A program made the translations under genes and the position numbers. A stretch of DNA of 64,000 bases from an uncultured Bacteroidales bacterium (lineage in GTDB: Bacteria > Bacteroidota > Bacteroidia > Bacteroidales > Paludibacteraceae): NCBI GenBank assembly GCA_900319645.1, contig ONPG01000001.1, forward strand, positions 124,001 through 188,000, given 5' to 3'. The notes beneath the pieces are model-generated. The model was not told where the DNA came from. It was given only the letters and a program-made list of their open reading frames with translations, and searched no databases. This document shows, piece after piece, positions 1-64,000 of this stretch. The first letter of the stretch is position 1; each line of letters begins with the position of its first letter.

Positions 1-144
1 ATTTCTCCGTCTATTAACCCGGCATTTGATTCCGGTATTTCTCCGTCTATTGACCCGGCATTGAATGCCGGTATTTCTCCGTCCATTGACCCGGCATTGA
101 ATGCCGGTATTTCTCCGTCTATTAACCCGGAATCTGATTCCGGC
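1..144. repeat. four 36-bp tandem repeats within the DUF3987 gene
   Basis: Four units of exactly 36 bp lie at 1-36, 37-72, 73-108 and 109-144, probably continuing beyond the left edge. Because 36 is a multiple of three they stay in frame and encode a 12-residue repeat. Each unit carries an inverted repeat with CCGG ends: CCGGCATT/AATGCCGG in units 2 and 3, and CCGGAATC/GATTCCGG in unit 4. Both arms change together between these units. Unit 1 pairs a left arm of one type with a right arm of the other. Confidence 0.9.
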
Positions 145-1061
145 ATATTTCCTCTCATCGCGCTTAACACCATCGCCATCCTTTCTATCTGTACCGCCAT
201 GCGTATTACTGCCGAATGGAAGTTCTCGCCCAGCAACCCGATCAGCGTCCCGTACTCTGTCTCTAAGTGTTCCCCTAATTGCTCTTTCTGGTTTTCCGTT
301 AGGCTCCATTCGCGCTCGCCCGCGTTCATTAATGTTTCGTACGTGCGCAGCAACCGCTTTCCAACGATCTTCGGTATAGCGCTCTGTCCTCCTTTCGTAC
401 TCACGTACCGCTTGTCAAAGCCGTTTGTCCCGCGTATCACTACGGTCAGCAAACGGCTGAAGTATCCGTTCTCGACGCTGGGTACCAACGCGCGATATTG
501 TTTAAACGTACCGGTGAGAAGCATACTCAGCCTCGGATTCCTGATCTCCGATGCTCCCTTGACGCGATTCCTGCTAATCGGCTCATGCTCCGCCGCCTTG
601 CGCAGAGCCGTGTTGTAATTCGCCGCACTCGTCTTCCAGATATCCGTGATCACGCTTCCCTCACTCTCGTGCAGATACCCGGCTCCGCCTTGTTCTTCCA
701 GCGCTTTGTAGAAAGCAGCTAAGGTACTGTCGCCGGCAATAAGCATCGGATACTGCTCGTCAACGACACGTACCATCTCCAACGCTTGGTTAGCAATTCC
801 TTTGCCGCTTGCCGCTGCCGCCAGGATGAAACATTGCAGGTTCGCGTAGTACTTCTTCCCCGTCGGACCATATGTGAAATACAGATTCGGTACGCACGCA
901 CTCGCAGCCGCAAGCGTCGCCATTAGGATGATGTCTTGCTCTTCCGGCGTACTTGCCAACGAAAGCATCTGTTGTACACTCTCAGGAAGTTTCTGCATGT
1001 CGAGATGTTCAACGATGCGGAGGTCTTCCTCTCCCTCCGTTAAATTAAGGTTTTTAAGCAT
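1..1061 (-). CDS. DUF3987 domain protein (partial, runs off left edge)
   Basis: The minus strand is open from an ATG at 1061-1059 to the window edge (353 codons plus two bases), so the 3' end is missing. The product starts MLKNLNLTEGEEDLR and contains AAAASGKGIANQALEMV (about residues 80-96), the P-loop-like signature of DUF3987, a primase/helicase-associated family found mostly in integrative elements, prophages and plasmids. The final visible ~48 residues are a 12-residue repeat (IPAFNAGSMDGE-like). The family assignment comes from recalled motifs, not a search. It probably belongs to an integrated element left of the window; no integrase is visible here. The plus-strand frames over this stretch are shadows. 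Confidence 0.8.
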   Translation of the reverse strand, partial: MLKNLNLTEGEEDLRIVEHLDMQKLPESVQQMLSLASTPEEQDIILMATLAAASACVPNLYFTYGPTGKKYYANLQCFILAAAASGKGIANQALEMVRVVDEQYPMLIAGDSTLAAFYKALEEQGGAGYLHESEGSVITDIWKTSAANYNTALRKAAEHEPISRNRVKGASEIRNPRLSMLLTGTFKQYRALVPSVENGYFSRLLTVVIRGTNGFDKRYVSTKGGQSAIPKIVGKRLLRTYETLMNAGEREWSLTENQKEQLGEHLETEYGTLIGLLGENFHSAVIRMAVQIERMAMVLSAMRGNMPESDSGLIDGEIPAFNAGSMDGEIPAFNAGSIDGEIPESNAGLIDGE

Positions 1062-1097
1062 AATGTTTAGTTTTTTTGGTTAATAAATCTCTCGTAA

Positions 1098-1148
1098 GGT
1101 GCTGCCCGCTTTTATGTATCCGCCAATCTTGGAGGATCGGGCAGCACC
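1098..1148 (-). other. long hairpin in the leader of the DUF3987 gene
   Basis: A perfect 11-bp inverted repeat, GGTGCTGCCCG (1098-1108) and CGGGCAGCACC (1138-1148), encloses a second complementary pair (ATCC...GGAT and CCAA...TTGG). It lies 37 bases upstream of the DUF3987 start codon, so it would fold in that gene's 5' leader. It has no T-run and does not look like a terminator. It could be an operator, an RNA control element or part of an element origin. Confidence 0.6.
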
Positions 1149-1346
1149 ATCCCTAAAAGGAAATCTATTATATAATATAATCCCTCTGCAAGCACTTTCC
1201 GTATCAGCCTCTTCTCTGTTTAATATCCATGAAACAGTAATTTGCTACATAACGCACACAAAATCAGCATCTTGCCAAAAGCAATTTCCGTGCTGTCTCA
1301 TTTTTTATTGCTGAAAAATTTGCATATATCAAAAAAAGACAATAAA

Positions 1347-1374
1347 GGGCTGTAACCAATTGGAGTTACAGCCC
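1347..1374 (-). terminator. hairpin with T-rich flank, possible terminator
   Basis: GGGCTGTAAC (1347-1356) and GTTACAGCCC (1365-1374) form a perfect 10-bp stem with an 8-base loop. Read on the minus strand the stem is followed by TTTATTGTCTTTTTTT, an intrinsic-terminator layout. It could end the polysaccharide operon, although it lies about 370 bases past that operon's last stop codon. Confidence 0.5.
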
Positions 1375-1423
1375 TGACTTTTGTATATACCTTTATAGTA
1401 GTGGATTTTTATTGATTTTTGAT

Positions 1424-1699
1424 TACTACTGATGCGTTAACTTGCATTTATAATCGCATATCGTATTGACATATAGTATCTTATGAAGGAATATTTGACT
1501 TCGCGATTTGATTTGAAATGTTTTTTATGTTTATTTCTTTGAGTGCTTTTACTCGTTAGAGTTGTACAAATTGGTAGTAAAAACTATCTGGAAGCTTGCT
1601 TACAAGCAGGTTTTAGTGGCAATTTGTAAAAGAGGCAGAGCCTCTTAAGCACTCAAAGGGTTTTGTAGGTTTTTGTTTAAAATTAACGCATCAGCACTA
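1424..1699. repeat. nested inverted-repeat region, no gene
   Basis: Several inverted repeats sit within one another: an outer pair 1424-1440/1683-1699 (15 of 17 matching, core CTGATGCGTTAA), a perfect 12-bp pair CTTTGAGTGCTT 1537-1548/1647-1658, and an 8-bp pair ACAAATTG 1566-1573/1620-1627. There is also a compact hairpin AAGAGGC-AGA-GCCTCTT at 1630-1646. No credible reading frame covers the area. It separates a mobile-element gene from the polysaccharide operon and may be an integration scar, the end of a small element, or a structured RNA. The rest of 1062-1746 is AT-rich with nothing else recognisable. Confidence 0.6.
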
Positions 1700-1746
1700 A
1701 CTAATAAAAAACAATTATCGATTTTTGACACACCATCGTCGGATGA

Positions 1747-2886
1747 TTACTGTTTAGCCAAAACATCTTCAAAAATCTTGGTTAATTGGTTCGCAATGGC
1801 TGTCGATGAGAATCGGTTAACAGCCTCTTCCGACAAGCGTTTTTTATCAAATTCCGTGTAGTGCGCGTACATGTACTCGATACCTTGTTGCAACGATTCT
1901 ACTGTATCTTCGCACAAGCGTCCGTTTGTATCCGTGATAAACTCGCGGGGACCTCCGGAATCGGTGGATAATACGGGCACCCCACAGCAAATGGCTTCCA
2001 GTGCGGCGACACCGAAGGTCTCCAAATGAGAAGAACTGATAAAGACATCGCTGCGATTAAGCAATTCTACTACTTCTTTTTTCGTTTTCTTACCTACCAA
2101 ATAGACATTTTTTTCTAATTGATATTGAGCTATCAGTTTGCGCAGATTTGGTTCTTCCGGACCTTCTCCTACAAGAGTGAGAGTCCATTTATCTCTAGGT
2201 AGTGAACATTGGGAAAAAGCAGTAATCAAATTGTCAAATCCCTTGACGGGCAAGATGGTGCCAACTGAGATAAAGCGAACAATTCCGTCATTGATTTTCT
2301 TCTCGTTGTTCATTCGAACAAAATCGTGTATGGTGTTGAAAACCACATCGGAGTCGATGCCAAACCATTTTTGGATATTCTTCTGAAGTGCATGCGATAC
2401 AGTAATCAGTCCGTCCAGTTGGGGATATATTCGCCGTGCGTTCCGCTCAATGCTCGGCTTAATTTCTTCGTAGCCTAATTCACTCCAATGCTCAATACCA
2501 ACTACCGGAATACGGTATTTATGTTTCAAATAAAGCGCCCAATCGGAGTTCCATAAATAGTGCGCGTAGATGATATCCGGTTTCCCTAATTCGCCATCTA
2601 TTTTTTTGTACATAAAATCCAATTGCTTGTTGAGAAGGTATTTGAAAATACCTTTCTGCGCAAAGAATTTCATGGGCAAAAAGTACATGTTATAGGACAA
2701 TACGCCATTTTTCTCAACGCGGTGAAATCCGATATCGGCAGGACAAAACTCCCGTCCGAGATCCACGCTAATCATGCTGACAGTGTGCCCCAATCGAGCT
2801 AATCCTTCAGCTTGATCGACTTCAAAATTACCATTTTGCGGTCTATGTGCACTAGGATATCCTCGTGATATAAAAAGTATGTGCAT
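1747..2886 (-). CDS. GT4 family glycosyltransferase
   Basis: 379 residues, the normal length for a GT-B glycosyltransferase. The N-terminus (HILFISRGYPSAHRPQNGNF) is the acceptor-side Rossmann half. The C-terminal half has the GT4 donor-site pattern: VGTILPVKGFDNLI, LVGEGPEE, SSSHLETFGVAALEA (with the conserved E-x7-E) and GVPVLSTDSGG. It should add one sugar to the growing lipid-linked repeat on the cytoplasmic face. It is the last gene of the polysaccharide operon, 3 bases after the pyruvyl transferase gene. Donor and acceptor sugars cannot be read from sequence. Confidence 0.9.
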   Translation of the reverse strand: MHILFISRGYPSAHRPQNGNFEVDQAEGLARLGHTVSMISVDLGREFCPADIGFHRVEKNGVLSYNMYFLPMKFFAQKGIFKYLLNKQLDFMYKKIDGELGKPDIIYAHYLWNSDWALYLKHKYRIPVVGIEHWSELGYEEIKPSIERNARRIYPQLDGLITVSHALQKNIQKWFGIDSDVVFNTIHDFVRMNNEKKINDGIVRFISVGTILPVKGFDNLITAFSQCSLPRDKWTLTLVGEGPEEPNLRKLIAQYQLEKNVYLVGKKTKKEVVELLNRSDVFISSSHLETFGVAALEAICCGVPVLSTDSGGPREFITDTNGRLCEDTVESLQQGIEYMYAHYTEFDKKRLSEEAVNRFSSTAIANQLTKIFEDVLAKQ

Positions 2887-2889
2887 TGA

Positions 2890-3993
2890 TTATTCTTTTG
2901 TTAGAGCACTCAACAGATAGTTTCGTGACGTATGTTGCAGTTTGTTCAGTCGCTCACGAACAGCCGTATAGTCAATCGTATCCAACGCATACGGATTGTC
3001 TGTGAAACGATTATCTAATCCGAGTTGTGCCAATAATGAGACTACTCGTCCGGATTGTTTACCAAGACCTACAACGCAAAACTCTTTCTCCAGTATGATA
3101 GAAAAAGCGGTTCCGTGGAAAGAGGTGGAAACGACATAATCTGCGTGATAGATAAGCGATAAAAACTCTATAGCATCTGCCGTTTGGATTAAATCCGGCG
3201 AAGGACGGAAACTCCGTACTTTGGCTGCAACTTCAACAAACTTAAGTCCTTTTGCTTTCGCTAATTGAACAGCGTGGCTATATGATTCTTTCGATGGGAT
3301 TAAACTATAATATAGTAGATAAGGATCTTTTATCTGCCGTGGTAAGACTTGTTGTATCCAAAAGTCTTTCTCGGGCAAGAATACCGGATCCAGCACAGTG
3401 ATAATCTCCTTGTCTGTATAGGGTAGTAGCGCTTCGCGCAGACTGGTCTCACGAGTAGAAAGCCTGTTGAAGTTTTTCAGAGATTTGCGAATAAAATCTT
3501 TGTCCTCTTCGTGTATATCTATGATTCCCATACTCGGAGCATAAGCAATCCGCTTGGTTTTTCCTGGCAAATAATATCCCCAATAGGTTTTGTCGTATTC
3601 AATTTTTGACGAATATACCGCATGATTCCACCAAATTTGGTCGCTACCATATACTACTACATCATAATCGGTAGTACGTAACTCTTCTCCCGTTTTGTAT
3701 AATGGTGTAGAACCAACACCAAAATATTGGCGGCGTAACTGATTCATTTTATGTCTGCGCTTTAGGAAAAGAGGTGTATTAAGTGCATGGAAAAAAAATT
3801 GCTTTAGTTTTCCTATCCATGTGTTTGCTGTCAGTTTGCGCCGATTCACATAATCGGCATGAGCTTTCGGCCAGTAATCCACCATCTCTACGTCATAGCC
3901 TTTGCTTCTTAAAAAACTTTTGGTAGCATAGGCTTGCAGAAAAGCGCCGTAGTTAAGTGCTCTATGAAAAGTCAGTATTCCTATCTTCATCAT
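2890..3993 (-). CDS. polysaccharide pyruvyl transferase family protein
   Basis: About 368 residues. The start MMKIGILTFHRALNYGAFLQ is characteristic of the PS_pyruv_trans family (PF04230), and YGSDQIWW and STSFHGTAFSIILEKEF are further family motifs. The start is placed at the ATG at 3993 (or the next, 3990), which overlaps the flippase stop as ATGA; the open frame extends 25 codons further upstream inside the flippase gene, which is unlikely to be used. Members add pyruvate ketals to sugars from phosphoenolpyruvate, though the family also includes glycosyltransferase-like enzymes. The role here is inferred from the operon. Confidence 0.87.
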   Translation of the reverse strand: MMKIGILTFHRALNYGAFLQAYATKSFLRSKGYDVEMVDYWPKAHADYVNRRKLTANTWIGKLKQFFFHALNTPLFLKRRHKMNQLRRQYFGVGSTPLYKTGEELRTTDYDVVVYGSDQIWWNHAVYSSKIEYDKTYWGYYLPGKTKRIAYAPSMGIIDIHEEDKDFIRKSLKNFNRLSTRETSLREALLPYTDKEIITVLDPVFLPEKDFWIQQVLPRQIKDPYLLYYSLIPSKESYSHAVQLAKAKGLKFVEVAAKVRSFRPSPDLIQTADAIEFLSLIYHADYVVSTSFHGTAFSIILEKEFCVVGLGKQSGRVVSLLAQLGLDNRFTDNPYALDTIDYTAVRERLNKLQHTSRNYLLSALTKE

Positions 3994-5516
3994 TTGATCT
4001 TTTGTGTGAAACGTTTGACAAACTGCAGCAATGCGTTCTTTTCCATTTGATTGAGAAGGAAGAGCCAAGCTAATCCGCCTACGATGATTACGCTGAGCGA
4101 ACTATTTAATACCAATCGGATAAATGAAGTGTCCATTACATTGGTGATTCCCATGAGTATTATCCAATCCAATCCTAAAATCAAGAGAAGTGGCAATATA
4201 ACTTGCCAACAGAATTGTCTAATTCGCAAGCCGAATAGACTCTTGGAAAAAATAAGGTGGGTAATGTGGTTCAATATTTCACATCCAATCATACCTACAA
4301 TAATCCAAGGTGGTGCAAATCCCCTTTTGAGTAGTATATAAGCTAAAGGAAGATTTATCAATATGATAATGCTGATAACAATTTGGTATTTCCGCATTTT
4401 TCCAACTGCTAAAATGCCGGCCATCAATCCTGCACTCATTTGATAAACAAGGGATGATAATAATATCAATTGTGTAAACTCCAATGCATATTGAGGTACA
4501 TCGGTTAACCATAGTTTTAATACTAATGGTAATTCCACAATAAGTGGTATAGCGATTACTCCCATTACTAAAACACAGAATTTAGAGGAGGTAAATACCA
4601 AGCGTAACATTCGTTCGCGATCCCCTTTCCCTTCACTTTGCATTAATTGGGGATGTAAACTTTTGCGGAGCGTTTGGGAGAAATATCCCATGACAGAGTT
4701 AATCTGATTGGCAATACCATAAGAAGCATTCATGACCGTCCCAAAGAAAAGATTAAGGATTATAGCCAATCCTTGATTGCGCCCTACTATGGCCAACGCA
4801 CCAAAAGTATTCCATCCGATGAAATTAAACATTTGTTTTAGAACGACCGGATTCCACAATAAAAACTTTGTTATATATAATTCCTTATATTTAGCACGTG
4901 TGTAAATAAATTTGATTGCTAAATTGACCATAGGTATAAATGCCATGCCTATGCCATACCATATCAATTTATCCCATGCAATATATTGCAATGAATATGC
5001 TAACACCAATCTAAAAATATAATCAAATATCTCTATTATAGCAAATATGGGCATGTTTTCATAGGCATTCAGTTCTGCATCGAGTGGAACTGTCATAATC
5101 GTGAGGAACATGCTAAACAATAAAGTTTGGTATATGACTTTACCAGCAAACATACGTTCCGGTTCAATGTTTAGGAAATGACCAAACAGAAAAGGGCTAA
5201 GCGCTTCTAAAATAATAAGGATCGCAAGGCTAATCATCAAGTGTAGCATGATCGCACTATTGAAAATAGCGTTCATTTGCGTTGTATCTCCTTTTCCGCG
5301 CGCGACGCTAAGATATCGTTGGGTAGAACTGGACATAGCTGTTCTCAGAAAAGCAAGCATCGCTATTACCCCGGCGACCAAGGAATATAGACCATAGTCA
5401 CTTGCTCCTAATCCATGCAATACAATAGGTACCGTCCATAGCGACAGTATGATACATACAATTATTTTAGCATATAGAACGATAGAGTTCCAAATGACGC
5501 GTTCAGAGCTATTCAT
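3990..5516 (-). CDS. wzx: polysaccharide flippase (Wzx-like)
   Basis: 508 residues with about 12-14 hydrophobic segments and few charged loops, the layout of MOP/PST exporters. The N-terminus (IWNSIVLYAKIIVCIILSLW, then a G-L-G-A-S-D-Y-G-L-Y-S-L motif) is typical of O-antigen and capsule flippases. It would move the undecaprenyl-linked repeat unit across the inner membrane. It follows the acyltransferase with a 2-base gap and overlaps the pyruvyl transferase start, so these genes are translationally coupled. The symbol is functional and cannot be pinned down by sequence alone. Confidence 0.87.
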   Translation of the reverse strand: MNSSERVIWNSIVLYAKIIVCIILSLWTVPIVLHGLGASDYGLYSLVAGVIAMLAFLRTAMSSSTQRYLSVARGKGDTTQMNAIFNSAIMLHLMISLAILIILEALSPFLFGHFLNIEPERMFAGKVIYQTLLFSMFLTIMTVPLDAELNAYENMPIFAIIEIFDYIFRLVLAYSLQYIAWDKLIWYGIGMAFIPMVNLAIKFIYTRAKYKELYITKFLLWNPVVLKQMFNFIGWNTFGALAIVGRNQGLAIILNLFFGTVMNASYGIANQINSVMGYFSQTLRKSLHPQLMQSEGKGDRERMLRLVFTSSKFCVLVMGVIAIPLIVELPLVLKLWLTDVPQYALEFTQLILLSSLVYQMSAGLMAGILAVGKMRKYQIVISIIILINLPLAYILLKRGFAPPWIIVGMIGCEILNHITHLIFSKSLFGLRIRQFCWQVILPLLLILGLDWIILMGITNVMDTSFIRLVLNSSLSVIIVGGLAWLFLLNQMEKNALLQFVKRFTQKIK

Positions 5517-5518
5517 TA

Positions 5519-6211
5519 TTATTTATACTCTGTGATTTGGTCTTGCCCGTAGATTCGTTTAATATTTCTACTTAACACATGGAGCGGACTACCGCCATGT
5601 ACGCAATAGGATTCAAATTGTCCACCTCTGGTTATCACACTTCTTGCGCCGAAGATACAGTGTTCCGGCGTCTCAACGCTGTGCATAATCATACATTGGG
5701 TGGAAAACCAGTTGTAGTCTCCTATTTTAATTTTGCCGTATGCCTTTTTGAAACGCTCTTTCTCCATGTCATAAAGAGGATGAAAATTTGTGTCCATAAC
5801 GATAACATTCCATCCAAAAAGAGTTCCTTTCCCAAACTCAATACCTATACATGAAACCATTTTCATTGCAGCCGTAGAAAGAAAATCGTCACCGAATTCA
5901 ACGCTACCGGTAGGACGTACTACAATATAGGAGTCTGAACCAATGGCAACTTTACCCTTGAAAATGATAGTGCCTTCATTGAGCCATGATATGCCATTGT
6001 CAGGGAAGATATTCGCGCGATTAAACCCTAATCGAATCATTCCTCGTCTTATATTGTCACTTTCAATAATGACCTTTCCTCCTAACTTGCGGAAATTGGG
6101 TTTCATCAATAAAACCGGTAACATTATTGCCTGTTTGAATGGCAAATAGTGGAAATTAAAGATAATGGACGGAATCCACAAATTAAATATGTTCTTAACT
6201 CTATTAAACAT
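5519..6211 (-). CDS. acyltransferase with left-handed beta-helix
   Basis: 230 residues. The middle and C-terminal parts carry hexapeptide-type repeats (GTIIFKGKVAIGSDSYIVV, GKIKIGDYNWFSTQCMI) and end with a V-I-T-R-G sequence typical of LbH-fold transferases. Such enzymes O- or N-acetylate sugars. The N-terminal ~60 residues are more hydrophobic than in short soluble acetyltransferases. It lies between the polymerase and flippase genes of the operon, so it probably acetylates the repeat unit. Confidence 0.8.
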   Translation of the reverse strand: MFNRVKNIFNLWIPSIIFNFHYLPFKQAIMLPVLLMKPNFRKLGGKVIIESDNIRRGMIRLGFNRANIFPDNGISWLNEGTIIFKGKVAIGSDSYIVVRPTGSVEFGDDFLSTAAMKMVSCIGIEFGKGTLFGWNVIVMDTNFHPLYDMEKERFKKAYGKIKIGDYNWFSTQCMIMHSVETPEHCIFGARSVITRGGQFESYCVHGGSPLHVLSRNIKRIYGQDQITEYK

Positions 6212-6239
6212 TATGAGAATTATTGATGTTTTTATGTAG

Positions 6240-7445
6240 TTATGCTTTTGATTCTTCTAATTCTCGTTCTGCCAATCCGACCACAATACCTACAGACAAC
6301 ATAACGAGTGCCAGCCAAGGATATAAAACGACAATTGAAGTCATGGAGAAAATAAAGTAATAGGACATTATCATGCATAGATGAGGTGCGTATTGGCTTT
6401 TACGTTTCATTAACCGAAAGGCATAAGCGATTAGACTTAAAAAAGCAATACAATATAGCACTAAACCTATTCCTCCGAAATCATACCAGATTTCTAATCC
6501 GTCGTTATGGGCTGGAAGATGATATTTGGAAACCGTTTGGGCAGATCGGTAGCCGTCTCCTACCAAACGGGATACTAAATCCCTGTTTTGTATGTTGTTG
6601 TAGGTGTCTTCCCATATTACGTCACGACCACTACCTCCATCGTCTTGAATATTCATAATACGCTCAACCACATTGTTTTCTTCCGCTTGGCTTAAATGAT
6701 AAACTACGCCTCCTATAATTAGCGTAAAAAAAGACAAAATGAGTAATTGTTTGATTTTGCTTCTGCCGCTGACATATTGTTTTACGATTACATATACAAA
6801 CAAGCTACTGCCTAAAGCGATTATTCCACCACGTTTGATAGAGGAAATAATGATTACCGATGTGACAATGGCTGATGCGTATCGGACAATCTTTGAATGG
6901 GAGAGAAACAATATAGGTAGTACAAACAGGGGGAAATAACTGACAGCAATATGCTTGTTCTCTGTTCCTACCTGATTAGCAATAGAGTATAAGTTCTTGT
7001 ATTGTAGAGCAAGGCATAACATTATGAAAATAATTGCAACAAAAAACCATTTGTCTATCTCACTATGCCTGGCTCGGAAATAAGAAGTGACAAGCAGAAG
7101 TGGGAAAACTAATATTGACATGGATAATACTGTCAAGCCGATTATATTATGCGTCTCGTCTGTCAGCAATGTGATGGCGGTCATCCAAAAGAAATAGATA
7201 ATATAGTATCGGATAAAGGGAGGATAATTATCGCTGCTGTTTATCCGCTCCCTAATCAAGTATATTAATAACGGAATCTGAATGACAGTTAGAAATATAG
7301 TCAGTAAATAGGATTTGCCTGTTCCCACTTCTGTCATGTTGTCCAAATCTGCCATTCCGTAGTACATACAGATTGCCAATACGAACAAAACACCGATAAA
7401 ATACCAGTCGCTAATCGTATATTTCGATATCTTGAAAGAATTCAT
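6240..7445 (-). CDS. wzy: O-antigen/capsule polymerase (Wzy-like)
   Basis: 401 residues with 10-12 predicted membrane segments and a larger extracytoplasmic loop in the second half (around VVERIMNIQDDGGSGRDVIW), followed by a conserved H-N-D-x-L-E motif. This matches Wzy and O-antigen ligase-like polymerases, which are poorly conserved in sequence. It overlaps the MurB-like gene start region by 4 bases. It should polymerise repeat units in the periplasm. A ligase of the same superfamily is the alternative. Confidence 0.82.
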   Translation of the reverse strand: MNSFKISKYTISDWYFIGVLFVLAICMYYGMADLDNMTEVGTGKSYLLTIFLTVIQIPLLIYLIRERINSSDNYPPFIRYYIIYFFWMTAITLLTDETHNIIGLTVLSMSILVFPLLLVTSYFRARHSEIDKWFFVAIIFIMLCLALQYKNLYSIANQVGTENKHIAVSYFPLFVLPILFLSHSKIVRYASAIVTSVIIISSIKRGGIIALGSSLFVYVIVKQYVSGRSKIKQLLILSFFTLIIGGVVYHLSQAEENNVVERIMNIQDDGGSGRDVIWEDTYNNIQNRDLVSRLVGDGYRSAQTVSKYHLPAHNDGLEIWYDFGGIGLVLYCIAFLSLIAYAFRLMKRKSQYAPHLCMIMSYYFIFSMTSIVVLYPWLALVMLSVGIVVGLAERELEESKA

Positions 7446-8413
7446 ATTATTTCTATTTCAATATCCGGCATTCCGGATGTTTTGGCGATAAGCGTTTTGT
7501 ATTTGTCGAAAGCTTTGTCCGCATTCTCGTCCCGCCAAACAAAACAACCGAAATTATGCTTCGACACATAGCGATGAAGTGTGCAGTAGTTGCCATAGCT
7601 TAACAGGATAATGGTATTCACTAAGTGCTGCGGCATCTTGCTACCTGCTATGTAGTACAATTTACCGAATATCCGCAAGCAAAGACGTGTAAAAAAAGGC
7701 AGGTTTTTGTAAAATGCCTGCATGACGTAAATAGGATAGGTGGATCCTAAATTTTGCTTGGGACCTTCCTGTCTGGTCTTTCTGTACAACGTGTTGGCTT
7801 CTGCCTTTTCCTGCAAAATCCGTTGATCGCTAATAGCGCTACAATCTAATGTAACGTTCAAAATTACTCCTTGCAGCTCTCCCCGTTTGAAAGCAGAACT
7901 TCGTTCCGAATAAGCGAATGTCCCTTTGGTAATGGTTCGGATCTCTCCGTTCTGACACAGCACTTTTGCTTCTATTAGCAGAGCGGAAATGCTGCATTGG
8001 AAGCAACCTGCATTGTTGACGGCTGCGCTAGCTACTGTTCCCGGCAGATTGACAAATCCTTCATATCCGGCATGTCCGTTTTCTATAGCCTGACGCGACA
8101 AAGCGGATATTGCTACACCACATTCGCATATATATTGTCCGTCTCCTTCCTGTATGTTGTTCAGATGAATCGTGGAAATAACAATATCCAGGTTGGTCGT
8201 GTTGCGAATATAGAGATTGGATGTGTGCCCTACAATTTTGAACGCCGCTTTCTCTTGATAGAGTCTGGTAACCAAACGGATTAACTGGTTCATGTTGTCG
8301 GGAATAACGTATAATCCCGCTATCCCGCCGCGATGAATCCAAGTCTTCTTTTTGAGGTCAACATTCTCCTCAAACGGAATCTGTTCTGTCTGCAAGAATG
8401 ATTTCCAGTCCAT
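7442..8413 (-). CDS. MurB-like FAD-binding protein in the polysaccharide operon
   Basis: 323 residues resembling UDP-N-acetylenolpyruvoylglucosamine reductase: VGHTSNLYI (FAD site, about residue 61), GYEGFVNLPGTVASAAVNNA (the MurB G-x-P-G-T-V block), a K-R-G-E-L-x-G-V-I segment and P-K-Q-N-L-G-S-T-Y, where MurB has its catalytic Ser region. Its position between Wzy and a UDP-sugar dehydrogenase suggests a polysaccharide role, such as reducing an enolpyruvyl or unsaturated sugar nucleotide, rather than peptidoglycan synthesis. The usual MurB C-terminal Glu motif is not clear. A duplicate housekeeping MurB cannot be excluded. Confidence 0.75.
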   Translation of the reverse strand: MDWKSFLQTEQIPFEENVDLKKKTWIHRGGIAGLYVIPDNMNQLIRLVTRLYQEKAAFKIVGHTSNLYIRNTTNLDIVISTIHLNNIQEGDGQYICECGVAISALSRQAIENGHAGYEGFVNLPGTVASAAVNNAGCFQCSISALLIEAKVLCQNGEIRTITKGTFAYSERSSAFKRGELQGVILNVTLDCSAISDQRILQEKAEANTLYRKTRQEGPKQNLGSTYPIYVMQAFYKNLPFFTRLCLRIFGKLYYIAGSKMPQHLVNTIILLSYGNYCTLHRYVSKHNFGCFVWRDENADKAFDKYKTLIAKTSGMPDIEIEII

Positions 8414-8447
8414 TTAGTTTTTTACTTTAGAAAGTCCCTTATATTTC

Positions 8448-9689
8448 TTAGTCTCTTCTGAACAAATCGCGGGTGTAAACTTTTTCTTTTACATCGTCAA
8501 GGACGGAGTCGTATCGGTTGGCGATGATGGCTTGGCTGCGAAGTTTGAATTCAGATAAATTATTAACTACTTCGCTACCAAAGAATGTTGATCCATTCTC
8601 CAAAGTCGGCTCATAGATGATGACCTGGGCTCCTTTCGCTTTCACACGCTTCATGATACCTTGGATCGAGGATTGACGGAAATTGTCGCTATTCGATTTC
8701 ATCGTCAAACGATAAACACCAATAACGCAGGGGTGCTCCTCGGCGGCGTTGAACTGGCCGTTGTGGTAGTAATCGTAATAGCCGGCTTTTGCCAGGACGC
8801 GGTCGGCTATGAAATCCTTGCGGGTCCGATTGGACTCGACGATGGCTTCGATGAGGTTCTCGGGGACGTCTTGGTAGTTGGCGAGAAGCTGTTTGGTGTC
8901 CTTCGGCAGGCAATAACCTCCGTAGCCGAAAGAGGGATTGTTATAGTGCGTGCCAATACGCGGGTCGAGACACACGCCGTCAATGATAGACCGGGTGTCC
9001 AGACCTTTCATTTCGGCGTATGTGTCCAACTCGTTGAAATAGCTGACGCGGAGTGCCAAATAGGTATTGGCGAAGAGTTTGACAGCTTCGGCTTCCGTGA
9101 GACCCATGATACGGGTCTCAATGTCCTCTTTGATGGCTCCCTCTTTGAGGAGAGCGGCAAAACGCTTTGCGGCTCTGGTGAGACGTTCGTCACCTTTGAC
9201 CGTTCCGACGATGATGCGGGAAGGGTAGAGGTTGTCGTAAAGCGCTTTGGATTCACGCAGGAACTCCGGCGAGAAGATGATGTTGTCGCAGTTGTATTTG
9301 CGGCGCACGGATTCCGTATAGCCGACAGGAATCGTGGATTTGATGACCATGATCGCGTTCGGATTGACGCGGATGACGGTCTCAATGACGTTCTCCACCG
9401 CCGAGGTGTCGAAATAGTTACGCTGGCTGTCGTAGTTCGTCGGAGCTGCGATAACCACGTATTCGGCGTCCTTGTATGCCGACTCGGCATCGAGTGTCGC
9501 CGTGAGGTTGAGTTCCTTCTCGGCGAGGTATTTCTCGATGTACTCGTCCTGAATAGGTGAAAGGCGTGAATTGATCATCTCCACTTTCTCGGGGATAATA
9601 TCAACCGCCATCACTTCATTGTGCTGGGCGAGTAGGGTGGCAATACTGAGACCCACGTATCCTGTTCCTGCTACTGCTATTTTTTTCAT
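8448..9689 (-). CDS. ugd: UDP-glucose/nucleotide-sugar 6-dehydrogenase
   Basis: 413 residues, full length for the family. An N-terminal NAD Rossmann motif ([10 protein letters not shown]) is followed by the central helical domain and [15 protein letters not shown] with catalytic Cys260, then a C-terminal UDP-binding domain. It oxidises a UDP-hexose to a uronic acid precursor for the capsule. Its start overlaps the S23 stop (ATGA). This stretch is more GC-rich than the downstream glycosyltransferase and Wzx/Wzy genes, the usual contrast between conserved precursor genes and variable transferase genes. The exact sugar is unknown. Confidence 0.92.
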
Positions 9690-10066
9690 AGGCTTTGGCC
9701 TTGGCTTTGGCCATTGGCTCTTAGTTTGTTGATTAATGAATTTACTCTTCTTTCAATACTTTGAAGCTGTACGATCATCTCGTTGTATTCGTTTTCTGAT
9801 AGGTAAGAGCGTTGTTTGGCAATAGTTAACTGAGTTTCTACTTCAAACGCAGCCCCCATGGCAATCTCTAAAAAATGTGCATATTCTACGGGGGATGTTC
9901 GTGAAGCCCCTTCGGCAATGTTTGACGAAATCGAAACCGCTGCTCTTTCGAGTTGGTTGCTAAGCCTGTATGTCTCTTTTGTTGGAAAATGAGAAGTTAT
10001 GCTATAAACCTGATTAGCAGTACTTACAGCATCTATCCAAATAGAATATTTTCTAAAATCTCTCAT
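9686..10066 (-). CDS. four helix bundle protein (S23/IVS family)
   Basis: 126 residues with the S23 pattern: [20 protein letters not shown], a [21 protein letters not shown] core and a final long helix. The family was first seen in intervening sequences of 23S rRNA; its function is unknown. The last residues ([11 protein letters not shown]) are encoded by a GGCCAAAGCC-type repeat, and a related repeat in inverted orientation precedes the start codon. It sits between two nucleotide-sugar dehydrogenase genes with no obvious link to polysaccharide synthesis. Confidence 0.9.
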
Positions 10067-10102
10067 AAGCCAATGCCAACGCCAAAGCCAATGCCAACGC
10101 CA
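9691..10102. repeat. inverted repeats flanking the S23 gene
   Basis: The left arm (9691-9718) is built from GGCTTTGGC and GGCCATTGGC words. The right arm (10068-10102) is built from GCCAATGCCAACGCCAAAGCC, so its complement resembles the left arm. The arms overlap the S23 3' end and abut its start codon, and the right arm ends at the stop of the upstream gene. The layout recalls rRNA intervening sequences, where complementary ends bring the S23 gene into a stem. Confidence 0.7.
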
Positions 10103-10858
10103 TTAAATATGTTCCTCTACACCACGGAAATGGACGTTGAGCTCGTGGAGGTGCTCCAAGAGCGTTCCGAGAGAGGTGCCTTTGGTCATCTCAGCGAAGG
10201 CATTCACATCTTTCGGGAAGCATTTGCCGCCGTAGCCATACTTGCCATCCGGACCGGGAACATACGTGTGTGTGTCGTTGATGTAGCCGGAGAGGAGTAC
10301 ACCTGTGTGTACTTTGCGCCAATCGGCTCCCATTTTCTCGCAGTACTCCTTGCAAGCGTTGAAATAGGTGACCTTGTATGCTCCGAAGACGTTGTGCATG
10401 TATTTCGTCAGCTCTGCCTCGAGCGGCGTCATTACGGTAAATTTCTTGCCTACGAAAATCTTTGTGAGCAATTCTTGTGCGCCGGTGAAGACCATAGTTT
10501 GTTTGTTGAAGTCCTCAATGAAAGTACGCTCGGTAAGGAACTCCGGCATGTAGCAAACATGGTGTCCGGTCTCACGGGAAAGCATTTCGCTGGTACCCGG
10601 CAGAATGGTGGTACGCACAAAAACAGGCACATCCGGAAGTTTCTTGATCAACTCCTTCATCAATGTCAAATCCTGTGTACCATCCTCTTCTGTGGGGACG
10701 TGAATCTGAAGAAAAGCGATATCAACATCGCTCAAATCATCATTGTAGCCTTTGTAAGGATCGCTGATAAACAATTTGCACTCGGGGTTGTTGTTTTCTA
10801 ACCAATTTTTGAGGGCTCCACCTACGAAGCCGCATCCGATAATTCCAACTTTAATCAT
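10103..10858 (-). CDS. short nucleotide-sugar dehydrogenase lacking the C-terminal domain
   Basis: 251 residues from the ATG at 10858, chosen because MIKVGIIGCGFVGGALKNWL is the NAD-binding start and the -7 element at 10901-10908 leaves the 15 codons further upstream unlikely. It contains YGYGGKCFPKDVNAF with the catalytic Cys (residue 213) but stops where normal 400-450-residue enzymes begin the UDP-binding domain. It is the first gene of the polysaccharide operon. A short family with this architecture may exist in Bacteroidetes; whether it acts alone or pairs with the full-length enzyme downstream is unknown. Confidence 0.8.
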   Translation of the reverse strand: MIKVGIIGCGFVGGALKNWLENNNPECKLFISDPYKGYNDDLSDVDIAFLQIHVPTEEDGTQDLTLMKELIKKLPDVPVFVRTTILPGTSEMLSRETGHHVCYMPEFLTERTFIEDFNKQTMVFTGAQELLTKIFVGKKFTVMTPLEAELTKYMHNVFGAYKVTYFNACKEYCEKMGADWRKVHTGVLLSGYINDTHTYVPGPDGKYGYGGKCFPKDVNAFAEMTKGTSLGTLLEHLHELNVHFRGVEEHI

Positions 10859-10900
10859 AATTTTGTTAAAAACAATTGACGTAGATTTAAAAAAAGCGTG

Positions 10901-10932
10901 CAAAGGTACAACATTTTTTTTATATACGCAAG
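10901..10932 (-). promoter_or_regulatory. promoter of the polysaccharide operon
   Basis: On the minus strand, CTTG (10932-10929), 20 bases, then TACCTTTG (10908-10901) match the Bacteroidetes -33/-7 pattern. Transcription would begin near 10895, giving a leader of about 35-40 bases before the ATG at 10858. No other promoter of this type was seen between the operon's genes. Confidence 0.75.
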
Positions 10933-10999
10933 TGCGCGAACATAAAAAATATAAAAAAGTATAATTTTGCGAAAAAAAGTAAAAATATGGATATTGGAT

Positions 11000-11030
11000 T
11001 TTGTAGAACCAAAATAATTTCGTACCTTTG
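11000..11030 (+). promoter_or_regulatory. promoter of the DUF2723 gene
   Basis: TTTG (11000-11003), 19 bases, TACCTTTG (11023-11030). The leader to the ATG at 11095 is about 60 bases and contains a simple CTGAAAACTGAAAG-type repeat. It diverges from the polysaccharide promoter about 70 bases away. Confidence 0.8.
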
Positions 11031-11094
11031 TACGCTATTTTGCGTGTTTTGAAAGTTGAAAGTTAAAAACTGAAAACTGAAAGGATTAAAAATA

Positions 11095-14000
11095 ATGAAA
11101 AATTTCAAATTATGGAATACGTTTTGCGGCTGGGTGGTGTTCGCTATCGCGGCGGCAACGTATCTTCTGACAGTAGAACCGACCGCTTCGTTTTGGGACT
11201 GCGGTGAGTTCATTTCCAGTGCATGGAAACTGGATGTAGGCCATCCGCCCGGAGCGCCGTTTTTTATGCTCATGGGCCATTTCTTCAGCTTGTTTGCTTC
11301 GGATACGAGCCATGTGGCGATGTGCGTGAATGCGTTGTCGGCTCTGGCGAGTGCGTTTACGATTTTGTTCCTGTTCTGGACCATAACCGCTTTGGCACGG
11401 AAACTGGTTCAGCCGGATACGTTGTGGAAGAGTATCGCTATTTTAGGAGCAGGAGCTGTTGGCGCTTTGGCTTATACGTTTAGTGACACGTTCTGGTTCT
11501 CCGCTGTGGAAGGCGAGGTGTATGCTTCTTCGTCGCTCTTTACCGCCGTGGTCTTCTGGCTGATTCTCAAATGGGACGAGCAGGCAGACGAAGAGGGTAG
11601 TGACAAGTGGCTTATTCTGATTGCTTATCTGATGGGATTGTCTATCGGCGTTCACTTGTTGAACCTGCTGACGATTCCGGCAATCGTGTTGGTGTATTAT
11701 TTCCGCCGCTACGAGTTCTCGTGGAAAGGCGTGATCTATGCTTTCTTAGCCGCTTGCGCAATTCTGCTGGTTATCCTGTACGGAATTATCCCCGGCTTCC
11801 CGACGCTTATCGGCTGGTTTGAGTTGCTGTTTGTGAATGTATTCGGTTGCCCGTTCAATACCGGAATGGCTGTTTGTCTCGTGCTGACAGCTGCTCTGCT
11901 GACATGGGCGATCGTATATAGCCACAAACGTGCTAATCGTGAATACGAAGAGAACAACGGCAAGCAGTTGTGGCGGTGGCTGAACACGTCCGTGCTGATG
12001 CTGACGGTTATTCTGATCGGCTATAGCAGTTATGCCGCTCTGGTGATCCGCTCGAACGCGGATACTCCGATGGACCAGAACAGCCCGGACAATGTGTTCT
12101 CGCTCAAGTATTATCTCAACCGCGAGCAATACGGCGACCGCCCGTTGATTTATGGTCAGACATACAATGCACCGGTTGAACTACGCGTGGAGGGAAACAT
12201 GTGTATTCCGGTGGAGAAACAAGGTCACGCGCAGTACGCTCCGGCTCCTAAAGTAGAAGGCGAGAAAGACCGCTATGTCATCACCGGCTACAAGACCAGC
12301 TACAAGTTCATGCCGCAGTTCTGCATGCTTTTCCCGCGTATGTATTCGTCGCAGGGATCCCATGTTCAGGCCTACAAAGAGTGGGCGGACGTGAAAGGCA
12401 AACGCGTGCGCTATGACTACTGCGGTCAGCAGAAAACCGAATACTGCCCGACGTTCGCGGAAAACATGCGGTTCTTCTTCCGCTATCAGGTCAATTTCAT
12501 GTATTGGCGCTATTTCATGTGGAATTTCGCCGGAAGACAGAACGACCTGCAGAGTTACGGCGACATCACCAAAGGCAACTGGATCACGGGTATTCCGTTC
12601 ATTGATAACGCGATGCTCGGCGACCAGAGTCTGCTGCCGACCGAACTGAAGGAAAACAAAGGACATAACGTCTATTACATGCTTCCGCTTCTGCTCGGTA
12701 TCATCGGCATCGTATGGCAATGTGGCAAACGCAGCAAGAACGGTCAGGCAGAAGGCTGGAAGAACTTCACGCTGACTTTCCTGCTGTTCTTCCTCACCGG
12801 TTTGGCCATCGTGATCTATCTGAACCAGACTCCTTATCAACCGCGCGAGCGTGACTACGCGTACGCAGGCTCGTTCTATGCTTTCTGTATATGGATCGGT
12901 TTGGGCGTGCTGGCGTTGGCAGACTGGATTAACGAGAGACTGAAATCCGAGAACGGAAAAGTCATTGTGGCTGTTTGTATGTCGTTGCTATGCCTGGGAG
13001 TACCGGCATTGATGGCTCAACAGAACTGGGATGACCACGACCGCTCGAATCGCTATTCATGCCGCGATTTCGGAGCTAACTATCTGAAATCGTGCGAGGA
13101 ACAGGCCATCTTGTTCTCCAACGGCGATAACGATACCTTCCCCTTGTGGTACAACCAGGAGGTGGAGGAAGTGGGAACCGACAAACGCGTGTGCAATCTG
13201 TCGTACCTGCAAACCGATTGGTATATTTCACAGATGAAACGTCCGTACTATGAGTCGGAAGCCCTTCCTATTTCGTGGGAATACAAGGATTTTATGCCGG
13301 GCAAGAATGAGATTGCGCGCGTGGATAATCGTTTGCAGCAACCGATCTCCGTAGAGAAAGCCTTTACTTTCCTGCGCTCGGAAGATGCTCGTACCAAGAA
13401 CCGCGAAGGCGACAACTATCTGCCTTCGGACCAGTTGTATGTGGAGACACCCAACGGCGAACAGATGATGTTCCGCAAAAAACGGATGTACACCCGGTCG
13501 GAGATGATGATCATGGAGATGATTGAGCAGAACGATTTCAAACGTCCGATGTATTTCTGCGCGACCGTCGGAAATGACTACTATCTTGGCTTGGAGCCCT
13601 GGATGGAGTTGACAGGTCTGACTTATCAGATTATGCCGACACGCAGCGCTGACGGCCAACCGCGTGTCAATAGTGAGAAGATGTATGACAACATGCTCCA
13701 TAAATTCGCTTACGGCAACATGAACTTGCCCGGAATTTACATCGACGAGAACCTCATGCGTATGTGCCGCACACACCGGATGATGTTCGCTCAACTGGCT
13801 GAACAACTGATTCGCGAGAAAAAGAACGACAAGGCTTTGGAGGTTCTGGATTTCGCCGAGGAGCAGTTGCCGGGCTACAATGTGCCGTATGACTACACTT
13901 CCGCTTCGATGGCATCGATGTACTACCTGCTTGACGAGGATGAGAAGGCCAATGCAATCATGGACCAAGTTGCGCAGACCTGTATTGAATATCTGCGTTT

Positions 14001-14157
14001 CGCCCGTTCGCTGGATCGTACGCGTCGTGCTTCGATGGAATCGACCACCAGCCGTGAGGCGGCAATCCTGAGCTATGTCCTTCAGACTTGTGAACGCAAC
14101 GGCGTACGCAAGATTGTCGATAAGTATTACGGTGAGTACGTGGAATACGTGAAGTAA
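11095..14157 (+). CDS. DUF2723 multi-pass membrane protein
   Basis: 1020 residues. The first ~650 residues hold about a dozen membrane segments with the DUF2723 opening (F-W-D-C-G-E-F-I-S-S-A-W-K-L-x-V-G-H-P-P) and a later R-E-R-D-Y-A-Y motif; the rest is soluble with TPR-like helices at the C-terminus. The family resembles GT-C glycosyltransferases, and acidic D/E residues near the N-terminus fit that fold. In Bacteroidetes it is linked by family knowledge to protein O-glycosylation or lipid-linked sugar transfer. It has its own promoter. The substrate is not evident. Confidence 0.9.
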   Translation: MKNFKLWNTFCGWVVFAIAAATYLLTVEPTASFWDCGEFISSAWKLDVGHPPGAPFFMLMGHFFSLFASDTSHVAMCVNALSALASAFTILFLFWTITALARKLVQPDTLWKSIAILGAGAVGALAYTFSDTFWFSAVEGEVYASSSLFTAVVFWLILKWDEQADEEGSDKWLILIAYLMGLSIGVHLLNLLTIPAIVLVYYFRRYEFSWKGVIYAFLAACAILLVILYGIIPGFPTLIGWFELLFVNVFGCPFNTGMAVCLVLTAALLTWAIVYSHKRANREYEENNGKQLWRWLNTSVLMLTVILIGYSSYAALVIRSNADTPMDQNSPDNVFSLKYYLNREQYGDRPLIYGQTYNAPVELRVEGNMCIPVEKQGHAQYAPAPKVEGEKDRYVITGYKTSYKFMPQFCMLFPRMYSSQGSHVQAYKEWADVKGKRVRYDYCGQQKTEYCPTFAENMRFFFRYQVNFMYWRYFMWNFAGRQNDLQSYGDITKGNWITGIPFIDNAMLGDQSLLPTELKENKGHNVYYMLPLLLGIIGIVWQCGKRSKNGQAEGWKNFTLTFLLFFLTGLAIVIYLNQTPYQPRERDYAYAGSFYAFCIWIGLGVLALADWINERLKSENGKVIVAVCMSLLCLGVPALMAQQNWDDHDRSNRYSCRDFGANYLKSCEEQAILFSNGDNDTFPLWYNQEVEEVGTDKRVCNLSYLQTDWYISQMKRPYYESEALPISWEYKDFMPGKNEIARVDNRLQQPISVEKAFTFLRSEDARTKNREGDNYLPSDQLYVETPNGEQMMFRKKRMYTRSEMMIMEMIEQNDFKRPMYFCATVGNDYYLGLEPWMELTGLTYQIMPTRSADGQPRVNSEKMYDNMLHKFAYGNMNLPGIYIDENLMRMCRTHRMMFAQLAEQLIREKKNDKALEVLDFAEEQLPGYNVPYDYTSASMASMYYLLDEDEKANAIMDQVAQTCIEYLRFARSLDRTRRASMESTTSREAAILSYVLQTCERNGVRKIVDKYYGEYVEYVK

Positions 14158-14186
14158 TTGACAATTGATAATTGACAGTTGAAAGA

Positions 14187-15431
14187 ATGAATACAATACA
14201 AAAAATACCTGTTTTGCTGCTGACCGGATATCTGGGCAGCGGCAAAACAACTCTGCTGAACCGGATCCTGACCAACAACAAAGGTATCCGCTTTGCCGTG
14301 ATCGTCAATGATATAGGCGAAGTGAATATCGATGCGTCGCTGATTCAGCAGGGCGGAGTGGTGAGCCAGCAGAACGACAGCCTTGTGGCGTTGCAGAACG
14401 GATGTATATGCTGCACGCTGCAAACGGATCTGATCAACCAGCTGCATGATCTCGCCGCTCAGAAAGCGTTTGACTATATCGTGATAGAGGCTTCGGGTAT
14501 CTGCGAGCCTGCTCCTATCGCACAGACGCTATGTTCGTACCCCCAGATGGTTCCGCAGTTTGCTCAAGACGGTCTTCCTGTGCTCGACTGCATTTGCTCG
14601 GTAGTGGACGCTTTGCGCCTGCGTGACGAGTTCGGAAACGGAGACAAACTGGGACACGTGACCAAGGAAGAAGACCTGGCTGCGCTGGTAACCGAGCAGA
14701 TCGAGTTCTGCAATATTATTTTGTTGAATAAGGCGGCAGAAGTGAACGAAGAGGAGTTGGCACATGTCAAAGCCATTATTCGCGCTATTCAACCGACCGC
14801 AGAGATCATAGAAACCAATTTCTGCGACGTGCCGTTTGAGAAAATTCTGCATACTGGTTTGTTTGATTTCGACCGCACGGCTACTTCAGCTGCGTGGATC
14901 CAGGAAGTGGAAGACGCAAGTCATCACCACGACCATGATGACGATGATGACGAGGAAGATGAACATGAGGATCATGAGCATGAAGAACATGAGCATCATC
15001 ACCATGATCACGAACATGAGCATCATCACCATGATCACGAGCATGGCGAGCATGACCATCTGGCGGAATACGACATCGAGACATTTGTCTATTATGCACG
15101 CCGACCTTTCGATCTTGGGCTGTTTGACGAATTTGTGGCAGCTCATTGGCCGAAGAACGTGATTCGCTGCAAAGGTATGTGCTATTTTGCCGAAGAATAT
15201 GACATGTGCTACTTGTTCGAGCAAGCCGGACGTCAGTTCAATCTGCGTAAAGCCGGCGAGTGGTTTGCCACGATGCCCAAAGAAGAACTGATGCAACTGA
15301 TGGCACAAGATGTGCAGTTGCAACATGACTGGGACGAGCAGTACGGCGACAGAATGCAGAAACTGGTCTTCATCGGACAGCATCTGGACAAGAAAGCCAT
15401 TACTGACGCGTTAGATGCTTGTCTGCAATGA
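14187..15431 (+). CDS. CobW/COG0523 family metal-chaperone GTPase
   Basis: 414 residues from the ATG at 14187. It has a G1 P-loop (GYLGSGKTT), the metal-binding C-x-C-C motif (GCICCTL, Cys73/75/76), E-A-S-G-I-C-E-P as the Walker B region and an N-K-A guanine motif. Between the GTPase and the C-terminal CobW_C domain lies a ~45-residue stretch of almost only His, Asp and Glu (14925-15060). This implies metal buffering, most often zinc in this family. The next gene overlaps its stop. An upstream TTG in frame is ignored because the ATG fits the family N-terminus. Confidence 0.92.
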   Translation: MNTIQKIPVLLLTGYLGSGKTTLLNRILTNNKGIRFAVIVNDIGEVNIDASLIQQGGVVSQQNDSLVALQNGCICCTLQTDLINQLHDLAAQKAFDYIVIEASGICEPAPIAQTLCSYPQMVPQFAQDGLPVLDCICSVVDALRLRDEFGNGDKLGHVTKEEDLAALVTEQIEFCNIILLNKAAEVNEEELAHVKAIIRAIQPTAEIIETNFCDVPFEKILHTGLFDFDRTATSAAWIQEVEDASHHHDHDDDDDEEDEHEDHEHEEHEHHHHDHEHEHHHHDHEHGEHDHLAEYDIETFVYYARRPFDLGLFDEFVAAHWPKNVIRCKGMCYFAEEYDMCYLFEQAGRQFNLRKAGEWFATMPKEELMQLMAQDVQLQHDWDEQYGDRMQKLVFIGQHLDKKAITDALDACLQ

Positions 15432-15943
15432 AACGGATCAATAATCCCTGGACGATTATGCCGGAATACAACTGCTACGGTTGTTGTCCGACCAACCCGA
15501 TAGGAACGCAGATGCGTTTCTTTGAGGACGGAGACGACATCGTCTCATTCTGGCGTCCGACCCAAAACCACCAATCGTGGATCAACACCCTGCACGGCGG
15601 TATTCAAGCCGTGTTGCTGGACGAGGTCTGCGGATGGGTGGTTTTTCATAAACTGAAGACCGCAGGCGTGACGGCTAAAATGGAGATGCGTTACCATAAA
15701 CCTGTTTCCACTTTGCAGGATTACATACGCCTGCGCGCGTTCCTTAAAGAAATGCGCCGCAACATAGCCATCGTGCAAGGCGAAATCTATAGTGCCGAGG
15801 GCGAATTGCTATGCGAATGTGTCTGCACGTATTTCACCTTTCCGCAAGAGAAAACCCAAACGGAAATGGGCTATTTGCCTTCCACGACGGACGAGCAGGA
15901 TTTCACTTGGGAAGAAGTGCTATCGAGGTTGGACGAGTTCTAA
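15428..15943 (+). CDS. hotdog-fold thioesterase (PaaI-like)
   Basis: 171 residues starting at the ATG that overlaps the CobW stop (ATGA). NTLHGGIQAVLLDEVCGW is the hotdog thioesterase motif, with His-Gly-Gly and the acidic residue on the long helix. A C-x3-C-x-x-C-C pattern near the N-terminus (YNCYGCCP) is also seen in this group. It probably hydrolyses an acyl-CoA or acyl-ACP; the substrate is unknown. Coupling to the CobW gene may be only operonic. Confidence 0.85.
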   Translation: MKRINNPWTIMPEYNCYGCCPTNPIGTQMRFFEDGDDIVSFWRPTQNHQSWINTLHGGIQAVLLDEVCGWVVFHKLKTAGVTAKMEMRYHKPVSTLQDYIRLRAFLKEMRRNIAIVQGEIYSAEGELLCECVCTYFTFPQEKTQTEMGYLPSTTDEQDFTWEEVLSRLDEF

Positions 15944-15975
15944 AACAGCTTTCTTTGAAAAGCAGATTCCCACTG

Positions 15976-15990
15976 TGGCACGAATATTGC
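15976..15990 (+). promoter_or_regulatory. sigma-54-like (-24/-12) promoter
   Basis: TGGCAC-GAATA-TTGC matches the RpoN consensus TGGCAC-N5-TTGC exactly. It lies 29 bases before the ATG at 16019, giving a predicted start near 16002. No Bacteroidetes-type TAnnTTTG box is present in this gap. Use by RpoN is inferred; no activator gene is visible nearby. Confidence 0.65.
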
Positions 15991-16018
15991 GGGAGAAGCA
16001 GTAAACATTCTAAAACAG

Positions 16019-17845
16019 ATGCTTATGAAACGAAAAATCTTCTCTTTGATGATGATGACCATCATCGGAATAGCGAGCGCGAGTGCGTGTGTGCATCGTG
16101 ACACGCTGCCGCAGTTAACGGGCTTTGTGATGGACTCCGCGAAGGCGTTGATTCCCAATGCCGTAGTGAGAGTGGGTAAAACCCGTCTTCATACATCGTG
16201 GGACGGACGTTTTATCTTGAAATCCGGAGAATACAAGCGCAGTGACAAACTGGTCGTGAGTTGCGAAGGGTACGAGACGCAAAAAGTATCTATAGGCGAC
16301 GCAGGAGCCAATGAACCGCTGATGGTAGTACTGAAAGGCAACGGCAAGCAGCAAGTGCATCGCGAAGGGCTGATGAGCAAGCGTGCGCTTGGCGGGACGG
16401 TTATGTACAGCACGATGGCACGTGAAGGTTATGCAACTATGGATACAGAGGCTGTGATGGACGCTTCCGAAGTGACGACTGAGGGATACTCAGCTCCTAT
16501 GTCCGGCAAAATGGAAGCAAACAATGCCATTTCAGCCGGCAAACTGACTGCCGGCGAAGTGAATGATTTTACCAAGTGGCATCTCTGGTCGGGAATCTTG
16601 GATGGAACCCACCGGCAGTTTGTTTCCGCATGGAACATTACTCCGCGTCATCGCTATACAGTTCAGGTGACCAACAAGAACGGCTATCCTTTGGTGGCAC
16701 GCCAAGTCAGTTTGCTGGACAACTCCGGCAACACTTTGTTTCAGACCGTGACGGACAACACAGGCAAGGCGGAGTTGTGGTATCAACTCACAGGCAAGAA
16801 TCTCTGTGGTAAACACGCTGATTTTCAGATCCGTGTGGATAACCAAGTATCGAAAGCCAAAGACTGGAGCGAAGGGTTGAATACGTTTGTGTTCGACGAG
16901 CCTTGCGATCATACAGATGTAGTAGATGTGATGTTCGTCTTTGATGCAACCGGTTCGATGGGCGACGAGTTGCGCTATTTGCAAGAGGAAATGAAGGATG
17001 TGATAGCTCGTGCCAAACAAGCAACGGGAGGTTTGAATATCCGAACCGGAGCGGTAGTCTATCGTGATCACGGAGACGACTACCTGACGCGTCTGAGCCG
17101 TTTGACGGAGGAGGTTTCTTCTACTCAGACATTTATCGCCGAACAGGAAGCCGCCTGCGGAGGCGATTTCCCCGAGGCTGTTCCCGAAGCGCTGATGGCG
17201 GCTTTGAACGGAGCAGGGTGGGAGGCCGATGCCCGTGCGCGCATCGCGTTCCTTATTTTGGATGCGCCTTGCCATCGTGACAGCGTAACGATCGCGTTGC
17301 TCCACGACCAGCTGCTTAACGCCGCTGCGCAAGGAGTACGTATCGTTCCCGTGGTGTGTAGCGGCGTGGAGGAGAGCGGTGAGTTGCTGATGCGGTCGAT
17401 AGCCCTCGCCACGAACGGCACTTCGTTCTTCCTGACAGATGACTCAGGCATAGGCAATTCGCATCTCAAACCAACGACTGACACCATCAAAGTAGAGCAC
17501 CTGAACGACATGCTCGTGCGTACGATTGTTGAGTTCAGCACGGTTCCCGATTGTGCGGGGCATTGGCACATGGACGAGATTGATCGGATAGAAGGAGATT
17601 TTATTCCTAATCCGTTTGAAATAAGCGATTTGACGGAGGAGGAAATTGCTCAAAAGGATTCGCCTTCAATACTCTATCTGCTGGACATTACCGGCAAACT
17701 GATATGTGTTTATGAAGGAAGCTTAGAGGAAGCAAGTGACAGCCAATTGGCGCGTCTTCCTTTGCCGATGCTTTCTACGGGTGTTTATTTTGTCAAGGCT
17801 TTCTACAACGGCACTTGGCACACCAGAAAGATTCTTGTACATTAA
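16019..17845 (+). CDS. secreted VWA-domain protein, probable T9SS cargo
   Basis: 608 residues (or 606 from the second ATG at 16025). It has a signal peptide, then a carboxypeptidase-regulatory-like beta domain (LTGFVMDSAKALIPNAVVRV), a middle region, and a von Willebrand A domain with the MIDAS motif FDATGSMGDE (Asp309). The C-terminal ~70 residues end in STGVYFVKAFYNGTWHTRKI, like type IX secretion sorting domains. It is probably a surface protein that binds a ligand through a metal ion. The sigma-54-like site just upstream suggests regulated expression. Confidence 0.85.
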   Translation: MLMKRKIFSLMMMTIIGIASASACVHRDTLPQLTGFVMDSAKALIPNAVVRVGKTRLHTSWDGRFILKSGEYKRSDKLVVSCEGYETQKVSIGDAGANEPLMVVLKGNGKQQVHREGLMSKRALGGTVMYSTMAREGYATMDTEAVMDASEVTTEGYSAPMSGKMEANNAISAGKLTAGEVNDFTKWHLWSGILDGTHRQFVSAWNITPRHRYTVQVTNKNGYPLVARQVSLLDNSGNTLFQTVTDNTGKAELWYQLTGKNLCGKHADFQIRVDNQVSKAKDWSEGLNTFVFDEPCDHTDVVDVMFVFDATGSMGDELRYLQEEMKDVIARAKQATGGLNIRTGAVVYRDHGDDYLTRLSRLTEEVSSTQTFIAEQEAACGGDFPEAVPEALMAALNGAGWEADARARIAFLILDAPCHRDSVTIALLHDQLLNAAAQGVRIVPVVCSGVEESGELLMRSIALATNGTSFFLTDDSGIGNSHLKPTTDTIKVEHLNDMLVRTIVEFSTVPDCAGHWHMDEIDRIEGDFIPNPFEISDLTEEEIAQKDSPSILYLLDITGKLICVYEGSLEEASDSQLARLPLPMLSTGVYFVKAFYNGTWHTRKILVH

Positions 17846-17879
17846 TATGAACTCTATTGTTTAACCAAACACAATACAA

Positions 17880-20330
17880 ATGAAAAAACTATTCTTTTTC
17901 GTAGCGGCGGCTTTGATGAGCGTTGCTATGACGGCAGAAGAGAAAGAGTTGAAACTCTATTCTACCAATTTCCAGGACTGGGACGCAATCAGTTCGTCCA
18001 CGACTCCCGCTTCCAAGAAAGTAACCACCCGTTACAGCAATGAGGAACTGACCTTCACGCTGGCGGAGACCCAGGTGGATCCGAATGGCACTAACGCCAA
18101 GTTTACCAGCGAGGTCATCACAACGGGCTACGCGATGGCTGCCAAAACAGCTACGCCGTACATCGAGACCTCCGTCTTGAAAAACATCACCAAAGTACAC
18201 TATGTGCATGCTGCTACCGGTGGAAGCCGCGGTTGGGGATTGATGGTCAAAGGAGACGGCGATGCCGATTGGGTTGAAGTTCAGAAAGAGTATTGCAATC
18301 AGGCAGGAACGGCAGTGGATGTGCCTGTCAACCGTACAAATGCTCAGTTGCGTTGGTACAACCTCAATGCCTCCCAGAATGCCTATATGACCGAGTTGGC
18401 TATCTACGGAATGGCGGAGGATGACGGTCAGGCAATGGAATACATGATCACCTATTTTGACCAGAATGGTAACCGTTTGGGCGACACGATTCAGACCGAG
18501 GAGGAAACGCTTGTTTTTGCGTTCACCGAGGCGGACCTTACTATTCCCGAAGGCTATAAGTTCCGCGGATGGTACGACGCCGGAATGACGCGTCACAACG
18601 AGGGCGAAGCTATCACCGGCGACCTGCGCCTGACAGCTCTCGTCACGGAGATTGAGACGGCTGAGGTGGGTAAATTCTACGACTACAACCTAACTAAAAA
18701 CACGTTCTATGCCGAGGATCATGAGTGCTTTATTCCTACCAACGGTGCTTTCTACAACAACCATGGTTGGAAATTCCAGGCTAACGGTACGATTGAGCTG
18801 CCTGTAGCAGGCAACGCGTATGTGCAGCTCTATCTCTGTCAGTATAGCGACGAAGCGGACATCACCGTTACCGCCAAGCACGGCAACTACAGCCAGTCCG
18901 TTCCCGCCAAGGCAGAAACTGACGGTGCAATGACAGAGGTCTTCTACGACGGCGAGCCGGACACGCTTGTCGTTACCTTTGCCCAGCAGGCTTATATCCA
19001 CCGTGTTTCGGTTTATAACGTCAAAGGAGCGGTGGAGAAAGGCGAGCACGGCTATTATGTCATTGCTTCAGGCGATGCAGCAGCGCTGCTCATGACCCTC
19101 AAACAGGCGAAAGAAGGCGATAAGATCTTCCTGCCGAACGGAGTTTACGACCTGGGCGAACTCGTTTTGACGGAGATTAGCAAGAACAATATCTCTATCA
19201 TCGGCCAGTCGATGGTAGGAACTATTATCAAGAATGCGCCGGACGCCAAGACCGAGTCTATCAACAACACCGCTACACTGTATATCCTCAAAGATGTCAG
19301 CGGTACGTATCTCCAGGACTTGACCATCCAGAACGCACTCGATTACTACAAAGCCAACAACGGACGTGCTGTGGCTCTTTGGGACAAAGGAACTAAGACC
19401 ATTTGCAAGAATGTGCGTCTCTTGAGCTACCAGGATACCTATTACAGCAACCTCTCTGGAGCGGTTAAGTTCTTTGATGATTGCGAGATTCACGGAACAG
19501 TCGATTACATCTGCGGTGACGGTAGTGTTTATTTCCGCAACAACCTTCTTTATTGCGAGAAACGTTCGTCCAACGGAGGCGGAAGCGATGCTATCACGGC
19601 TAACAACGGTCCCGCAACCGACAAGGGATATGTGTTTGTCGATTGTACAATCAAGAGTGAGTGCCCTGTCGTTTCGCTTGGTCGCGCATGGAACAACACG
19701 CCTTCGGTGGCGTATATCAATACGCTCGTGGACTACAGCGCAGGCGAGTTCTCTTTCGCGGATGGCAACGGCATTCAGCGTTGGACCAAAGATCTGATGA
19801 ACGAAAACGCTTGGCCTAAGTTCGGTGAGTATAACACCCGCTTGGCGGATGGAACCGTGCTTACTCCGGCAAGCAATGTGGTGACTTTCAAGGACAAAGC
19901 TCCCAGCACGGCAACGAAAGATATCGAGACCGTGTTGAACGAAGCCGATGCTGCTGTTTATACGATGGCTTACACCCTGGGCGACTGGGCTGCAAAGGCT
20001 GAAGAAGACGCCAAGCAGGCTGTGGCGGAGATGGAGGCAAAAGACTTTGAGCCGGATGGTATCTATCTGGTAGAAGCAGAGGGCGAGTTCCGTGCTATTA
20101 TCAAGGGTAGCGAGTTCATGGAGAAGTTCGCACGCTATGATGGCGTCGCCTATACCGTCCGCAAGGCGAACGCCCGTGGTGGTTTCGGTAAGAAAGCAGG
20201 CGAGCAGGAAGAAGCTATCGAGACCGTAGAGACTCAGAATGTTCAGCGGGCAGAGAAATTCTTCCGCAACGGCCAACTCGTCATCATCCGTGACGGCAAA
20301 GCCTATAACGCCCTGGGCGCTCAGCTTTAA
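17880..20330 (+). CDS. secreted pectinesterase
   Basis: 816 residues. A signal peptide (MKKLFFFVAAALMSVAMTA) is followed by an N-terminal beta-rich region, an InlB/Listeria-Bacteroides-type repeat (EGYKFRGWYDAGMTRHNEGE) and a CE8 right-handed beta-helix. The helix has the family motifs LLSYQDTYYS (acid/base Asp), GTVDYICGDG (nucleophile Asp) and LGRAW (Arg). The tail (EKFFRNGQLVIIRDGKAYNA) resembles a short T9SS sorting signal seen in Bacteroidales. It demethylates pectin outside the cell, preparing it for the pectate lyase at 53240. It is followed by a strong terminator. Confidence 0.9.
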   Translation: MKKLFFFVAAALMSVAMTAEEKELKLYSTNFQDWDAISSSTTPASKKVTTRYSNEELTFTLAETQVDPNGTNAKFTSEVITTGYAMAAKTATPYIETSVLKNITKVHYVHAATGGSRGWGLMVKGDGDADWVEVQKEYCNQAGTAVDVPVNRTNAQLRWYNLNASQNAYMTELAIYGMAEDDGQAMEYMITYFDQNGNRLGDTIQTEEETLVFAFTEADLTIPEGYKFRGWYDAGMTRHNEGEAITGDLRLTALVTEIETAEVGKFYDYNLTKNTFYAEDHECFIPTNGAFYNNHGWKFQANGTIELPVAGNAYVQLYLCQYSDEADITVTAKHGNYSQSVPAKAETDGAMTEVFYDGEPDTLVVTFAQQAYIHRVSVYNVKGAVEKGEHGYYVIASGDAAALLMTLKQAKEGDKIFLPNGVYDLGELVLTEISKNNISIIGQSMVGTIIKNAPDAKTESINNTATLYILKDVSGTYLQDLTIQNALDYYKANNGRAVALWDKGTKTICKNVRLLSYQDTYYSNLSGAVKFFDDCEIHGTVDYICGDGSVYFRNNLLYCEKRSSNGGGSDAITANNGPATDKGYVFVDCTIKSECPVVSLGRAWNNTPSVAYINTLVDYSAGEFSFADGNGIQRWTKDLMNENAWPKFGEYNTRLADGTVLTPASNVVTFKDKAPSTATKDIETVLNEADAAVYTMAYTLGDWAAKAEEDAKQAVAEMEAKDFEPDGIYLVEAEGEFRAIIKGSEFMEKFARYDGVAYTVRKANARGGFGKKAGEQEEAIETVETQNVQRAEKFFRNGQLVIIRDGKAYNALGAQL

Positions 20331-20380
20331 TATATTGAAAAGGAAATTCTGGCATAAAGAACTTCAAATTGTACAAAACG

Positions 20381-20412
20381 CGCTCCGAAATACACTCGGA
20401 GCGTGTTTTTTT
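20381..20412 (+). terminator. intrinsic terminator after the pectinesterase gene
   Basis: CGCTCCGA (20381-20388), a 7-base loop and TCGGAGCG (20396-20403) form a perfect stem followed by an 8-base T-run (20405-20412). Confidence 0.92.
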
Positions 20413-20442
20413 GTAATAATTACCTATCAAAAATACATTTTA

Positions 20443-20474
20443 TTTGCGTATGTCGCAAAAAAGTAGTACCTTTG
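20443..20474 (+). promoter_or_regulatory. promoter of the YidE-type transporter gene
   Basis: TTTG (20443-20446), 20 bases, TACCTTTG (20467-20474). The -33 box opens the partly palindromic TTTGCGTATGTCGCAAA, a form shared by several promoters in the window. Confidence 0.85.
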
Positions 20475-20528
20475 CACCCGATTTTATTAAATGTTTAAAT
20501 TGTAATTGATTAAATTGTAAATTCCTTT

Positions 20529-22193
20529 ATGGATTGGTTTACAAATCTGTTTTTTGGAACAGGCATTGCGCACTCTATTTGTGTGCTGACGCTGGCAATT
20601 GCGTTGGGTCTGTTCCTGAGCGAGAAGCTCAAAATCAAAGGTATAACGCTTGGTATCACGTGGATCTTGTTCTGCGCGATTGCTTTCAGCCATTTCGGCA
20701 TGCATCTCGATCCGCTGGTCGAGTCGTTCGCCAAGGATTTTGGTTTGATTCTGTTTGTCTATTCGATTGGCTTGCAGGTCGGTCCGTCGTTCTTTTCCTC
20801 GTTCGGAAAAGGCGGTTTGCGGCTGAATATGCTGGCATTGAGCATCGTGCTCTTAGGGTGCTTCACGGCGTGGCTCATCCATTTCATCAGCGGCGAGGAC
20901 ATCGCGGTGATGACAGGTGTCCTCTTCGGAGCGGTCACCAACACCCCCGGTCTTGGAGCGGCGCAGCAGGCCTATCAGGACCTCACCGGCATGTCTAATC
21001 CCGACATCGCGAACGGTTACGCCATGGCTTATCCGCTTGGCGTCGTGGGTATCTTGGTTGCTATGATGCTTATCCGCTGGATTTTCCGTATCAAAATGGA
21101 GAACGAGGAAGAGCAGGTGGCGAAAGAGAAAGGCGTCCAGAAGCAGATTCAGCATATTGATATCGTGCTCACCAACGCGCAGGTCGATGGTATCTGCGTG
21201 CGCGATTTGAACAAACTCACACACGTCAATTTGGTTGTCAGCCGGTTAGTGCATGCAGACGGAACCGATGAGATGCCGGCTGGAGGCACTGTGCTGCATA
21301 TTGGCGACAAAGTGCGTATCGTGGGCGATCAGGAGAACGAACGTACGGTCCTTCTGCTGGGCGAACGGACTGAGATCCCTTCGGACGAGAAGAACAAAGA
21401 GGTCCATCTGGTTAACCGCCATATTATCGTCACCAAGCCGAAACTGAACGGCAAACGTATCGGCGACTTGAATGTGCGTGCGGCGTACCATATTACCATC
21501 ACTCGTATCCGCCGTGCGGGTATCGAGCTGCTGGCTACGCCGGAACTCATCCTCCAGATGGGGGACCGCCTGACCGTTGTGGGTGAAAAAGACGCGGTGG
21601 ACAAAGTCGAGCAGGTCTTCGGCAACGCAACCAAGAGACTCGACGCGCCTAATCTGGCTTCGCTCTTTATCGGAATCGTGTTGGGCGTGCTGCTGGGTTC
21701 GTTGCCGATCATGTTGCCGGGGCTCTCACAGCCGTTCAAATTAGGTTTGGCGGGCGGTTCGCTCATCATTTCCATCCTCATCGGAGCCTTTGGCCCGAAA
21801 TGGCACATGGTCACTTATACCACTTCGTCCGCCAACCTCATGATCCGTGAGATCGGTATTGCGCTCTTCCTTGCTTCCGTGGGCTTCGGAGCTGGTGCCA
21901 CCTTTGTGGATACCTTGCTTGACGGCGGATACGTATGGATTGGCTATGGCGTGATCATCACGATGCTACCGCTGCTGCTCATCGGTATTATTGCCCGCAA
22001 ATGGCTCAAACTGGATTATTTCACGCTTATGGGATTGATTGCCGGTTCTACGACGGACCCGCCCGCATTGGCTTATGCCACTTCCCAATCCAGCCAGAAC
22101 GACCGCGCGGCGGTGGCGTATTCGACGGTTTATCCGTTGACGATGTTCCTCCGTGTGCTCACCGGTCAGATGATGATTATGTTCTTCCTGTAG
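20529..22193 (+). CDS. AspT/YidE-type membrane transporter with two RCK_C domains
   Basis: 554 residues. Two blocks of about five membrane segments (residues 1-190 and 385-554) flank a cytoplasmic part with two TrkA-C/RCK_C domains (VNLVVSRLVHADGTDEMPAG; the second ends ELILQMGDRLTVVGEKDAV). This is the AspT-YidE-YbjL duplication architecture of aspartate:alanine-type exchangers. Conserved P-G-L-G and T-D-P-P-A-L-A-Y motifs occur in the membrane repeats. The substrate is unknown; an anion or amino-acid exchanger is likely. Confidence 0.9.
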   Translation: MDWFTNLFFGTGIAHSICVLTLAIALGLFLSEKLKIKGITLGITWILFCAIAFSHFGMHLDPLVESFAKDFGLILFVYSIGLQVGPSFFSSFGKGGLRLNMLALSIVLLGCFTAWLIHFISGEDIAVMTGVLFGAVTNTPGLGAAQQAYQDLTGMSNPDIANGYAMAYPLGVVGILVAMMLIRWIFRIKMENEEEQVAKEKGVQKQIQHIDIVLTNAQVDGICVRDLNKLTHVNLVVSRLVHADGTDEMPAGGTVLHIGDKVRIVGDQENERTVLLLGERTEIPSDEKNKEVHLVNRHIIVTKPKLNGKRIGDLNVRAAYHITITRIRRAGIELLATPELILQMGDRLTVVGEKDAVDKVEQVFGNATKRLDAPNLASLFIGIVLGVLLGSLPIMLPGLSQPFKLGLAGGSLIISILIGAFGPKWHMVTYTTSSANLMIREIGIALFLASVGFGAGATFVDTLLDGGYVWIGYGVIITMLPLLLIGIIARKWLKLDYFTLMGLIAGSTTDPPALAYATSQSSQNDRAAVAYSTVYPLTMFLRVLTGQMMIMFFL

Positions 22194-22213
22194 TAATCAC
22201 CATTCAACAATAC

Positions 22214-22246
22214 AAAAATGCGACCTCTTGTTGAGGTCGCATTTTT
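22214..22246. terminator. bidirectional intrinsic terminator
   Basis: AAAAATGCGACCTC (22214-22227), a 5-base loop and GAGGTCGCATTTTT (22233-22246) form a perfect 14-bp stem with T-runs on both strands. It lies between the convergent transporter and FBPase genes. Confidence 0.93.
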
Positions 22247-22247
22247 G

Positions 22248-24383
22248 TTAGTGTTGTGCCATCTCGCCGGAGCGGTAAGCCGCCAATAGTTGCTCGAGTG
22301 CATCAAATTGTTGCAGAAGTTCTTTTCCTTTGTCGGTATCCCGGATGCGGATGCGATGTCCGGAGAAATCCTGTAGTAGCGTGCGGCTGTGGATGTCGCT
22401 GCCAGAGAGGATGGCTTGTTCGCGGCTCTCGAACGACTCATGTTCTACCAGTTGGATGCCGTGGCTATTATAGATGAGGGTGTAACCGGCAATGCCTGTT
22501 TTCTCTTGATATGGCTTGCTGAATCCGCCGTCTATCACAAACCGTTTACCGTTTGCCCGGATAGGTGTCTCGCCTTTTATTGTGCGAACGGGCACGTGAC
22601 CGTTCACAATCCTGCCATTCTCATGGTTTAACCCGAACTCGTGAAGAATTTTGTTGCAAACTTGCTCGTCGTCTGCCAGCGTGAAATAGGCGCCTTTCTG
22701 CTCGTGCTGAATATCCTTGTCGTCTATGAAATACCGCTCGAAAGTGGTCATCTTGTCTTTGTTGTAGAGTGGGGAGTTTTCGCCTTCCCAGAGGTAGAGC
22801 AGGTAATCTAATGCATCCTGTTTTGCTTGACCCTCGCCGTAGTATGCGCGGCGGATGATTTCCTCCGTGCGGTCCATGAGGGCTTTGCCGCTCACGCGTA
22901 TTCCGCACACATCAGCCTCGGTAAACGAACCGTCCGCATTCAGAGGTATAGCCGCGTGGTAGAGCAGAAAACCGTTGCGTACCAGGTAGAGCGAGCCGTG
23001 TTCATACAGCATCCTCAGATGCCGTTGCATTTTCTCGCTTTTGCGGAACGAACGCCATAACTGGTCCATCAGATCCTGCTCGTATTTGCTCAGAGCGTAC
23101 GGGTTTGCGGGGTCGATAGTCGGCAGGTTCTTGTCCTGCAACTCGTATGTCTTCCCGTCTATCGTGATAGTGCCTTTTTCGAGGTCTATCTTGTCCAGCA
23201 ACGCTCTGTGATCCATGTGCCATTCCGGGTGGCGGAGCACCGTCTGACCTTCCAACTTGAACTGAATAATCGAGATCGCTTTGTGCATCTTCGCCATCAG
23301 TTGTGCCGAGCGGGTCAGACGAGGGTTGTTCTCAAAATCCTTGGTCTGCCAGAGGCTGCACGGGTCGTCGCCGTAAATACTCATCGCAAAACTGGCAAGA
23401 GGAAGCAGATTGATGCCGTAGCCTTCTTCCAGCGTCTCGATGTTGGCATAGCGGATGGAGACACGCAATACGGTCGCTAACAACGCCATGTTGCCGGCCA
23501 TAGCACCCATCCATTCGATGTCGTGGTTGCCCCATTGGATGTCGTAATCGCGGATGGTCGAGAGCACATCCAATATCTTGCTGGCGCCCGGTCCGCGGTC
23601 GAAAATATCACCCACGATGTGCAGTTTGTCGATGGTCAGACTGTGAATCAGATACGAGATCGCGATAATCAGCTGATCAGCACATCCTGTTTCTATAATG
23701 GCCTCAATGATAGCGTTGTAGTAGCTTTGCCTGTCTTTCTGTTCCAGACTCGATTCGAATAGCAATTCGCCTATCACGTACGCGTAATCATTTGGTAGCA
23801 GCCTGTGTACTTTGCTTCGGCTGTATTTGATGGTGACCGCGCGTGCGATGTGTACCACTTGGTTCAGCCTCCGTACGTACCAGTCGCGCAATGTCGGCAG
23901 ATTGGATATCTGCGAATTGAGCCGGAACAAATCCACATACTCGCCTTGTTCCTCCTTCCTTTGTGCGGAGGGTTGGGGTGGAGTTTCCTGATTCTCACTC
24001 CCTTGTGCGGAGGGTTGGGGTGGATTTTCTTGATAGTATTTCTTGATCAACTCAATCCGCTCGTCCGGATAATAGATGAGTGCGCACAAAGCCCGTTTCT
24101 CCTCCTCGCTCAATCCCATCGTCCCCTGTCCTTTGTCCATTGTCCATTGTCCTTTGTCCATTGTCCCCAGTCCATATACCTCGTCCACTTTTTTCCTGAC
24201 CACGCCGGAAGCGTTTTTGATCATGTGAATAAACGCGGAGGACTCGCCGTGCAGATCGCTCACGAAATGCTCGGTTCCTTTCGGCAGAGACAGGATGGCT
24301 CGCAGGTTGATTAATTCGGTTACAACGGCCTGAGCGTTTGGAAATTTCTCGCTTAATAGCCGTAAATATCGTTCGTCTTGCAT
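22248..24383 (-). CDS. fbp: class III fructose-1,6-bisphosphatase
   Basis: 711 residues from the ATG at 24383 (MQDERYLRLLSEKF); 25 further upstream codons overlap the neighbouring gene's 3' end. Metallophosphatase motifs are present: FVSDLHGE, VGDIFDRGPGASKIL and WGNHDIEWMGAMAG, then VNGHVPVRTIKGE. It hydrolyses fructose-1,6-bisphosphate in gluconeogenesis. The protein is longer than the usual ~640-660 residues because of low-complexity insertions at about residues 70-141, each made of intergenic-type repeats in frame. Enough conserved sequence remains for it to be functional. Confidence 0.92.
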   Translation of the reverse strand: MQDERYLRLLSEKFPNAQAVVTELINLRAILSLPKGTEHFVSDLHGESSAFIHMIKNASGVVRKKVDEVYGLGTMDKGQWTMDKGQGTMGLSEEEKRALCALIYYPDERIELIKKYYQENPPQPSAQGSENQETPPQPSAQRKEEQGEYVDLFRLNSQISNLPTLRDWYVRRLNQVVHIARAVTIKYSRSKVHRLLPNDYAYVIGELLFESSLEQKDRQSYYNAIIEAIIETGCADQLIIAISYLIHSLTIDKLHIVGDIFDRGPGASKILDVLSTIRDYDIQWGNHDIEWMGAMAGNMALLATVLRVSIRYANIETLEEGYGINLLPLASFAMSIYGDDPCSLWQTKDFENNPRLTRSAQLMAKMHKAISIIQFKLEGQTVLRHPEWHMDHRALLDKIDLEKGTITIDGKTYELQDKNLPTIDPANPYALSKYEQDLMDQLWRSFRKSEKMQRHLRMLYEHGSLYLVRNGFLLYHAAIPLNADGSFTEADVCGIRVSGKALMDRTEEIIRRAYYGEGQAKQDALDYLLYLWEGENSPLYNKDKMTTFERYFIDDKDIQHEQKGAYFTLADDEQVCNKILHEFGLNHENGRIVNGHVPVRTIKGETPIRANGKRFVIDGGFSKPYQEKTGIAGYTLIYNSHGIQLVEHESFESREQAILSGSDIHSRTLLQDFSGHRIRIRDTDKGKELLQQFDALEQLLAAYRSGEMAQH
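23961..24171. repeat. two repeat families inserted in frame in fbp
   Basis: An exact 22-bp direct repeat beginning TTGTGCGGAGGGTTGG lies at 23961-23982 and 24003-24024 (42 bp apart, in frame), encoding P-P-Q-P-S-A-Q twice. A second array of CCATTGTCC/CCTTTGTCC words fills about 24121-24171 and encodes M-D-K-G-Q-W-T-M-D-K-G-Q-G-T-M. Such words usually occur between genes in Bacteroidales. Confidence 0.85.
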
Positions 24384-24406
24384 ATCTATGCGTTTTTTCA
24401 ATTCTA

Positions 24407-24946
24407 TTATAGTTTTTCCACTATAGTCAGTCCGTTTTTGCCTCCCATTTTGAAACATTCGTAAAAGCCATTAGCGGTCTCAACGTGGTCAACATATAGC
24501 ACTTCGCCTTGCGCTATCGTGCGGCATGAGAACGTGTCGCCAACACGCAGTTTGCAGTTGAAGGCTTCCTCCACACGCCATCGGTAGTCGCCCAAATAAC
24601 TCAGCACGCAAACGCGGTTCGGCAACCAAGCGATTCGCACGCGATTACCTTTCTGACAGTCATCGGCATAAATAGCGGTTGTATGAACGAAGTCCGATTC
24701 TTCGTTCGCTTTTGCGTATTGTTCCAACACACGCACCGTGCTCTGCCGCACGGAAGAATAGCCTTTTTTGTAGCCCCAAATACGGCTGAGCGTGTCCGAA
24801 CTGATCCGTTCACCGGTCGTTTTAAAGATAGCGATACTCAACTCTCCGAAGTCGGCGGGGCCGGATGGAACATGTCTGAATCGTGCTTCAACAGCCTTTT
24901 TCAGTTGGCTGATGGCGATACTATTGACAGGATAAGAAGTGTCCAT
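24407..24946 (-). CDS. hypothetical protein, regulator-like
   Basis: 179 residues. The N-terminal ~80 residues (ISQLKKAVEARF, then SSDTLSRIWGYKKGYSSVRQ) look like a small helical DNA-binding domain; the C-terminal ~90 residues are beta-rich, with a V-L-S-Y-L-G-D-Y-R-W-R-V-E-E segment. I do not recognise the family, although similar proteins seem frequent in Prevotella-like genomes. It diverges from the kinase gene through a shared symmetric promoter, which suggests a regulatory pair. The FBPase gene lies 23 bases downstream, so both may be co-transcribed. Confidence 0.7.
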   Translation of the reverse strand: MDTSYPVNSIAISQLKKAVEARFRHVPSGPADFGELSIAIFKTTGERISSDTLSRIWGYKKGYSSVRQSTVRVLEQYAKANEESDFVHTTAIYADDCQKGNRVRIAWLPNRVCVLSYLGDYRWRVEEAFNCKLRVGDTFSCRTIAQGEVLYVDHVETANGFYECFKMGGKNGLTIVEKL

Positions 24947-24962
24947 AATTCAAAAATTTGTG

Positions 24963-25010
24963 CAAAATTATAAAATTATTTGCATATACGCAAATTTTTT
25001 TGTACTTTTG
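24963..25010. promoter_or_regulatory. symmetric bidirectional promoter (regulator gene / kinase gene)
   Basis: The 16-bp near-palindrome TTTGCATATACGCAAA (24979-24994) carries the -33 box of both directions. On the plus strand TTTG is followed after 20 bases by TACTTTTG (25003-25010). On the minus strand the opposite TTTG is followed after 20 bases by TAATTTTG (24970-24963). The predicted plus-strand start lies only a few bases before the kinase ATG at 25019, so that mRNA would be nearly leaderless. Confidence 0.85.
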
Positions 25011-25018
25011 CACCGTCA

Positions 25019-26230
25019 ATGGAAGAAAATACGTTTACATCAGGTCCTGTCCGTCCGCTTAATTCGCAAGAATTAGGTGTGGAGCACCTTACGGATTATG
25101 AGTTACTGTCCGACTCCGGGCACAACTTGGTTTACCGTGCGCAGATGGGCGGCAAATGGGTCGTTCTGAAGGCTGCCAAACCCACCGAAGGCGAACAGAC
25201 TCGCAATCAACTCCTGTTGGAGCGTGAGTTCGAAATCATGAACCGCCTGGATTGCATTTATGTGGTTCAGACGATTGCGTTGGTCGATGACCCGCAGCTG
25301 GGGCGTGCTATCCTCATGGAGTATGTGAACGGACGTCCATTGGACAAGTTTCTGGCAGAGAAACCGTCCTTAGCCGAACGTCGGCGCGTAGCGGAAGAAC
25401 TGATGGAGACATTGATTTTCCTGCACGAACGACAGATTGTCCATGGTGACCTCAAGACCAGCAACATCCTCATTTCTGATTCGGGAAACCATGTCCGCCT
25501 CATTGATTTCGGCTTTGCGGATAAAGAAGCGTATATCGCTAAAAACATCGGCACGTCGCCGTCTGTCAAAGTTCCCGAACAACTGCCGGATGATGTCTTG
25601 GCTCCCGAAAGGGACATCTATGCCTTGGGCAAGATGCTGGCTCTCCTCTTCCCGCATTCCGCCAGCCCGGTTATCCGTCGCTGCCTTGCCTTCAATGCAC
25701 GACGATACACCTCTGTCCGTCAAGTCCGCTCGGCTCTGCGCCGTTACTGGAGGATGAAATGGCTCATGCCGCTCATTCTTGTTGTGCTGCTCCTGGCTGC
25801 CGCTGCGGTTCTCTTTTTCCCGAGGCTGGCGGCAACTATGCAACCTGTTGAAACACGGACGGATACGGTGATTGTGATGGTTCCTGCGAAACCCGAAGTC
25901 GATTCGGTTTGGCTGAATCTGAAAAACAATGCCGAAAAGCGTTATGGCGTTTTGTATCGGGCATATGCAGACTCGCTCAAAAACATGCCGAGCAAGAACT
26001 TTGATGATGCAATTAAGATGAAAAACCGCTATGTTGCTAAAATGATTCAGACGAGAGACAAACTGGTTAAATCTTATCCCCAATACGAGGAGCAACTCTT
26101 CAATCAGCATCTGTTTATTTATTATCGTGACTTCAAGCTTTTGAGTGCCATCGCGCAGGATTACCCATATATCTCTGTTACACATAAAGGCGACACAACA
26201 TTCATTCCCCGCAAATCCCTCCAGGAATAA
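25019..26230 (+). CDS. membrane-anchored Ser/Thr protein kinase
   Basis: 403 residues from the ATG at 25019; upstream codons in frame would lie inside the promoter. The kinase domain has the VAIK-type Lys51 (WVVLKAA), catalytic loop HGDLKTSNIL (Asp144, HGD instead of HRD) and DFG (Asp163). The glycine-rich loop is weak (LLSDSGHNLVYRA). A single membrane helix follows (about residues 246-268), then a C-terminal ~135-residue extracytoplasmic helical domain. This is the layout of bacterial receptor-type kinases. The VWA, lipoprotein and type VII-like genes nearby are possible partners, without proof. Confidence 0.9.
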   Translation: MEENTFTSGPVRPLNSQELGVEHLTDYELLSDSGHNLVYRAQMGGKWVVLKAAKPTEGEQTRNQLLLEREFEIMNRLDCIYVVQTIALVDDPQLGRAILMEYVNGRPLDKFLAEKPSLAERRRVAEELMETLIFLHERQIVHGDLKTSNILISDSGNHVRLIDFGFADKEAYIAKNIGTSPSVKVPEQLPDDVLAPERDIYALGKMLALLFPHSASPVIRRCLAFNARRYTSVRQVRSALRRYWRMKWLMPLILVVLLLAAAAVLFFPRLAATMQPVETRTDTVIVMVPAKPEVDSVWLNLKNNAEKRYGVLYRAYADSLKNMPSKNFDDAIKMKNRYVAKMIQTRDKLVKSYPQYEEQLFNQHLFIYYRDFKLLSAIAQDYPYISVTHKGDTTFIPRKSLQE

Positions 26231-26268
26231 CTTTCCTCCTCCTAGTTTTTTCCTTACAACAATTAATT

Positions 26269-26331
26269 TAGGGCTAATTAGGGCGTAAAGAGTCAAACCT
26301 TTGCGCCTTTCGCTTTTTTATTGTAATTTTG
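26269..26331 (+). promoter_or_regulatory. promoter with conserved upstream element, copy 1
   Basis: TTTG (26300-26303), 20 bases, TAATTTTG (26324-26331). Upstream lies AGGGCTAATTAGGGCGTAAA, then G-A-G-T-C-A-A-A-C-C. Nearly the same block occurs before the promoter at 28355-28386. The shared block extends well beyond the -33/-7 boxes and is a candidate operator. Confidence 0.8.
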
Positions 26332-26379
26332 CATCGTTTTTCGCATTGCAGGACTTATAAATTCGATCAGCACGAAATA

Positions 26380-26433
26380 ATGGAGGAAGCCGAAAAGCCA
26401 AAAGTGAGTAAGCAAAATCACCAATCTAATTAA
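26380..26433 (+). CDS. possible 17-codon leader peptide
   Basis: ATG at 26380 opens a 17-codon frame (MEEAEKPKVSKQNHQSN) ending at TAA 26431-26433, 4 bases before the lipoprotein start at 26438. It sits in the leader transcribed from the promoter at 26300. It could couple translation to the downstream gene, but a frame this short may occur by chance. Confidence 0.25.
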   Translation: MEEAEKPKVSKQNHQSN

Positions 26434-26437
26434 TGTA

Positions 26438-27265
26438 ATGAAAAAGTATTTCTTTATTATCATGGGGGCAATTATTCTCGTCGGATGTAAAACTGAGCAA
26501 GAGAAAGCATTAAATGCTGCCATCAAGACCCACCAACTTTCAGCTCTTCGCGAGTTTGAAAAAACGTATCCGGACAGCCTTATGGAAACCAAAGTCAAAA
26601 CTCGTTTCGAAGAAGCTTTGGATTTGTTCATAAAAGATTCAACGTACTACGAAATGGCACACCAAGGCGGTAGTGCTCTCATCAAGAATTATGCGGCAAC
26701 GATGTATATAAACGAATTGCCAAAGGGAACTCATGTCAAAGAAATGCGTTCTATCATTGACGAGACCCAAGAAAACGCCCAGAAGTTAAAAGAAAAGATT
26801 CGTGAATTAGAGGCTGTATTTGAAAAATACTCTTTTGTAGAAAATGATCGTGAGGGAGGAAACTATGTGTATGATTTCCAATCGCCCGATGATTATGGGC
26901 AAGGAGAGGTTCTGATTAAAGCCAGCCCGATTGATATGAAAATATGGTATGATCCGGTAGATGTGTTCTCTAACAGGTACTATAGATTGGGCAGGGTTAC
27001 GCGAAATTGTACCGGAAAGTATTATATCAATGATGATTTAAACGTGGTTCTTGAGGTGGACGAGAAACGAACTTATGGTCGACATCCTTATGCAAATGAC
27101 TACGGACCGGCAAGTACGAAAGTGTTGGTAGCTGATCTCAAGTATCATTACCCGACACCACTGCATCGAAAACAAATCCTAAGCTATTCCGATAATGATT
27201 TCCCGCATTTAACAGGTAAAGATAGCAAAGGTAGAACGATACGCATGAGCGCAAAAGTTAAGTAA
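26438..27265 (+). CDS. lipoprotein of unknown function
   Basis: 275 residues. The signal peptide has a lipobox (IILVGCKTEQ, Cys17). A helical stretch (residues 20-135) is followed by a beta-rich C-terminal half containing W-Y-D-P-V-D-V-F and Y-R-L-G-R-V-T-R. I recognise no named domain. It heads a small operon with three more membrane or secreted proteins, controlled by a promoter nearly identical to the one in front of the type VII-like locus. Confidence 0.8.
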   Translation: MKKYFFIIMGAIILVGCKTEQEKALNAAIKTHQLSALREFEKTYPDSLMETKVKTRFEEALDLFIKDSTYYEMAHQGGSALIKNYAATMYINELPKGTHVKEMRSIIDETQENAQKLKEKIRELEAVFEKYSFVENDREGGNYVYDFQSPDDYGQGEVLIKASPIDMKIWYDPVDVFSNRYYRLGRVTRNCTGKYYINDDLNVVLEVDEKRTYGRHPYANDYGPASTKVLVADLKYHYPTPLHRKQILSYSDNDFPHLTGKDSKGRTIRMSAKVK

Positions 27266-27304
27266 TGCGCCCTTTTAGTATTAACAAATTAAAATCAAAC
27301 AAAC

Positions 27305-27655
27305 ATGAAGAAATTATTCTTTTGGGTCATGGCTGTAATGTTCGGTCTGACCGCCAGCATGAATGCAAATGCTGCAACTACTTCTGCAATGACCACCTCA
27401 TCAGTGGCTGCATCTTCCTCCTCGTCTGATTGGGACAAAGTGCTTGACTCTTACGAGAAGTATGTCAATGAGTACATCGCTGTGTACAAGAAAGTACAGG
27501 CTGGAGACACAAGTGTCTATTCAAAAATGGCTTCTCTTATGGAAAAATACCAGAAGTTGGCAGAGCAATTAGAAAATGCTTCTGATGAATTGACTTCGTC
27601 TCAGTTGGCTCGTCTCCAGAAGATTAACGCCAAACTCGCAAAAGCTATTCAGTAA
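27305..27655 (+). CDS. small secreted helical protein (DUF6591-like)
   Basis: 116 residues: a signal peptide (MKKLFFWVMAVMFGLTASMNANA), a Ser/Thr/Ala-rich linker and a ~75-residue helical domain beginning DWDKVLDSYEKYVNEYIAVY. The domain resembles small periplasmic helical proteins annotated DUF6591 in Bacteroidetes; that name is recalled, not searched. Its function is unknown. It lies 39 bases after the lipoprotein gene and 16 bases before the DUF4190 gene. Confidence 0.8.
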   Translation: MKKLFFWVMAVMFGLTASMNANAATTSAMTTSSVAASSSSSDWDKVLDSYEKYVNEYIAVYKKVQAGDTSVYSKMASLMEKYQKLAEQLENASDELTSSQLARLQKINAKLAKAIQ

Positions 27656-27671
27656 TCTCAAAAACATAATT

Positions 27672-27986
27672 ATGGAAAATCAGCAACAAAATGCACCTTA
27701 TTCCGTTGCGGCATTAGTGCTCGGAATCTGTTCGCTCCTCTTCGGATGCTTCTTCGTGGGACTCGTTTGCGGTATTGTAGGACTGGTCTTGGCTAACAAA
27801 GGATTGGCTGCATACAACGCTAATCCTGCTGCCTATTCCGGTTTCGGTATGCTCAAAGCGGGCAAAGTGACTTCCATCCTTGGAATCATCTTTGGCGCCA
27901 TCTACGTCGTTTATTACATCGTGGCTGTTGCCATTCTCGGCTCTGCAGGATTTGCATGGCTCGAATGGATGAACATGTTCTCCTAA
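27672..27986 (+). CDS. DUF4190-type small membrane protein
   Basis: 104 residues: a short N-terminal NQQQNAPYS tail, then two hydrophobic segments (VAALVLGICSLLFGCFFVGL and a C-terminal one from about residue 70) separated by a polar loop with A-N-K-G. This matches DUF4190, which commonly neighbours DUF2752 in Bacteroidetes. Its stop codon is in the same frame as the next gene's start, 12 bases downstream. Confidence 0.85.
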   Translation: MENQQQNAPYSVAALVLGICSLLFGCFFVGLVCGIVGLVLANKGLAAYNANPAAYSGFGMLKAGKVTSILGIIFGAIYVVYYIVAVAILGSAGFAWLEWMNMFS

Positions 27987-27998
27987 ACGGCCGAAAGA

Positions 27999-28274
27999 GT
28001 GTTCTTGTTACTGCCCTGTGCATATAAGCAACTCTTTGGTATAAGCTGCCCATTGTGCGGCTTCCAGCGGGCTATGTTGCTCTTACTGGACGGCCGCATT
28101 TTGGACAGCTTGTATCGTTTTCCTCCATGGCCGGTGATGGCTATATGGCTGCTGATGGTTATTATCATGAGTGTCCGTGGAAAGACGCGGATATTCTTGT
28201 CTCTTAAATGGCCATGGATAGTTTTGTTGCTTAGCCTTGCTTGTAATACCATTTGGCAGAATATTACTGAGTAA
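27999..28274 (+). CDS. DUF2752 membrane protein
   Basis: 91 residues from a GTG at 27999; no ATG is available upstream because the previous gene's stop lies in the same frame 12 bases before. It has the DUF2752 motif ISCPLCGFQRAML (C-P-x-C-G-x-x-R) and two hydrophobic helices. The role is unknown. Being in frame, readthrough of the TAA at 27984 would fuse DUF4190 and DUF2752 into one protein. Confidence 0.85.
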   Translation: MFLLLPCAYKQLFGISCPLCGFQRAMLLLLDGRILDSLYRFPPWPVMAIWLLMVIIMSVRGKTRIFLSLKWPWIVLLLSLACNTIWQNITE

Positions 28275-28280
28275 CAAATA

Positions 28281-28320
28281 ATTCACTCATTCATTCACTC
28301 GTTAATTCGTTCACTCATTA
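28281..28320. repeat. short TTCACTCATT-type tandem words
   Basis: Imperfect words TTCACTCATTCA, TTCACTCGTTAA and TTCACTCATTAA follow one another between the DUF2752 stop and the next promoter. No function is visible. Confidence 0.6.
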
Positions 28321-28322
28321 AC

Positions 28323-28386
28323 TAAGGGCTAATTAGGGCGTAAAGGGTCAAACCTTTGCGCATTTCATTTTTTTATTGTACCTTTG
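28323..28386 (+). promoter_or_regulatory. promoter P1 of the structured leader, upstream element copy 2
   Basis: TTTG (28355-28358), 20 bases, TACCTTTG (28379-28386), preceded by AGGGCTAATTAGGGCGTAAA as at 26269. Predicted start near 28393. It would transcribe the structured region and, if transcription continues, the ATPase operon. Confidence 0.85.
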
Positions 28387-28392
28387 CACACG

Positions 28393-28560
28393 CAAACCAT
28401 ACAAAGTTGTTCTTTGTCATATTGGGGTCCCCGATGGGTGCTAACGCAGTGCACCCAGTGGGGAGAGCGTAGTTCTACGGCGAAAGTTCATATGACCGAT
28501 TTATCGGGAATCGTACTAAGCCGTAGAACAAGCGAGCGGTGGTACACCAAACGTGCGATA
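28393..28560 (+). ncRNA. structured leader segment or small RNA downstream of P1
   Basis: Nested stems are present: ACAAAG/CTTTGT (28401-28406/28412-28417), CCCC/GGGG (28429-28432/28460-28463) enclosing GGGTGC/GCACCC (28436-28441/28451-28456), and a 10-bp stem GTTCTACGGC/GCCGTAGAAC (28472-28481/28520-28529) enclosing CCGAT/ATCGG. Its 3' part, GTACACCAAACGTG (28542-28555), is a perfect 14-base complement of 28756-28769 further down. No credible reading frame covers it. It resembles no RNA family I recognise. Confidence 0.6.
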
Positions 28561-28592
28561 TGTTGCAAAAAATACAAAAAAATGCAGAATTA

Positions 28593-28624
28593 TTTGTGTA
28601 ATTCAAACTTTTGTTGTATCTTTG
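28593..28624 (+). promoter_or_regulatory. second promoter P2 within the leader
   Basis: TTTG (28593-28596), 20 bases, TATCTTTG (28617-28624). Predicted start near 28630, at a perfect 8-bp hairpin (GCGTCTTT-ATG-AAAGACGC, 28627-28645). The bases 28608-28620 are also complementary to 28817-28829. Confidence 0.8.
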
Positions 28625-28626
28625 CA

Positions 28627-28842
28627 GCGTCTTTATGAAAGACGCCCCGCGTCAGCGGACACGGATTACATATTTGAAAAATCTAACACACCAATTGGGT
28701 TCACAGAAATCTCGCAAGTTTCACAAGAATCGTATATAATTGGCGGATGTTAGTACACGTTTGGTGTACTACTTTTGCTGTATTTACGATTCGGGCAATG
28801 CGAGAGCCTCTGTGAAGATACAACAGAAGTAGTACTTTTTTT
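28627..28842 (+). promoter_or_regulatory. candidate bistable leader RNA of the ATPase operon
   Basis: Two incompatible sets of stems can be drawn. Set 1: CTAACA/TGTTAG plus CCAATT/AATTGG (28683-28696 with 28738-28753), leaving the terminator hairpin 28766-28835 free to form. Set 2: TTCACAGA/TCTGTGAA plus TCTCGCA/TGCGAGA (28700-28716 with 28799-28816), inside it GAATCGTA/TACGATTC (28727-28734 with 28785-28792), and inside that an 8-bp hairpin 28751-28771. Set 2 uses bases of the terminator's left arm. The ~215-nt transcript from P2 could instead be a free small RNA. Confidence 0.6.
28766..28842 (+). terminator. long terminator-like hairpin before the ATPase gene
   Basis: GTACTACTTTTGCTGTAT (28766-28783) pairs with ATACAACAGAAGTAGTAC (28818-28835) over 17 of 18 positions, including one G-U, and is followed by seven T residues (28836-28842). 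It lies 57 bases upstream of the ATPase start. No TAnnTTTG box follows it, so operon transcription must read through. Confidence 0.7.
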
Positions 28843-28898
28843 GTATGACATTTGGTACATAAATTAGATAAATATAGAACAATAATAATCTATAAAAC

Positions 28899-31800
28899 AT
28901 GAAAACTACAATATCTCAAATAGACTATATCATTGATAGTTTTGAGCGTCGGGTTTCTAATCTTACTGACAAACGCGAATTTGAGTTCGCTAAGAAAGAC
29001 TTGCAGGAGGAGTTGCAGAAATTGCAATTGGAAGATCCTGTATATATTCCTTATTCTGTTGGGAATGATATAAAGGATATCCTGAAAAGTATCAGTACTG
29101 CCGCCGAGGAGCATCAGGATTTGCAGATGATTTATGCCGGAGGCGGCGGATGCAAATTGGTACAAGATGTTTGTATTGATTATCCGATGTTCACGGAGGT
29201 ACATGGTTCTCATGTGTTAATCAAGCTGTTCGATAGCAACAATTTTGTGGAGACAGATGCTGCAGAGCGTACGCTCAATCAGTATCTGCTGTTTGTGCTG
29301 TTATCTTACCCGAGAAGAAGTGTACGTGTCAATTTCATTGATCCGGATTTTATCGGTTTGGGAGATGTATTCATGAAACATCTTGGTAATCAAGAGGATG
29401 CACCGATATGTAGATTGTTACAAGATAGAAATGCAATAGAGCATTTCCTTTCTCAAGAGATGACACGCCGTATGTTCGATATAAATCGTCTGGGTGACCG
29501 ATTCTATGCGGACAATCCGAGATCTGAGTTGATAGTGATGTTTAATAACCCTTCCGGTTACCAACCATATAGCAACGAGCTCAATACTTTGCTCAATCGA
29601 GGTAGTCAGTTTGGACTTCAGTTTGTTGTGTTGAGCGATGTTAATGCACCGATTAATCAGAATGTCTTTGACTTACTTTCGCAACGGTCACTATTTACGG
29701 AACTTGATAATAATCAGGAATTGCCCGACCAACAGCCTTCTGTTCATTATACTATTGACCTCTTTTCACAAGAAGATGTCTTTGAGCAATGTATGCAATA
29801 TTTACTGAATGGGATTAGCGATGGTAATGAAGGTGCCCGGTTTGAGGGCTTTTCTCCTCTTCCGCCAATTGAAGAGAGTACGATTCCTGAGCAATATTTT
29901 GGCGAGTTAGAGAGTATAGTTGGTAAAAATGTAACATTGCCGATTCTTACATATACCACATATGACTCTATAATGCGAGATAAATATAAGATTCGCAACA
30001 ATAGATTATATTGGCATGTTGAGGGAAATAAGAAAAAGAATATCGTCATCAATTATTCCGACCAATCGGAAGACCATGCTATTGATTTGCTCAACCAATT
30101 GGTTATGAATATTCTACTTTCTCTGCCTGTGACGAAGGTGCATTGTAATCTGATTAATTGCAGTAAAGACCCCTGGGCACGGTTCTTAGCAAAAAATATT
30201 GATAGCCGAATTGTTGATGTCATATATGAATCCGGTAGAGTGCCTATGCTCTACTCTAAACTATCCAAGTTAATGGAGGATGACAGCAATAATCTTGGTT
30301 GCAGTTTAGAACGAAAGAATATGGAGGACGGCACTATCTATCGTCCATATGAAATAGTTGTTTTGAATGCTAATGACGCAAATAATAGAGGAGAGTTTAC
30401 AAGTTTGTTCAAAAATGGAGCCAATAGTGGTATCTATTTTATTGTGATGAACAATAAGGACGAGCAACCGCCATACGCACAAAACGATAGTATTTTAAAT
30501 CAAACATCCGTTATACAGACTTTAGACGCTGATGATGATTTCTTCATAGGAATTCCGATGGATATCGTGCAGAAAGCAAATATCTTTACTCGCGATAGAG
30601 AGTGGATGCCTGCTGCTACCAAGTACATCAATGATCGTTCGGTAGTTAAAGTGTTCCATGATTGGGAGGCGATTATCAATGCTCCTTATCCTGAAAATTC
30701 ACCTGAACTATCGGCAATCATTGGATATGAACAAGGCACTGGTGTGCCGGTTAAATACAAGATGGATATCGCGGGTTCGCACTACCATTCCTTCGTTATT
30801 GGAGGAACGGGTTCAGGAAAAACCTCTTTCTTGCATAATATTGTTCTCAGTTTTGCTTTAAAATACAAGCCGGAAGATTTAGAGTTATATTTAATCGACC
30901 TCAAAGGTCCGGAGTTCGGACGATACAAGCAACTGCAACAAGCCGGTGCAGTTTTAGTTGATAAATCAGACGATCTAATTACATATGAAGTTATCGGAAG
31001 TCTGGTTAAAAAAATGCTCACTCGCAAAGAGATGTTTACTGATAGTGGAGGCGATTTGGCAAAGTACAATAAGATACACCCGAACAATCCGTTACCGCAA
31101 ATATTGCTCATTGTTGATGAGTGTCAAAACCTCTTCAAGACCAATTCTGAAAATCCGGAATTAGCTCGTAAGATTGTTGATGCGATTACGATAATTGCTA
31201 CCGAAGGACGTGCCTTTGGTATTCACCTTTTGATGGCAACGCAGTCATTAAACAACTGCCCATTATTGGATCAAGGTGTGCTAAATCAATTCCAAGATTT
31301 TTGGATTTTGCCTTGCGTCGATACGGATGCAAAAATGCTTGTAAAGGCAGAGCACAAAGAGATTGTCGGACAAGAAGCAAACAGGATGGAGCGAGAGAAA
31401 ACGACTAATCGTGGACAATGTTTCTTGCAAGGGACAGATGGTTACCATCGATTCAAATATAATTTTATAAGTGATGATAAAAAGAGCATTGAAGATAAGA
31501 GTGTAGTTGAGCAATTTATAGAACGGAGTATCAATAAAGCTTCCGGACATAACTCCAATGGTCAAGTATTCTTTAGTGGACGTCAGAACTATTCTCTATA
31601 TGCTAATGCAGACCGATTAGTTAGCCAAAACCAACGCTATTTGGTGGCTTCTGCCGGACAAAATATCTCATTTGACCAAGCGCCTAACTTGATTCATCTC
31701 ATTCCGGAACAAGGGCAGAACATCCTTACGATGGGATATAATGACAAGCAATTCGTTACTCGCGCAAGCATAGATCTCTTGTTATCTCTGATCCTATCCA

Positions 31801-32591
31801 GTAGAAAGAATGAGTTAGGTTATCGTTTCTTAGTGATCAATAGTTTAGGGATAGAAGGTGCAGAATATAATAATCTGTTGAAACGCATGGCAGATAATGG
31901 TTATATTGATTTATTAGAGCCTAAGCAAAGCGGTTCTCGGCTCAAGTCATTATGTGCTGAGATTGGAAGTGATAGCGTTACACCTACGATATTAACAATT
32001 TTAGGGCAAGAGAAATTTAACTTGTTGAAGAATAATGCAGATTTACCTTCTGATACAGAGGAGTCATCCACTTCTGAAAACGATATGTTCACTCTTCCAG
32101 ATGAGAATGATATTCAAGGTACACTCGCCATTATGGCTAACTTGAATTTTGGAGTTGCCGCACCTCAAGATGAAGTGCCATCAGATGTCAAAACATACCG
32201 AGACGCACTGAGATATATTTTGCAGAAAGGTCCTGAGCATGGAGTTCATACCATACTGCAAGTTAACAAGGCTTCCGAGATAGCGCTTTCTAATAGTAAT
32301 GGCTATTCTCTGGATAATCTTGAACTATACAAATTATTTGGGCATATCGTCTTCCTGCAAGTAGATAAAGATACGGAATCATTCTTCAGTCTCTACGAAC
32401 TCCAACTACATGAGATACAAGAGGCAGAGAACAGACTTCGCGCTTACTACTATAATCCTAACGGAGGAAGTTCCCAGTTAATCTCACCATATATGCTTCC
32501 GACAAAAAAGATTCAGAAAGGAAATACCAATGAGTATGAATCAGCATTGGACGTAGAAGCAACATTTAACGAATTAGTAAGAAACTATTAA
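28899..32591 (+). CDS. FtsK/SpoIIIE-type ATPase of a type VII-like secretion locus
   Basis: 1230 residues. One module has a complete ATP site: GGTGSGKTSFLHN (Lys641), ILLIVDECQNLF (Asp740, Glu741) and LLMATQSL. Comparable beta-strand patterns without Walker A appear in two earlier modules (FGLQFVVLSDVN, SGIYFIVMNNKD) and one later module (HGVHTILQVNKAS), suggesting four RecA-like units. EssC/EccC ATPases likewise string together modules with partly degenerate sites. No FHA domain or membrane helix is visible, unlike EssC. The next gene, 11 bases downstream, encodes a WXG100-like protein. A DNA translocase role is less likely given that context. Confidence 0.85.
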   Translation: MKTTISQIDYIIDSFERRVSNLTDKREFEFAKKDLQEELQKLQLEDPVYIPYSVGNDIKDILKSISTAAEEHQDLQMIYAGGGGCKLVQDVCIDYPMFTEVHGSHVLIKLFDSNNFVETDAAERTLNQYLLFVLLSYPRRSVRVNFIDPDFIGLGDVFMKHLGNQEDAPICRLLQDRNAIEHFLSQEMTRRMFDINRLGDRFYADNPRSELIVMFNNPSGYQPYSNELNTLLNRGSQFGLQFVVLSDVNAPINQNVFDLLSQRSLFTELDNNQELPDQQPSVHYTIDLFSQEDVFEQCMQYLLNGISDGNEGARFEGFSPLPPIEESTIPEQYFGELESIVGKNVTLPILTYTTYDSIMRDKYKIRNNRLYWHVEGNKKKNIVINYSDQSEDHAIDLLNQLVMNILLSLPVTKVHCNLINCSKDPWARFLAKNIDSRIVDVIYESGRVPMLYSKLSKLMEDDSNNLGCSLERKNMEDGTIYRPYEIVVLNANDANNRGEFTSLFKNGANSGIYFIVMNNKDEQPPYAQNDSILNQTSVIQTLDADDDFFIGIPMDIVQKANIFTRDREWMPAATKYINDRSVVKVFHDWEAIINAPYPENSPELSAIIGYEQGTGVPVKYKMDIAGSHYHSFVIGGTGSGKTSFLHNIVLSFALKYKPEDLELYLIDLKGPEFGRYKQLQQAGAVLVDKSDDLITYEVIGSLVKKMLTRKEMFTDSGGDLAKYNKIHPNNPLPQILLIVDECQNLFKTNSENPELARKIVDAITIIATEGRAFGIHLLMATQSLNNCPLLDQGVLNQFQDFWILPCVDTDAKMLVKAEHKEIVGQEANRMEREKTTNRGQCFLQGTDGYHRFKYNFISDDKKSIEDKSVVEQFIERSINKASGHNSNGQVFFSGRQNYSLYANADRLVSQNQRYLVASAGQNISFDQAPNLIHLIPEQGQNILTMGYNDKQFVTRASIDLLLSLILSSRKNELGYRFLVINSLGIEGAEYNNLLKRMADNGYIDLLEPKQSGSRLKSLCAEIGSDSVTPTILTILGQEKFNLLKNNADLPSDTEESSTSENDMFTLPDENDIQGTLAIMANLNFGVAAPQDEVPSDVKTYRDALRYILQKGPEHGVHTILQVNKASEIALSNSNGYSLDNLELYKLFGHIVFLQVDKDTESFFSLYELQLHEIQEAENRLRAYYYNPNGGSSQLISPYMLPTKKIQKGNTNEYESALDVEATFNELVRNY

Positions 32592-32602
32592 AAATCATAA
32601 TT

Positions 32603-32884
32603 ATGGCACAAGATCTTCATATCGGACAAATTCCCGAATTACGTCAGTTTGGCAAAAATTTAAGTCAGGCAAGTGGTGCATTATCCTCCTTGTTTAACCA
32701 GTTAGGACAACAAATGAATCGTGCTTGCAGCACATGGCAGGATAAGCAAGCGCAAACATTTATGGACCAATTTACGCAAGAGCGCAAAGAAGTGGATAAG
32801 ATGGCGCAAATCATGATGGAGTTTTCGCAGTATATAGAAGGATACTGCAAACGTGCAGACGAACTCCAAAATTACCACATGTAA
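32603..32884 (+). CDS. WXG100-like small protein
   Basis: 93 residues, almost entirely helical, with a central turn at C-S-T-W-Q-D-K-Q-A (Trp about residue 47). This is the size and helix-turn-helix layout of ESX/WXG100 proteins, with W-x-D in place of W-x-G. The C-terminal helix holds E-R-K-E-V-D-K-M and ends near Y-I-E-G-Y-C-K-R-A-D-E-L; a Y-x-x-x-D/E-type signal is suggested by YCKRAD. No signal peptide. It probably dimerises and is a substrate or partner of the ATPase. Family membership is inferred from motif, size and position. Confidence 0.72.
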   Translation: MAQDLHIGQIPELRQFGKNLSQASGALSSLFNQLGQQMNRACSTWQDKQAQTFMDQFTQERKEVDKMAQIMMEFSQYIEGYCKRADELQNYHM

Positions 32885-32887
32885 ACC

Positions 32888-33358
32888 ATGGCAGATGATG
32901 TACATGTAACCCAGTTGGACGTTGTTAAACAATACAATGTCAAACTGAACCATTTCCGTGGGGCAGCGATAGCTTGTGGTGTGCTGATTGATAAGCAAAT
33001 AAGAAAAATCCAATCAGAATTGGAGCACAAGAAATCAGATGCTCAATCGGTTCAACGTCAGGCGGTAGGTAAGCGTGATAGTATCGTTCAACGCTATAAA
33101 CCTATTCGCAACGAATCATTCCCCGGTAGCGAATGTGCCGGGAACACGGATAGCGAAATTCAGAATAAATACCAAGCGTTAGAAGCTGCAGTCAATGATT
33201 ACAACAATTCAGTAGCACAGATTCTGGACAAAATGGCGGAAATAGGTCAATTGACAAAAACATTTTGTACTACTTTGGATTCGGAGGTGATAGGCTGTAA
33301 TCAGAAACTAAAAGGAATGATTGCTATCATGGATAGCATGACTAATATGCACATGTAG
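32888..33358 (+). CDS. helical protein of the type VII-like locus
   Basis: 156 residues, predicted mostly helical with two coiled-coil stretches (about residues 35-70 and 90-130) around a Pro/Gly/Cys-containing loop (RNESFPGSECAGN). No signal peptide or membrane helix. It begins 3 bases after the WXG100-like stop, so expression is coupled. It could be a second helical substrate or an LXG-like partner, but I see no diagnostic motif. Confidence 0.75.
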   Translation: MADDVHVTQLDVVKQYNVKLNHFRGAAIACGVLIDKQIRKIQSELEHKKSDAQSVQRQAVGKRDSIVQRYKPIRNESFPGSECAGNTDSEIQNKYQALEAAVNDYNNSVAQILDKMAEIGQLTKTFCTTLDSEVIGCNQKLKGMIAIMDSMTNMHM

Positions 33359-33362
33359 GAAT

Positions 33363-33833
33363 ATGTTTTTTAGTGGAATACAAGATTTTGAGTCTAACTT
33401 TAAGACGTTTGACCGCTTAAATACACTTGTCTTTAATGTATGGCGAGACAAGAGCGCATGGGCGTATCGTGATGGAGATATTGCACGCATAACAAATGAG
33501 TACCGTCAATATATATCACGTGTGCGCTCATTGGCGCAGGAAGCAGAGCGTCTTAATAAAGAGTTGGACAATAAGATGAGTCAGATTCGGCAACTAAATA
33601 ATGAGATAGCCAACCTTGCCGCAAATCCTGCTATCAATGGTTGTGCTATATGGGAGGCGCAAGGCTATAAAATAGTCCCAGGGCGCGAGGAAGAAGGTAT
33701 ACCTCCGTCAGAGGTTCCATGTGGCTCAACACGCTTTGTGGCAAAAGGTGATTCTGAGTCAAATAAGTCAATGGCCGCACAATACTTAGGCGGGTGTGAT
33801 AAAGTGACTGTCCGTCTGGATAGAAGGTTGTAA
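33363..33833 (+). CDS. helical protein with W-x-D-K-x-A motif
   Basis: 156 residues. The N-terminal half has [16 protein letters not shown], matching the W-x-D-K-x-A of the 93-residue protein upstream, followed by a long coiled coil (about residues 45-85). The last ~60 residues are less helical, with [12 protein letters not shown] and several Cys and Gly. It may combine a WXG-type hairpin with a small C-terminal domain. Starts 4 bases after the preceding gene. Function unknown. Confidence 0.72.
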
Positions 33834-33858
33834 TATTAACATAATTCACAATAATACT

Positions 33859-35301
33859 ATGGCATTTAATTTTAATAAAGTTCAGCCGGTTGAGTCAAAA
33901 CCGGTGGAAAAAAAGTTAGAACCGGTAGATGAACTGAAACAGTTTATCAATACGTTTCTCGATGATGGTAAATACGATGAGGCAGAGGCGGAACAGATTC
34001 TGCAAAAGGCTGCCGAACTGAATATTAGTGAGGATGAGGCAATCGACATGATGGAAACAGCTCTTAATCAACTCAAGAGCCAACCTGTTTCTGCGAGTGC
34101 ATCATCTACGGCGTCTATATATCCTGATGATTTGCTTGATGTCATCAAAGAAGGAGAAATAAGAAATATCAAATCTGTCTTCCGCACATGGCAGAACGCT
34201 ATTTCTTCTATAAAAACGGATAACGACCAATATGATCTTATCCAATGCCTTTATTACATGACGTTTGCTGCACTCAATCAGGATGGTATCATTGCAGAAC
34301 AAGAAAGCCGTAAAGCAAAATTGGTTAGTAACTATTGGCGTATATATTGGACATATATAGCTTACATGAAAAATGGAAGGGACGCATTCGCCGAAGACTT
34401 GCTTGCTAAACTGCAAACATTCTCTGATTATGACGAAGATAACATATCTATACTTGAGACGATAGCAGAATTAAATCAATCCGGTGCGCAAGCAGCCCTA
34501 AAATTCTACAATAGCAGAAAAGCCGATGATAGATACAGTAACGAACTACAGGTTCTGGCTAAGGCCCTAAAGGTTGAATTGGGCCTGATTAAGCCGACTG
34601 CTTCCAACTTACAAGAATGCGCCTTTATTACAGACAATCTGATTTGGTGGGAAGATGAAGAAGCGCGCACAGAGCGTAAAGCCCGACAAGAATTAGAACG
34701 TCAGCGTATGGAGCGTGAAATAAAAGAACGTATCCGGCAAGAACAAGAAGCAGAGAAAAGGCGTATTGAAGAGGAACAAGAGAGACTACGAAAGCCGGTT
34801 AAATTTACTATCCAGATTACAGCGGTAACAAATCAGTTAAGCGCTATGTTTGCTTTGCGTAAAGCAATGGATTGGGATGCTGCTGATACGCGCGACAAAC
34901 TAGCAAACTTGCCCTATACGGTTTTGGAGACCAGCTCTACCAAAGAAGCAAAAACCCTGTATGAACAATTAGCCGATGCCGGCTTGACGCTGAAAGTTAC
35001 GGCTATCAACGGCCTTGGAGAAAAAGTGAAAGCAGACTTTACAGCAACTGTTGAGGCACCAGCAACAGCAAAGTCAACGGCAACGGCTGAGGCTACTTTC
35101 GACGTAGTATTGAGGAGTGCCGGTAATAATAAGCTCCAAGTTGTTAAGGCCATTAAAAATTTATTAAGTCTCGGTTTTAAAGAGGCTAAGGACATCGTTG
35201 ATTCTGCTCCTTCACAAGTTAAAAAGGGTGTCGACAAAGCTACAGCAGTGAGAATGAAAAAAGCTCTTGAAGAAGTCGGTGCTAAAGTAGAGATTGTATA
35301 A
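33859..35301 (+). CDS. multidomain protein with C-terminal L7/L12-like domain
   Basis: 480 residues. An N-terminal ~50-residue helical domain ([20 protein letters not shown]) is shared with the next gene. A helical region with TerB-like flavour follows (about residues 90-240), then a charged coiled coil (265-310), a degenerate alpha/beta domain (313-400) and a C-terminal domain (about 410-480) very like the ribosomal L7/L12 C-terminal domain ([48 protein letters not shown]). In ribosomes this domain recruits translational GTPases. In this locus it may be a docking module. No signal or membrane helix. Confidence 0.8.
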
Positions 35302-35328
35302 GTATAACTCATTAAAACATTAAATATT

Positions 35329-36249
35329 ATGATACCTAAAGAATTAAAAGCCCTGATTGATGAACACTGCATGGGCATTAAGGATGCCGGAAAAATTTCA
35401 CCGGAAGTAATGGACCTCATTATGAAAAATGCAGAACAGAAGAAAGCAGATTTCGAAGAAGTTCAAAAATACATGGAAGAGGTCATCAGTGGTCCGACAA
35501 AAGCTGAACGCGAAGCGATAGCTAAAGCAGAAGCTGAACGCAAAGCTAAAGCCGAAGCCGAACGCGCCGAGAAAGAGCGCCTTGCTGCTATTGAACGTGC
35601 AAAACGAGAGAAAATAGAAGCTGCAGAACGTGCTGAAAGAGAACGTCTTGCTGCAATTGAGCGTGCAGAGAAAGAGAAAAAAGAAGCAGCAGAGCGAGCA
35701 GAACGCGAAAAGAAAGAAGCAATATTTAAAGAGTTAAAAAAGAAATACCCGACTGCCGATATATCAGGGATTGGTCATATTCAACTTTATCAAAAACCTA
35801 TTGATAAATGGGAAGATGAATTCAAAGCAAGCGCTAAACGACAAACAATTATAAAGATTAAGAACATTGCTTATTGGGTAGTATTTTCCATTCTTTTGAT
35901 TTTCACATCAGTATGGGTTTACCAATTCGCAGAAAGTACATGGGATAAAGTACTTTCCACAATACTTATTCTAATGGGCTTTGGTGTCAATTTGAATTAT
36001 CGTTTAAAAGATAAATATGAAGATGAAGATGTGGATGCCTTAACCACCTGGAGTGCAGGTTTACTATGGCAACATTTCTTCGTTGAAGGATTTTGGATGA
36101 CTCTTTTAAGTGTTGTTGTCATAATCATTTTTTTGGGGTTTTTCATGTTTTCTAAATATATAAACTATAATGTAAAACGCACAATGACATGGATTGTTGT
36201 AGCAGTTCTTTATCTATCACTTCTCGCATATCCTTTTTTAGAATTATAA
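35329..36249 (+). CDS. coiled-coil membrane protein of the type VII-like locus
   Basis: 306 residues. The N-terminal ~50 residues (PKELKALIDEHC, then DLIMKNAEQKKADFEEVQKY) resemble the start of the preceding protein. A charged A-E-R/K-rich coiled coil follows (about 55-135), with three near-copies of E-R-L-A-A-I-E-R-A. The C-terminal half holds four or five membrane helices (from about residue 180). It is the only membrane protein of the locus and is thus the best candidate for a channel or anchor. I recognise no EssA, EssB, EsaA or EccD homology. Confidence 0.8.
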   Translation: MIPKELKALIDEHCMGIKDAGKISPEVMDLIMKNAEQKKADFEEVQKYMEEVISGPTKAEREAIAKAEAERKAKAEAERAEKERLAAIERAKREKIEAAERAERERLAAIERAEKEKKEAAERAEREKKEAIFKELKKKYPTADISGIGHIQLYQKPIDKWEDEFKASAKRQTIIKIKNIAYWVVFSILLIFTSVWVYQFAESTWDKVLSTILILMGFGVNLNYRLKDKYEDEDVDALTTWSAGLLWQHFFVEGFWMTLLSVVVIIIFLGFFMFSKYINYNVKRTMTWIVVAVLYLSLLAYPFLEL

Positions 36250-36270
36250 TATCCCTTAATAATACGCATT

Positions 36271-37227
36271 ATGAAACAACAAAAACTAATCACTCTTGAT
36301 GAGAGAATCAATCAGGACCTTAAGGACTTGTTAACCAATCATCAAATAAATGCTGCTATTGAATTGTCAAATGAGTTATTTGGCGAAAAAGCCTCCAAAG
36401 AGCACGCTATCTCTACAAAAGGTATGCCAGGCTACTATGCTGGTGAACGTAATGCCCAAACTGTTATGGTCATGCTTAATCCGGGAGTCAATGCTGGGAA
36501 AAACGATGGAAAAGACCAATATAACGAAGAAATTGACAAATATGGAATAAATACGAGTTCATTAGAAACATTTATCAGTACATATCACATAAGGAGCAAA
36601 ACCGGAGTGGAACAAGATTTGGATAAAGAGGGAAAAATAAGAATAGATAATTTTGATGTCAAGCAAGCCGCTTTTTTGAAGGATTGGACGGATAGTGGTG
36701 TTACAATTCCTGCTGGTTTTCCCAGCAATGGTAAAGAAGATCGAGATGTTCTTAGAGAAACGCGAGTTAATGTATTAAAGCAAAAGTTACAATTAGAGTT
36801 AGTTCCATATGCTTCACAGAAATTTAGTTCGTTAGGAAGAAAGAAACTTTGCTATTTATTCCCATATTTGGAAACTGTATTAGATGAGATATTCCGTGTA
36901 GATAATCGTAAGTATGTCATTTTTTGTTCTGGATTCTTTGAGAGATTATTTAAAGCATATTCTAATGAGGCTACTAAGAACACTCAAAGTTTCCGATTCA
37001 AGATTGAGTTATTAGAGAAGCAACCTTATCCAAATATCTTAAGTAATGGAAATGTTTATTGCACTCTGGTTAGGATTGCTAAAATAGATAAAGACAAAGA
37101 AATAGTAGCTATCATTGCACATACTTTCCCGAGTTATGCGCTCCCTAATGCTTATGACAAAATGCGTAAATACGGTCTTAAATGCTTCGAATGTTTGAAT
37201 GATTACCAACAAACTCATAAGCCATGA
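36271..37227 (+). CDS. orphan protein, possibly uracil-DNA-glycosylase fold
   Basis: 318 residues, soluble. TVMVMLNPGVNAGKND and, near the end, IAHTFPSYALPNAYDKM are loosely reminiscent of the N-P-G and H-P-S motifs of the uracil-DNA-glycosylase superfamily, with L-E-L-V-P-Y-A-S and Y-V-I-F-C-S-G-F-F between them. The resemblance is weak and recalled from memory. It follows the membrane protein gene by 21 bases and has the same AT-rich composition, so it may be the last gene of the operon and a candidate effector or accessory protein. Confidence 0.6.
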   Translation: MKQQKLITLDERINQDLKDLLTNHQINAAIELSNELFGEKASKEHAISTKGMPGYYAGERNAQTVMVMLNPGVNAGKNDGKDQYNEEIDKYGINTSSLETFISTYHIRSKTGVEQDLDKEGKIRIDNFDVKQAAFLKDWTDSGVTIPAGFPSNGKEDRDVLRETRVNVLKQKLQLELVPYASQKFSSLGRKKLCYLFPYLETVLDEIFRVDNRKYVIFCSGFFERLFKAYSNEATKNTQSFRFKIELLEKQPYPNILSNGNVYCTLVRIAKIDKDKEIVAIIAHTFPSYALPNAYDKMRKYGLKCFECLNDYQQTHKP

Positions 37228-37365
37228 AAAATATCCTTGTATAATAGAATCATGAAACTATTATTAAATCGTTTGCAGTTTATCTGAAAGGCTACGGATA
37301 TAGCCTAAATGCATAAAAAATGTATCTTGTTTTGAATTTTGTACATTTTGTGACTATATTAAAAT

Positions 37366-37857
37366 ATGGAAAATACAAAAAAAACGCTTCTTTTCATAGA
37401 CATGGATAATGTGCTGGTGGATTTCAAATCGGGCTTGGCGAAAGTGTCCGAAGAAATCAAACAGCAGTATGAGTGTGACGAAAAAGGAAAACCCCATTAC
37501 GATGACATACCCGGTATCTTTGCCCTAATGGAGCCGATGCCCGGAGCTATTGAGGCTGTACACGCATTGAAAGAGAAATACAACCTATACATCCTCAGTA
37601 CGGCTCCGTGGATGAATCCGTCAGCTTGGTCGGACAAAGTGAAATGGGTGCAACATTATTTTGATTCGGCACGCAAAGAGGGTGTTTTCTATAAGCGCCT
37701 GATCCTTTGCCATCATAAGGATATGCTCATCCGTCCGGGGGCATATTTGATTGATGACCGCCCAAATCACGGGGCAGAGCAGTTCGGAGATCATTGGATC
37801 CAAATGGGTTCCGACCGTTTCCCCGATTGGGAGAGTGTGGTCAAGTATTTGATGTGA
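37366..37857 (+). CDS. HAD-family 5'(3')-deoxyribonucleotidase-like protein
   Basis: 163 residues with the HAD motifs FIDMDNVLVDF (DxD nucleophile), LSTAPWMNPSAW (motif II), a Lys in HHKDMLI and LIDDRPNHG (motif IV). These match the NT5C-type nucleotidases that dephosphorylate deoxynucleotides. It looks monocistronic, 138 bases after the preceding gene, with no clear promoter box. Confidence 0.87.
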   Translation: MENTKKTLLFIDMDNVLVDFKSGLAKVSEEIKQQYECDEKGKPHYDDIPGIFALMEPMPGAIEAVHALKEKYNLYILSTAPWMNPSAWSDKVKWVQHYFDSARKEGVFYKRLILCHHKDMLIRPGAYLIDDRPNHGAEQFGDHWIQMGSDRFPDWESVVKYLM

Positions 37858-37939
37858 TATGAAGCGGAATGATCCTTATAGAGAAAGAAATAATAAGAAA
37901 ATTAAAAACCTCGCGATGTATAGGCAATCGTAAGAAACA

Positions 37940-38713
37940 ATGAAACTGACTTTATTTCCGGAATCAAGCTACCGCTTGTCCTTATTCCCAATTATCGGTG
38001 AAGAATCGAACGCCCTTATTGACGACGAAGGCTTCGATGCAGATGTTTTATCTGAGTTGGAAGAAAAATACACAGAGCAAACGGAAAGACAATACGACAT
38101 CATTTTTGATTTCTATGCTTCCGGTGACGGTATGTATTATTCCATTGATGATGGTGATCAGGACGAATTGGAAGACAATGCCATCATTATTGATCGGAGC
38201 AAATACGATTTAGAAGTAAACGAAGAAGAACCCGGTGAAGATTTCCTGCTTGTTGAGAATATGCAAATGGCGGATAACTGCGACATGAGTGATCCTGTTG
38301 AGATGTACAAGGATATCCAGATACGTCACAACGAGACAACCGATGATCATTTGAATATTGTCGTTGATGCAGTTCGCCGTAGGATGCAGCAGGTGGCGCA
38401 GCAATTAGTGGATGATGGTTTGGCTGAAAACGTGGAATCGGTTCGTTTTGCATTACAATATGGTCTGATTTACGGATGTCAATATTGTTTTGATATCAAC
38501 GCTGATGAATTTGATCCGGAAGCATTGCGCCCGATTGATTGTACGGACTGGAACGATTGTCACGTTTCCGATGTATTACAAGAGCATTGGCCGGATAGAC
38601 TCGTTGGCAGTTTAATCTACAATGGTATATTTTATGCCGGCGAGTGTGAAAATATAGACAGCTTTGAATGGAATTGCGATTTAGTAGATAGTGACTTGAA
38701 TAGTTTGCTTTGA
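37940..38713 (+). CDS. acidic hypothetical protein
   Basis: 257 residues, rich in Asp and Glu. The first ~80 residues look like an alpha/beta unit (SYRLSLFPIIGEESNALIDD, then RQYDIIFDFYASGDGMYYSI). A helical stretch follows (about 135-175), then a C-terminal part with Y-G-C-Q-Y-C-F. No signal peptide or known motif. Neighbours are other small hypotheticals. Confidence 0.65.
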   Translation: MKLTLFPESSYRLSLFPIIGEESNALIDDEGFDADVLSELEEKYTEQTERQYDIIFDFYASGDGMYYSIDDGDQDELEDNAIIIDRSKYDLEVNEEEPGEDFLLVENMQMADNCDMSDPVEMYKDIQIRHNETTDDHLNIVVDAVRRRMQQVAQQLVDDGLAENVESVRFALQYGLIYGCQYCFDINADEFDPEALRPIDCTDWNDCHVSDVLQEHWPDRLVGSLIYNGIFYAGECENIDSFEWNCDLVDSDLNSLL

Positions 38714-38754
38714 TGACAGCAATCGTCGCAGGATGCAAAGAGTAGGATAACTAT

Positions 38755-39051
38755 ATGCGTTGGTTAGAGCCATTTGAAAACTTGGAGAATTTTGAGGCGT
38801 ACTTTGGTGACGAACTCAAGGACGCTCCAAAAGGAGAGGTGGTCATCCGTCTTATCGAAGGCGGCAATGAATACATGATAGTCGGCGATACAAAGTGCGG
38901 CTACACGCCGGGCATCAAAGTCGGCTATCATGTATGGATTCAATCTCCGAAAGGCAGCTATATGACCTCCGAAGTCCAAACCATAGACTTCGCCGCAGAA
39001 ACTTTCACTTGCGTGCAGAGCACTTACCATTTCCATTTTGTAAAAAAATAG
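38755..39051 (+). CDS. small hypothetical protein
   Basis: 98 residues, beta-rich (EVVIRLIEGGNEYMIVGDTK, then a Y-H-V-W-I-Q-S-P-K-G segment). No family recognised. It lies 41 bases after the previous gene on the same strand. Confidence 0.55.
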   Translation: MRWLEPFENLENFEAYFGDELKDAPKGEVVIRLIEGGNEYMIVGDTKCGYTPGIKVGYHVWIQSPKGSYMTSEVQTIDFAAETFTCVQSTYHFHFVKK

Positions 39052-39287
39052 GCACTTTATCAAAGATTTAGAATTGTCTTTAATTTTTGACTATTCCTGT
39101 CAAATATTTTTTTGGATCATTTTGGGACATTTTGGACTGATAAAAAATCTGTGTAATTTGTGTAATTTGTGGACATTAAACACCCACGCATGCTTTTGTT
39201 TTTTGTAAAAAAATAAGCTCTTGATTAAATTTTCAGAATTTTTTACTATATTATAGTGTGCCCCGGCGCAGAATAGGATTCTGCTAA
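39052..39287. other. AT-rich gap between small genes
   Basis: It contains words such as GGATCATTTTGGG (near 39113) that recur near 40076 and a doubled TGTGTAATTTG, but no clear promoter, hairpin or gene. Confidence 0.5.
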
Positions 39288-39545
39288 ATGAGTATGAAAC
39301 AGCATTTTACCAAAGCCGAGAAGGAGGCTTTCCGTCATGAACAAGCCCGTATTAAAGCCGCCCGCGAGCGTTTTGACAGCTTCATGACCGAGCATGGATG
39401 GACGAAGTACCATCTCTTCATGCGCGGTTCGAAATGGACGAAAGATGCCGACACTATCATCCATGATAGCAACGGCTGGCACCTGAACGGACAAAACATA
39501 ACCGAGAAAGAATTACACCAACACATCCATTACCCCGAATCATGA
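39288..39545 (+). CDS. small hypothetical protein, first of an overlapping pair
   Basis: 85 residues, charged and helical at the N-terminus (HFTKAEKEAFRHEQARIKAA), then a W-rich segment (EHGWTKYHLF, SKWTKDAD). A second ATG two codons on (39294) is equally plausible as the start. Its stop overlaps the next start codon by 4 bases (ATGA). No family recognised; no toxin or antitoxin motif. Confidence 0.55.
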   Translation: MSMKQHFTKAEKEAFRHEQARIKAARERFDSFMTEHGWTKYHLFMRGSKWTKDADTIIHDSNGWHLNGQNITEKELHQHIHYPES

Positions 39546-39799
39546 CAGACGAAGAATTTACCAAAGAGCAAATGGACGAACAGCGCAAAGAGGTATCCCG
39601 ATTGCGGAGCGAACTGAAAGCCTTCAATAAAGCGCGAGCAACCATGTCCAAAGAAGACAAAGAGCGCACCCGTCAGCAAGCCAAAGACTTGCAAGACCAA
39701 TATGACCGTGCGTTAGGACGATTATATACCATGCGTAATTATTTCCTGTGGAACAGTTGTGTTGACCGCGAGTATATCTCCGCATATACTGACGATTGA
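39542..39799 (+). CDS. small helical hypothetical protein, second of an overlapping pair
   Basis: 85 residues, almost wholly coiled coil (TKEQMDEQRKEVSRLRSELK, then QQAKDLQDQYDRALGRLYTM). Translationally coupled to the preceding gene. Together they form a compact two-gene unit of unknown function. Confidence 0.55.
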   Translation: MTDEEFTKEQMDEQRKEVSRLRSELKAFNKARATMSKEDKERTRQQAKDLQDQYDRALGRLYTMRNYFLWNSCVDREYISAYTDD

Positions 39800-39891
39800 C
39801 CCCTACTTTTCTCTGTGCATGTCCAAATTTGCCCGCCGTTCATTTTTCATATCACGCTCATAATTGAGCGCGCTGATACTTCCCACGCACT

Positions 39892-39938
39892 CGGCATTTC
39901 CCTTTGTATCCGCCATGCATGGCGGATTGGAAATGCCG
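39892..39938. repeat. cruciform-forming inverted repeat
   Basis: The outer 10-bp arms CGGCATTTCC (39892-39901) and GGAAATGCCG (39929-39938) enclose a perfect 18-bp palindrome, TCCGCCATGCATGGCGGA (39909-39926). No T-run follows, so it is not an obvious terminator. Confidence 0.8.
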
Positions 39939-40445
39939 CCTTGTCCTCTCTTCGTCCTGTTCGCGGTACTTTAGTCCCGCGTTTCCTTCTTTCTTCTTTT
40001 CTCCGGCTTGCCATGCCTGTTATAAAAATTTGCTCTGTCAGTTGTGTCAGTTTTGTCAGTTTCATTCATTTTTGGGGATCATTTTGGGTGTTTTTGGACC
40101 AAATCTATCCTCTAACTGACAATACTGACAATACTGACATATTATTTTTTTGCTTTGCACTTTCTGCACTTTCGCCCTCCAACGTGCAAATAGTGCAAAT
40201 AGTGCAGTGCATTTTTTTCGAACGCAATGTTCAAAAATTGAGCGTTAGTTGTTCTTATATATTCTTATATATTCTTAGTCATCGTTAACCATTACCGCTA
40301 TCATCACGAATCAATCCCGTTTCAAATGACCATCAATCAGCAGACCTTGCGCAGACGTTGCGCTGAAGCTGAGGGGTAGTACGTTGAACTGACATCGTAT
40401 GAATATACGATGAGCATACGTTCAGCATACGATGAGCATTCGATT

Positions 40446-40468
40446 GGACACTTAGGGGTGTCCTTTTT
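40446..40468 (+). terminator. small intrinsic terminator
   Basis: GGACAC (40446-40451), a 6-base loop, GTGTCC (40458-40463), then five T residues. It lies upstream of the toxin-antitoxin pair. Confidence 0.6.
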
Positions 40469-40508
40469 ATGCGCAAGAAAATGATTAATCCAAGTCCGTA
40501 TAGCCAAT

Positions 40509-40581
40509 AATAGAATAAATTCTATTTTTTGCGGAGAAATACATTTTTATTTGCATATTCGGATTTTTTGTTGTAACTTTG
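40509..40581 (+). promoter_or_regulatory. promoter and possible operator of the toxin-antitoxin operon
   Basis: TTTG (40550-40553), 20 bases, TAACTTTG (40574-40581), with a leader of about 15 bases. Upstream, AATAGAAT-AA-ATTCTATT (40509-40526) is a perfect palindrome with a T-run. It could be an operator for the antitoxin complex or a small terminator. Confidence 0.7.
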
Positions 40582-40600
40582 CACCCGAAATCGAAAAAAT

Positions 40601-40807
40601 ATGGAAGCAACACTATCCAAACAACAAATCTTTCTTACTATTCCAAGTAGTGATTATAGATTGATTCGCACCCTTTCACATAAGATGGGGTGGACTATAC
40701 ACAAACCTCGTAAAAGCGGTTTGCAAAAAGCGCTTGACGATGTAAAAGCCGGTCGTGTGTACGATGCAAAGGATGTGGATGACCTTTTATCGCAATTAGA
40801 GGCATGA
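40601..40807 (+). CDS. antitoxin of a YafQ-type pair
   Basis: 68 residues with a beta/alpha N-terminal half (QQIFLTIPSSDYRLIRTLSH) and a C-terminal A-L-D-D-V-K-A-G-R-V-Y-D-A-K-D-V helix, typical of toxin-binding tails of small antitoxins. It overlaps the toxin start by 4 bases. The DNA-binding family is not clear; it is identified mainly by its partner. Confidence 0.8.
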   Translation: MEATLSKQQIFLTIPSSDYRLIRTLSHKMGWTIHKPRKSGLQKALDDVKAGRVYDAKDVDDLLSQLEA

Positions 40808-41082
40808 AATATTCCCTTCGTTATTCCGGCCAGTTCAAACGCTCCTACAAACTATGTAAGAAGCGGGGTTATGATATGTCTAAGTTAGAGACTGTCTTAC
40901 GTTTATTGGCTGAAACGGGTACACTTCCTGCTAAGTATAATCCTCATATTTTATCAGGTCGTAATTGGGCTGGTTATTGGGAATGTCATATTGAGCCGAA
41001 TTGGTTGCTTGTTTGGGATCAGAATGATACAGAGCTAGTGCTTTTGTTATTGGATATGGGTACGCACTCTGATTTGTTTTAA
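40804..41082 (+). CDS. YafQ-family mRNA interferase toxin
   Basis: 92 residues. The RelE-superfamily YafQ pattern is clear: FKRSYKLCKKRGYDMSKLE, then a Y-W-E-C-H-I-E-P-N-W-L-L-V-W-D block and GTHSDLF at the C-terminus, with His residues corresponding to catalytic positions in YafQ. It would cleave mRNA on the ribosome when the antitoxin is lost. The gene is intact. Confidence 0.9.
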   Translation: MKYSLRYSGQFKRSYKLCKKRGYDMSKLETVLRLLAETGTLPAKYNPHILSGRNWAGYWECHIEPNWLLVWDQNDTELVLLLLDMGTHSDLF

Positions 41083-41106
41083 CTACTACCGCTGGGCTGA
41101 CAGCGT

Positions 41107-41147
41107 AAAAAAATCTCACGACCTCTTGCGTATGTGAGATTTTTTTT
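41107..41147 (+). terminator. terminator of the toxin-antitoxin operon
   Basis: A run of A plus ATCTCAC (41107-41119), a 14-base loop and GTGAGAT plus seven more T (41134-41147). The loop and the T-run contain the -33 region and spacer of the next promoter, so the two signals overlap. Confidence 0.85.
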
Positions 41148-41156
41148 GTACCTTTG
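41125..41156 (+). promoter_or_regulatory. promoter embedded in the terminator hairpin
   Basis: CTTG (41125-41128), 20 bases, TACCTTTG (41149-41156). Predicted start near 41163, giving a ~170-base leader before 41332 that includes the 11-bp repeats. Confidence 0.75.
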
Positions 41157-41180
41157 CACTCGTTTTTAGCACCTGACTAT

Positions 41181-41257
41181 GGGTGATTCATGGGTGATTC
41201 ATGGGTGATTCATGGGTGATTCATGGGTGATTGTTGGGTGATTCATGGGTGATTATC
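41181..41257 (+). repeat. seven 11-bp tandem repeats in a 5' leader
   Basis: Seven units of GGGTGATTCAT; the fifth ends in GTT and the last in ATC. The unit length is one DNA helical turn. They lie between the promoter and the start codon of the gene at 41332. Confidence 0.93.
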
Positions 41258-41331
41258 GGAAGAGAAACGGAACAGTAACGACTCAAAAACCGCCCTTCAA
41301 ACGAAAAAATAACCTCTAAAACAAACTATAT

Positions 41332-41832
41332 ATGGCTAAAGCAGAACTCCAAGACTTCCTTTCCGAACTACACGGAAAGATGAGCAAAGATGGCACGATC
41401 GTAAGGCAAAAGCAATTTCACGCACCCGATGGAACGGTCATCAAAAAAGGCAAACACGAAGCCTTTGTCGTTATGTATCCGCGTGATTACAAACGTAATC
41501 CGCCCAAAGGCAGCGAACTCGCAAACATTAACGCGTTCGGACAAGCCAGCAAAACGGCTAAACTGATCATCCTCTCGGGCACTTATACGCCCGAACAAAT
41601 AGCGCAGATGCCGGAGGAGGAACGTGCCAGACAGCAAGCTTTTCGCATCCAACTCGAGGATTTCCAAAAACGCTTCACGGCGCAACTCAAAAAGCCGGAT
41701 CCGCAGGCTCCGCTCCTCCCCGAATCCGACCCGAACTACAAACATGGCTCTTCCTCTCCGCAGAGACGGCAATACGCCACGCTTGCTACGTTTATCAGAG
41801 CTATGCTGCTCCAACAAGCTAAAGGAAGATAA
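41332..41832 (+). CDS. hypothetical protein
   Basis: 166 residues, basic, no signal peptide. The N-terminal part (FLSELHGKMSKDGTIVRQKQ, then H-E-A-F-V-V-M-Y-P-R-D-Y) looks like a small alpha/beta unit; the C-terminal part is helical and Pro/Gln-rich. No family recognised, though similar proteins appear to be common in Bacteroidales. It has its own promoter and a leader with 11-bp repeats. Confidence 0.7.
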   Translation: MAKAELQDFLSELHGKMSKDGTIVRQKQFHAPDGTVIKKGKHEAFVVMYPRDYKRNPPKGSELANINAFGQASKTAKLIILSGTYTPEQIAQMPEEERARQQAFRIQLEDFQKRFTAQLKKPDPQAPLLPESDPNYKHGSSSPQRRQYATLATFIRAMLLQQAKGR

Positions 41833-41869
41833 TAGAAATACTACTTTTCTCAAAAAAAATCTTCTTTTA

Positions 41870-41901
41870 TTTGTGTATGTCAAAAAAAAGTAGTAAATTT
41901 G
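41870..41901 (+). promoter_or_regulatory. promoter of the 41948 gene
   Basis: TTTG (41870-41873), 20 bases, TAAATTTG (41894-41901). The -33 box belongs to TTTGTGTATGTCAAA, the partly symmetric form seen elsewhere in the window. Confidence 0.85.
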
Positions 41902-41947
41902 CACGCTAATTTGTGAAAAGCGAATCGAAATTAAATTATTTACAGAT

Positions 41948-42367
41948 ATGAGTACATCGGGAAAAATTCTAACTTGGGCTTCTGTCATCGTGGTTGTCGC
42001 GCTGGCAGTATTCGTGTATTTCAGATTTTATTTCGTTTACAGCGAGGGCGTGAACGAGGGTGACATCAACTATTTCCAGAAGGAGGGATTCGTCTTCAAA
42101 ACCTACGAGGGCAAAATGATCCAGACAGGTTTGAAATCCATCAAAGGGCAGGGTAGTATCCAATCCAACGAGTTCAAATTCTCGGTGGAGGACGAACACG
42201 TAGCCGACATGATCAACGGAGGCTCGAACGTGGGCGTCAAGCTCCATTGGAAACGCTATCTCAGTACACTTCCGTGGCGTGGAAACAGCGTGTATATCGT
42301 GGACAGCATCTTCACGACCGGAGGCACATCGAGAGTGGTGACTCCTATCCCGCCTGTGGAAAACTGA
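41948..42367 (+). CDS. small membrane-anchored protein
   Basis: 139 residues: one N-terminal membrane helix (WASVIVVVALAVFVYFRFYF) and a beta-rich domain with D-I-N-Y-F-Q-K-E-G-F-V-F-K-T-Y-E-G-K and C-terminal Y-I-V-D-S-I-F. Homologues in Bacteroidetes are often misnamed 6-phosphogluconate dehydrogenase; nothing here supports an enzyme. It precedes the acyl-CoA synthetase by 42 bases and may be its operon partner. Confidence 0.75.
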   Translation: MSTSGKILTWASVIVVVALAVFVYFRFYFVYSEGVNEGDINYFQKEGFVFKTYEGKMIQTGLKSIKGQGSIQSNEFKFSVEDEHVADMINGGSNVGVKLHWKRYLSTLPWRGNSVYIVDSIFTTGGTSRVVTPIPPVEN

Positions 42368-42409
42368 AAATGGAAGATACCGGAAAAATACTGAAAACCA
42401 TTTATCGTT

Positions 42410-44086
42410 ATGATGGACGAAGAAAAATATAATTTTGTCAAGATGTATGAGCGGTCGTTCCGCGAAAACTGGGAATTGCCGGCTGTGACCGACTACGGAA
42501 CCGACGTGACGCTGACCTATGGTCAGTTGGCTATCAACATCGAGAAACTGCACATTCTCTTTGCAGCGTGCGGAATCAAGAAAAACGACAAGATTGCCGT
42601 CATGGGCAAAAATAACAGCAACTGGGTGGCTGTCTATCTGGCAGCAATCACCTATGGCGCCATCATCGTGCCGATCCTTCAGGATTTCCGTGCTAACGAC
42701 GCCATCCATATCATCAACCACTCGGAGAGTAAGTTGCTCTTTATCAGCGACATCAACTGGGAGGGTATTGAGCTGGACCAGATCCCGAAAATCAAAGCAG
42801 CCATTAGTCTGAACGACTGGCATCCTATTTCGCTGGCGCTCGACCCGAAGAAAATCAACTACGAGGCAATCGCGCAGAAGTTCAAAGAGAAACATCCCGA
42901 AGGATACTGGGCGAAGGATGTGCATTTTGACGAGCGTCCGAACAGCGAGATTGCTTCGATCAACTACACCAGTGGAACAACCGGTTTCAGCAAAGGTGTG
43001 ATCACTCCGCTCAACGCGCTGGCGGGTAACGTGCGCTACGGTCTGGAGAGCGGAATAGCATTCAAGGGTTCGCGATTTGTGACCTTCCTGCCACTCGCAC
43101 ACGCGTACGGGTGCGCGTTCGATTTTCTTAGTTGTTTGGCAGCAGGTGGACACTCATGGCTCATCGGCCGCACGCCGAGTCCGAAAATCCTGCTCAAAGC
43201 CTTCTCCGAAGTCAAACCGACCGTCATTCTCTCGGTTCCCTTGATCCTGGAGAAAATCTACAAGAAGATGATTGTGCCCCAAATCCAGAAACCGCCCGTA
43301 TCCTGGGTGTTGAAAGTGCCGTTCCTGGACGAAGTGGTGTGCTCGAAGATACGAGAACAACTCGTGCAGGCTTTCGGAGGAGAGTTCAGCCAGATGATTA
43401 TCGGAGGCGCACCTCTGAACCCGGAAGTGGAAGCGTTCTTATACCGAATCAAATTCCCGGTGTCTGTTGGATACGGAATGACGGAGTGCGCTCCTCTCAT
43501 CTGCTACACGCCGATCAACGAAGGCCCGCGTAAGTTCTCCTGCGGCCGTCCGTTGCCGGGCATCATGGAGGTGAAGATCCTCGACCCGAACAGCGAAGGA
43601 ATAGGTGAAGTAGTGGTTCGCGGAGAGAACACAATGCTCGGTTATTTCAAGAATACCCAGGCTACCAAAGAAAGCTTCACCAAGGACGGTTGGCTTCGTA
43701 CAGGCGACCTCGGACAGCTGGACGCAGACGGATTCCTCTATATCAAAGGACGTTGCAAGACGATGCTCCTCGGACCGAGCGGACAGAATATCTATCCCGA
43801 GGAAATCGAGGCGAAGATCAACAATATGCCGTACGTGCTGGAGTCGCTTGTGTTGCAGCAGGAGGACAACCGTCTGGTAGCACTCGTCTGCCCCGATTAC
43901 AACGAAGTGGATGCCAGTGGTTTGACACGCGAACAACTCGACGAAGCGATGGAAGATGCACGCAAGCAGGTCAACTCCGAACTGGCGGCATATGAGCAGA
44001 TCTCGATCTTCAAACTCTATCCCCATGAGTTCGAGAAAACGCCTAAGAAATCCATTAAGCGCTTCCTCTATACCAATATGGTGTGA
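42410..44086 (+). CDS. AMP-dependent long-chain acyl-CoA synthetase
   Basis: 558 residues with the ANL motifs: INYTSGTTGFSKGV (P-loop), VGYGMTECAPL (A5), WLRTGDLGQLDADGFLYIKG (A7/A8), and G-Q-N-I-Y-P-E-E-I-E with a late catalytic Lys region (TPKKSIKRFLY). It activates a fatty acid to acyl-AMP and then acyl-CoA. Cytoplasmic or membrane-associated. Two ATGs in a row (42410, 42413) make the start uncertain by one residue. Confidence 0.93.
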   Translation: MMDEEKYNFVKMYERSFRENWELPAVTDYGTDVTLTYGQLAINIEKLHILFAACGIKKNDKIAVMGKNNSNWVAVYLAAITYGAIIVPILQDFRANDAIHIINHSESKLLFISDINWEGIELDQIPKIKAAISLNDWHPISLALDPKKINYEAIAQKFKEKHPEGYWAKDVHFDERPNSEIASINYTSGTTGFSKGVITPLNALAGNVRYGLESGIAFKGSRFVTFLPLAHAYGCAFDFLSCLAAGGHSWLIGRTPSPKILLKAFSEVKPTVILSVPLILEKIYKKMIVPQIQKPPVSWVLKVPFLDEVVCSKIREQLVQAFGGEFSQMIIGGAPLNPEVEAFLYRIKFPVSVGYGMTECAPLICYTPINEGPRKFSCGRPLPGIMEVKILDPNSEGIGEVVVRGENTMLGYFKNTQATKESFTKDGWLRTGDLGQLDADGFLYIKGRCKTMLLGPSGQNIYPEEIEAKINNMPYVLESLVLQQEDNRLVALVCPDYNEVDASGLTREQLDEAMEDARKQVNSELAAYEQISIFKLYPHEFEKTPKKSIKRFLYTNMV

Positions 44087-44204
44087 AGTGATTGACGATT
44101 AGACGATTGACGAGGTACGAGTGATGGACGATTGAAATAAATTCTACAATTGAACCAAATCGTAAATAAATCGTAAATCGTAAATGTGTAAATCGTAAAT
44201 ACCG

Positions 44205-44960
44205 ATGAATCTGTGTATTGATCAGGGAAACAGCCGGACGAAAGTGGCTTTGATGACCGATGAAGGCAAGATGATCAACCATTTCATCTACAAGACTTTC
44301 TCGTCTGCCGATGTGGAGCGGTTGTTCGACTTGTACCCGATTACGGATTCCATCATCAGTTCGGTCATCAATATTGAGCCGGCAGTCGTGAATACGCTCA
44401 ACCGCCGCTCGCAGCACTTTGTGCTGTTCGACCACATGACACCTGTTCCCATACGCAACGGCTATGACACGCCCGAGACCTTGGGACAAGACCGCTTGGC
44501 GGCTGCCGTGGGCGCGAAAAGTCTCTGTCCGGACGAGAACCTGCTGATTATAGATGCCGGATCGGCCATTACATATGATTTCGTGTCGGCTGAAGGCGAA
44601 TACATAGGCGGAAATATCGCTCCGGGATTGAAAATGCGGTTCACGATGTTGCAACGGATGACGAAAAAACTGCCACTGGTGGAAGTGGACGAGAGCGAAC
44701 TGATTCCGCTTTTCGGCAAGAACACTCGCGACGCGATTGCTGCCGGAGTGATACGCGGTGTGGCGTATGAGGTGAAAGGCTACATGCGCACATTTAGTGA
44801 GAAAGTAACGCATTTCCAGACATACCTTACCGGAGGAAATGCACCTTATATAATAAATAATGTACGCAACTCACGAACAGAGAAACGCGAATTGCGTTAC
44901 GAGAAACACCTGGTGTTAATCGGGTTGAACCATATTTTGATTTATAACAAGAAATCGTAA
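44205..44960 (+). CDS. coaX: type III pantothenate kinase
   Basis: 251 residues. ASKHA-fold motifs are present: LCIDQGNSRTKVAL (phosphate 1; most homologues have D-x-G-N-T/S), a G-x-D-R-L-A-A segment (LGQDRLAAAVGA), and LIIDAGSAITYDFV (phosphate 2). It phosphorylates pantothenate in the first step of CoA synthesis. The next three genes (barrel, TPR, LptC) follow it in a conserved Bacteroidales order. The leader contains AAATCGTAAAT words. Confidence 0.92.
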   Translation: MNLCIDQGNSRTKVALMTDEGKMINHFIYKTFSSADVERLFDLYPITDSIISSVINIEPAVVNTLNRRSQHFVLFDHMTPVPIRNGYDTPETLGQDRLAAAVGAKSLCPDENLLIIDAGSAITYDFVSAEGEYIGGNIAPGLKMRFTMLQRMTKKLPLVEVDESELIPLFGKNTRDAIAAGVIRGVAYEVKGYMRTFSEKVTHFQTYLTGGNAPYIINNVRNSRTEKRELRYEKHLVLIGLNHILIYNKKS

Positions 44961-44975
44961 TTACGTTTCCACGTA

Positions 44976-46217
44976 ATGACGACACAACGAATGAAAAAAA
45001 TTAAGCTATTCATAGCAACCCTGTTGTTCTGTACGGCAGTCATGGCGCAAAACATGACAAGTTCGCCATTCTCGAGAAGCGCGTACGGCGACCTCAACGA
45101 GAATGTGCCAACCGGTTACCGTGCGATGGGTGGAGTGGGCATTGGTATGCGCAACAACCGCGCTATTTGCGCCTCGCAACCTGCTTCCTTTACGGCCTGC
45201 GATTCACTCACATTTATGATGGACATAGCCGCTTGTGTCAATTGGAGCCGTTATGAAGATGCCAGCGGTATGCGCAACAAGGCTAACGGTAACCTCGAAT
45301 ATCTGACGCTCCAGTTTCCGCTCTGGAAAAGATGGATCGCTATGTCTGTCGGATTGTTGCCGTATAGTTCGGTGGGCTACGACATCGCCGAAACCGATTC
45401 TACCAAAGACCTGCGAGGCACTTTCACCAAGCGGTTCTACGGAACAGGTAACCTGAGTCAGGTGTATGGCGGTTTGAGTTTCAACATCTGCAACTGGGTG
45501 GCGGTCGGCATGAATTTCTATTACATGTGGGGAGATCTGGATCGAATGAGGTTGCTCTCCTTTACCGATGCCAACAAGAGCTTGACCCTGCAGGACGAGT
45601 CCCTCACTTTGAAAACATGGCGTTTGCGTTACGGTCTGCAGTTTTTCCACACTTGGGGAAAGCACTCGGTAGTAGCAGGAGGCGTGTTCGAGAACAAACG
45701 CGCATTCAATAGCACCTATATCGCTATCGAAACCAGTACACTCGACTCGTTGTATATCGCAAAAGGCGGATTCGATGTGCCGATGATGTTCGGTGTGGGA
45801 GCCAGCTATAATTGGGACAGCCGTCTGACCGTCGCATTTGATTTTGAACGTCAATGTATGGCATCTGCCACCTATAACGGAATGGAAGGCCGCTTTTACG
45901 ATTTGCGCAACCGCAACCGCTATGCCATCGGAGCGGAATACCGCCATAACCCCATGGGACGCAACTATGCAGAACGAATGTTGTGGCGTGCTGGTCTGAA
46001 TGTCCAGGACGAGTATCTCGCTACCATTGGAGCCAGGCGGATCACGGCTGGAATAGGTATCGGTTTCCCGCTATATACCATCGGAACTGTTGTCAATCTC
46101 ACCATCGAATACAGCCATCGAGGATCACGTGCTAATGGCGGATTGGAAGATAACTCCCTGCGCTTTACTATCGGAGCTGGCATAGCGGAGAACTGGTTCT
46201 TTAAACGCAAACTCTGA
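44976..46217 (+). CDS. outer-membrane beta-barrel protein
   Basis: 413 residues; the signal peptide starts at the second Met (44991, MKKIKLFIATLLFCTAVMAQ). The mature part is made of alternating beta strands ending in a C-terminal aromatic-rich strand (ENWFFKRKL). The opening, with G-Y-R-A-M-G-G-V-G-I-G-M, resembles PorV/FadL-like Bacteroidetes barrels. It may export or bind hydrophobic molecules. Position right after coaX is conserved in related genomes. Confidence 0.82.
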   Translation: MTTQRMKKIKLFIATLLFCTAVMAQNMTSSPFSRSAYGDLNENVPTGYRAMGGVGIGMRNNRAICASQPASFTACDSLTFMMDIAACVNWSRYEDASGMRNKANGNLEYLTLQFPLWKRWIAMSVGLLPYSSVGYDIAETDSTKDLRGTFTKRFYGTGNLSQVYGGLSFNICNWVAVGMNFYYMWGDLDRMRLLSFTDANKSLTLQDESLTLKTWRLRYGLQFFHTWGKHSVVAGGVFENKRAFNSTYIAIETSTLDSLYIAKGGFDVPMMFGVGASYNWDSRLTVAFDFERQCMASATYNGMEGRFYDLRNRNRYAIGAEYRHNPMGRNYAERMLWRAGLNVQDEYLATIGARRITAGIGIGFPLYTIGTVVNLTIEYSHRGSRANGGLEDNSLRFTIGAGIAENWFFKRKL

Positions 46218-46221
46218 TGTT

Positions 46222-46237
46222 TGGCACGATAATTGAA
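46222..46237 (+). promoter_or_regulatory. second sigma-54-like promoter
   Basis: TGGCAC-GATAA-TTGAA, one base off the RpoN consensus (TTGC to TTGA), lies 70 bases upstream of the TPR-protein start. Spacing between -24 and -12 is correct. Confidence 0.5.
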
Positions 46238-46306
46238 TGAGAACACAAAAACCTCGTTATAACGACTAAAGATAGAACGAATTATTAATCAAAAAACAAT
46301 ACTATT

Positions 46307-47722
46307 ATGAAAATCAAGACACTATTAGTAATGGCACTTGCAGCCGCCGTTCCGGCTATAGCTTGCGCCAAGAAACCAAAGAAAGCGGATCCTGTAAAGC
46401 AGGAGGAAGTGAAAGCTGCTGAACCCGATGAGATTCCTACGATCACAGAGGAATGTGTGGTAAACGTTTCGCTCTTCCACGAGTCGGTTAAGAACAAACA
46501 GTATGCCGATGCGTACGAGCCCTGGTGGGAAGTTTATACCACTTGCCCGAACGCCAACAAGTCTATCTATTCCGATGGAGCCAAGATTGTTGAAGCTCTC
46601 TATCAGGCTACTTCTGATCCCGCAGAGAAAGAGCGTCTGGCTAAACTGGCTGTCGAGATGAACGACAAACGCATCAAGTATTTCGGAGACGATAAAAAAT
46701 ATCCGACCGCATATATCTTGGGCGAGAAGGGTTTGGCTTATGTGGATTTCTACGGCGACACCAAATTGGCAGAAGCACGTGAGTGCTTGCAGCAATCCGC
46801 TGCCGGAATGGGTCCGAACAGCAAGATCATGGTACTCGTGAAACTGGTAGATGTTTCGTACGCTCTCTACAAACAAGATCCGAACGGACGTGCAGAGCAG
46901 TTCATCGCAGATTACGAGTTGGCAAGCAACCTGTTGGCTGAGCAGGCAAGTGCTCAGAACAACAAGAACGCCGAGATCGCTGCTAAGCAGAAAGATTATG
47001 TGGACAACATCTTTGCTATCTCCGGAGCAGCTGATTGCTCGAAACTGGATGAGATCTACGCAGCTGTTGTACAAGGCAACCTGACGAATCTCGATATGCT
47101 GCAGAAGATTGCAAAACTCTACCGCCGTGTACGTTGCACCGAGAGCGATGTGTATTTCGCAGCATGCGAGGCGGCTCACAAACTGCAGCCGACCGACGAG
47201 TCTGCTGCTGGATGCGCTTCAATGGCTGCCAAGAAAGGCGACTACGAGCAGGCTGTGGCTTACTACGATCAGGCTATCAAACTGGCGATGGTAGAGGACG
47301 AAATGGAGGATGTGGCTGACTACCAGTACAATGCAGCTTTCTACTGCTACAACAACCTCAAGAAATATCCGGAGGCTCGCAAGTACGCAGAAAACTCTAT
47401 TTCCACGCTGGAAGGTATCGGTCAGAAAAAAGGCCAAGGCCGTTGCTACATCATCATCGGAATGGCATATGCTTCCACGCAGTTGTTCGAGAACGACAAC
47501 AAAGGTCGTATTCTCAACAAGACCGTTTATTGGGTAGCTGTTGACCAGTTCAAAAAAGCAAAACAGGTGGATCCTTCTGTAGAAGCACAGGCAAACGAGT
47601 TCATCAACTCCTATAGCAAGTACTTCCCGACCAAAGAGGAGCGTTTCGACCTGCCGAACGAGTTCTCGGGCTCAACCTACCATGTCGGAGGTTGGATCAA
47701 CAGAGACACCACTATCCGTTAA
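46307..47722 (+). CDS. periplasmic TPR-repeat protein
   Basis: 471 residues: a signal peptide (MKIKTLLVMALAAAVPAIAC, with a Cys that might be lipidated), a Lys/Pro-rich linker, then helical repeats of TPR type, clearest at GCASMAAKKGDYEQAVAYYD and A-A-F-Y-C-Y-N-N-L-K-K-Y-P-E-A-R-K-Y-A. The C-terminus has a short G-x-x-Y-H-V-G-G-W motif. Conserved neighbour of LptC in Bacteroidales; probably an envelope scaffold. Function unknown. Confidence 0.85.
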   Translation: MKIKTLLVMALAAAVPAIACAKKPKKADPVKQEEVKAAEPDEIPTITEECVVNVSLFHESVKNKQYADAYEPWWEVYTTCPNANKSIYSDGAKIVEALYQATSDPAEKERLAKLAVEMNDKRIKYFGDDKKYPTAYILGEKGLAYVDFYGDTKLAEARECLQQSAAGMGPNSKIMVLVKLVDVSYALYKQDPNGRAEQFIADYELASNLLAEQASAQNNKNAEIAAKQKDYVDNIFAISGAADCSKLDEIYAAVVQGNLTNLDMLQKIAKLYRRVRCTESDVYFAACEAAHKLQPTDESAAGCASMAAKKGDYEQAVAYYDQAIKLAMVEDEMEDVADYQYNAAFYCYNNLKKYPEARKYAENSISTLEGIGQKKGQGRCYIIIGMAYASTQLFENDNKGRILNKTVYWVAVDQFKKAKQVDPSVEAQANEFINSYSKYFPTKEERFDLPNEFSGSTYHVGGWINRDTTIR

Positions 47723-47727
47723 TCCAA

Positions 47728-48300
47728 ATGAACCTGAGTGCAGGACATATGAGCACACAGACAGCGGGCATCCTAATGATGCTCGCTGTTGCGCTGTGTG
47801 CATGCCGCAAAGAGGCGGTTCCGGAGGGAATGTTATACGCACAGCCTCGTGAGCAGATGCCGGCACTCAGTACAAAGGACGTAAGCACACTTATCTCCGA
47901 CTCCGGAGTAACGCGTTACCGGATCGAGACACCGCTATGGGAGTTCTATGACAAAGCAGAACCTCCTTATCAGGAGTTTCCCTATGGTATCTATCTGGAG
48001 CAGTTCGATGAGCAGCTGGAGGTCAAAGCCTCGCTCAAAGCCGACTACGGACATTACAACGAAACAGAGCAGATTTGGTTCCTGCGAGGTAATGTACACG
48101 CGCTCAACCGCAAAGGCGAACAGTTTGATTCCCCTCGGATGTTCTGGAGCCAGAAAACACATCGGGTCTATTCGGATACGATCATCCATATCACCCGCGA
48201 GACCAGTATCATTTCCGGAGTGGGCTTTGACTCCAACGAGGAGATGAGCAAATATACCATCCTTCATCCCACCGGTGTATTCCCGATAGATGAAGAGTAA
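47728..48300 (+). CDS. lptC: LptC-like LPS export lipoprotein
   Basis: 190 residues from the ATG at 47728 (MNLSAGHMST); a second ATG at 47749 is possible. The signal peptide ends with a lipobox-like A-L-C-A-C. The rest is a beta-jellyroll region (YRIETPLWEFYDKAEPPYQE, FPYGIYLEQFDEQLEVKASL, WFLRGNVHALNRKGEQFDSP) typical of Bacteroidetes LptC. It would relay lipopolysaccharide through the periplasm to LptA/LptD. It follows the TPR gene with a 5-base gap. Confidence 0.87.
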   Translation: MNLSAGHMSTQTAGILMMLAVALCACRKEAVPEGMLYAQPREQMPALSTKDVSTLISDSGVTRYRIETPLWEFYDKAEPPYQEFPYGIYLEQFDEQLEVKASLKADYGHYNETEQIWFLRGNVHALNRKGEQFDSPRMFWSQKTHRVYSDTIIHITRETSIISGVGFDSNEEMSKYTILHPTGVFPIDEE

Positions 48301-48356
48301 AAAGTATAGCTCAGCCCAAAGGGCACAATAAATGTTTAATTTTTAATTCGTAATTC

Positions 48357-49097
48357 ATGTTACTCAGTAATAAAGTAGCCTTGATAACAGGAGCCGCACG
48401 AGGTATCGGCAAGCAGATTGCGCTCTGCTTCGCGAAAGAAGGCTGCCACATCGCTTTCACGGACTTGGTAGCCAACGAGCAATCGAAGGCCACGGAAGAT
48501 GAATTGAAGGCATTGGGCGTGCAGGTGCATTTCTATGCCGGTAACGCAGCGGATTTCGATTCCGCGCACAAAGTCGTGGAACAGGTGATTGCCGATTTCG
48601 GGCATCTGGATATTCTCGTTAACAATGCCGGTATCACGCGCGACACCTTGCTCATGCGTATGACAGAGGAACAATGGGATCAAGTGATTCAAGTCAACCT
48701 CAAGTCGGCATTCAATTTCACGCACGCAGTTACGCCCGCTATGATGCGCCAGCGTAGCGGATCCATCATTTCACTCAGTTCCGTAGTCGGCATCAATGGC
48801 AATGCCGGACAAGCCAACTATGCTGCCAGCAAGGCGGGAATTATCGCGCTGACCAAATCGGTTGCAAAGGAATTGGGCGGCCGAGGTGTTCGTGCAAATG
48901 CTATCGCGCCGGGATTTATCCTGACCGATATGACCAAAGCGCTTGGCGAAGAGACGCTAAAGCAGTTTGTCAGTATGATTCCTATGCGTAGAGGCGGAGA
49001 GCCGGAAGAAGTAGCTAAGGTGGCGTTGTTCCTGGCAAGCGATTTGAGTTCGTATGTCAGCGGACAGGTTATTCAAGTAAACGGAGCAATGGTTTGA
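48357..49097 (+). CDS. fabG: 3-oxoacyl-[acyl-carrier-protein] reductase
   Basis: 246 residues, short-chain dehydrogenase fold. GAARGIGKQ (NADP site), NNAGITRD, catalytic Ser in SLSSVVGINGN and the Y-A-A-S-K motif (YAASKAGIIALT) are all present, as is the C-terminal S-G-Q-V-I-Q-V-N-G-A. It reduces 3-oxoacyl-ACP in fatty acid elongation. It has a small-word leader and a terminator overlapping its end. Confidence 0.93.
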   Translation: MLLSNKVALITGAARGIGKQIALCFAKEGCHIAFTDLVANEQSKATEDELKALGVQVHFYAGNAADFDSAHKVVEQVIADFGHLDILVNNAGITRDTLLMRMTEEQWDQVIQVNLKSAFNFTHAVTPAMMRQRSGSIISLSSVVGINGNAGQANYAASKAGIIALTKSVAKELGGRGVRANAIAPGFILTDMTKALGEETLKQFVSMIPMRRGGEPEEVAKVALFLASDLSSYVSGQVIQVNGAMV

Positions 49098-49109
49098 CCA
49101 CTGCTCCGT
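49081..49109. terminator. terminator between fabG and the GH13 gene
   Basis: ACGGAGCA (49081-49088) and TGCTCCGT (49102-49109) form a stem, with an inner GG/CC pair, followed by a T/C-rich run (TGCTTTTTCTTTTC). Its left half overlaps the last fabG codons. Its position between convergent genes suggests it serves fabG. Confidence 0.75.
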
Positions 49110-49131
49110 TGCTTTTTCTTTTCTTTTTCTT

Positions 49132-50409
49132 TTAGAAGATTCTGTATTCCCAAGGTTCGAGGGTGAGTGTTTGCTCATCCTCTAATTGTATAGTGACGGT
49201 TTGCGGCTCGCCACTCATATTCATGACAGCCACAATCTTGTCTCCCGGCAAAGCGCGGCAGCAAGCGAAGATATACTTGTTGTCGGCAGGAATGCGTACT
49301 ATCGGAGCTCCTTTCTCCGGTGAGAAGAGAGCTGGATGAGCAGCACGCAACGCATTCAGTTCCTTGTACAAACCAGCCTGTGCATAAGTCGGATCGCTGT
49401 CAATCAGGTCTTTCTCAAAGAACTCCAAACGGTGGTGGTTTCCGCTCAACTGGCCGGTATAGATCATCGGCATTCCGGGGAGAATATAGCATAGCGCAGT
49501 AAAGAGTTTTACTGCATCGCCCATTCGCTCAAACTCTGTCCCGTTCCAACTGTTCTCGTCATGATTCGTAATGAAATTCATGCGGATAGCCTCAGGACGA
49601 ATCGTGCTGTCTGTCTTGGCGAGGTTGGCCCACAAATCTTCCACGCTCGCCTTGCCTTGCGCAATATTATTCATGGTATGATGCAGACTCCAACCGTAGT
49701 ACATGTCGAAGGCGCTTTCGGTCAATTCGTTGGCTTTATCCTCGTCCTCAGCCAGGGTGAACATATCCGGGTGTGTCTTGCGCAGGTCGCCCATTGCCCA
49801 GTTCCAGAAATCGGTCGGCACTTCGCCCGCTACGTCGCAACGGAAACCGTCAATACCGATGCTGTCCATCCACCAGTGCATGCATTTTAGCATCTCATTA
49901 CGCATATCCTGATTATGGTAGTCGAGTTTGGAGATGTCGGTCCAGTCGTATTGAACCATCAGATTGCCAAGGCTGTCACGGTAGTGCCATCCTTCGTTCT
50001 CCGTCCAACGGCTGTCTGGAGCTGTATGGTTGGCTACCCAGTCGAGAATAACCTTGAATCCCAGTTTGTGGGCTTCTGCCAGGAAATGCTCGAAGTCTGC
50101 ACGTGTGCCGAACTCAGGATTGATCTGGCAGTAGTCGATGATAGAGTAGTAACTGCCCAGTGTGCCTTTGCGGGTGATTTGTCCGATAGGCTGGCAGGGC
50201 ATCACCCAGATGATATCAATACCGTTCTCACGCAGTTGCGGCAGGAATGCCTCTGCTGCTTGGAATGTACCTTCCGGAGTTAATTGACGCGTGTTGAGTT
50301 CATAGATGGTGGCATCGTACGCCCATTGCGGATGAGCCGTTTGCGGTTGCTGTTTGGCGCATGAAGCAAGGCTCAAAAGCGCCAGAGCGAAAAGAAAGGA
50401 TTTCTTCAT
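49132..50409 (-). CDS. GH13 alpha-amylase-family lipoprotein
   Basis: 425 residues. Lipoprotein signal (LALLSLASCAKQQ, Cys17). GH13 regions: D-W-V-A-N-H (region I), GIDGFRCDVAGEVP (nucleophile Asp), FTLAEDED (acid/base Glu) and FITNHDENSW (region IV). An enzyme of ~400 residues with the YDATIYELNTRQLTPEGTF opening acts on alpha-glucans. Placed downstream of a larger GH13 gene, the pair likely degrades starch or malto-oligosaccharides at the cell surface. Confidence 0.92.
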   Translation of the reverse strand: MKKSFLFALALLSLASCAKQQPQTAHPQWAYDATIYELNTRQLTPEGTFQAAEAFLPQLRENGIDIIWVMPCQPIGQITRKGTLGSYYSIIDYCQINPEFGTRADFEHFLAEAHKLGFKVILDWVANHTAPDSRWTENEGWHYRDSLGNLMVQYDWTDISKLDYHNQDMRNEMLKCMHWWMDSIGIDGFRCDVAGEVPTDFWNWAMGDLRKTHPDMFTLAEDEDKANELTESAFDMYYGWSLHHTMNNIAQGKASVEDLWANLAKTDSTIRPEAIRMNFITNHDENSWNGTEFERMGDAVKLFTALCYILPGMPMIYTGQLSGNHHRLEFFEKDLIDSDPTYAQAGLYKELNALRAAHPALFSPEKGAPIVRIPADNKYIFACCRALPGDKIVAVMNMSGEPQTVTIQLEDEQTLTLEPWEYRIF

Positions 50410-50430
50410 AATGGTAGTATTATTTGGTAA

Positions 50431-52407
50431 TTATTGTTCTTCTTCGTCATGGATAATCTGGTAGCTGAGATCGCGGCGGTTGATGATAACCGTAATACGT
50501 TCGCCCAGATACACACGCTGATAAATGATCTCATGCGGGCGGTCAATCAACGGAATAAAATCGCCGTAGAGCAGCGGCATAGAGTTGCGGCGCATGTGAA
50601 TGAGTTCTGCCACCTTGCTCCGCATTTCTTCTTCCAGCGGGTTCAGACCGTCAAAGCGCATCATATGGCGGTTGTCCGGATCGTTGCCTCCCACTTCTGC
50701 ATACTCGTCGCCCTGATAAATACAAGGCACGCCGGGCAAGGTCATATTCAGCACTTGGAGCAACAGGGCGCGTTTGTACGCTTTCTTGGCATCGCCGATC
50801 CCCACTTCGCGGGTCCAACCTTCCTCTTTCCCTTGGCTCTTAATGTCGATGGCTCCTCCCGCAATGGAAGCAAAACGTATCTGGTCATGGTTGCCGGAAA
50901 TATTACCCATTGTGTGGTGTGCTCCATATGTCTTCAGAGAAGTCAATTCGTTGTTGAGCACAGCGTCCATTCCCGTAAAGCCGCATAGCGCTTCACGTGC
51001 TGTGAAATAGACATTGAAATCGAATTGCGCATTCAACATACCCGGTTTGACGTAACTGCCGATGAGTTCGGGACTTCCGTAAGTCTCTCCGATCATCCAA
51101 ATCGGACGTCCCGGCCAGCGTTTGGCTATTTTCTGACCCAACATACGCCAGTAGCCTTCTGGTATGTGTTTGCAGGCATCGTGACGGAAACCGTCCAAAT
51201 CATAATTGGCAAGCCAGTAAAGCGCACTATCGGTCATGGCTTCGCAGATGTCCTCGCGCTCGAGGTCCAGAGTGGGGATATGCTTGTCAAACCAAGTGGT
51301 CAGACGTGCTTCGTCCCACAACTCGAAATTGCGTCTTCCGTCCGGCAGAATGGAATCGGTATGCCAATCGGGATGCTGCTGCAGGGTGGGGGAATTGATG
51401 TGCATGTGGTTGGCTACGTAATCCAGAATGACATTCATATTATGCGCGTGCGCGCTATCCAATAAGGTGCGCAGCTCTTCCGGCGTGCCGAAACGTTTTT
51501 CCAGTACAGTAGCGTAAATAGGCCAGTAGCCGTGGTAGCCGCTGAACTTGGTGTATTTCTTGGAGGAGTCGTATTTGTTGCCATTCGGGAATGGATACAA
51601 TCCCCATGCGTCCCACGGATTCTGGGTAATCGGACTTATCCAGAGCGTGTTCACGCCGAGTCGGTCAAAATAGCCTTCCGATATCTTGGCGGTAATACCA
51701 GCCAGGTCTCCTCCTTGGTAATCTACGATATCCAACACCTCCGGAGAATTCATTTTCCAGTCGTTGGCTGTATTGCCGTTTTGGAAACGGTCAACCAGGA
51801 GTGAGTAGAGTACTTGTGCCTGCGGATCGTGGCGGTTGAGTTGAGACGCGTCGGTCACAATCTTGCCGTCCTGCAAAGGCAGAAGCATGTCGTTGAACAG
51901 GTACTCGTCATCCTCTGCGAAAACACGCAGCCATGCACGACCTTTTCCGCAATGGGCTATCACCGGGCATTGTGCCAGATCCAGCGTCCATTTGTTGTCT
52001 TCTCTCTGCTGCCAGTATTCGTTGCCGACAAGCATATTTTGCACATAGGCTACCAATTTCGGATTCTTGACTCCGTCAAAGAAACCGACTAACAGTTTGC
52101 CGTCCTCATATCCTAATGAGATGAGGTTTTGACGCACTTGTTTGGCGGGAAGAACAGGAATTTCAAACGCTTTGCCTTTGTGCTCAAATGGTAGAGACTG
52201 GATGGAATGTGTGTCCACTATATCCATCGTCTCTGAGGAATTGTCGCACAACAATGGCAGGTAGTCCGTGAGAACCACATGTGTCGTGTCTCCTTGCAAA
52301 CGGATGGGCATAATAGGATCAGAAAATGCAATCGGTTGCGCTTCTGGTTGAGGTTTGCAACCCGATAAAATGCCTGCTAAGGCAAGAATAAAAACGAATT
52401 TCTTCAT
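50431..52407 (-). CDS. GH13 alpha-amylase-family lipoprotein with N-terminal domain
   Basis: 658 residues from the ATG at 52407, set by the lipoprotein signal (MKKFVFILALAGILSGCKPQ); 17 codons upstream are ignored because they overlap the promoter. An N-terminal beta domain (to about residue 165) precedes the barrel. Motifs: DYVANHMH, YDLDGFRHDACKHIPEG (nucleophile Asp), WMIGETYG (acid/base Glu) and SGNHDQIRFASI. It resembles neopullulanase/cyclomaltodextrinase-like enzymes. The next gene, another GH13 lipoprotein, follows after 21 bases. Confidence 0.92.
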   Translation of the reverse strand: MKKFVFILALAGILSGCKPQPEAQPIAFSDPIMPIRLQGDTTHVVLTDYLPLLCDNSSETMDIVDTHSIQSLPFEHKGKAFEIPVLPAKQVRQNLISLGYEDGKLLVGFFDGVKNPKLVAYVQNMLVGNEYWQQREDNKWTLDLAQCPVIAHCGKGRAWLRVFAEDDEYLFNDMLLPLQDGKIVTDASQLNRHDPQAQVLYSLLVDRFQNGNTANDWKMNSPEVLDIVDYQGGDLAGITAKISEGYFDRLGVNTLWISPITQNPWDAWGLYPFPNGNKYDSSKKYTKFSGYHGYWPIYATVLEKRFGTPEELRTLLDSAHAHNMNVILDYVANHMHINSPTLQQHPDWHTDSILPDGRRNFELWDEARLTTWFDKHIPTLDLEREDICEAMTDSALYWLANYDLDGFRHDACKHIPEGYWRMLGQKIAKRWPGRPIWMIGETYGSPELIGSYVKPGMLNAQFDFNVYFTAREALCGFTGMDAVLNNELTSLKTYGAHHTMGNISGNHDQIRFASIAGGAIDIKSQGKEEGWTREVGIGDAKKAYKRALLLQVLNMTLPGVPCIYQGDEYAEVGGNDPDNRHMMRFDGLNPLEEEMRSKVAELIHMRRNSMPLLYGDFIPLIDRPHEIIYQRVYLGERITVIINRRDLSYQIIHDEEEQ

Positions 52408-52427
52408 GGTAGTTGTATTTAACGCTG

Positions 52428-52459
52428 CAAAATTAGTAATATTTTTTGGAATATGCAAA
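52428..52459 (-). promoter_or_regulatory. promoter of the GH13 operon
   Basis: On the minus strand TTTG (52459-52456), 20 bases, TAATTTTG (52435-52428). The -33 region again has the TTTG-N7-CAAA form. Leader of about 15 bases. Confidence 0.85.
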
Positions 52460-52528
52460 TTTTTCCTCTATTTTTTTAGAGAAAAATATTCTTGAAGAAA
52501 TTCTGAGAGTGGCGCAACGTCTGTGGAT

Positions 52529-53164
52529 TTACTTCTTGCGAATAATAGTCAAACCGTCACGAAGCGGGAGAATGACTTTTTCAAAGCGCTCGTCTTGAAG
52601 CAGTTTGTCATTAAATGCCCGCAAACCGAGTGTCTGCTTGTCTCGGTCGTAAGCAGGATCCACAATATGACCATCCCAAAGAGTATTGTCTGCCAGAATG
52701 AATTTGCCCGAAGGAACCAAAGGAGCCACCAAATCAAGGTACGTACAATATTCGCGTTTGTCGGCATCTATGAATATCAAGTCGAAGGTCGGTTGTTGGG
52801 CGTCAAAAGAGGAAAGAATCTCTTTGGCATCCCCAATACGGAGCGTGATTTTCTCGCCAAGAGGCGATAAAGAGAGATTGCGACGGATGGTTTCTTCCAA
52901 TTCGTCGTTGTGCTCGATGGTAATCAGCTCGCCGTCCTCTGGTAGTCCTTCCGCCAGACATAGTGCCGAATAACCGGTAAACGTACCGAGTTCAAGAATC
53001 CGCTTCGGACGAAGCATGTGGCTGATCATGCTCAGGACGCGTCCTTGGACATGTCCGCTCAGCATGTGCGGATTCAACACATGTATGTATGTGCTGCGGG
53101 TGATGGCCTGCAAATACGCCGGTTCGGGGGAGGAATGGGCGGCAATATATTCGTCAAGTGTCAT
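52529..53164 (-). CDS. class I SAM-dependent O-methyltransferase
   Basis: 211 residues from the ATG at 53164 (MTLDEYIAAHSSPEPAYLQA); the frame extends 33 codons further but into the divergent promoter. ILELGTFTGYSALCLAEGLP is the SAM-binding glycine motif, IFIDADKREY the metal-binding Asp and D-N-T-L-W-D-G the second metal site, all as in catechol/caffeoyl-CoA-type O-methyltransferases. Substrate unknown. Confidence 0.9.
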   Translation of the reverse strand: MTLDEYIAAHSSPEPAYLQAITRSTYIHVLNPHMLSGHVQGRVLSMISHMLRPKRILELGTFTGYSALCLAEGLPEDGELITIEHNDELEETIRRNLSLSPLGEKITLRIGDAKEILSSFDAQQPTFDLIFIDADKREYCTYLDLVAPLVPSGKFILADNTLWDGHIVDPAYDRDKQTLGLRAFNDKLLQDERFEKVILPLRDGLTIIRKK

Positions 53165-53183
53165 TTTGTAATGAAATTTGCTG

Positions 53184-53231
53184 CAAAAGTACAAAAAAAT
53201 TTGGATATATGCAAAAAATATTGTACCTTTG
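53184..53231. promoter_or_regulatory. symmetric bidirectional promoter (methyltransferase / pectate lyase)
   Basis: TTTGGATATATGCAAA (53200-53215) supplies both -33 boxes. Plus strand: TTTG, 20 bases, TACCTTTG (53224-53231). Minus strand: TTTG, 20 bases, TACTTTTG (53191-53184). The geometry is identical to the 24963-25010 promoter. Confidence 0.85.
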
Positions 53232-53239
53232 CACACAAA

Positions 53240-55120
53240 ATGACAACAACTATGCGTAAACATCTCTTTTTACTATCAATTATTTTCATTTTCTTGCCAT
53301 TAATGATGCGCGGCGAGGTGCAAGTACTCAGCGCCGGAGGATTGCTGGAGAGTGCATATATCGAGTGGATTCCCGAGCAAGGAGTTGAATATATTGTGGA
53401 TGTAACGAATCCGACCGAAGGTACGTCACAGACCTTGGACAACCAGTTGATCCGTTCGTATGGCAGCTATTTCCGCGCAGACGCTGTGGGCTTGAAGCCG
53501 GGCGAATATGTTTTGTCCATTTTCCCGAAGGTGAAGGAAGAACCGGGAATGGAAAGCGGTGTTCCGCCTTTGGCAACCACGGAACCTTTGACCGTAAAAG
53601 CATATGACCGCAACGGATTTGCTCATTTCGATTACCCGCAAGGTGTGGGAGCCTACAAGAATGACGGCACGCTGAAGGACGGCGCAAAAGTGCTGTATGT
53701 GCATGCCGGAAATGCGAAGACCGTGGAAATGGATGTAGTAATTGATAAAAAAGGGAAAACTCGTCATTGCGTTGGTTTACAACATATCATTACCGCTTAC
53801 GAAAAAGGATTTGCTAATCAGCCTCTGGACATCCGTGTGCTGGGCATGATCGAGGCGCAACATCTGGATTCAATGGGCAGCAAGGAGGAAGGTTTGCAGA
53901 TTAAGGGTAACAAGGACTTAATCCTAGACATTACGTTGGAAGGAATAGGGAAAGATGCGGTCATCCGAGGATTCGGTATTCTGGTTCGCGGAGCAGCCAG
54001 CGTCGAGTTGCGTAATTTCGCCGTCATGAGCGCGTTGGACGATTGTATTTCGTTGGATACCAATAACGACCATATCTGGGTGCATCATATCGACGGCTTC
54101 TACGGACAGCCGGGTAGTGCCAAAGACCAAGTGAAAGGTGATGGTACGATTGACGTGAAAACCAACTCGAAACATGTGACCGTAGCCTATAACCATTTCT
54201 GGGATACCGGCAAATCCGCTATGTGTGGCATGAAGAGCGAGAGCGGACCGAACTATATCACGTATCACCACAACTGGTTCGACCACTCGGATTCGCGTCA
54301 CCCGCGCATACGCACGATGAGCGTGCACGTGTACAATAACTATTATGACGGTATTGCCAAATATGGTGTTGGGACGACTACCGGTTCGAGTGCGTTTGTG
54401 GAGAACAACTATTTCCGCAACTGTCCGCGTCCTATGCTGATCTCGATGCAGGGAACCGACACCAAGAACGGAACAGACGAGAAAGATTCTCCGACCTTCT
54501 CCAAAGAAGACGGTGGAATCATCAAAGCCTATAACAATGTGTTCACAGGCTCGAAAACGATTGTTTATTATGACGCGGAGAAAGCACCTGTGCATTTTGA
54601 CGCTTACCAAGCAACTACACGTACCGAGCAAGTACCTGAGAGTGTAACTGCTAAACAAGGCGGACATACCTATAATAACTTTGACACAGATGCCAGTGTG
54701 ATGCCTCAGATTACTCCGGACGCGGCAGAAGATGTACCGGCAATAGTAATGGGCGAGGGTGGAGCAGGACGTTTGCAACATGGCGATGTGAACTTTGAGT
54801 TCAAAAGTTCAGATGACGCAAGTTATGAGAAGAACAGCGAACTCGCCAATTTGATTGTGAACTATCAATCGTCTCTGAAAGGAATACAAGGCGAGACGGA
54901 AATGCCTTATTTTGTAGCTTTGGACGAGACGCGCGTGGATAGTGATTTGCGCTTTGACGGTCAGGTTTTGCACAACCCGACAGGCAAAATAATCCGTATT
55001 TATGCGATCACAGGAGCATGTCTCGGATCTACAACCGACACGATGGTCGGAACCGAGTATTTGCCGAATGGCACCTATATCGTGACAAGCAAAGACGGTT
55101 GCCTGAAAATGATGAAATAA
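53240..55120 (+). CDS. secreted PL1-family pectate lyase
   Basis: 627 residues from the ATG at 53240, only 8 bases past the -7 box; the ATG at 53252 (MRKHLFLLSIIFIFLPLMM) is equally likely. Signal peptide, ~130-residue N-terminal domain, then a PL1 beta-helix: LDDCISLDTNNDHIWVHHID, Ca-binding D-V-K-T-N-S-K-H-V, and HSDSRHPRIR with the catalytic Arg. The C-terminus (VGTEYLPNGTYIVTSKDGCL) is a T9SS-type sorting domain. It cleaves demethylated pectin, completing the reaction begun by the pectinesterase at 17880. Confidence 0.92.
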   Translation: MTTTMRKHLFLLSIIFIFLPLMMRGEVQVLSAGGLLESAYIEWIPEQGVEYIVDVTNPTEGTSQTLDNQLIRSYGSYFRADAVGLKPGEYVLSIFPKVKEEPGMESGVPPLATTEPLTVKAYDRNGFAHFDYPQGVGAYKNDGTLKDGAKVLYVHAGNAKTVEMDVVIDKKGKTRHCVGLQHIITAYEKGFANQPLDIRVLGMIEAQHLDSMGSKEEGLQIKGNKDLILDITLEGIGKDAVIRGFGILVRGAASVELRNFAVMSALDDCISLDTNNDHIWVHHIDGFYGQPGSAKDQVKGDGTIDVKTNSKHVTVAYNHFWDTGKSAMCGMKSESGPNYITYHHNWFDHSDSRHPRIRTMSVHVYNNYYDGIAKYGVGTTTGSSAFVENNYFRNCPRPMLISMQGTDTKNGTDEKDSPTFSKEDGGIIKAYNNVFTGSKTIVYYDAEKAPVHFDAYQATTRTEQVPESVTAKQGGHTYNNFDTDASVMPQITPDAAEDVPAIVMGEGGAGRLQHGDVNFEFKSSDDASYEKNSELANLIVNYQSSLKGIQGETEMPYFVALDETRVDSDLRFDGQVLHNPTGKIIRIYAITGACLGSTTDTMVGTEYLPNGTYIVTSKDGCLKMMK

Positions 55121-55142
55121 TTAAAACAATAATAGATTACGT

Positions 55143-55601
55143 ATGGAAAAGATTGATGAATTGGATCGTAGAATTCTGAAGATTATTACTCAGAATGCAC
55201 GTATCCCGTTCAAGGATGTGGCAGAAGAGTGCGGCGTAAGCCGGGCTGCTGTCCACCAACGAGTACAGAAAATGTTTGACAGCGGGGTGATTACCGGTTC
55301 GAGTTATCATGTTCAGCCCAAATCGCTTGGTTATCAACTCTGTGTATATATCGGTATCACCATGGAAAAAGCCTCGATGTACAATCAGGTGATTGCTGAA
55401 CTGAAGGAGATACCGGAAGTGGTGGAAGCACAATATACGCTTGGCGCGTTTGGTATTCTGATCAAAGTGTTTGCGCATGACAACGAGCATCTGCTGAACT
55501 TGCTAAACACACGTATTCAGGCTATCCCCGGTGTGGCAGACACTACCACGTTGACAGCTTTGTCACAACCTATTTATCGTCAACTACCGATTGAGATTTG
55601 A
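55143..55601 (+). CDS. Lrp/AsnC-family transcriptional regulator
   Basis: 152 residues: an N-terminal winged helix-turn-helix (IDELDRRILKIITQNARIPF, DVAEECGVSRAAVHQRVQKM) and a C-terminal RAM domain (VEAQYTLGAFGILIKVFAHD). It would sense an amino acid. It lies 22 bases after the lyase gene and 1 base before trpS. The RAM domain looks complete. Confidence 0.92.
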   Translation: MEKIDELDRRILKIITQNARIPFKDVAEECGVSRAAVHQRVQKMFDSGVITGSSYHVQPKSLGYQLCVYIGITMEKASMYNQVIAELKEIPEVVEAQYTLGAFGILIKVFAHDNEHLLNLLNTRIQAIPGVADTTTLTALSQPIYRQLPIEI

Positions 55602-55602
55602 T

Positions 55603-56592
55603 ATGGAAAGAGTTATTAGCGGTATACGCCCAACGGGCAATCTACACCTCGGAAACTATTTCGGGGCTGTGAAAAGTTTTGTGAAGATGCAGGATGAATA
55701 CGATTGTATGTTCTTCATCGCCGACTGGCACTCGCTTACAACCCATCCGACGCCGGAGAACATACGCAATTCGGTTAAGACCATTCTGAGCGAATATCTG
55801 GCTTGCGGTATTGATCCCGAGAAAGCTCCGATTTATGTGCAGAGCGATGTCAAGCAGGTGTTGGAATTGTATCTGTATCTGAATATGAACGCATACTTAG
55901 GTGAATTGGAGCGTGTGACCTCGTTTAAGGAGAAAGTGCGCAAACAGCCTGATAATGTGAATGCTGGCCTGTTGACTTATCCCTGTTTGATGGCAGCAGA
56001 TATTCTGATGCACAAGGCAGACAAAGTGCCTGTCGGCAAAGATCAGGAACAAAATATGGAGATGGCACGCCTGTTCGCCCGCCGTTTCAACCGTATCTAT
56101 AATGTGGAGTATTTCAAGGAACCTGCTTCATTTCATTTCGCCGACAAGGCTGTCAAAGTGCCTGGCTTGGATGGTTCCGGCAAAATGGGAAAATCCGAAG
56201 GAAACTGCATCTATCTGTGTGATGACGAGAAGACTGTGACCAAGAAAATCATGCGCGCTGTAACAGATCAGGGGCCCACGCAACTCAATCAGGAGAAACC
56301 GGAAGTGATTCAAAACCTCTTCACGTTCTGCGAATTGCTTTGCGGCAAAGAGGCTACGGATTATTTCAACGATCAATACAACAACATGACCATTCGTTAC
56401 GGCGACATGAAAAAACAGATTGCCGCCGATGCTAACAAGTTGCTGTCTCCTATCCGTGAGCGTATTCAGGCTTATGCAGCGGATGATGCATTGTTAGACC
56501 GGGTAATGCGTCAGGGAGCAGAAGCTGCTGCCGCCCGCGCAGAGAAAACCATAGAAGAGGTTCGCGAGATAATCGGATTCAGAAGATTATAA
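55603..56592 (+). CDS. trpS: tryptophanyl-tRNA synthetase
   Basis: 329 residues from the ATG at 55603, which follows the regulator's stop by one base. Class I motifs: PTGNLHLGNYFGAV (HIGH-type) and GKMGKSEGNC (KMSKS-type). It charges tRNA-Trp. Coupling to an Lrp-family gene may link it to amino acid status. Confidence 0.95.
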   Translation: MERVISGIRPTGNLHLGNYFGAVKSFVKMQDEYDCMFFIADWHSLTTHPTPENIRNSVKTILSEYLACGIDPEKAPIYVQSDVKQVLELYLYLNMNAYLGELERVTSFKEKVRKQPDNVNAGLLTYPCLMAADILMHKADKVPVGKDQEQNMEMARLFARRFNRIYNVEYFKEPASFHFADKAVKVPGLDGSGKMGKSEGNCIYLCDDEKTVTKKIMRAVTDQGPTQLNQEKPEVIQNLFTFCELLCGKEATDYFNDQYNNMTIRYGDMKKQIAADANKLLSPIRERIQAYAADDALLDRVMRQGAEAAAARAEKTIEEVREIIGFRRL

Positions 56593-56598
56593 TCCAGA

Positions 56599-56841
56599 AT
56601 GACGCGGGTAAACAACATATTAGTATTGTTAACTCTTGTCCTGTGCGGCTGCGGAGTAAACAAGTTTCCGATGGATGATGCTTATCATATACCGTTGGTT
56701 ACTCCTGTTGCTGTTTCTACACCCCAAGAAACGGAGAAACAAACGGTCAAGACAACCACCAAACCCGCTCAAGAGACGCCTGATGTTATGTTTATAACCG
56801 TCAAAGACACAACCGTAACGGCAGTAATCAAACGCAAATGA
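56599..56841 (+). CDS. small lipoprotein
   Basis: 80 residues with a lipoprotein signal (LVLLTLVLCGCGVNKFPM) and a Thr/Lys-rich tail. It overlaps the next start by 4 bases. Function unknown; it may assist the barrel protein downstream. Confidence 0.8.
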   Translation: MTRVNNILVLLTLVLCGCGVNKFPMDDAYHIPLVTPVAVSTPQETEKQTVKTTTKPAQETPDVMFITVKDTTVTAVIKRK

Positions 56842-58178
56842 CTTGCAGAAGATTCATAGTAGCATTTTTGATTCTGTTGACTGCAGCAGGAATCAAAGCG
56901 CAGGATTTTGCCCGTATAGGCGAGCGCACAATATCGGGAAGTGCCCGGTATGTGGGTATGTCCGGCGCTATGACGGCTATAGGTGGAGATCCTTCTGCGG
57001 CTTTGGACAATCCTGCCGGCTTGGGCTTGTATCGCCGCTCGGAGGCCATGCTGACGTTTGGCTACGCATGGGACAGAACATGGCATAACCCGAACAAAAC
57101 GCCTGCTCAGCGTGCGAACAGATTTTATGTACCTCAGGCTTCTTTAGTATTCAATGTGGGGCCATACAACTATACTGAGAATGGTGTCCTGTTCAACTCC
57201 ATTATGCTTTCTTACCGTTGCTTGCATTTGTTTAGCAGGGATATGTTTGCTGGCGAGGAAGCAGGCGCATCTTTGGGCGCATTGTTAGCAACAACCGGAG
57301 TGGACTTGGGTATCAAGTATTGTATGGATGCTAACCACAACGGAAATGCGTTCAAGTTGTCCGAATCAGGATCTGTGAACGAGTTCGCTATCGATTGGGG
57401 AATGAATATCAGCAACAAATGGTATGTAGGAGCAGGTATCCATATTCAGTCGCACTCCATGACAGCAAATGGCAAGTATCAGGAGCAATTCAATCATTGG
57501 AATGATGCCGGTACAATCTATTCCAATGTTAACGAAACCTATCTTCGTTATACGGGCGTTGGCTTCAATTTCAATGCCGGAGTGATTTACCGTCCTATAT
57601 CGTGGCTGCGCTTTGGGTTCTCTATCCAGACACCGACCTTGGGTACGATGAATATATACTCCCGAGGATCGCTATGGGCGCAAACCGATTCTCTGCGCTT
57701 GACAGAAGCTCCGAATATCGTAACTCCTGCACGCGATTTTCACATGCCGCTTCGTACCAGCATATCTGCTGCCTTCCAATGTGGTTACTATGGTATGTTA
57801 GCGCTGCAATATGATTACCGGCATCAAAAAGGAGAATTGGACATCCATTCTTTGCGCGCCGGATTAGAGGTGGTACCAATCGCAGGAATGTATATCAATG
57901 CAGGATATGCCTATGAGAGTACTTTCACGCGCAAGAATTTTATAGTTCCTGTTGATCCGGATTTGGACAGACAGGATACCTATTTCCAGAATATGCGTCA
58001 TACCCAATATGTGAGTGGCGCAATAGGATTTCGCGGCAAACAAGTGATTGTACAAGCCGCATACCAATTCAGATGGCAGGAACTTAATCTCTTTGCCCAT
58101 GAGAAAGCGATAGCTTATAATATGCATACAGATACCCATCGTCTTGTGCTGACCATCGGTTGGCATCAAGGATGGTAA
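56838..58178 (+). CDS. outer-membrane barrel protein, PorV/FadL-like
   Basis: 446 residues. Signal peptide (FIVAFLILLTAAGIKAQ), then ARYVGMSGAMTAIGGDPSAA with D-N-P-A-G-L-G, the pattern of the PorV/OMPP1 group. The rest is beta-strand-rich and ends with an aromatic strand. In Bacteroidetes, PorV-like proteins shuttle T9SS cargo; a transporter of hydrophobic compounds is the alternative. Start overlaps the small lipoprotein stop (ATGA). Confidence 0.83.
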   Translation: MTCRRFIVAFLILLTAAGIKAQDFARIGERTISGSARYVGMSGAMTAIGGDPSAALDNPAGLGLYRRSEAMLTFGYAWDRTWHNPNKTPAQRANRFYVPQASLVFNVGPYNYTENGVLFNSIMLSYRCLHLFSRDMFAGEEAGASLGALLATTGVDLGIKYCMDANHNGNAFKLSESGSVNEFAIDWGMNISNKWYVGAGIHIQSHSMTANGKYQEQFNHWNDAGTIYSNVNETYLRYTGVGFNFNAGVIYRPISWLRFGFSIQTPTLGTMNIYSRGSLWAQTDSLRLTEAPNIVTPARDFHMPLRTSISAAFQCGYYGMLALQYDYRHQKGELDIHSLRAGLEVVPIAGMYINAGYAYESTFTRKNFIVPVDPDLDRQDTYFQNMRHTQYVSGAIGFRGKQVIVQAAYQFRWQELNLFAHEKAIAYNMHTDTHRLVLTIGWHQGW

Positions 58179-58261
58179 CAAAATAAAACATACAGCGTCC
58201 GCACAACACAATAGGAACCGGAAAACTCAACAAATTAACAATTAACCGAGTGCAAATGCTT

Positions 58262-58358
58262 CACTAATGGCGTGCCGGTACTCTACGCCGTGACCCGTGA
58301 ATTGGGTTAGTTTACATTCCTAACCCCCGGTAGCGATGAGGTGGCCGGATTACAGAGG
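58262..58358. other. structured noncoding stretch
   Basis: GGCGT...ACGCC (58269-58273/58284-58288) and GGGTTAG...CTAACCC (58304-58310/58320-58326), with CCGG pairs around them, suggest a folded RNA or a small repeat element. The stretch is more GC-rich than ordinary spacers here. The frames over it are short and inconsistent. No family recognised. Confidence 0.4.
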
Positions 58359-58411
58359 AAAAAGCAGGCCTCAAATCCTATTCTCAGGAAGTTTTCTCGA
58401 GTAAAAAAGTT

Positions 58412-58438
58412 GTGCGGGCGCTTTTTTTGTGCCCGCAC
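58412..58438 (-). terminator. terminator of the yebC-rsmG operon
   Basis: GTGCGGGC (58412-58419) and GCCCGCAC (58431-58438) form a perfect 8-bp GC-rich stem. On the minus strand the stem is followed by AACTTTTTTAC, and the loop is A-rich. It lies 26 bases after the rsmG stop. Confidence 0.8.
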
Positions 58439-58463
58439 ATCCCGAAAATCATTCTGTTTACGA

Positions 58464-59075
58464 TTAAAGTGGAAGATATATAACTTGCTTGGTCTCAAAC
58501 CATTCGCCTCTGAACCATTGGCTACAAGGCGTTGTCTCCGCATACTTGAAAGGACGCAACTCTTCTTTTAGGTCGCCTCCTTTGAGTACGACAAGACCGT
58601 TTGGCATGGCATTACGCTGCTTGTCGGAAATGTTTTTTCGTACCAGTTTGACCAGATCCGGCAGTGGCATTACTGCCCGTGAAACTACGAAATCAAATTT
58701 CTGCTTTTCCTCTTCTGCACGCTCCTGTTTGCAACGTACATTCGTTAGACCGAGTGCTGTAGCAATCTCTGTAGCCACTTTGATTTTCTTGCCGATGGAG
58801 TCAATAAGCAGGAATTGGCACTCGGGGAAAAGAATAGCCAGCGGGATTCCCGGAAAACCGCCTCCTGTTCCCACGTCCATGATGCTACTTCCCTGTTGGA
58901 AAGGCAGAAATTTGGCTATGGCAAGCGAGTGGAGTACATGGTGTTCGTAGAGATTGTCGATGTCCTTACGCGAGATAACATTTATTTTGCTGTTCCAGTC
59001 GCGATAAAGACCGTCAAGCTGAGCAAATTGCTCAGCTTGACGGTCAGAGAGAGAAAAATAATCGGAGATTATCAT
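58464..59075 (-). CDS. rsmG: 16S rRNA (guanine527-N7)-methyltransferase
   Basis: 203 residues from the ATG at 59075 (MIISDYFSLSDRQAEQFAQL); six codons upstream are possible. SAM site IMDVGTGGGFPGIPLAI and the family's NVISRKDIDNLYEHHVLHSL are intact. It methylates G527 of 16S rRNA. Short TTTTCAG words separate it from yebC. Confidence 0.93.
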   Translation of the reverse strand: MIISDYFSLSDRQAEQFAQLDGLYRDWNSKINVISRKDIDNLYEHHVLHSLAIAKFLPFQQGSSIMDVGTGGGFPGIPLAILFPECQFLLIDSIGKKIKVATEIATALGLTNVRCKQERAEEEKQKFDFVVSRAVMPLPDLVKLVRKNISDKQRNAMPNGLVVLKGGDLKEELRPFKYAETTPCSQWFRGEWFETKQVIYLPL

Positions 59076-59125
59076 TAAACTTTCACCTTTCAATTTTCAG
59101 TTTTCAGTTTTCGCCTTTCAGTTTA

Positions 59126-59842
59126 TTAAGCCATGTTGGTGAAAACGTTCTGTACGTCCTCATCTTCCTCAATCTTGTCAATGAGTTTCTGAACAGACTC
59201 GCGTTGTTCGTCTGTGAGTTCTTTGGTGTCGTTCGGGATGCGTACAAACTCAATCGATTGAATATCAAATCCGTTTTCCTCGAGGTATTTCTGCATGTTG
59301 ATGGCCTCGTTGAAATCCGAGTAGATAACAATGGTGTTTTCTTCTTCGTCCACACCGAGCTCTTCTACTCCGAAGTCAATCAATTCGAGTTCGAGTTCAT
59401 CCAAATCGATACCATCTTTCATGGTAACGGTGAAACATGCCTTGCGGTCAAAAAGGAACTGGAGCGAACCTTGTGTGCCGAGTGTACCACCGAACTTGGT
59501 GAAATAGGAGCGGATGTTAGCCACCGTCCGCATGTGGTTGTCGGTTGCTGTTTCTACAAAGATGGCAATACCATGTGGACCGTATCCCTCATAGTTGATT
59601 TCCTTGTATCCCTCAGACGATTTATCAGTCGCTTTCTTGATGGCGCGGTCGATATTGTCCTTAGGCATGTTCTCGCGTTTGCACTGCTGAATGAGAGCAC
59701 GCAGACGAGGGTTGGAATCAGGATCCGGTCCGCCCTCACGAGCAGCAATGGTGATTTCCTTACCCAGTTTTGTGAATGTGCGGGACATGTGTCCCCAACG
59801 TTTCAGTTTTGTCGCTTTGCGGTATTCAAAAGCTCTTCCCAT
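59126..59842 (-). CDS. yebC: YebC/PmpR family protein
   Basis: 238 residues. MGRAFEYRKATKLKRWGHMS and FTKLGKEITIAAREGGPDPD are the signature start of the family, followed by R-E-N-M-P-K-D-N-I-D-R-A-I-K-K-A. Members bind DNA or assist translation of difficult sequences on ribosomes; which applies here cannot be told. It is followed by rsmG, probably in one transcript. Confidence 0.93.
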   Translation of the reverse strand: MGRAFEYRKATKLKRWGHMSRTFTKLGKEITIAAREGGPDPDSNPRLRALIQQCKRENMPKDNIDRAIKKATDKSSEGYKEINYEGYGPHGIAIFVETATDNHMRTVANIRSYFTKFGGTLGTQGSLQFLFDRKACFTVTMKDGIDLDELELELIDFGVEELGVDEEENTIVIYSDFNEAINMQKYLEENGFDIQSIEFVRIPNDTKELTDEQRESVQKLIDKIEEDEDVQNVFTNMA

Positions 59843-59920
59843 AAAATATAATGTTTAGTTTGTTATTAATAAAATGTAGTTAGGCGGCAGCCGATCAAAG
59901 CCACCGCCCAAATGAACGGT

Positions 59921-62548
59921 TTACTCAGCGACTACGTTGGTAGTGCTGTCAGCCGGAGCAGGTGTCGGGTCTGCGTGGTCAAGAATGGTCTCATAGTGAA
60001 CTTCTTCGAAACTGATCTTGAACTCAACGCGGCGGTTTTTCTGACGTCCCTTAGCGGTCTTGTTGTCTGCAATAGGTACTTCAGAACCATAACCAACAGC
60101 CGTCAGGCGCTCAGCCGGAACACCCTGTTTGATCAGGTAGTTACGTACGGCTTCAGCACGCTTCTGCGAAATCTTTTTGTTGGTCTCTGCCTTACCTGTA
60201 TTGTCGGTATGACCTTGAATCTCAACGATATAATTCGGGTTGTCAATGAAGATGGTCGCTATCAGGTTAAGCAGATCGTAGGACTTCGACTTGATAGTGG
60301 CCTTTCCTGTCTCAAACTCAACACCTTGCATAGCTTTTTGCAGCAGTTTGCGAACTTCTTTCTTCACCTCTGGGCAACCTTTGTTTGCTTTGACACCCAT
60401 TACGTACGGACACTCATCTTCGTAATCGGGAATACCGTCGCCGTCACTATCCTTAATACATCCCTTCTCATCAACGAATCCGATAGCCTCTTTCGGTGTG
60501 TCAGGACACTCGTCTTTATAGTCGGGCACACCATCTCCGTCGCTATCAATCGGGCATCCCATGGTGTCCACCTTGACATCCATCGGTGTCTCAGGACACT
60601 GATCCAGATAATCGGGTACTCCATCGCCATCGCTATCCTTCGGGCAACCAACGGTATCAACTTTGTTGCGAGCCTCTTCCGGAGTGTTCGGACATCTATC
60701 CAGATAGTCGGGCACACCATCGCCGTCGCTATCTTTCGGGCAACCAACGGAATCAACATATCCGATAGCTTCTGCAGGAGTGTTAGGACACTTATCCAGA
60801 TAATCGGGCACACCGTCACCGTCGCTGTCTCTCGGGCAACCGAGCGAATCAACATGTCCGATAGCTGCTGACGGAGTATGCAGACAGTGATCCAGATAAT
60901 CAGGCACACCATCGTGGTCCTCATCCAACGGACAACCAACAGAATCCACCTCTACGCCACGCGGAGTGTCCGGACACATATCCAGTTTGTCCCATACGCC
61001 GTCTTTATCACGGTCACGACGGTTGGTTCCCCAGCATATCGAGAGGCCGAATGCAAGGTTGATATTCTTTGCCTTGTAGGGAATAACATACATCGGTTTT
61101 TCTGCATTCTTGTCGAGAGCGGCATAGGAGGTCGGAATATAATCCATCGCCACAGTGAGGTTGATACCATCATATGGCATAATACTCAAACCGGCTCCGA
61201 TGTTGCTGAACTTACCATTCTCCAGAAGAGAGTAGGAGGCGGCAATATTGAACCAATTAACAGGACGGAATGCTACACCAAGAGTGACTTCTTCATAGAG
61301 ACGTGCATTGTACAGACGTGTTGCAGAAACCACACCTACGCCCACGCGATTGTCCCAGAAATTAGCATCTACGCCCAGATTGAGGCGGGTGGAAATCATT
61401 CGTGCATAACCACCGTTGCCGGAACGAGTGAGTTGCATGGCTTTGGTTAATCCCTGCAAACCTCTCATTACGGAATCCAATACCATCTGGGTCGAGAAAT
61501 TTCCTTGCTCGTCATGGAAAGCAGGGTCGTTATAGTTGATGTTGCCGACACCATTGAAGGTGGTGTCAACGGAAACGCTGTAGCGGTTGCCCATCCAATA
61601 GACAAAACCGAGGTCATTCAATGCCAGTGAGATCTGCAGGTTCTCAATGGGCTTGTAGGTGAAACCGACGTCGATCGCACCTCCGTAACCACTCGGAGTG
61701 AGTAGTCTGGGAACATTGTTGAGGTCAACGACTTTGTTCCAGTCTATTTTCTTGGTCCCTTCTTCTCCTTCACCTCCGCTAATGGCGTTTATCAGATCGT
61801 TAACTGTGCTGCCATCGTGGATGTTCAGCTCGTCCATGTTAATAGGACCTGCTATATTCAGCCCAAGACCTCCTTGCAGTTTCCATGCCTCATTGCTGGC
61901 TTTGATGTTCAGGTTTTTGGCATCAAATGCAGCATTCATCTGTCCGAGCAGGAATTTCACTTTTCCACCGACAGTCCACTGGTCGTTGATGCGATGGCTG
62001 TAACCTCCGGCTACTTCAGTATAAGCTGTGGCTCCGATGCCTAATCCTGACAAACCGAATGTATTGGTCCCATTTGTCAAGTCAAGTTTGCCGGCTAACA
62101 TAAATTCAAACATCGATTTCGGCAGCGATGTGCCAACGTCCAGACGCTCGTTGATACCGATAGTTACGTATCCGGCATCCCTCAAACGGAAACCGAAGTT
62201 GAGGAAACTGAATGTGAGTCCGCCATTCACCAAGGTCATGCTACGCATTGTTTTGAGGAACGCATTCTTGTCTGCACTCGGGTGAATAGCTGTAATCGTT
62301 TTTCCTGTTTTCGGATCAACATAGACCAGATCGCTCATCGTCAGCGAGTTGTTACCCCAACTCATCGATGTCCATCCTATCGGAGAAAAGTTGATAAATC
62401 CTTGACTTACAGGCTGGAAGGCTGGGTTGATTGTGTGGCGCATAGGCGCATTCTCCAGGAAATAGAGAGTGGTTACCTGTTGCGCGCTTGCTGCGATGCT
62501 CGTAGCCGCCAGAAGGGCTACCATAACAAACTTATGCATTGTTTTCAT
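59921..62548 (-). CDS. OmpA-family protein with barrel and thrombospondin type 3 repeats
   Basis: 875 residues. Signal peptide, then a beta-barrel-type domain of the DUF5723 kind (PMRHTINPAFQPVSQGFINF, to about residue 500). Seven Ca-binding type 3 repeats follow, centred on DSDGDGVPDYLDKCPNTP-like sequences, and then a C-terminal OmpA domain binding peptidoglycan (VEIQGHTDNTGKAETNKKIS, KGRQKNRRVEF). It anchors the outer membrane to the cell wall. A gap of 14 bases separates it from the upstream partial gene. Confidence 0.9.
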   Translation of the reverse strand: MKTMHKFVMVALLAATSIAASAQQVTTLYFLENAPMRHTINPAFQPVSQGFINFSPIGWTSMSWGNNSLTMSDLVYVDPKTGKTITAIHPSADKNAFLKTMRSMTLVNGGLTFSFLNFGFRLRDAGYVTIGINERLDVGTSLPKSMFEFMLAGKLDLTNGTNTFGLSGLGIGATAYTEVAGGYSHRINDQWTVGGKVKFLLGQMNAAFDAKNLNIKASNEAWKLQGGLGLNIAGPINMDELNIHDGSTVNDLINAISGGEGEEGTKKIDWNKVVDLNNVPRLLTPSGYGGAIDVGFTYKPIENLQISLALNDLGFVYWMGNRYSVSVDTTFNGVGNINYNDPAFHDEQGNFSTQMVLDSVMRGLQGLTKAMQLTRSGNGGYARMISTRLNLGVDANFWDNRVGVGVVSATRLYNARLYEEVTLGVAFRPVNWFNIAASYSLLENGKFSNIGAGLSIMPYDGINLTVAMDYIPTSYAALDKNAEKPMYVIPYKAKNINLAFGLSICWGTNRRDRDKDGVWDKLDMCPDTPRGVEVDSVGCPLDEDHDGVPDYLDHCLHTPSAAIGHVDSLGCPRDSDGDGVPDYLDKCPNTPAEAIGYVDSVGCPKDSDGDGVPDYLDRCPNTPEEARNKVDTVGCPKDSDGDGVPDYLDQCPETPMDVKVDTMGCPIDSDGDGVPDYKDECPDTPKEAIGFVDEKGCIKDSDGDGIPDYEDECPYVMGVKANKGCPEVKKEVRKLLQKAMQGVEFETGKATIKSKSYDLLNLIATIFIDNPNYIVEIQGHTDNTGKAETNKKISQKRAEAVRNYLIKQGVPAERLTAVGYGSEVPIADNKTAKGRQKNRRVEFKISFEEVHYETILDHADPTPAPADSTTNVVAE

Positions 62549-62562
62549 TGTGAGTCCTCCTG

Positions 62563-64000
62563 TTATTTGTTATTATTGTTGTTAAAGAATTTCACCACAG
62601 CATCTATCTGTGCGGTCAAACCGATTCCGATGGTCAGACTTTCATCCGGTTTGATACGTGTGCCCGGTTCAACTTTGGCAATTGCGTTGTTGTCCGCCTC
62701 TATGGTATATAAGATGGTTTTGATCTTCGGCAGCGAATCCAGTCCTGCACGGGTAACTTCGCCATAGAACAAGTTCTTTGTCGGCTGAATAACCCATTCC
62801 TCGCCTTCTTTTTTGCTGGTTGGGCAAGCGATATTTATCACGGAGTCGTTAAACAAGGTAAACGGCTCGGTGGTTGAGTTGGGCTTCATAATCACATTCC
62901 CCTTCTCGTCCAAACATTTGAATTTGGCACGCAAAGCCAATGGAATAGCGTTCTCTACGGTAATCACCAGGTCCACTTTAGATGTGCTGCGCAGTGAGTA
63001 AAGCCAGTTGGTACTTCTCTCCAGCGAATCGATATCAACCGAACTCAGACCGATGTTGCTCATCGTATCGGTATAGTTGATTGCCAAACTGTCCATGAAA
63101 TACATTGGGAGCTTAGCTTCCGCATGGAAATCTACGAAAGTATTCGGCTGAACACGGATCTGTTTGGTCTGGGTCGTGTCAAAATTGAAGATAAATTTGT
63201 ACGCAATTTTCTGCGGCATCTCGATAAACATCTGATTTATCTTGCCGTTTTGCGGAGTGTTGTCAAACAGGAGCTCGAATTTAGCCGTATCGGTCAGTTG
63301 ACTATTATGCGGATCCAGATATTGGCCTTTATTGAGCCTTTTACGGAACTTAGGTGACTCAATGCCATCCTCGTCCGTGAACATGGCGTAACGCTTCACG
63401 TTGTACGAATCTTCTGCGTAGAGATATTCGCCGGAAACGACAAGCGCACCTGCTACCTGAGTAGCTACATCGGCCATGATACGTGGCTCGGCAAACGGCA
63501 AACGTGATTTTTTCAGGAAAGCCAAATCGTCAAATGCTCGTGAAATGTCAAAAACACCTTCGTCATACATCTGCGTGGAAGGTTCAAACCATCCCCAAAG
63601 GGCTTCGAAGTCGATGAAGCGAACGCTGAAATCATACTGGATAGATGCGTTCGTGGGAACATTGACGGTTACTTGTTCAGGAATCGTGAAAAATACTTTG
63701 GCGTTGAATGAGCAGGAGTCCAGCGCATTGTTGAAACCTACGTCTTTCGTTTTGTCTTTGATCAGATCCAACGTGAAGTTTTTCAGCAGAATAGGCAGAT
63801 CCTCGCCGTAATCATTGACTTTGCTTGTTGCTTTGCTGTAAATGGTTACAATACGGCTTGATCCATCGTGAGGAGTGATATGCTCTCCCATGTCCAGTTT
63901 CACCGAGTCAATCCATTCCCATTTCAGGTCATCGAAATTCAAACGATTGATTTTTGTTCCAAAATCGGCATTGGTGATAGAGGCGCTATCAATACGCTCG
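62563..64000 (-). CDS. hypothetical beta-rich protein (partial, 5' end beyond right edge)
   Basis: The frame stays open to the right edge; the TTG at 63942 is internal, because in-frame codons E-R-I-D-S-A-S-I-T-N-A-D-F-G precede it. The visible ~479 residues are beta-strand-rich with no membrane helix (e.g. VKLDMGEHITPHDGSSRIVT, CPTSKKEGEEWVIQPTKNLF) and end in a run of five Asn and Lys. It is transcribed with the OmpA-type gene and is probably an envelope partner. Family not recognised. Confidence 0.75.
   Translation of the reverse strand, partial: ERIDSASITNADFGTKINRLNFDDLKWEWIDSVKLDMGEHITPHDGSSRIVTIYSKATSKVNDYGEDLPILLKNFTLDLIKDKTKDVGFNNALDSCSFNAKVFFTIPEQVTVNVPTNASIQYDFSVRFIDFEALWGWFEPSTQMYDEGVFDISRAFDDLAFLKKSRLPFAEPRIMADVATQVAGALVVSGEYLYAEDSYNVKRYAMFTDEDGIESPKFRKRLNKGQYLDPHNSQLTDTAKFELLFDNTPQNGKINQMFIEMPQKIAYKFIFNFDTTQTKQIRVQPNTFVDFHAEAKLPMYFMDSLAINYTDTMSNIGLSSVDIDSLERSTNWLYSLRSTSKVDLVITVENAIPLALRAKFKCLDEKGNVIMKPNSTTEPFTLFNDSVINIACPTSKKEGEEWVIQPTKNLFYGEVTRAGLDSLPKIKTILYTIEADNNAIAKVEPGTRIKPDESLTIGIGLTAQIDAVVKFFNNNNNK

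What the first reader, a model, noticed from the sequence alone, without database searches (positions are those of the whole stretch)
28899..36249. Type VII (ESX/WXG100)-like secretion locus in a Bacteroidales genome
A large FtsK/SpoIIIE ATPase is followed directly by a 93-residue helical-hairpin protein with a central W-x-D turn, two more small helical proteins, a multidomain cytoplasmic protein and one multi-pass membrane protein. All are on one strand with gaps of 3-27 bases. ATPase plus WXG100-type protein is the minimal signature of type VII secretion, known from Actinobacteria and Firmicutes. None of the known EssA/EssB/EsaA or EccB/D/E parts is recognisable, so the machine would be a new variant.
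Basis: partly seen in the sequence, partly recalled or inferred. Interest (0 to 1): 0.88.

Follow-up and report, generated by a model that had tools for sequence, protein, structure and literature searches.

The report
Mobile type-VII-like ATPase/WXG100 locus
A Bacteroidales-type bacterium carries, on an inserted stretch of DNA, a motor protein and small helper proteins related to the type VII secretion machine of Gram-positive bacteria; such mobile modules have been mentioned in print but what they do in a two-membrane cell is open.

Summary
The 93-residue protein is a genuine WXG100 protein (Pfam PF06013, 35.5 bits, cut-off 27.3). The 1230-residue ATPase is closer to type VII secretion ATPases (EccC/EssC/YukB) than to FtsK by sequence profile and predicted fold, and is additional to the genome's own FtsK. 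Gene 3 is a second WxD hairpin; gene 2 a long coiled hairpin.

"New machine" is too strong. The core (EssC-like ATPase active only in its middle domain, WXG100, second WXG-like hairpin, coiled coil) is a class already noted in print as mobile and T7SS-like (PMC3482391, PMC11090510). This is a new, stand-alone member on a roughly 17.6 kb insertion absent from one congener.

New here: in relatives the coil gene can carry a C-terminal ADP-ribosyltransferase toxin domain (2 of 7 long coil proteins scanned, once in a genome of the window's class).

Against a complete secretion machine: no transmembrane helix in the window ATPase, no conserved membrane partner, EssB and YukD not found. Some relatives sit with antiphage-type genes, so intracellular defence stays a live rival. 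Secretion is not shown.

The parts
24390..42030 (.). inserted island (approximate ends) that holds the locus; in congener G003 the flanking genes are about 220 bp apart
   Evidence: L143: window 24389 and 42031 map to 2269 and 2047; GC 0.37-0.43 over 26-42 kb against about 0.50 at 12-26 and 42-52 kb
28355..28387 (+). Bacteroidales-type promoter match (TTTG - TAnnTTTG)
28593..28625 (+). Bacteroidales-type promoter match nearest the ATPase
28899..32591 (+). EssC/EccC-like FtsK-superfamily ATPase, 1230 aa; one Walker A (residue 635) and one Walker B (736), in the middle domain; no transmembrane helix found
32603..32884 (+). WXG100 protein, 93 aa, W-x-D turn
   Evidence: PF06013 35.5 bits, cut-off 27.3; profile against PDB EsxB 6.6e-13
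32888..33358 (+). coiled-coil protein, 156 aa, predicted as two long helices; occupies the position of the coil (with or without toxin) gene of relatives
   Evidence: AF2 pLDDT 80.9, helices 10-75 and 81-155; profile link to the other coils weak (hhalign probability 28%)
33363..33833 (+). second WxD hairpin protein, 156 aa
   Evidence: hhalign 88.9%, E 2.4e-6 to second hairpins of 11 other loci; no significant Pfam family
33859..35301 (+). 480-aa protein ending in a ribosomal L7/L12 C-terminal domain; accessory, role unknown
   Evidence: PF00542 4.4e-24; an L12-domain protein also lies just upstream of the ATPase in L077
35329..36249 (+). 306-aa membrane protein with charged coiled N-terminus; accessory, no homologue found in the loci compared
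36271..37227 (+). 318-aa protein of unknown family, 21 bases downstream; probable operon member
24980..26230 (+). Ser/Thr kinase with one transmembrane helix, on the same island with its own promoter match; possible regulator
   Evidence: PF00069 6.2e-25; transmembrane 262-280; promoter match 24979-25011

Best explanation
The locus is a stand-alone, horizontally moving module related to type VII secretion. Proposed mechanism: the ATPase forms a ring powered by its middle domain; the WXG100 protein, the second hairpin and the coil protein form an elongated helical complex; the ATPase recognises this complex and moves it (across the inner membrane, or out of an inhibitory complex); in relatives the coil can carry a C-terminal toxin, so the module moves or arms toxins, and in the window it is toxin-free. 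Shown here: homology of ATPase and hairpins to the type VII parts, one active motor site, gene order, co-occurrence across several phyla, toxin fusions in two relatives, insertion into the chromosome. Inferred: ring, complex formation, transport and direction. Membership in the mobile EssC-like/WXG100 class is near certain (about 0.93); export as the activity is about 0.55. The confidence figure is for the whole statement.
For: ATPase: NCBIfam best hits EccCa 2e-25 and EssC 7.2e-22, both far below the curated cut-offs; a profile of 32 homologues finds EccC and YukB chains at 1.1e-57 to 2.2e-48, FtsK at 2.9e-28; the predicted model's top 8 Foldseek hits are all EccC/EssC, though with low TM-scores to the whole model (0.26-0.31). 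32 of 32 aligned ATPases have exactly one Walker A, in the middle domain. WXG100: 9 of 16 first hairpins match PF06013 at E<=0.01 and W is invariant in 16 of 16. Co-occurrence: a home-made WXG profile hits an ORF in 42 of 80 genome-contig loci at E<0.01 and in 40 of 80 at 1e-6 (8 of the loci had given seeds), within 6 kb of the ATPase and, with one exception, on its strand; in 80 viral contigs fetched by the same ATPase profile it hits in 1, the one whose ATPase aligns over more than 300 residues (viral loci have 6 kb flanks, not 10, and about half as many ORFs). Toxin fusions: coil plus ADP-ribosyltransferase in L125 (PF03496, 98.4 bits, cut-off 23.4) and in L051 (44.1 bits), 2 of 7 long coil proteins scanned. 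FHA domain at the ATPase N-terminus in L011 and L078, as for EssC (PMC11217815). Mobility: island and congener without it; relative L009 beside a Mob_Pre relaxase and an integrase.
Against: The window ATPase has no transmembrane helix. No membrane partner is conserved: phmmer with genes 5, 6 and 7 found no homologue among the ORFs of the loci compared, and the window's coil and second hairpin found only the congener L010 and its overlapping copy L004. EssB/YukC and YukD are not found in the own genome. YxxxD/E signal in 0 of 14 hairpins. Pseudomonas L047 has the module beside a CARF-nuclease and a Mokosh-like helicase, which points to antiphage defence; the window ATPase itself matches the PADLOC models SspH and mad8 at 60 bits, presumably through the motor. 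The window coil's profile link to other coils is weak and its Foldseek list has no hit at E<=0.001. Of seven long coil proteins, three have no toxin domain in Pfam and two have hints below cut-off. Most of residues 43-377 of the model has pLDDT below 50.
Confidence: 0.6

Rival explanations
1. Intracellular conflict (antiphage) system: the ATPase ring holds and releases a WXG/coil/toxin complex inside the cell, and nothing is exported.
For: No transmembrane helix in the window ATPase. L047 (Pseudomonas) has in one row a CARF-PD-(D/E)xK nuclease (CARF4, 893 bits) and a MkoA-like helicase (285 bits). PMC11090510 describes the module inside antiphage CoCoNuT operons, though its authors infer secretion. 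Downstream of the module in L125 lie further genes that look defence-like by eye (not scanned). The window ATPase matches PADLOC SspH and mad8 at 60 bits.
Against: WXG100 proteins are known as T7SS substrates, and their coupling to an EccC-type ATPase is the T7SS signature (established knowledge). Many Planctomycetota ATPases of the family have two predicted transmembrane helices before the motor. A small gene overlaps the end of the coil-ADP-ribosyltransferase gene in L125, as an immunity gene would, but it matched no Pfam family and no plasmid. In the window itself only the kinase hints at defence-type signalling.
Confidence: 0.3
2. DNA translocase or conjugation/phage packaging motor with unrelated small helical proteins.
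For: The motor domain also matches FtsK and TcpA structures. Phage and viral motors match the same domain.
Against: EccC/EssC ranks above FtsK. The own genome has a separate FtsK-type gene (G000:C12, 888 aa). In phages 0 of 101 records with a match cover 80% of the query. The WXG100 hit is above the Pfam cut-off.
Confidence: 0.04
3. A decayed or toxin-less remnant: the locus lost its toxin and membrane parts and is no longer a working system.
For: The coil has no C-terminal toxin domain; no conserved membrane partner; rare in the genus (own plus 1 of 24 congeners at 69% identity).
Against: All frames are intact. The congener has the same gene order, with 69% identity for the ATPase and 62-92% for the three small proteins, which suggests selection, although no dN/dS was computed. 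Toxin-free coils also occur in L009, L015 and L073.
Confidence: 0.06

Closest known systems
Mobile WXG100 / YueA(EssC)-like ATPase modules outside Gram-positives (PMC3482391, Table 1 footnote 6; passages seen)
   [quoted passage not shown] here there is a second hairpin and a coil, and a relative in the window's class has a coil-ADP-ribosyltransferase
EssC-like ATPase / two WXG100 / coiled coil-nuclease cassette of Type III-A CoCoNuTs (PMC11090510; passages seen)
   Same: same four core parts, ATPase without transmembrane helices, second WXG100 relative; the paper cites an earlier remark that the operon also occurs stand-alone and mobile
   Different: The window has no vWA, PP2C or McrB/C among the island genes scanned and no nuclease on the coil; it is stand-alone with an L12-domain protein and a membrane protein
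T7SSc-T7SSj of Bacillota and Actinomycetota (PMC11217815; abstract, sections 15 and 16 and passages seen)
   Same: ATPase plus WXG100, kinases and FHA or vWA proteins, extra small WXG proteins beside toxin genes
   Different: Those ATPases are membrane-bound with four NTPase domains and most systems have a ubiquitin-like TsxB; neither feature is seen here
T7SSb LXG toxin with Lap partners (TelA-LXG/LapA3/LapA4, PDB 8gmh)
   Same: long helical targeting domain plus small hairpin partners (recalled); 8gmh ranks third for the gene 2 model
   Different: Foldseek E 0.046, not above the general coiled-coil background; no LXG family hit

Membership tests
Type VII secretion system (T7SSa/b sense) | EccC/EssC-type FtsK-superfamily ATPase | tested here: met
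   NCBIfam scores stay far below the equivalog cut-offs
Type VII secretion system (T7SSa/b sense) | WXG100 protein | tested here: met
   PF06013 35.5 bits, cut-off 27.3; below the cut-off of TIGR03930 (25.5, cut-off 44.85)
Type VII secretion system (T7SSa/b sense) | ATPase anchored by transmembrane helices | tested here: not met
   no segment at or above 1.5 in a 19-residue scan of the window ATPase; many Planctomycetota relatives have two
Type VII secretion system (T7SSa/b sense) | membrane and ubiquitin-like partners (EssB/YukC, YukD) | tested here: not met
   best own-genome scores 11.4 and 13.4 bits, cut-offs 27.4 and 27; genome 84.2% complete
Type VII secretion system (T7SSa/b sense) | EccB/EccD/EccE, EssA, EsaA | not tested
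   no dedicated search was made; none appeared in the Pfam and NCBIfam scans of ten genes of the locus and its surroundings
Type VII secretion system (T7SSa/b sense) | YxxxD/E secretion signal of T7SSa substrates (motif recalled) | tested here: not met
   0 of 14 first hairpins
Type VII secretion system (T7SSa/b sense) | ATPase-dependent export of WXG100 protein | not testable with these tools
   needs experiment
Mobile WXG100/EssC-like ATPase module | three FtsK-like domains, only the middle one active | tested here: met
   single Walker A in 32 of 32; better-modelled regions around 381-600, 604-860 and 915-1197; that all three are FtsK-like rests on Foldseek and the published description
Mobile WXG100/EssC-like ATPase module | adjacent WXG100 protein and a second WXG-like hairpin | tested here: met
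Mobile WXG100/EssC-like ATPase module | coiled-coil protein, in CoCoNuTs fused to a nuclease | tested here: inconclusive
   coil present and predicted as two long helices; no nuclease; profile link weak
Mobile WXG100/EssC-like ATPase module | mobility | tested here: met
   island absent in G003, sporadic in genus, relative L009 beside Mob_Pre and integrase; no integrase was found on the window's own island among the genes scanned
Type III-A CoCoNuT cassette | TerY-like vWA, PP2C and McrB/C homologues in the operon | tested here: not met
   not found among 22 ORFs of the island scanned with Pfam, one of which is the kinase; small ORFs were not all scanned
Chromosomal FtsK/SpoIIIE | is the genome's FtsK | tested here: not met
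   a separate FtsK-type hit lies at G000:C12; profile prefers EccC

The most novel reading that the evidence does not exclude
Bacteroidota carry a mobile protein-export system that works like type VII secretion in a two-membrane cell. An EssC-like ring with one active motor domain exports WXG hairpins together with a coil protein, and the coil is an LXG-like carrier onto which different toxins (ADP-ribosyltransferase, possibly lipase and nuclease) are grafted, sometimes with a small immunity gene beside it. This would extend polymorphic type VII toxins to the Bacteroidota.
Probability: 0.35. Interest if true: 0.78.

Novelty: new member of a known kind. Interest (0 to 1): 0.45.

Why it matters
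Type VII secretion is described from Bacillota and Actinomycetota (PMC11217815, abstract), and no report of export by such a module in Bacteroidota showed in the titles and abstract starts listed (most of the listed papers were not opened, and the library lacks most subscription papers). If these modules export, Bacteroidales have a further toxin-delivery route. If they do not, they show how secretion parts are turned into intracellular defence. The compact toxin-free locus in the window is a convenient test case: four core genes, probably one promoter region.

Tried and rejected
Chance or misannotation of the WXG protein: rejected. Chromosomal FtsK or phage motor: rejected. Plasmid carriage: tblastn of the ATPase finds none of 72,556 plasmid records at 1e-20. 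Orphan WXG copies elsewhere in the genome: one further weak PF06013 hit at E 0.4, no further hit with the family's own profile. An FtsK-like 317-aa protein at G000:C14 (35.5 bits) was looked at and set aside. Phylum-wide search with the L097 ATPase: 0 of 395 at 1e-30, uninformative because no genome known to match was in the sample. Class search with the whole-ATPase profile: 278 of 295, but the matches beyond G000, G282 and G632 that I saw listed cover about the motor only, as housekeeping FtsK would. A profile of the C-terminal domain alone gave 11 of 395 genomes at 1e-5; only 3 were strong (236-281 bits: G000, G282, G632) and the other 8 scored 26-34 bits. Gene 2 fold search: no hit at E<=0.001. 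The 76-aa candidate immunity protein: no Pfam family, no plasmid match at 1e-3. Insertion-site test: of 7 congener stretches, both flanks were seen in 2 (L139, L143); 2 contigs were too short and 3 have other genes beside the right flank. Paper search was useless: 7,489 papers, the 15 listed hold no WXG100. Passages of PMC7159879 and PMC5555719 were seen and gave nothing used here. A first count of WXG neighbours, 24 of 80 loci, was too low because my gene picker dropped overlapping frames; on every ORF of 55 aa or more replaces it.
Full report
What is there. The ATPase has an FtsK_SpoIIIE hit (PF01580, 80.5 bits) at residues 609-784. The 93-aa protein matches PF06013 WXG100 above its cut-off. 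Gene 3 (33363-33833) also has a W-x-D turn. Gene 5 ends in a ribosomal L7/L12 C-terminal domain, gene 6 has three hydrophobic segments. Two matches to the Bacteroidales promoter pattern lie at 28355-28387 and 28593-28625 and the next is at 40550; the window has 12 matches on both strands against 0.49 expected. The pattern itself is recalled, not taken from a call. A terminator-like stem at 28751-28771 lies before the ATPase, at a frequency no higher than chance.

What the ATPase is. NCBIfam ranks EccCa (2e-25) and EssC (7.2e-22) first, below their equivalog cut-offs. phmmer against the PDB ranks an EccC chain first. A profile of 32 homologues finds EccC and YukB at 1.1e-57 to 2.2e-48, before FtsK at 2.9e-28. 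An AlphaFold2 model of residues 1-1198 has mean pLDDT 65, with most of residues 43-377 below 50 and the regions about 381-600, 604-860 and 915-1197 better; its eight best Foldseek hits are EccC/EssC, with TM-scores of 0.26-0.31 by query length. In the 32 ATPases I chose for alignment there is one Walker A motif each, in the middle domain. In the wider list, six of the 80 genome-contig loci (L075, L076, L083, L085, L086, L091, most with actinobacterial titles) have two; these were not in the alignment, and three loci had no ATPase ORF. One active middle domain is the description given in 2012 for a distinct YueA-like ATPase in several other lineages, Bacteroidetes included (PMC3482391, passages seen), and in 2024 for the EssC-like ATPase of Type III-A CoCoNuT operons (PMC11090510, passages seen). 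The own genome has another FtsK-type gene.

The module in other genomes. As contrast, of 80 viral contigs fetched by the same ATPase profile it hits in 1 (L158), which is also the only one whose ATPase aligns over more than 300 residues in one piece. I read the neighbourhoods of 20 loci by eye, picked because they showed small W-containing ORFs or lay in related genomes; the profile finds at least one hairpin in all 20. The recurrent set is ATPase, a WXG100 of 86-98 aa, a coil of 146-276 aa or a longer protein that starts as a coil, and a second WxD hairpin of 68-164 aa, with variation in number and order, in Bacteroidales, Planctomycetota, Chloroflexota, Cyanobacteria, Pseudomonas, a Lachnospiraceae genome and an Acholeplasmataceae MAG (names from record titles, phyla partly recalled). 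First hairpins: W invariant in 16 of 16, PF06013 in 9 of 16 at E<=0.01, PDB profile hits to EsxB at 6.6e-13. Second hairpins: PF06013 in 3 of 14, not the window's; top PDB hits are again ESAT-6-like but weak (0.0035). The window's gene 3 joins them at hhalign probability 88.9%, E 2.4e-6, against 11% for the first hairpins. The window's coil joins the other coils only weakly (28%); it is placed by position and predicted shape.

Toxins. I scanned 7 long coil proteins with Pfam. Two have an ADP-ribosyltransferase domain above cut-off: L125 (G632, same class; 98.4 bits) and L051 (44.1 bits). Two have hints just below cut-off: L090 Lipase_3 (21.1, cut-off 22) and L013 acetyltransferase (20.1, cut-off 20.7). 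Three have no relevant family (L047, L048, L061). The 318-aa coil of L012 was not scanned. In L125 a 76-aa gene overlaps the end of the toxin gene and precedes the second hairpin; it is an immunity candidate only by position. [quoted passage not shown] I did not see it in the listings of searches or in the passages opened; the library lacks most subscription papers.

Mobility. Among 24 congeners one (G010) has a 69%-identical system and one (G023) a distant FHA-bearing version. In G010 the flanking genes differ from those of the window by eye. In congener G003 the two genes that flank the island are about 220 bp apart, against 17.6 kb in the window; in G022 about 12.5 kb of other DNA, mostly of low G+C, lies at the same place; five further congener stretches did not show both flanks. 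The island is 0.37-0.43 G+C against about 0.50 on both sides, though 2-8 kb of the window is also low. L009 lies between a Mob_Pre relaxase and an integrase. No plasmid matched at 1e-20, and no integrase was found on the window's own island among the genes scanned; a YafQ-type toxin gene is there.

How it may work. In established T7SS, EccC/EssC rings recognise WXG100 dimers and drive export. By analogy I propose that the ring here handles a complex of WXG100, second hairpin and coil. For export speak the homology, the toxin fusions and the two predicted transmembrane helices of many Planctomycetota relatives. Against it speak the lack of such helices in the window ATPase, the lack of any conserved membrane partner, no EssB or YukD in the genome, no YxxxD/E signal, and antiphage-type neighbours in Pseudomonas L047. 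The authors of PMC11090510 met the same conflict and leaned to secretion by a different mechanism. I put export at about 0.55 and an intracellular system at about 0.3.

Verdict. The family is known from sequence, and the window adds a compact stand-alone member with unusual accessory genes. The coil-toxin fusions are the part most worth following. The recount strengthens the co-occurrence but leaves the odds where they were, since it says nothing on export.

Noticed in passing
   Followed up: partly
window:33859-35301 and L077:7995-8597: Ribosomal L7/L12 C-terminal domains occur in proteins beside the ATPase in the window and in an Oscillatoriales genome (PF00542); role unknown.
   Followed up: no
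L139:5224-17778: In congener G022 the same chromosomal site holds about 12.5 kb of different, mostly low-GC DNA (sigma-factor-like, caspase-like, Sel1-type genes by eye), so the site may be an insertion hotspot.
   Followed up: partly
L158: A contig filed as viral carries the module (ATPase, several WXG hairpins, coil) upstream of a ClpP-like phage-type gene (by eye).
   Followed up: partly
L047:5925-21054: Pseudomonas taeanensis: vWA, WXG100, coil, ATPase, CARF-PD-(D/E)xK nuclease, kinase-like gene (by eye) and MkoA-like helicase in one row, resembling the published CoCoNuT-associated cassette.
   Followed up: partly
window:40804-41082: YafQ-family toxin gene (PF15738, 106.9 bits) near the right end of the island; its antitoxin was not looked for.
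   Followed up: no
window:41168-41266: A short tandem array with an 11-base unit near the right end of the island.
   Followed up: no
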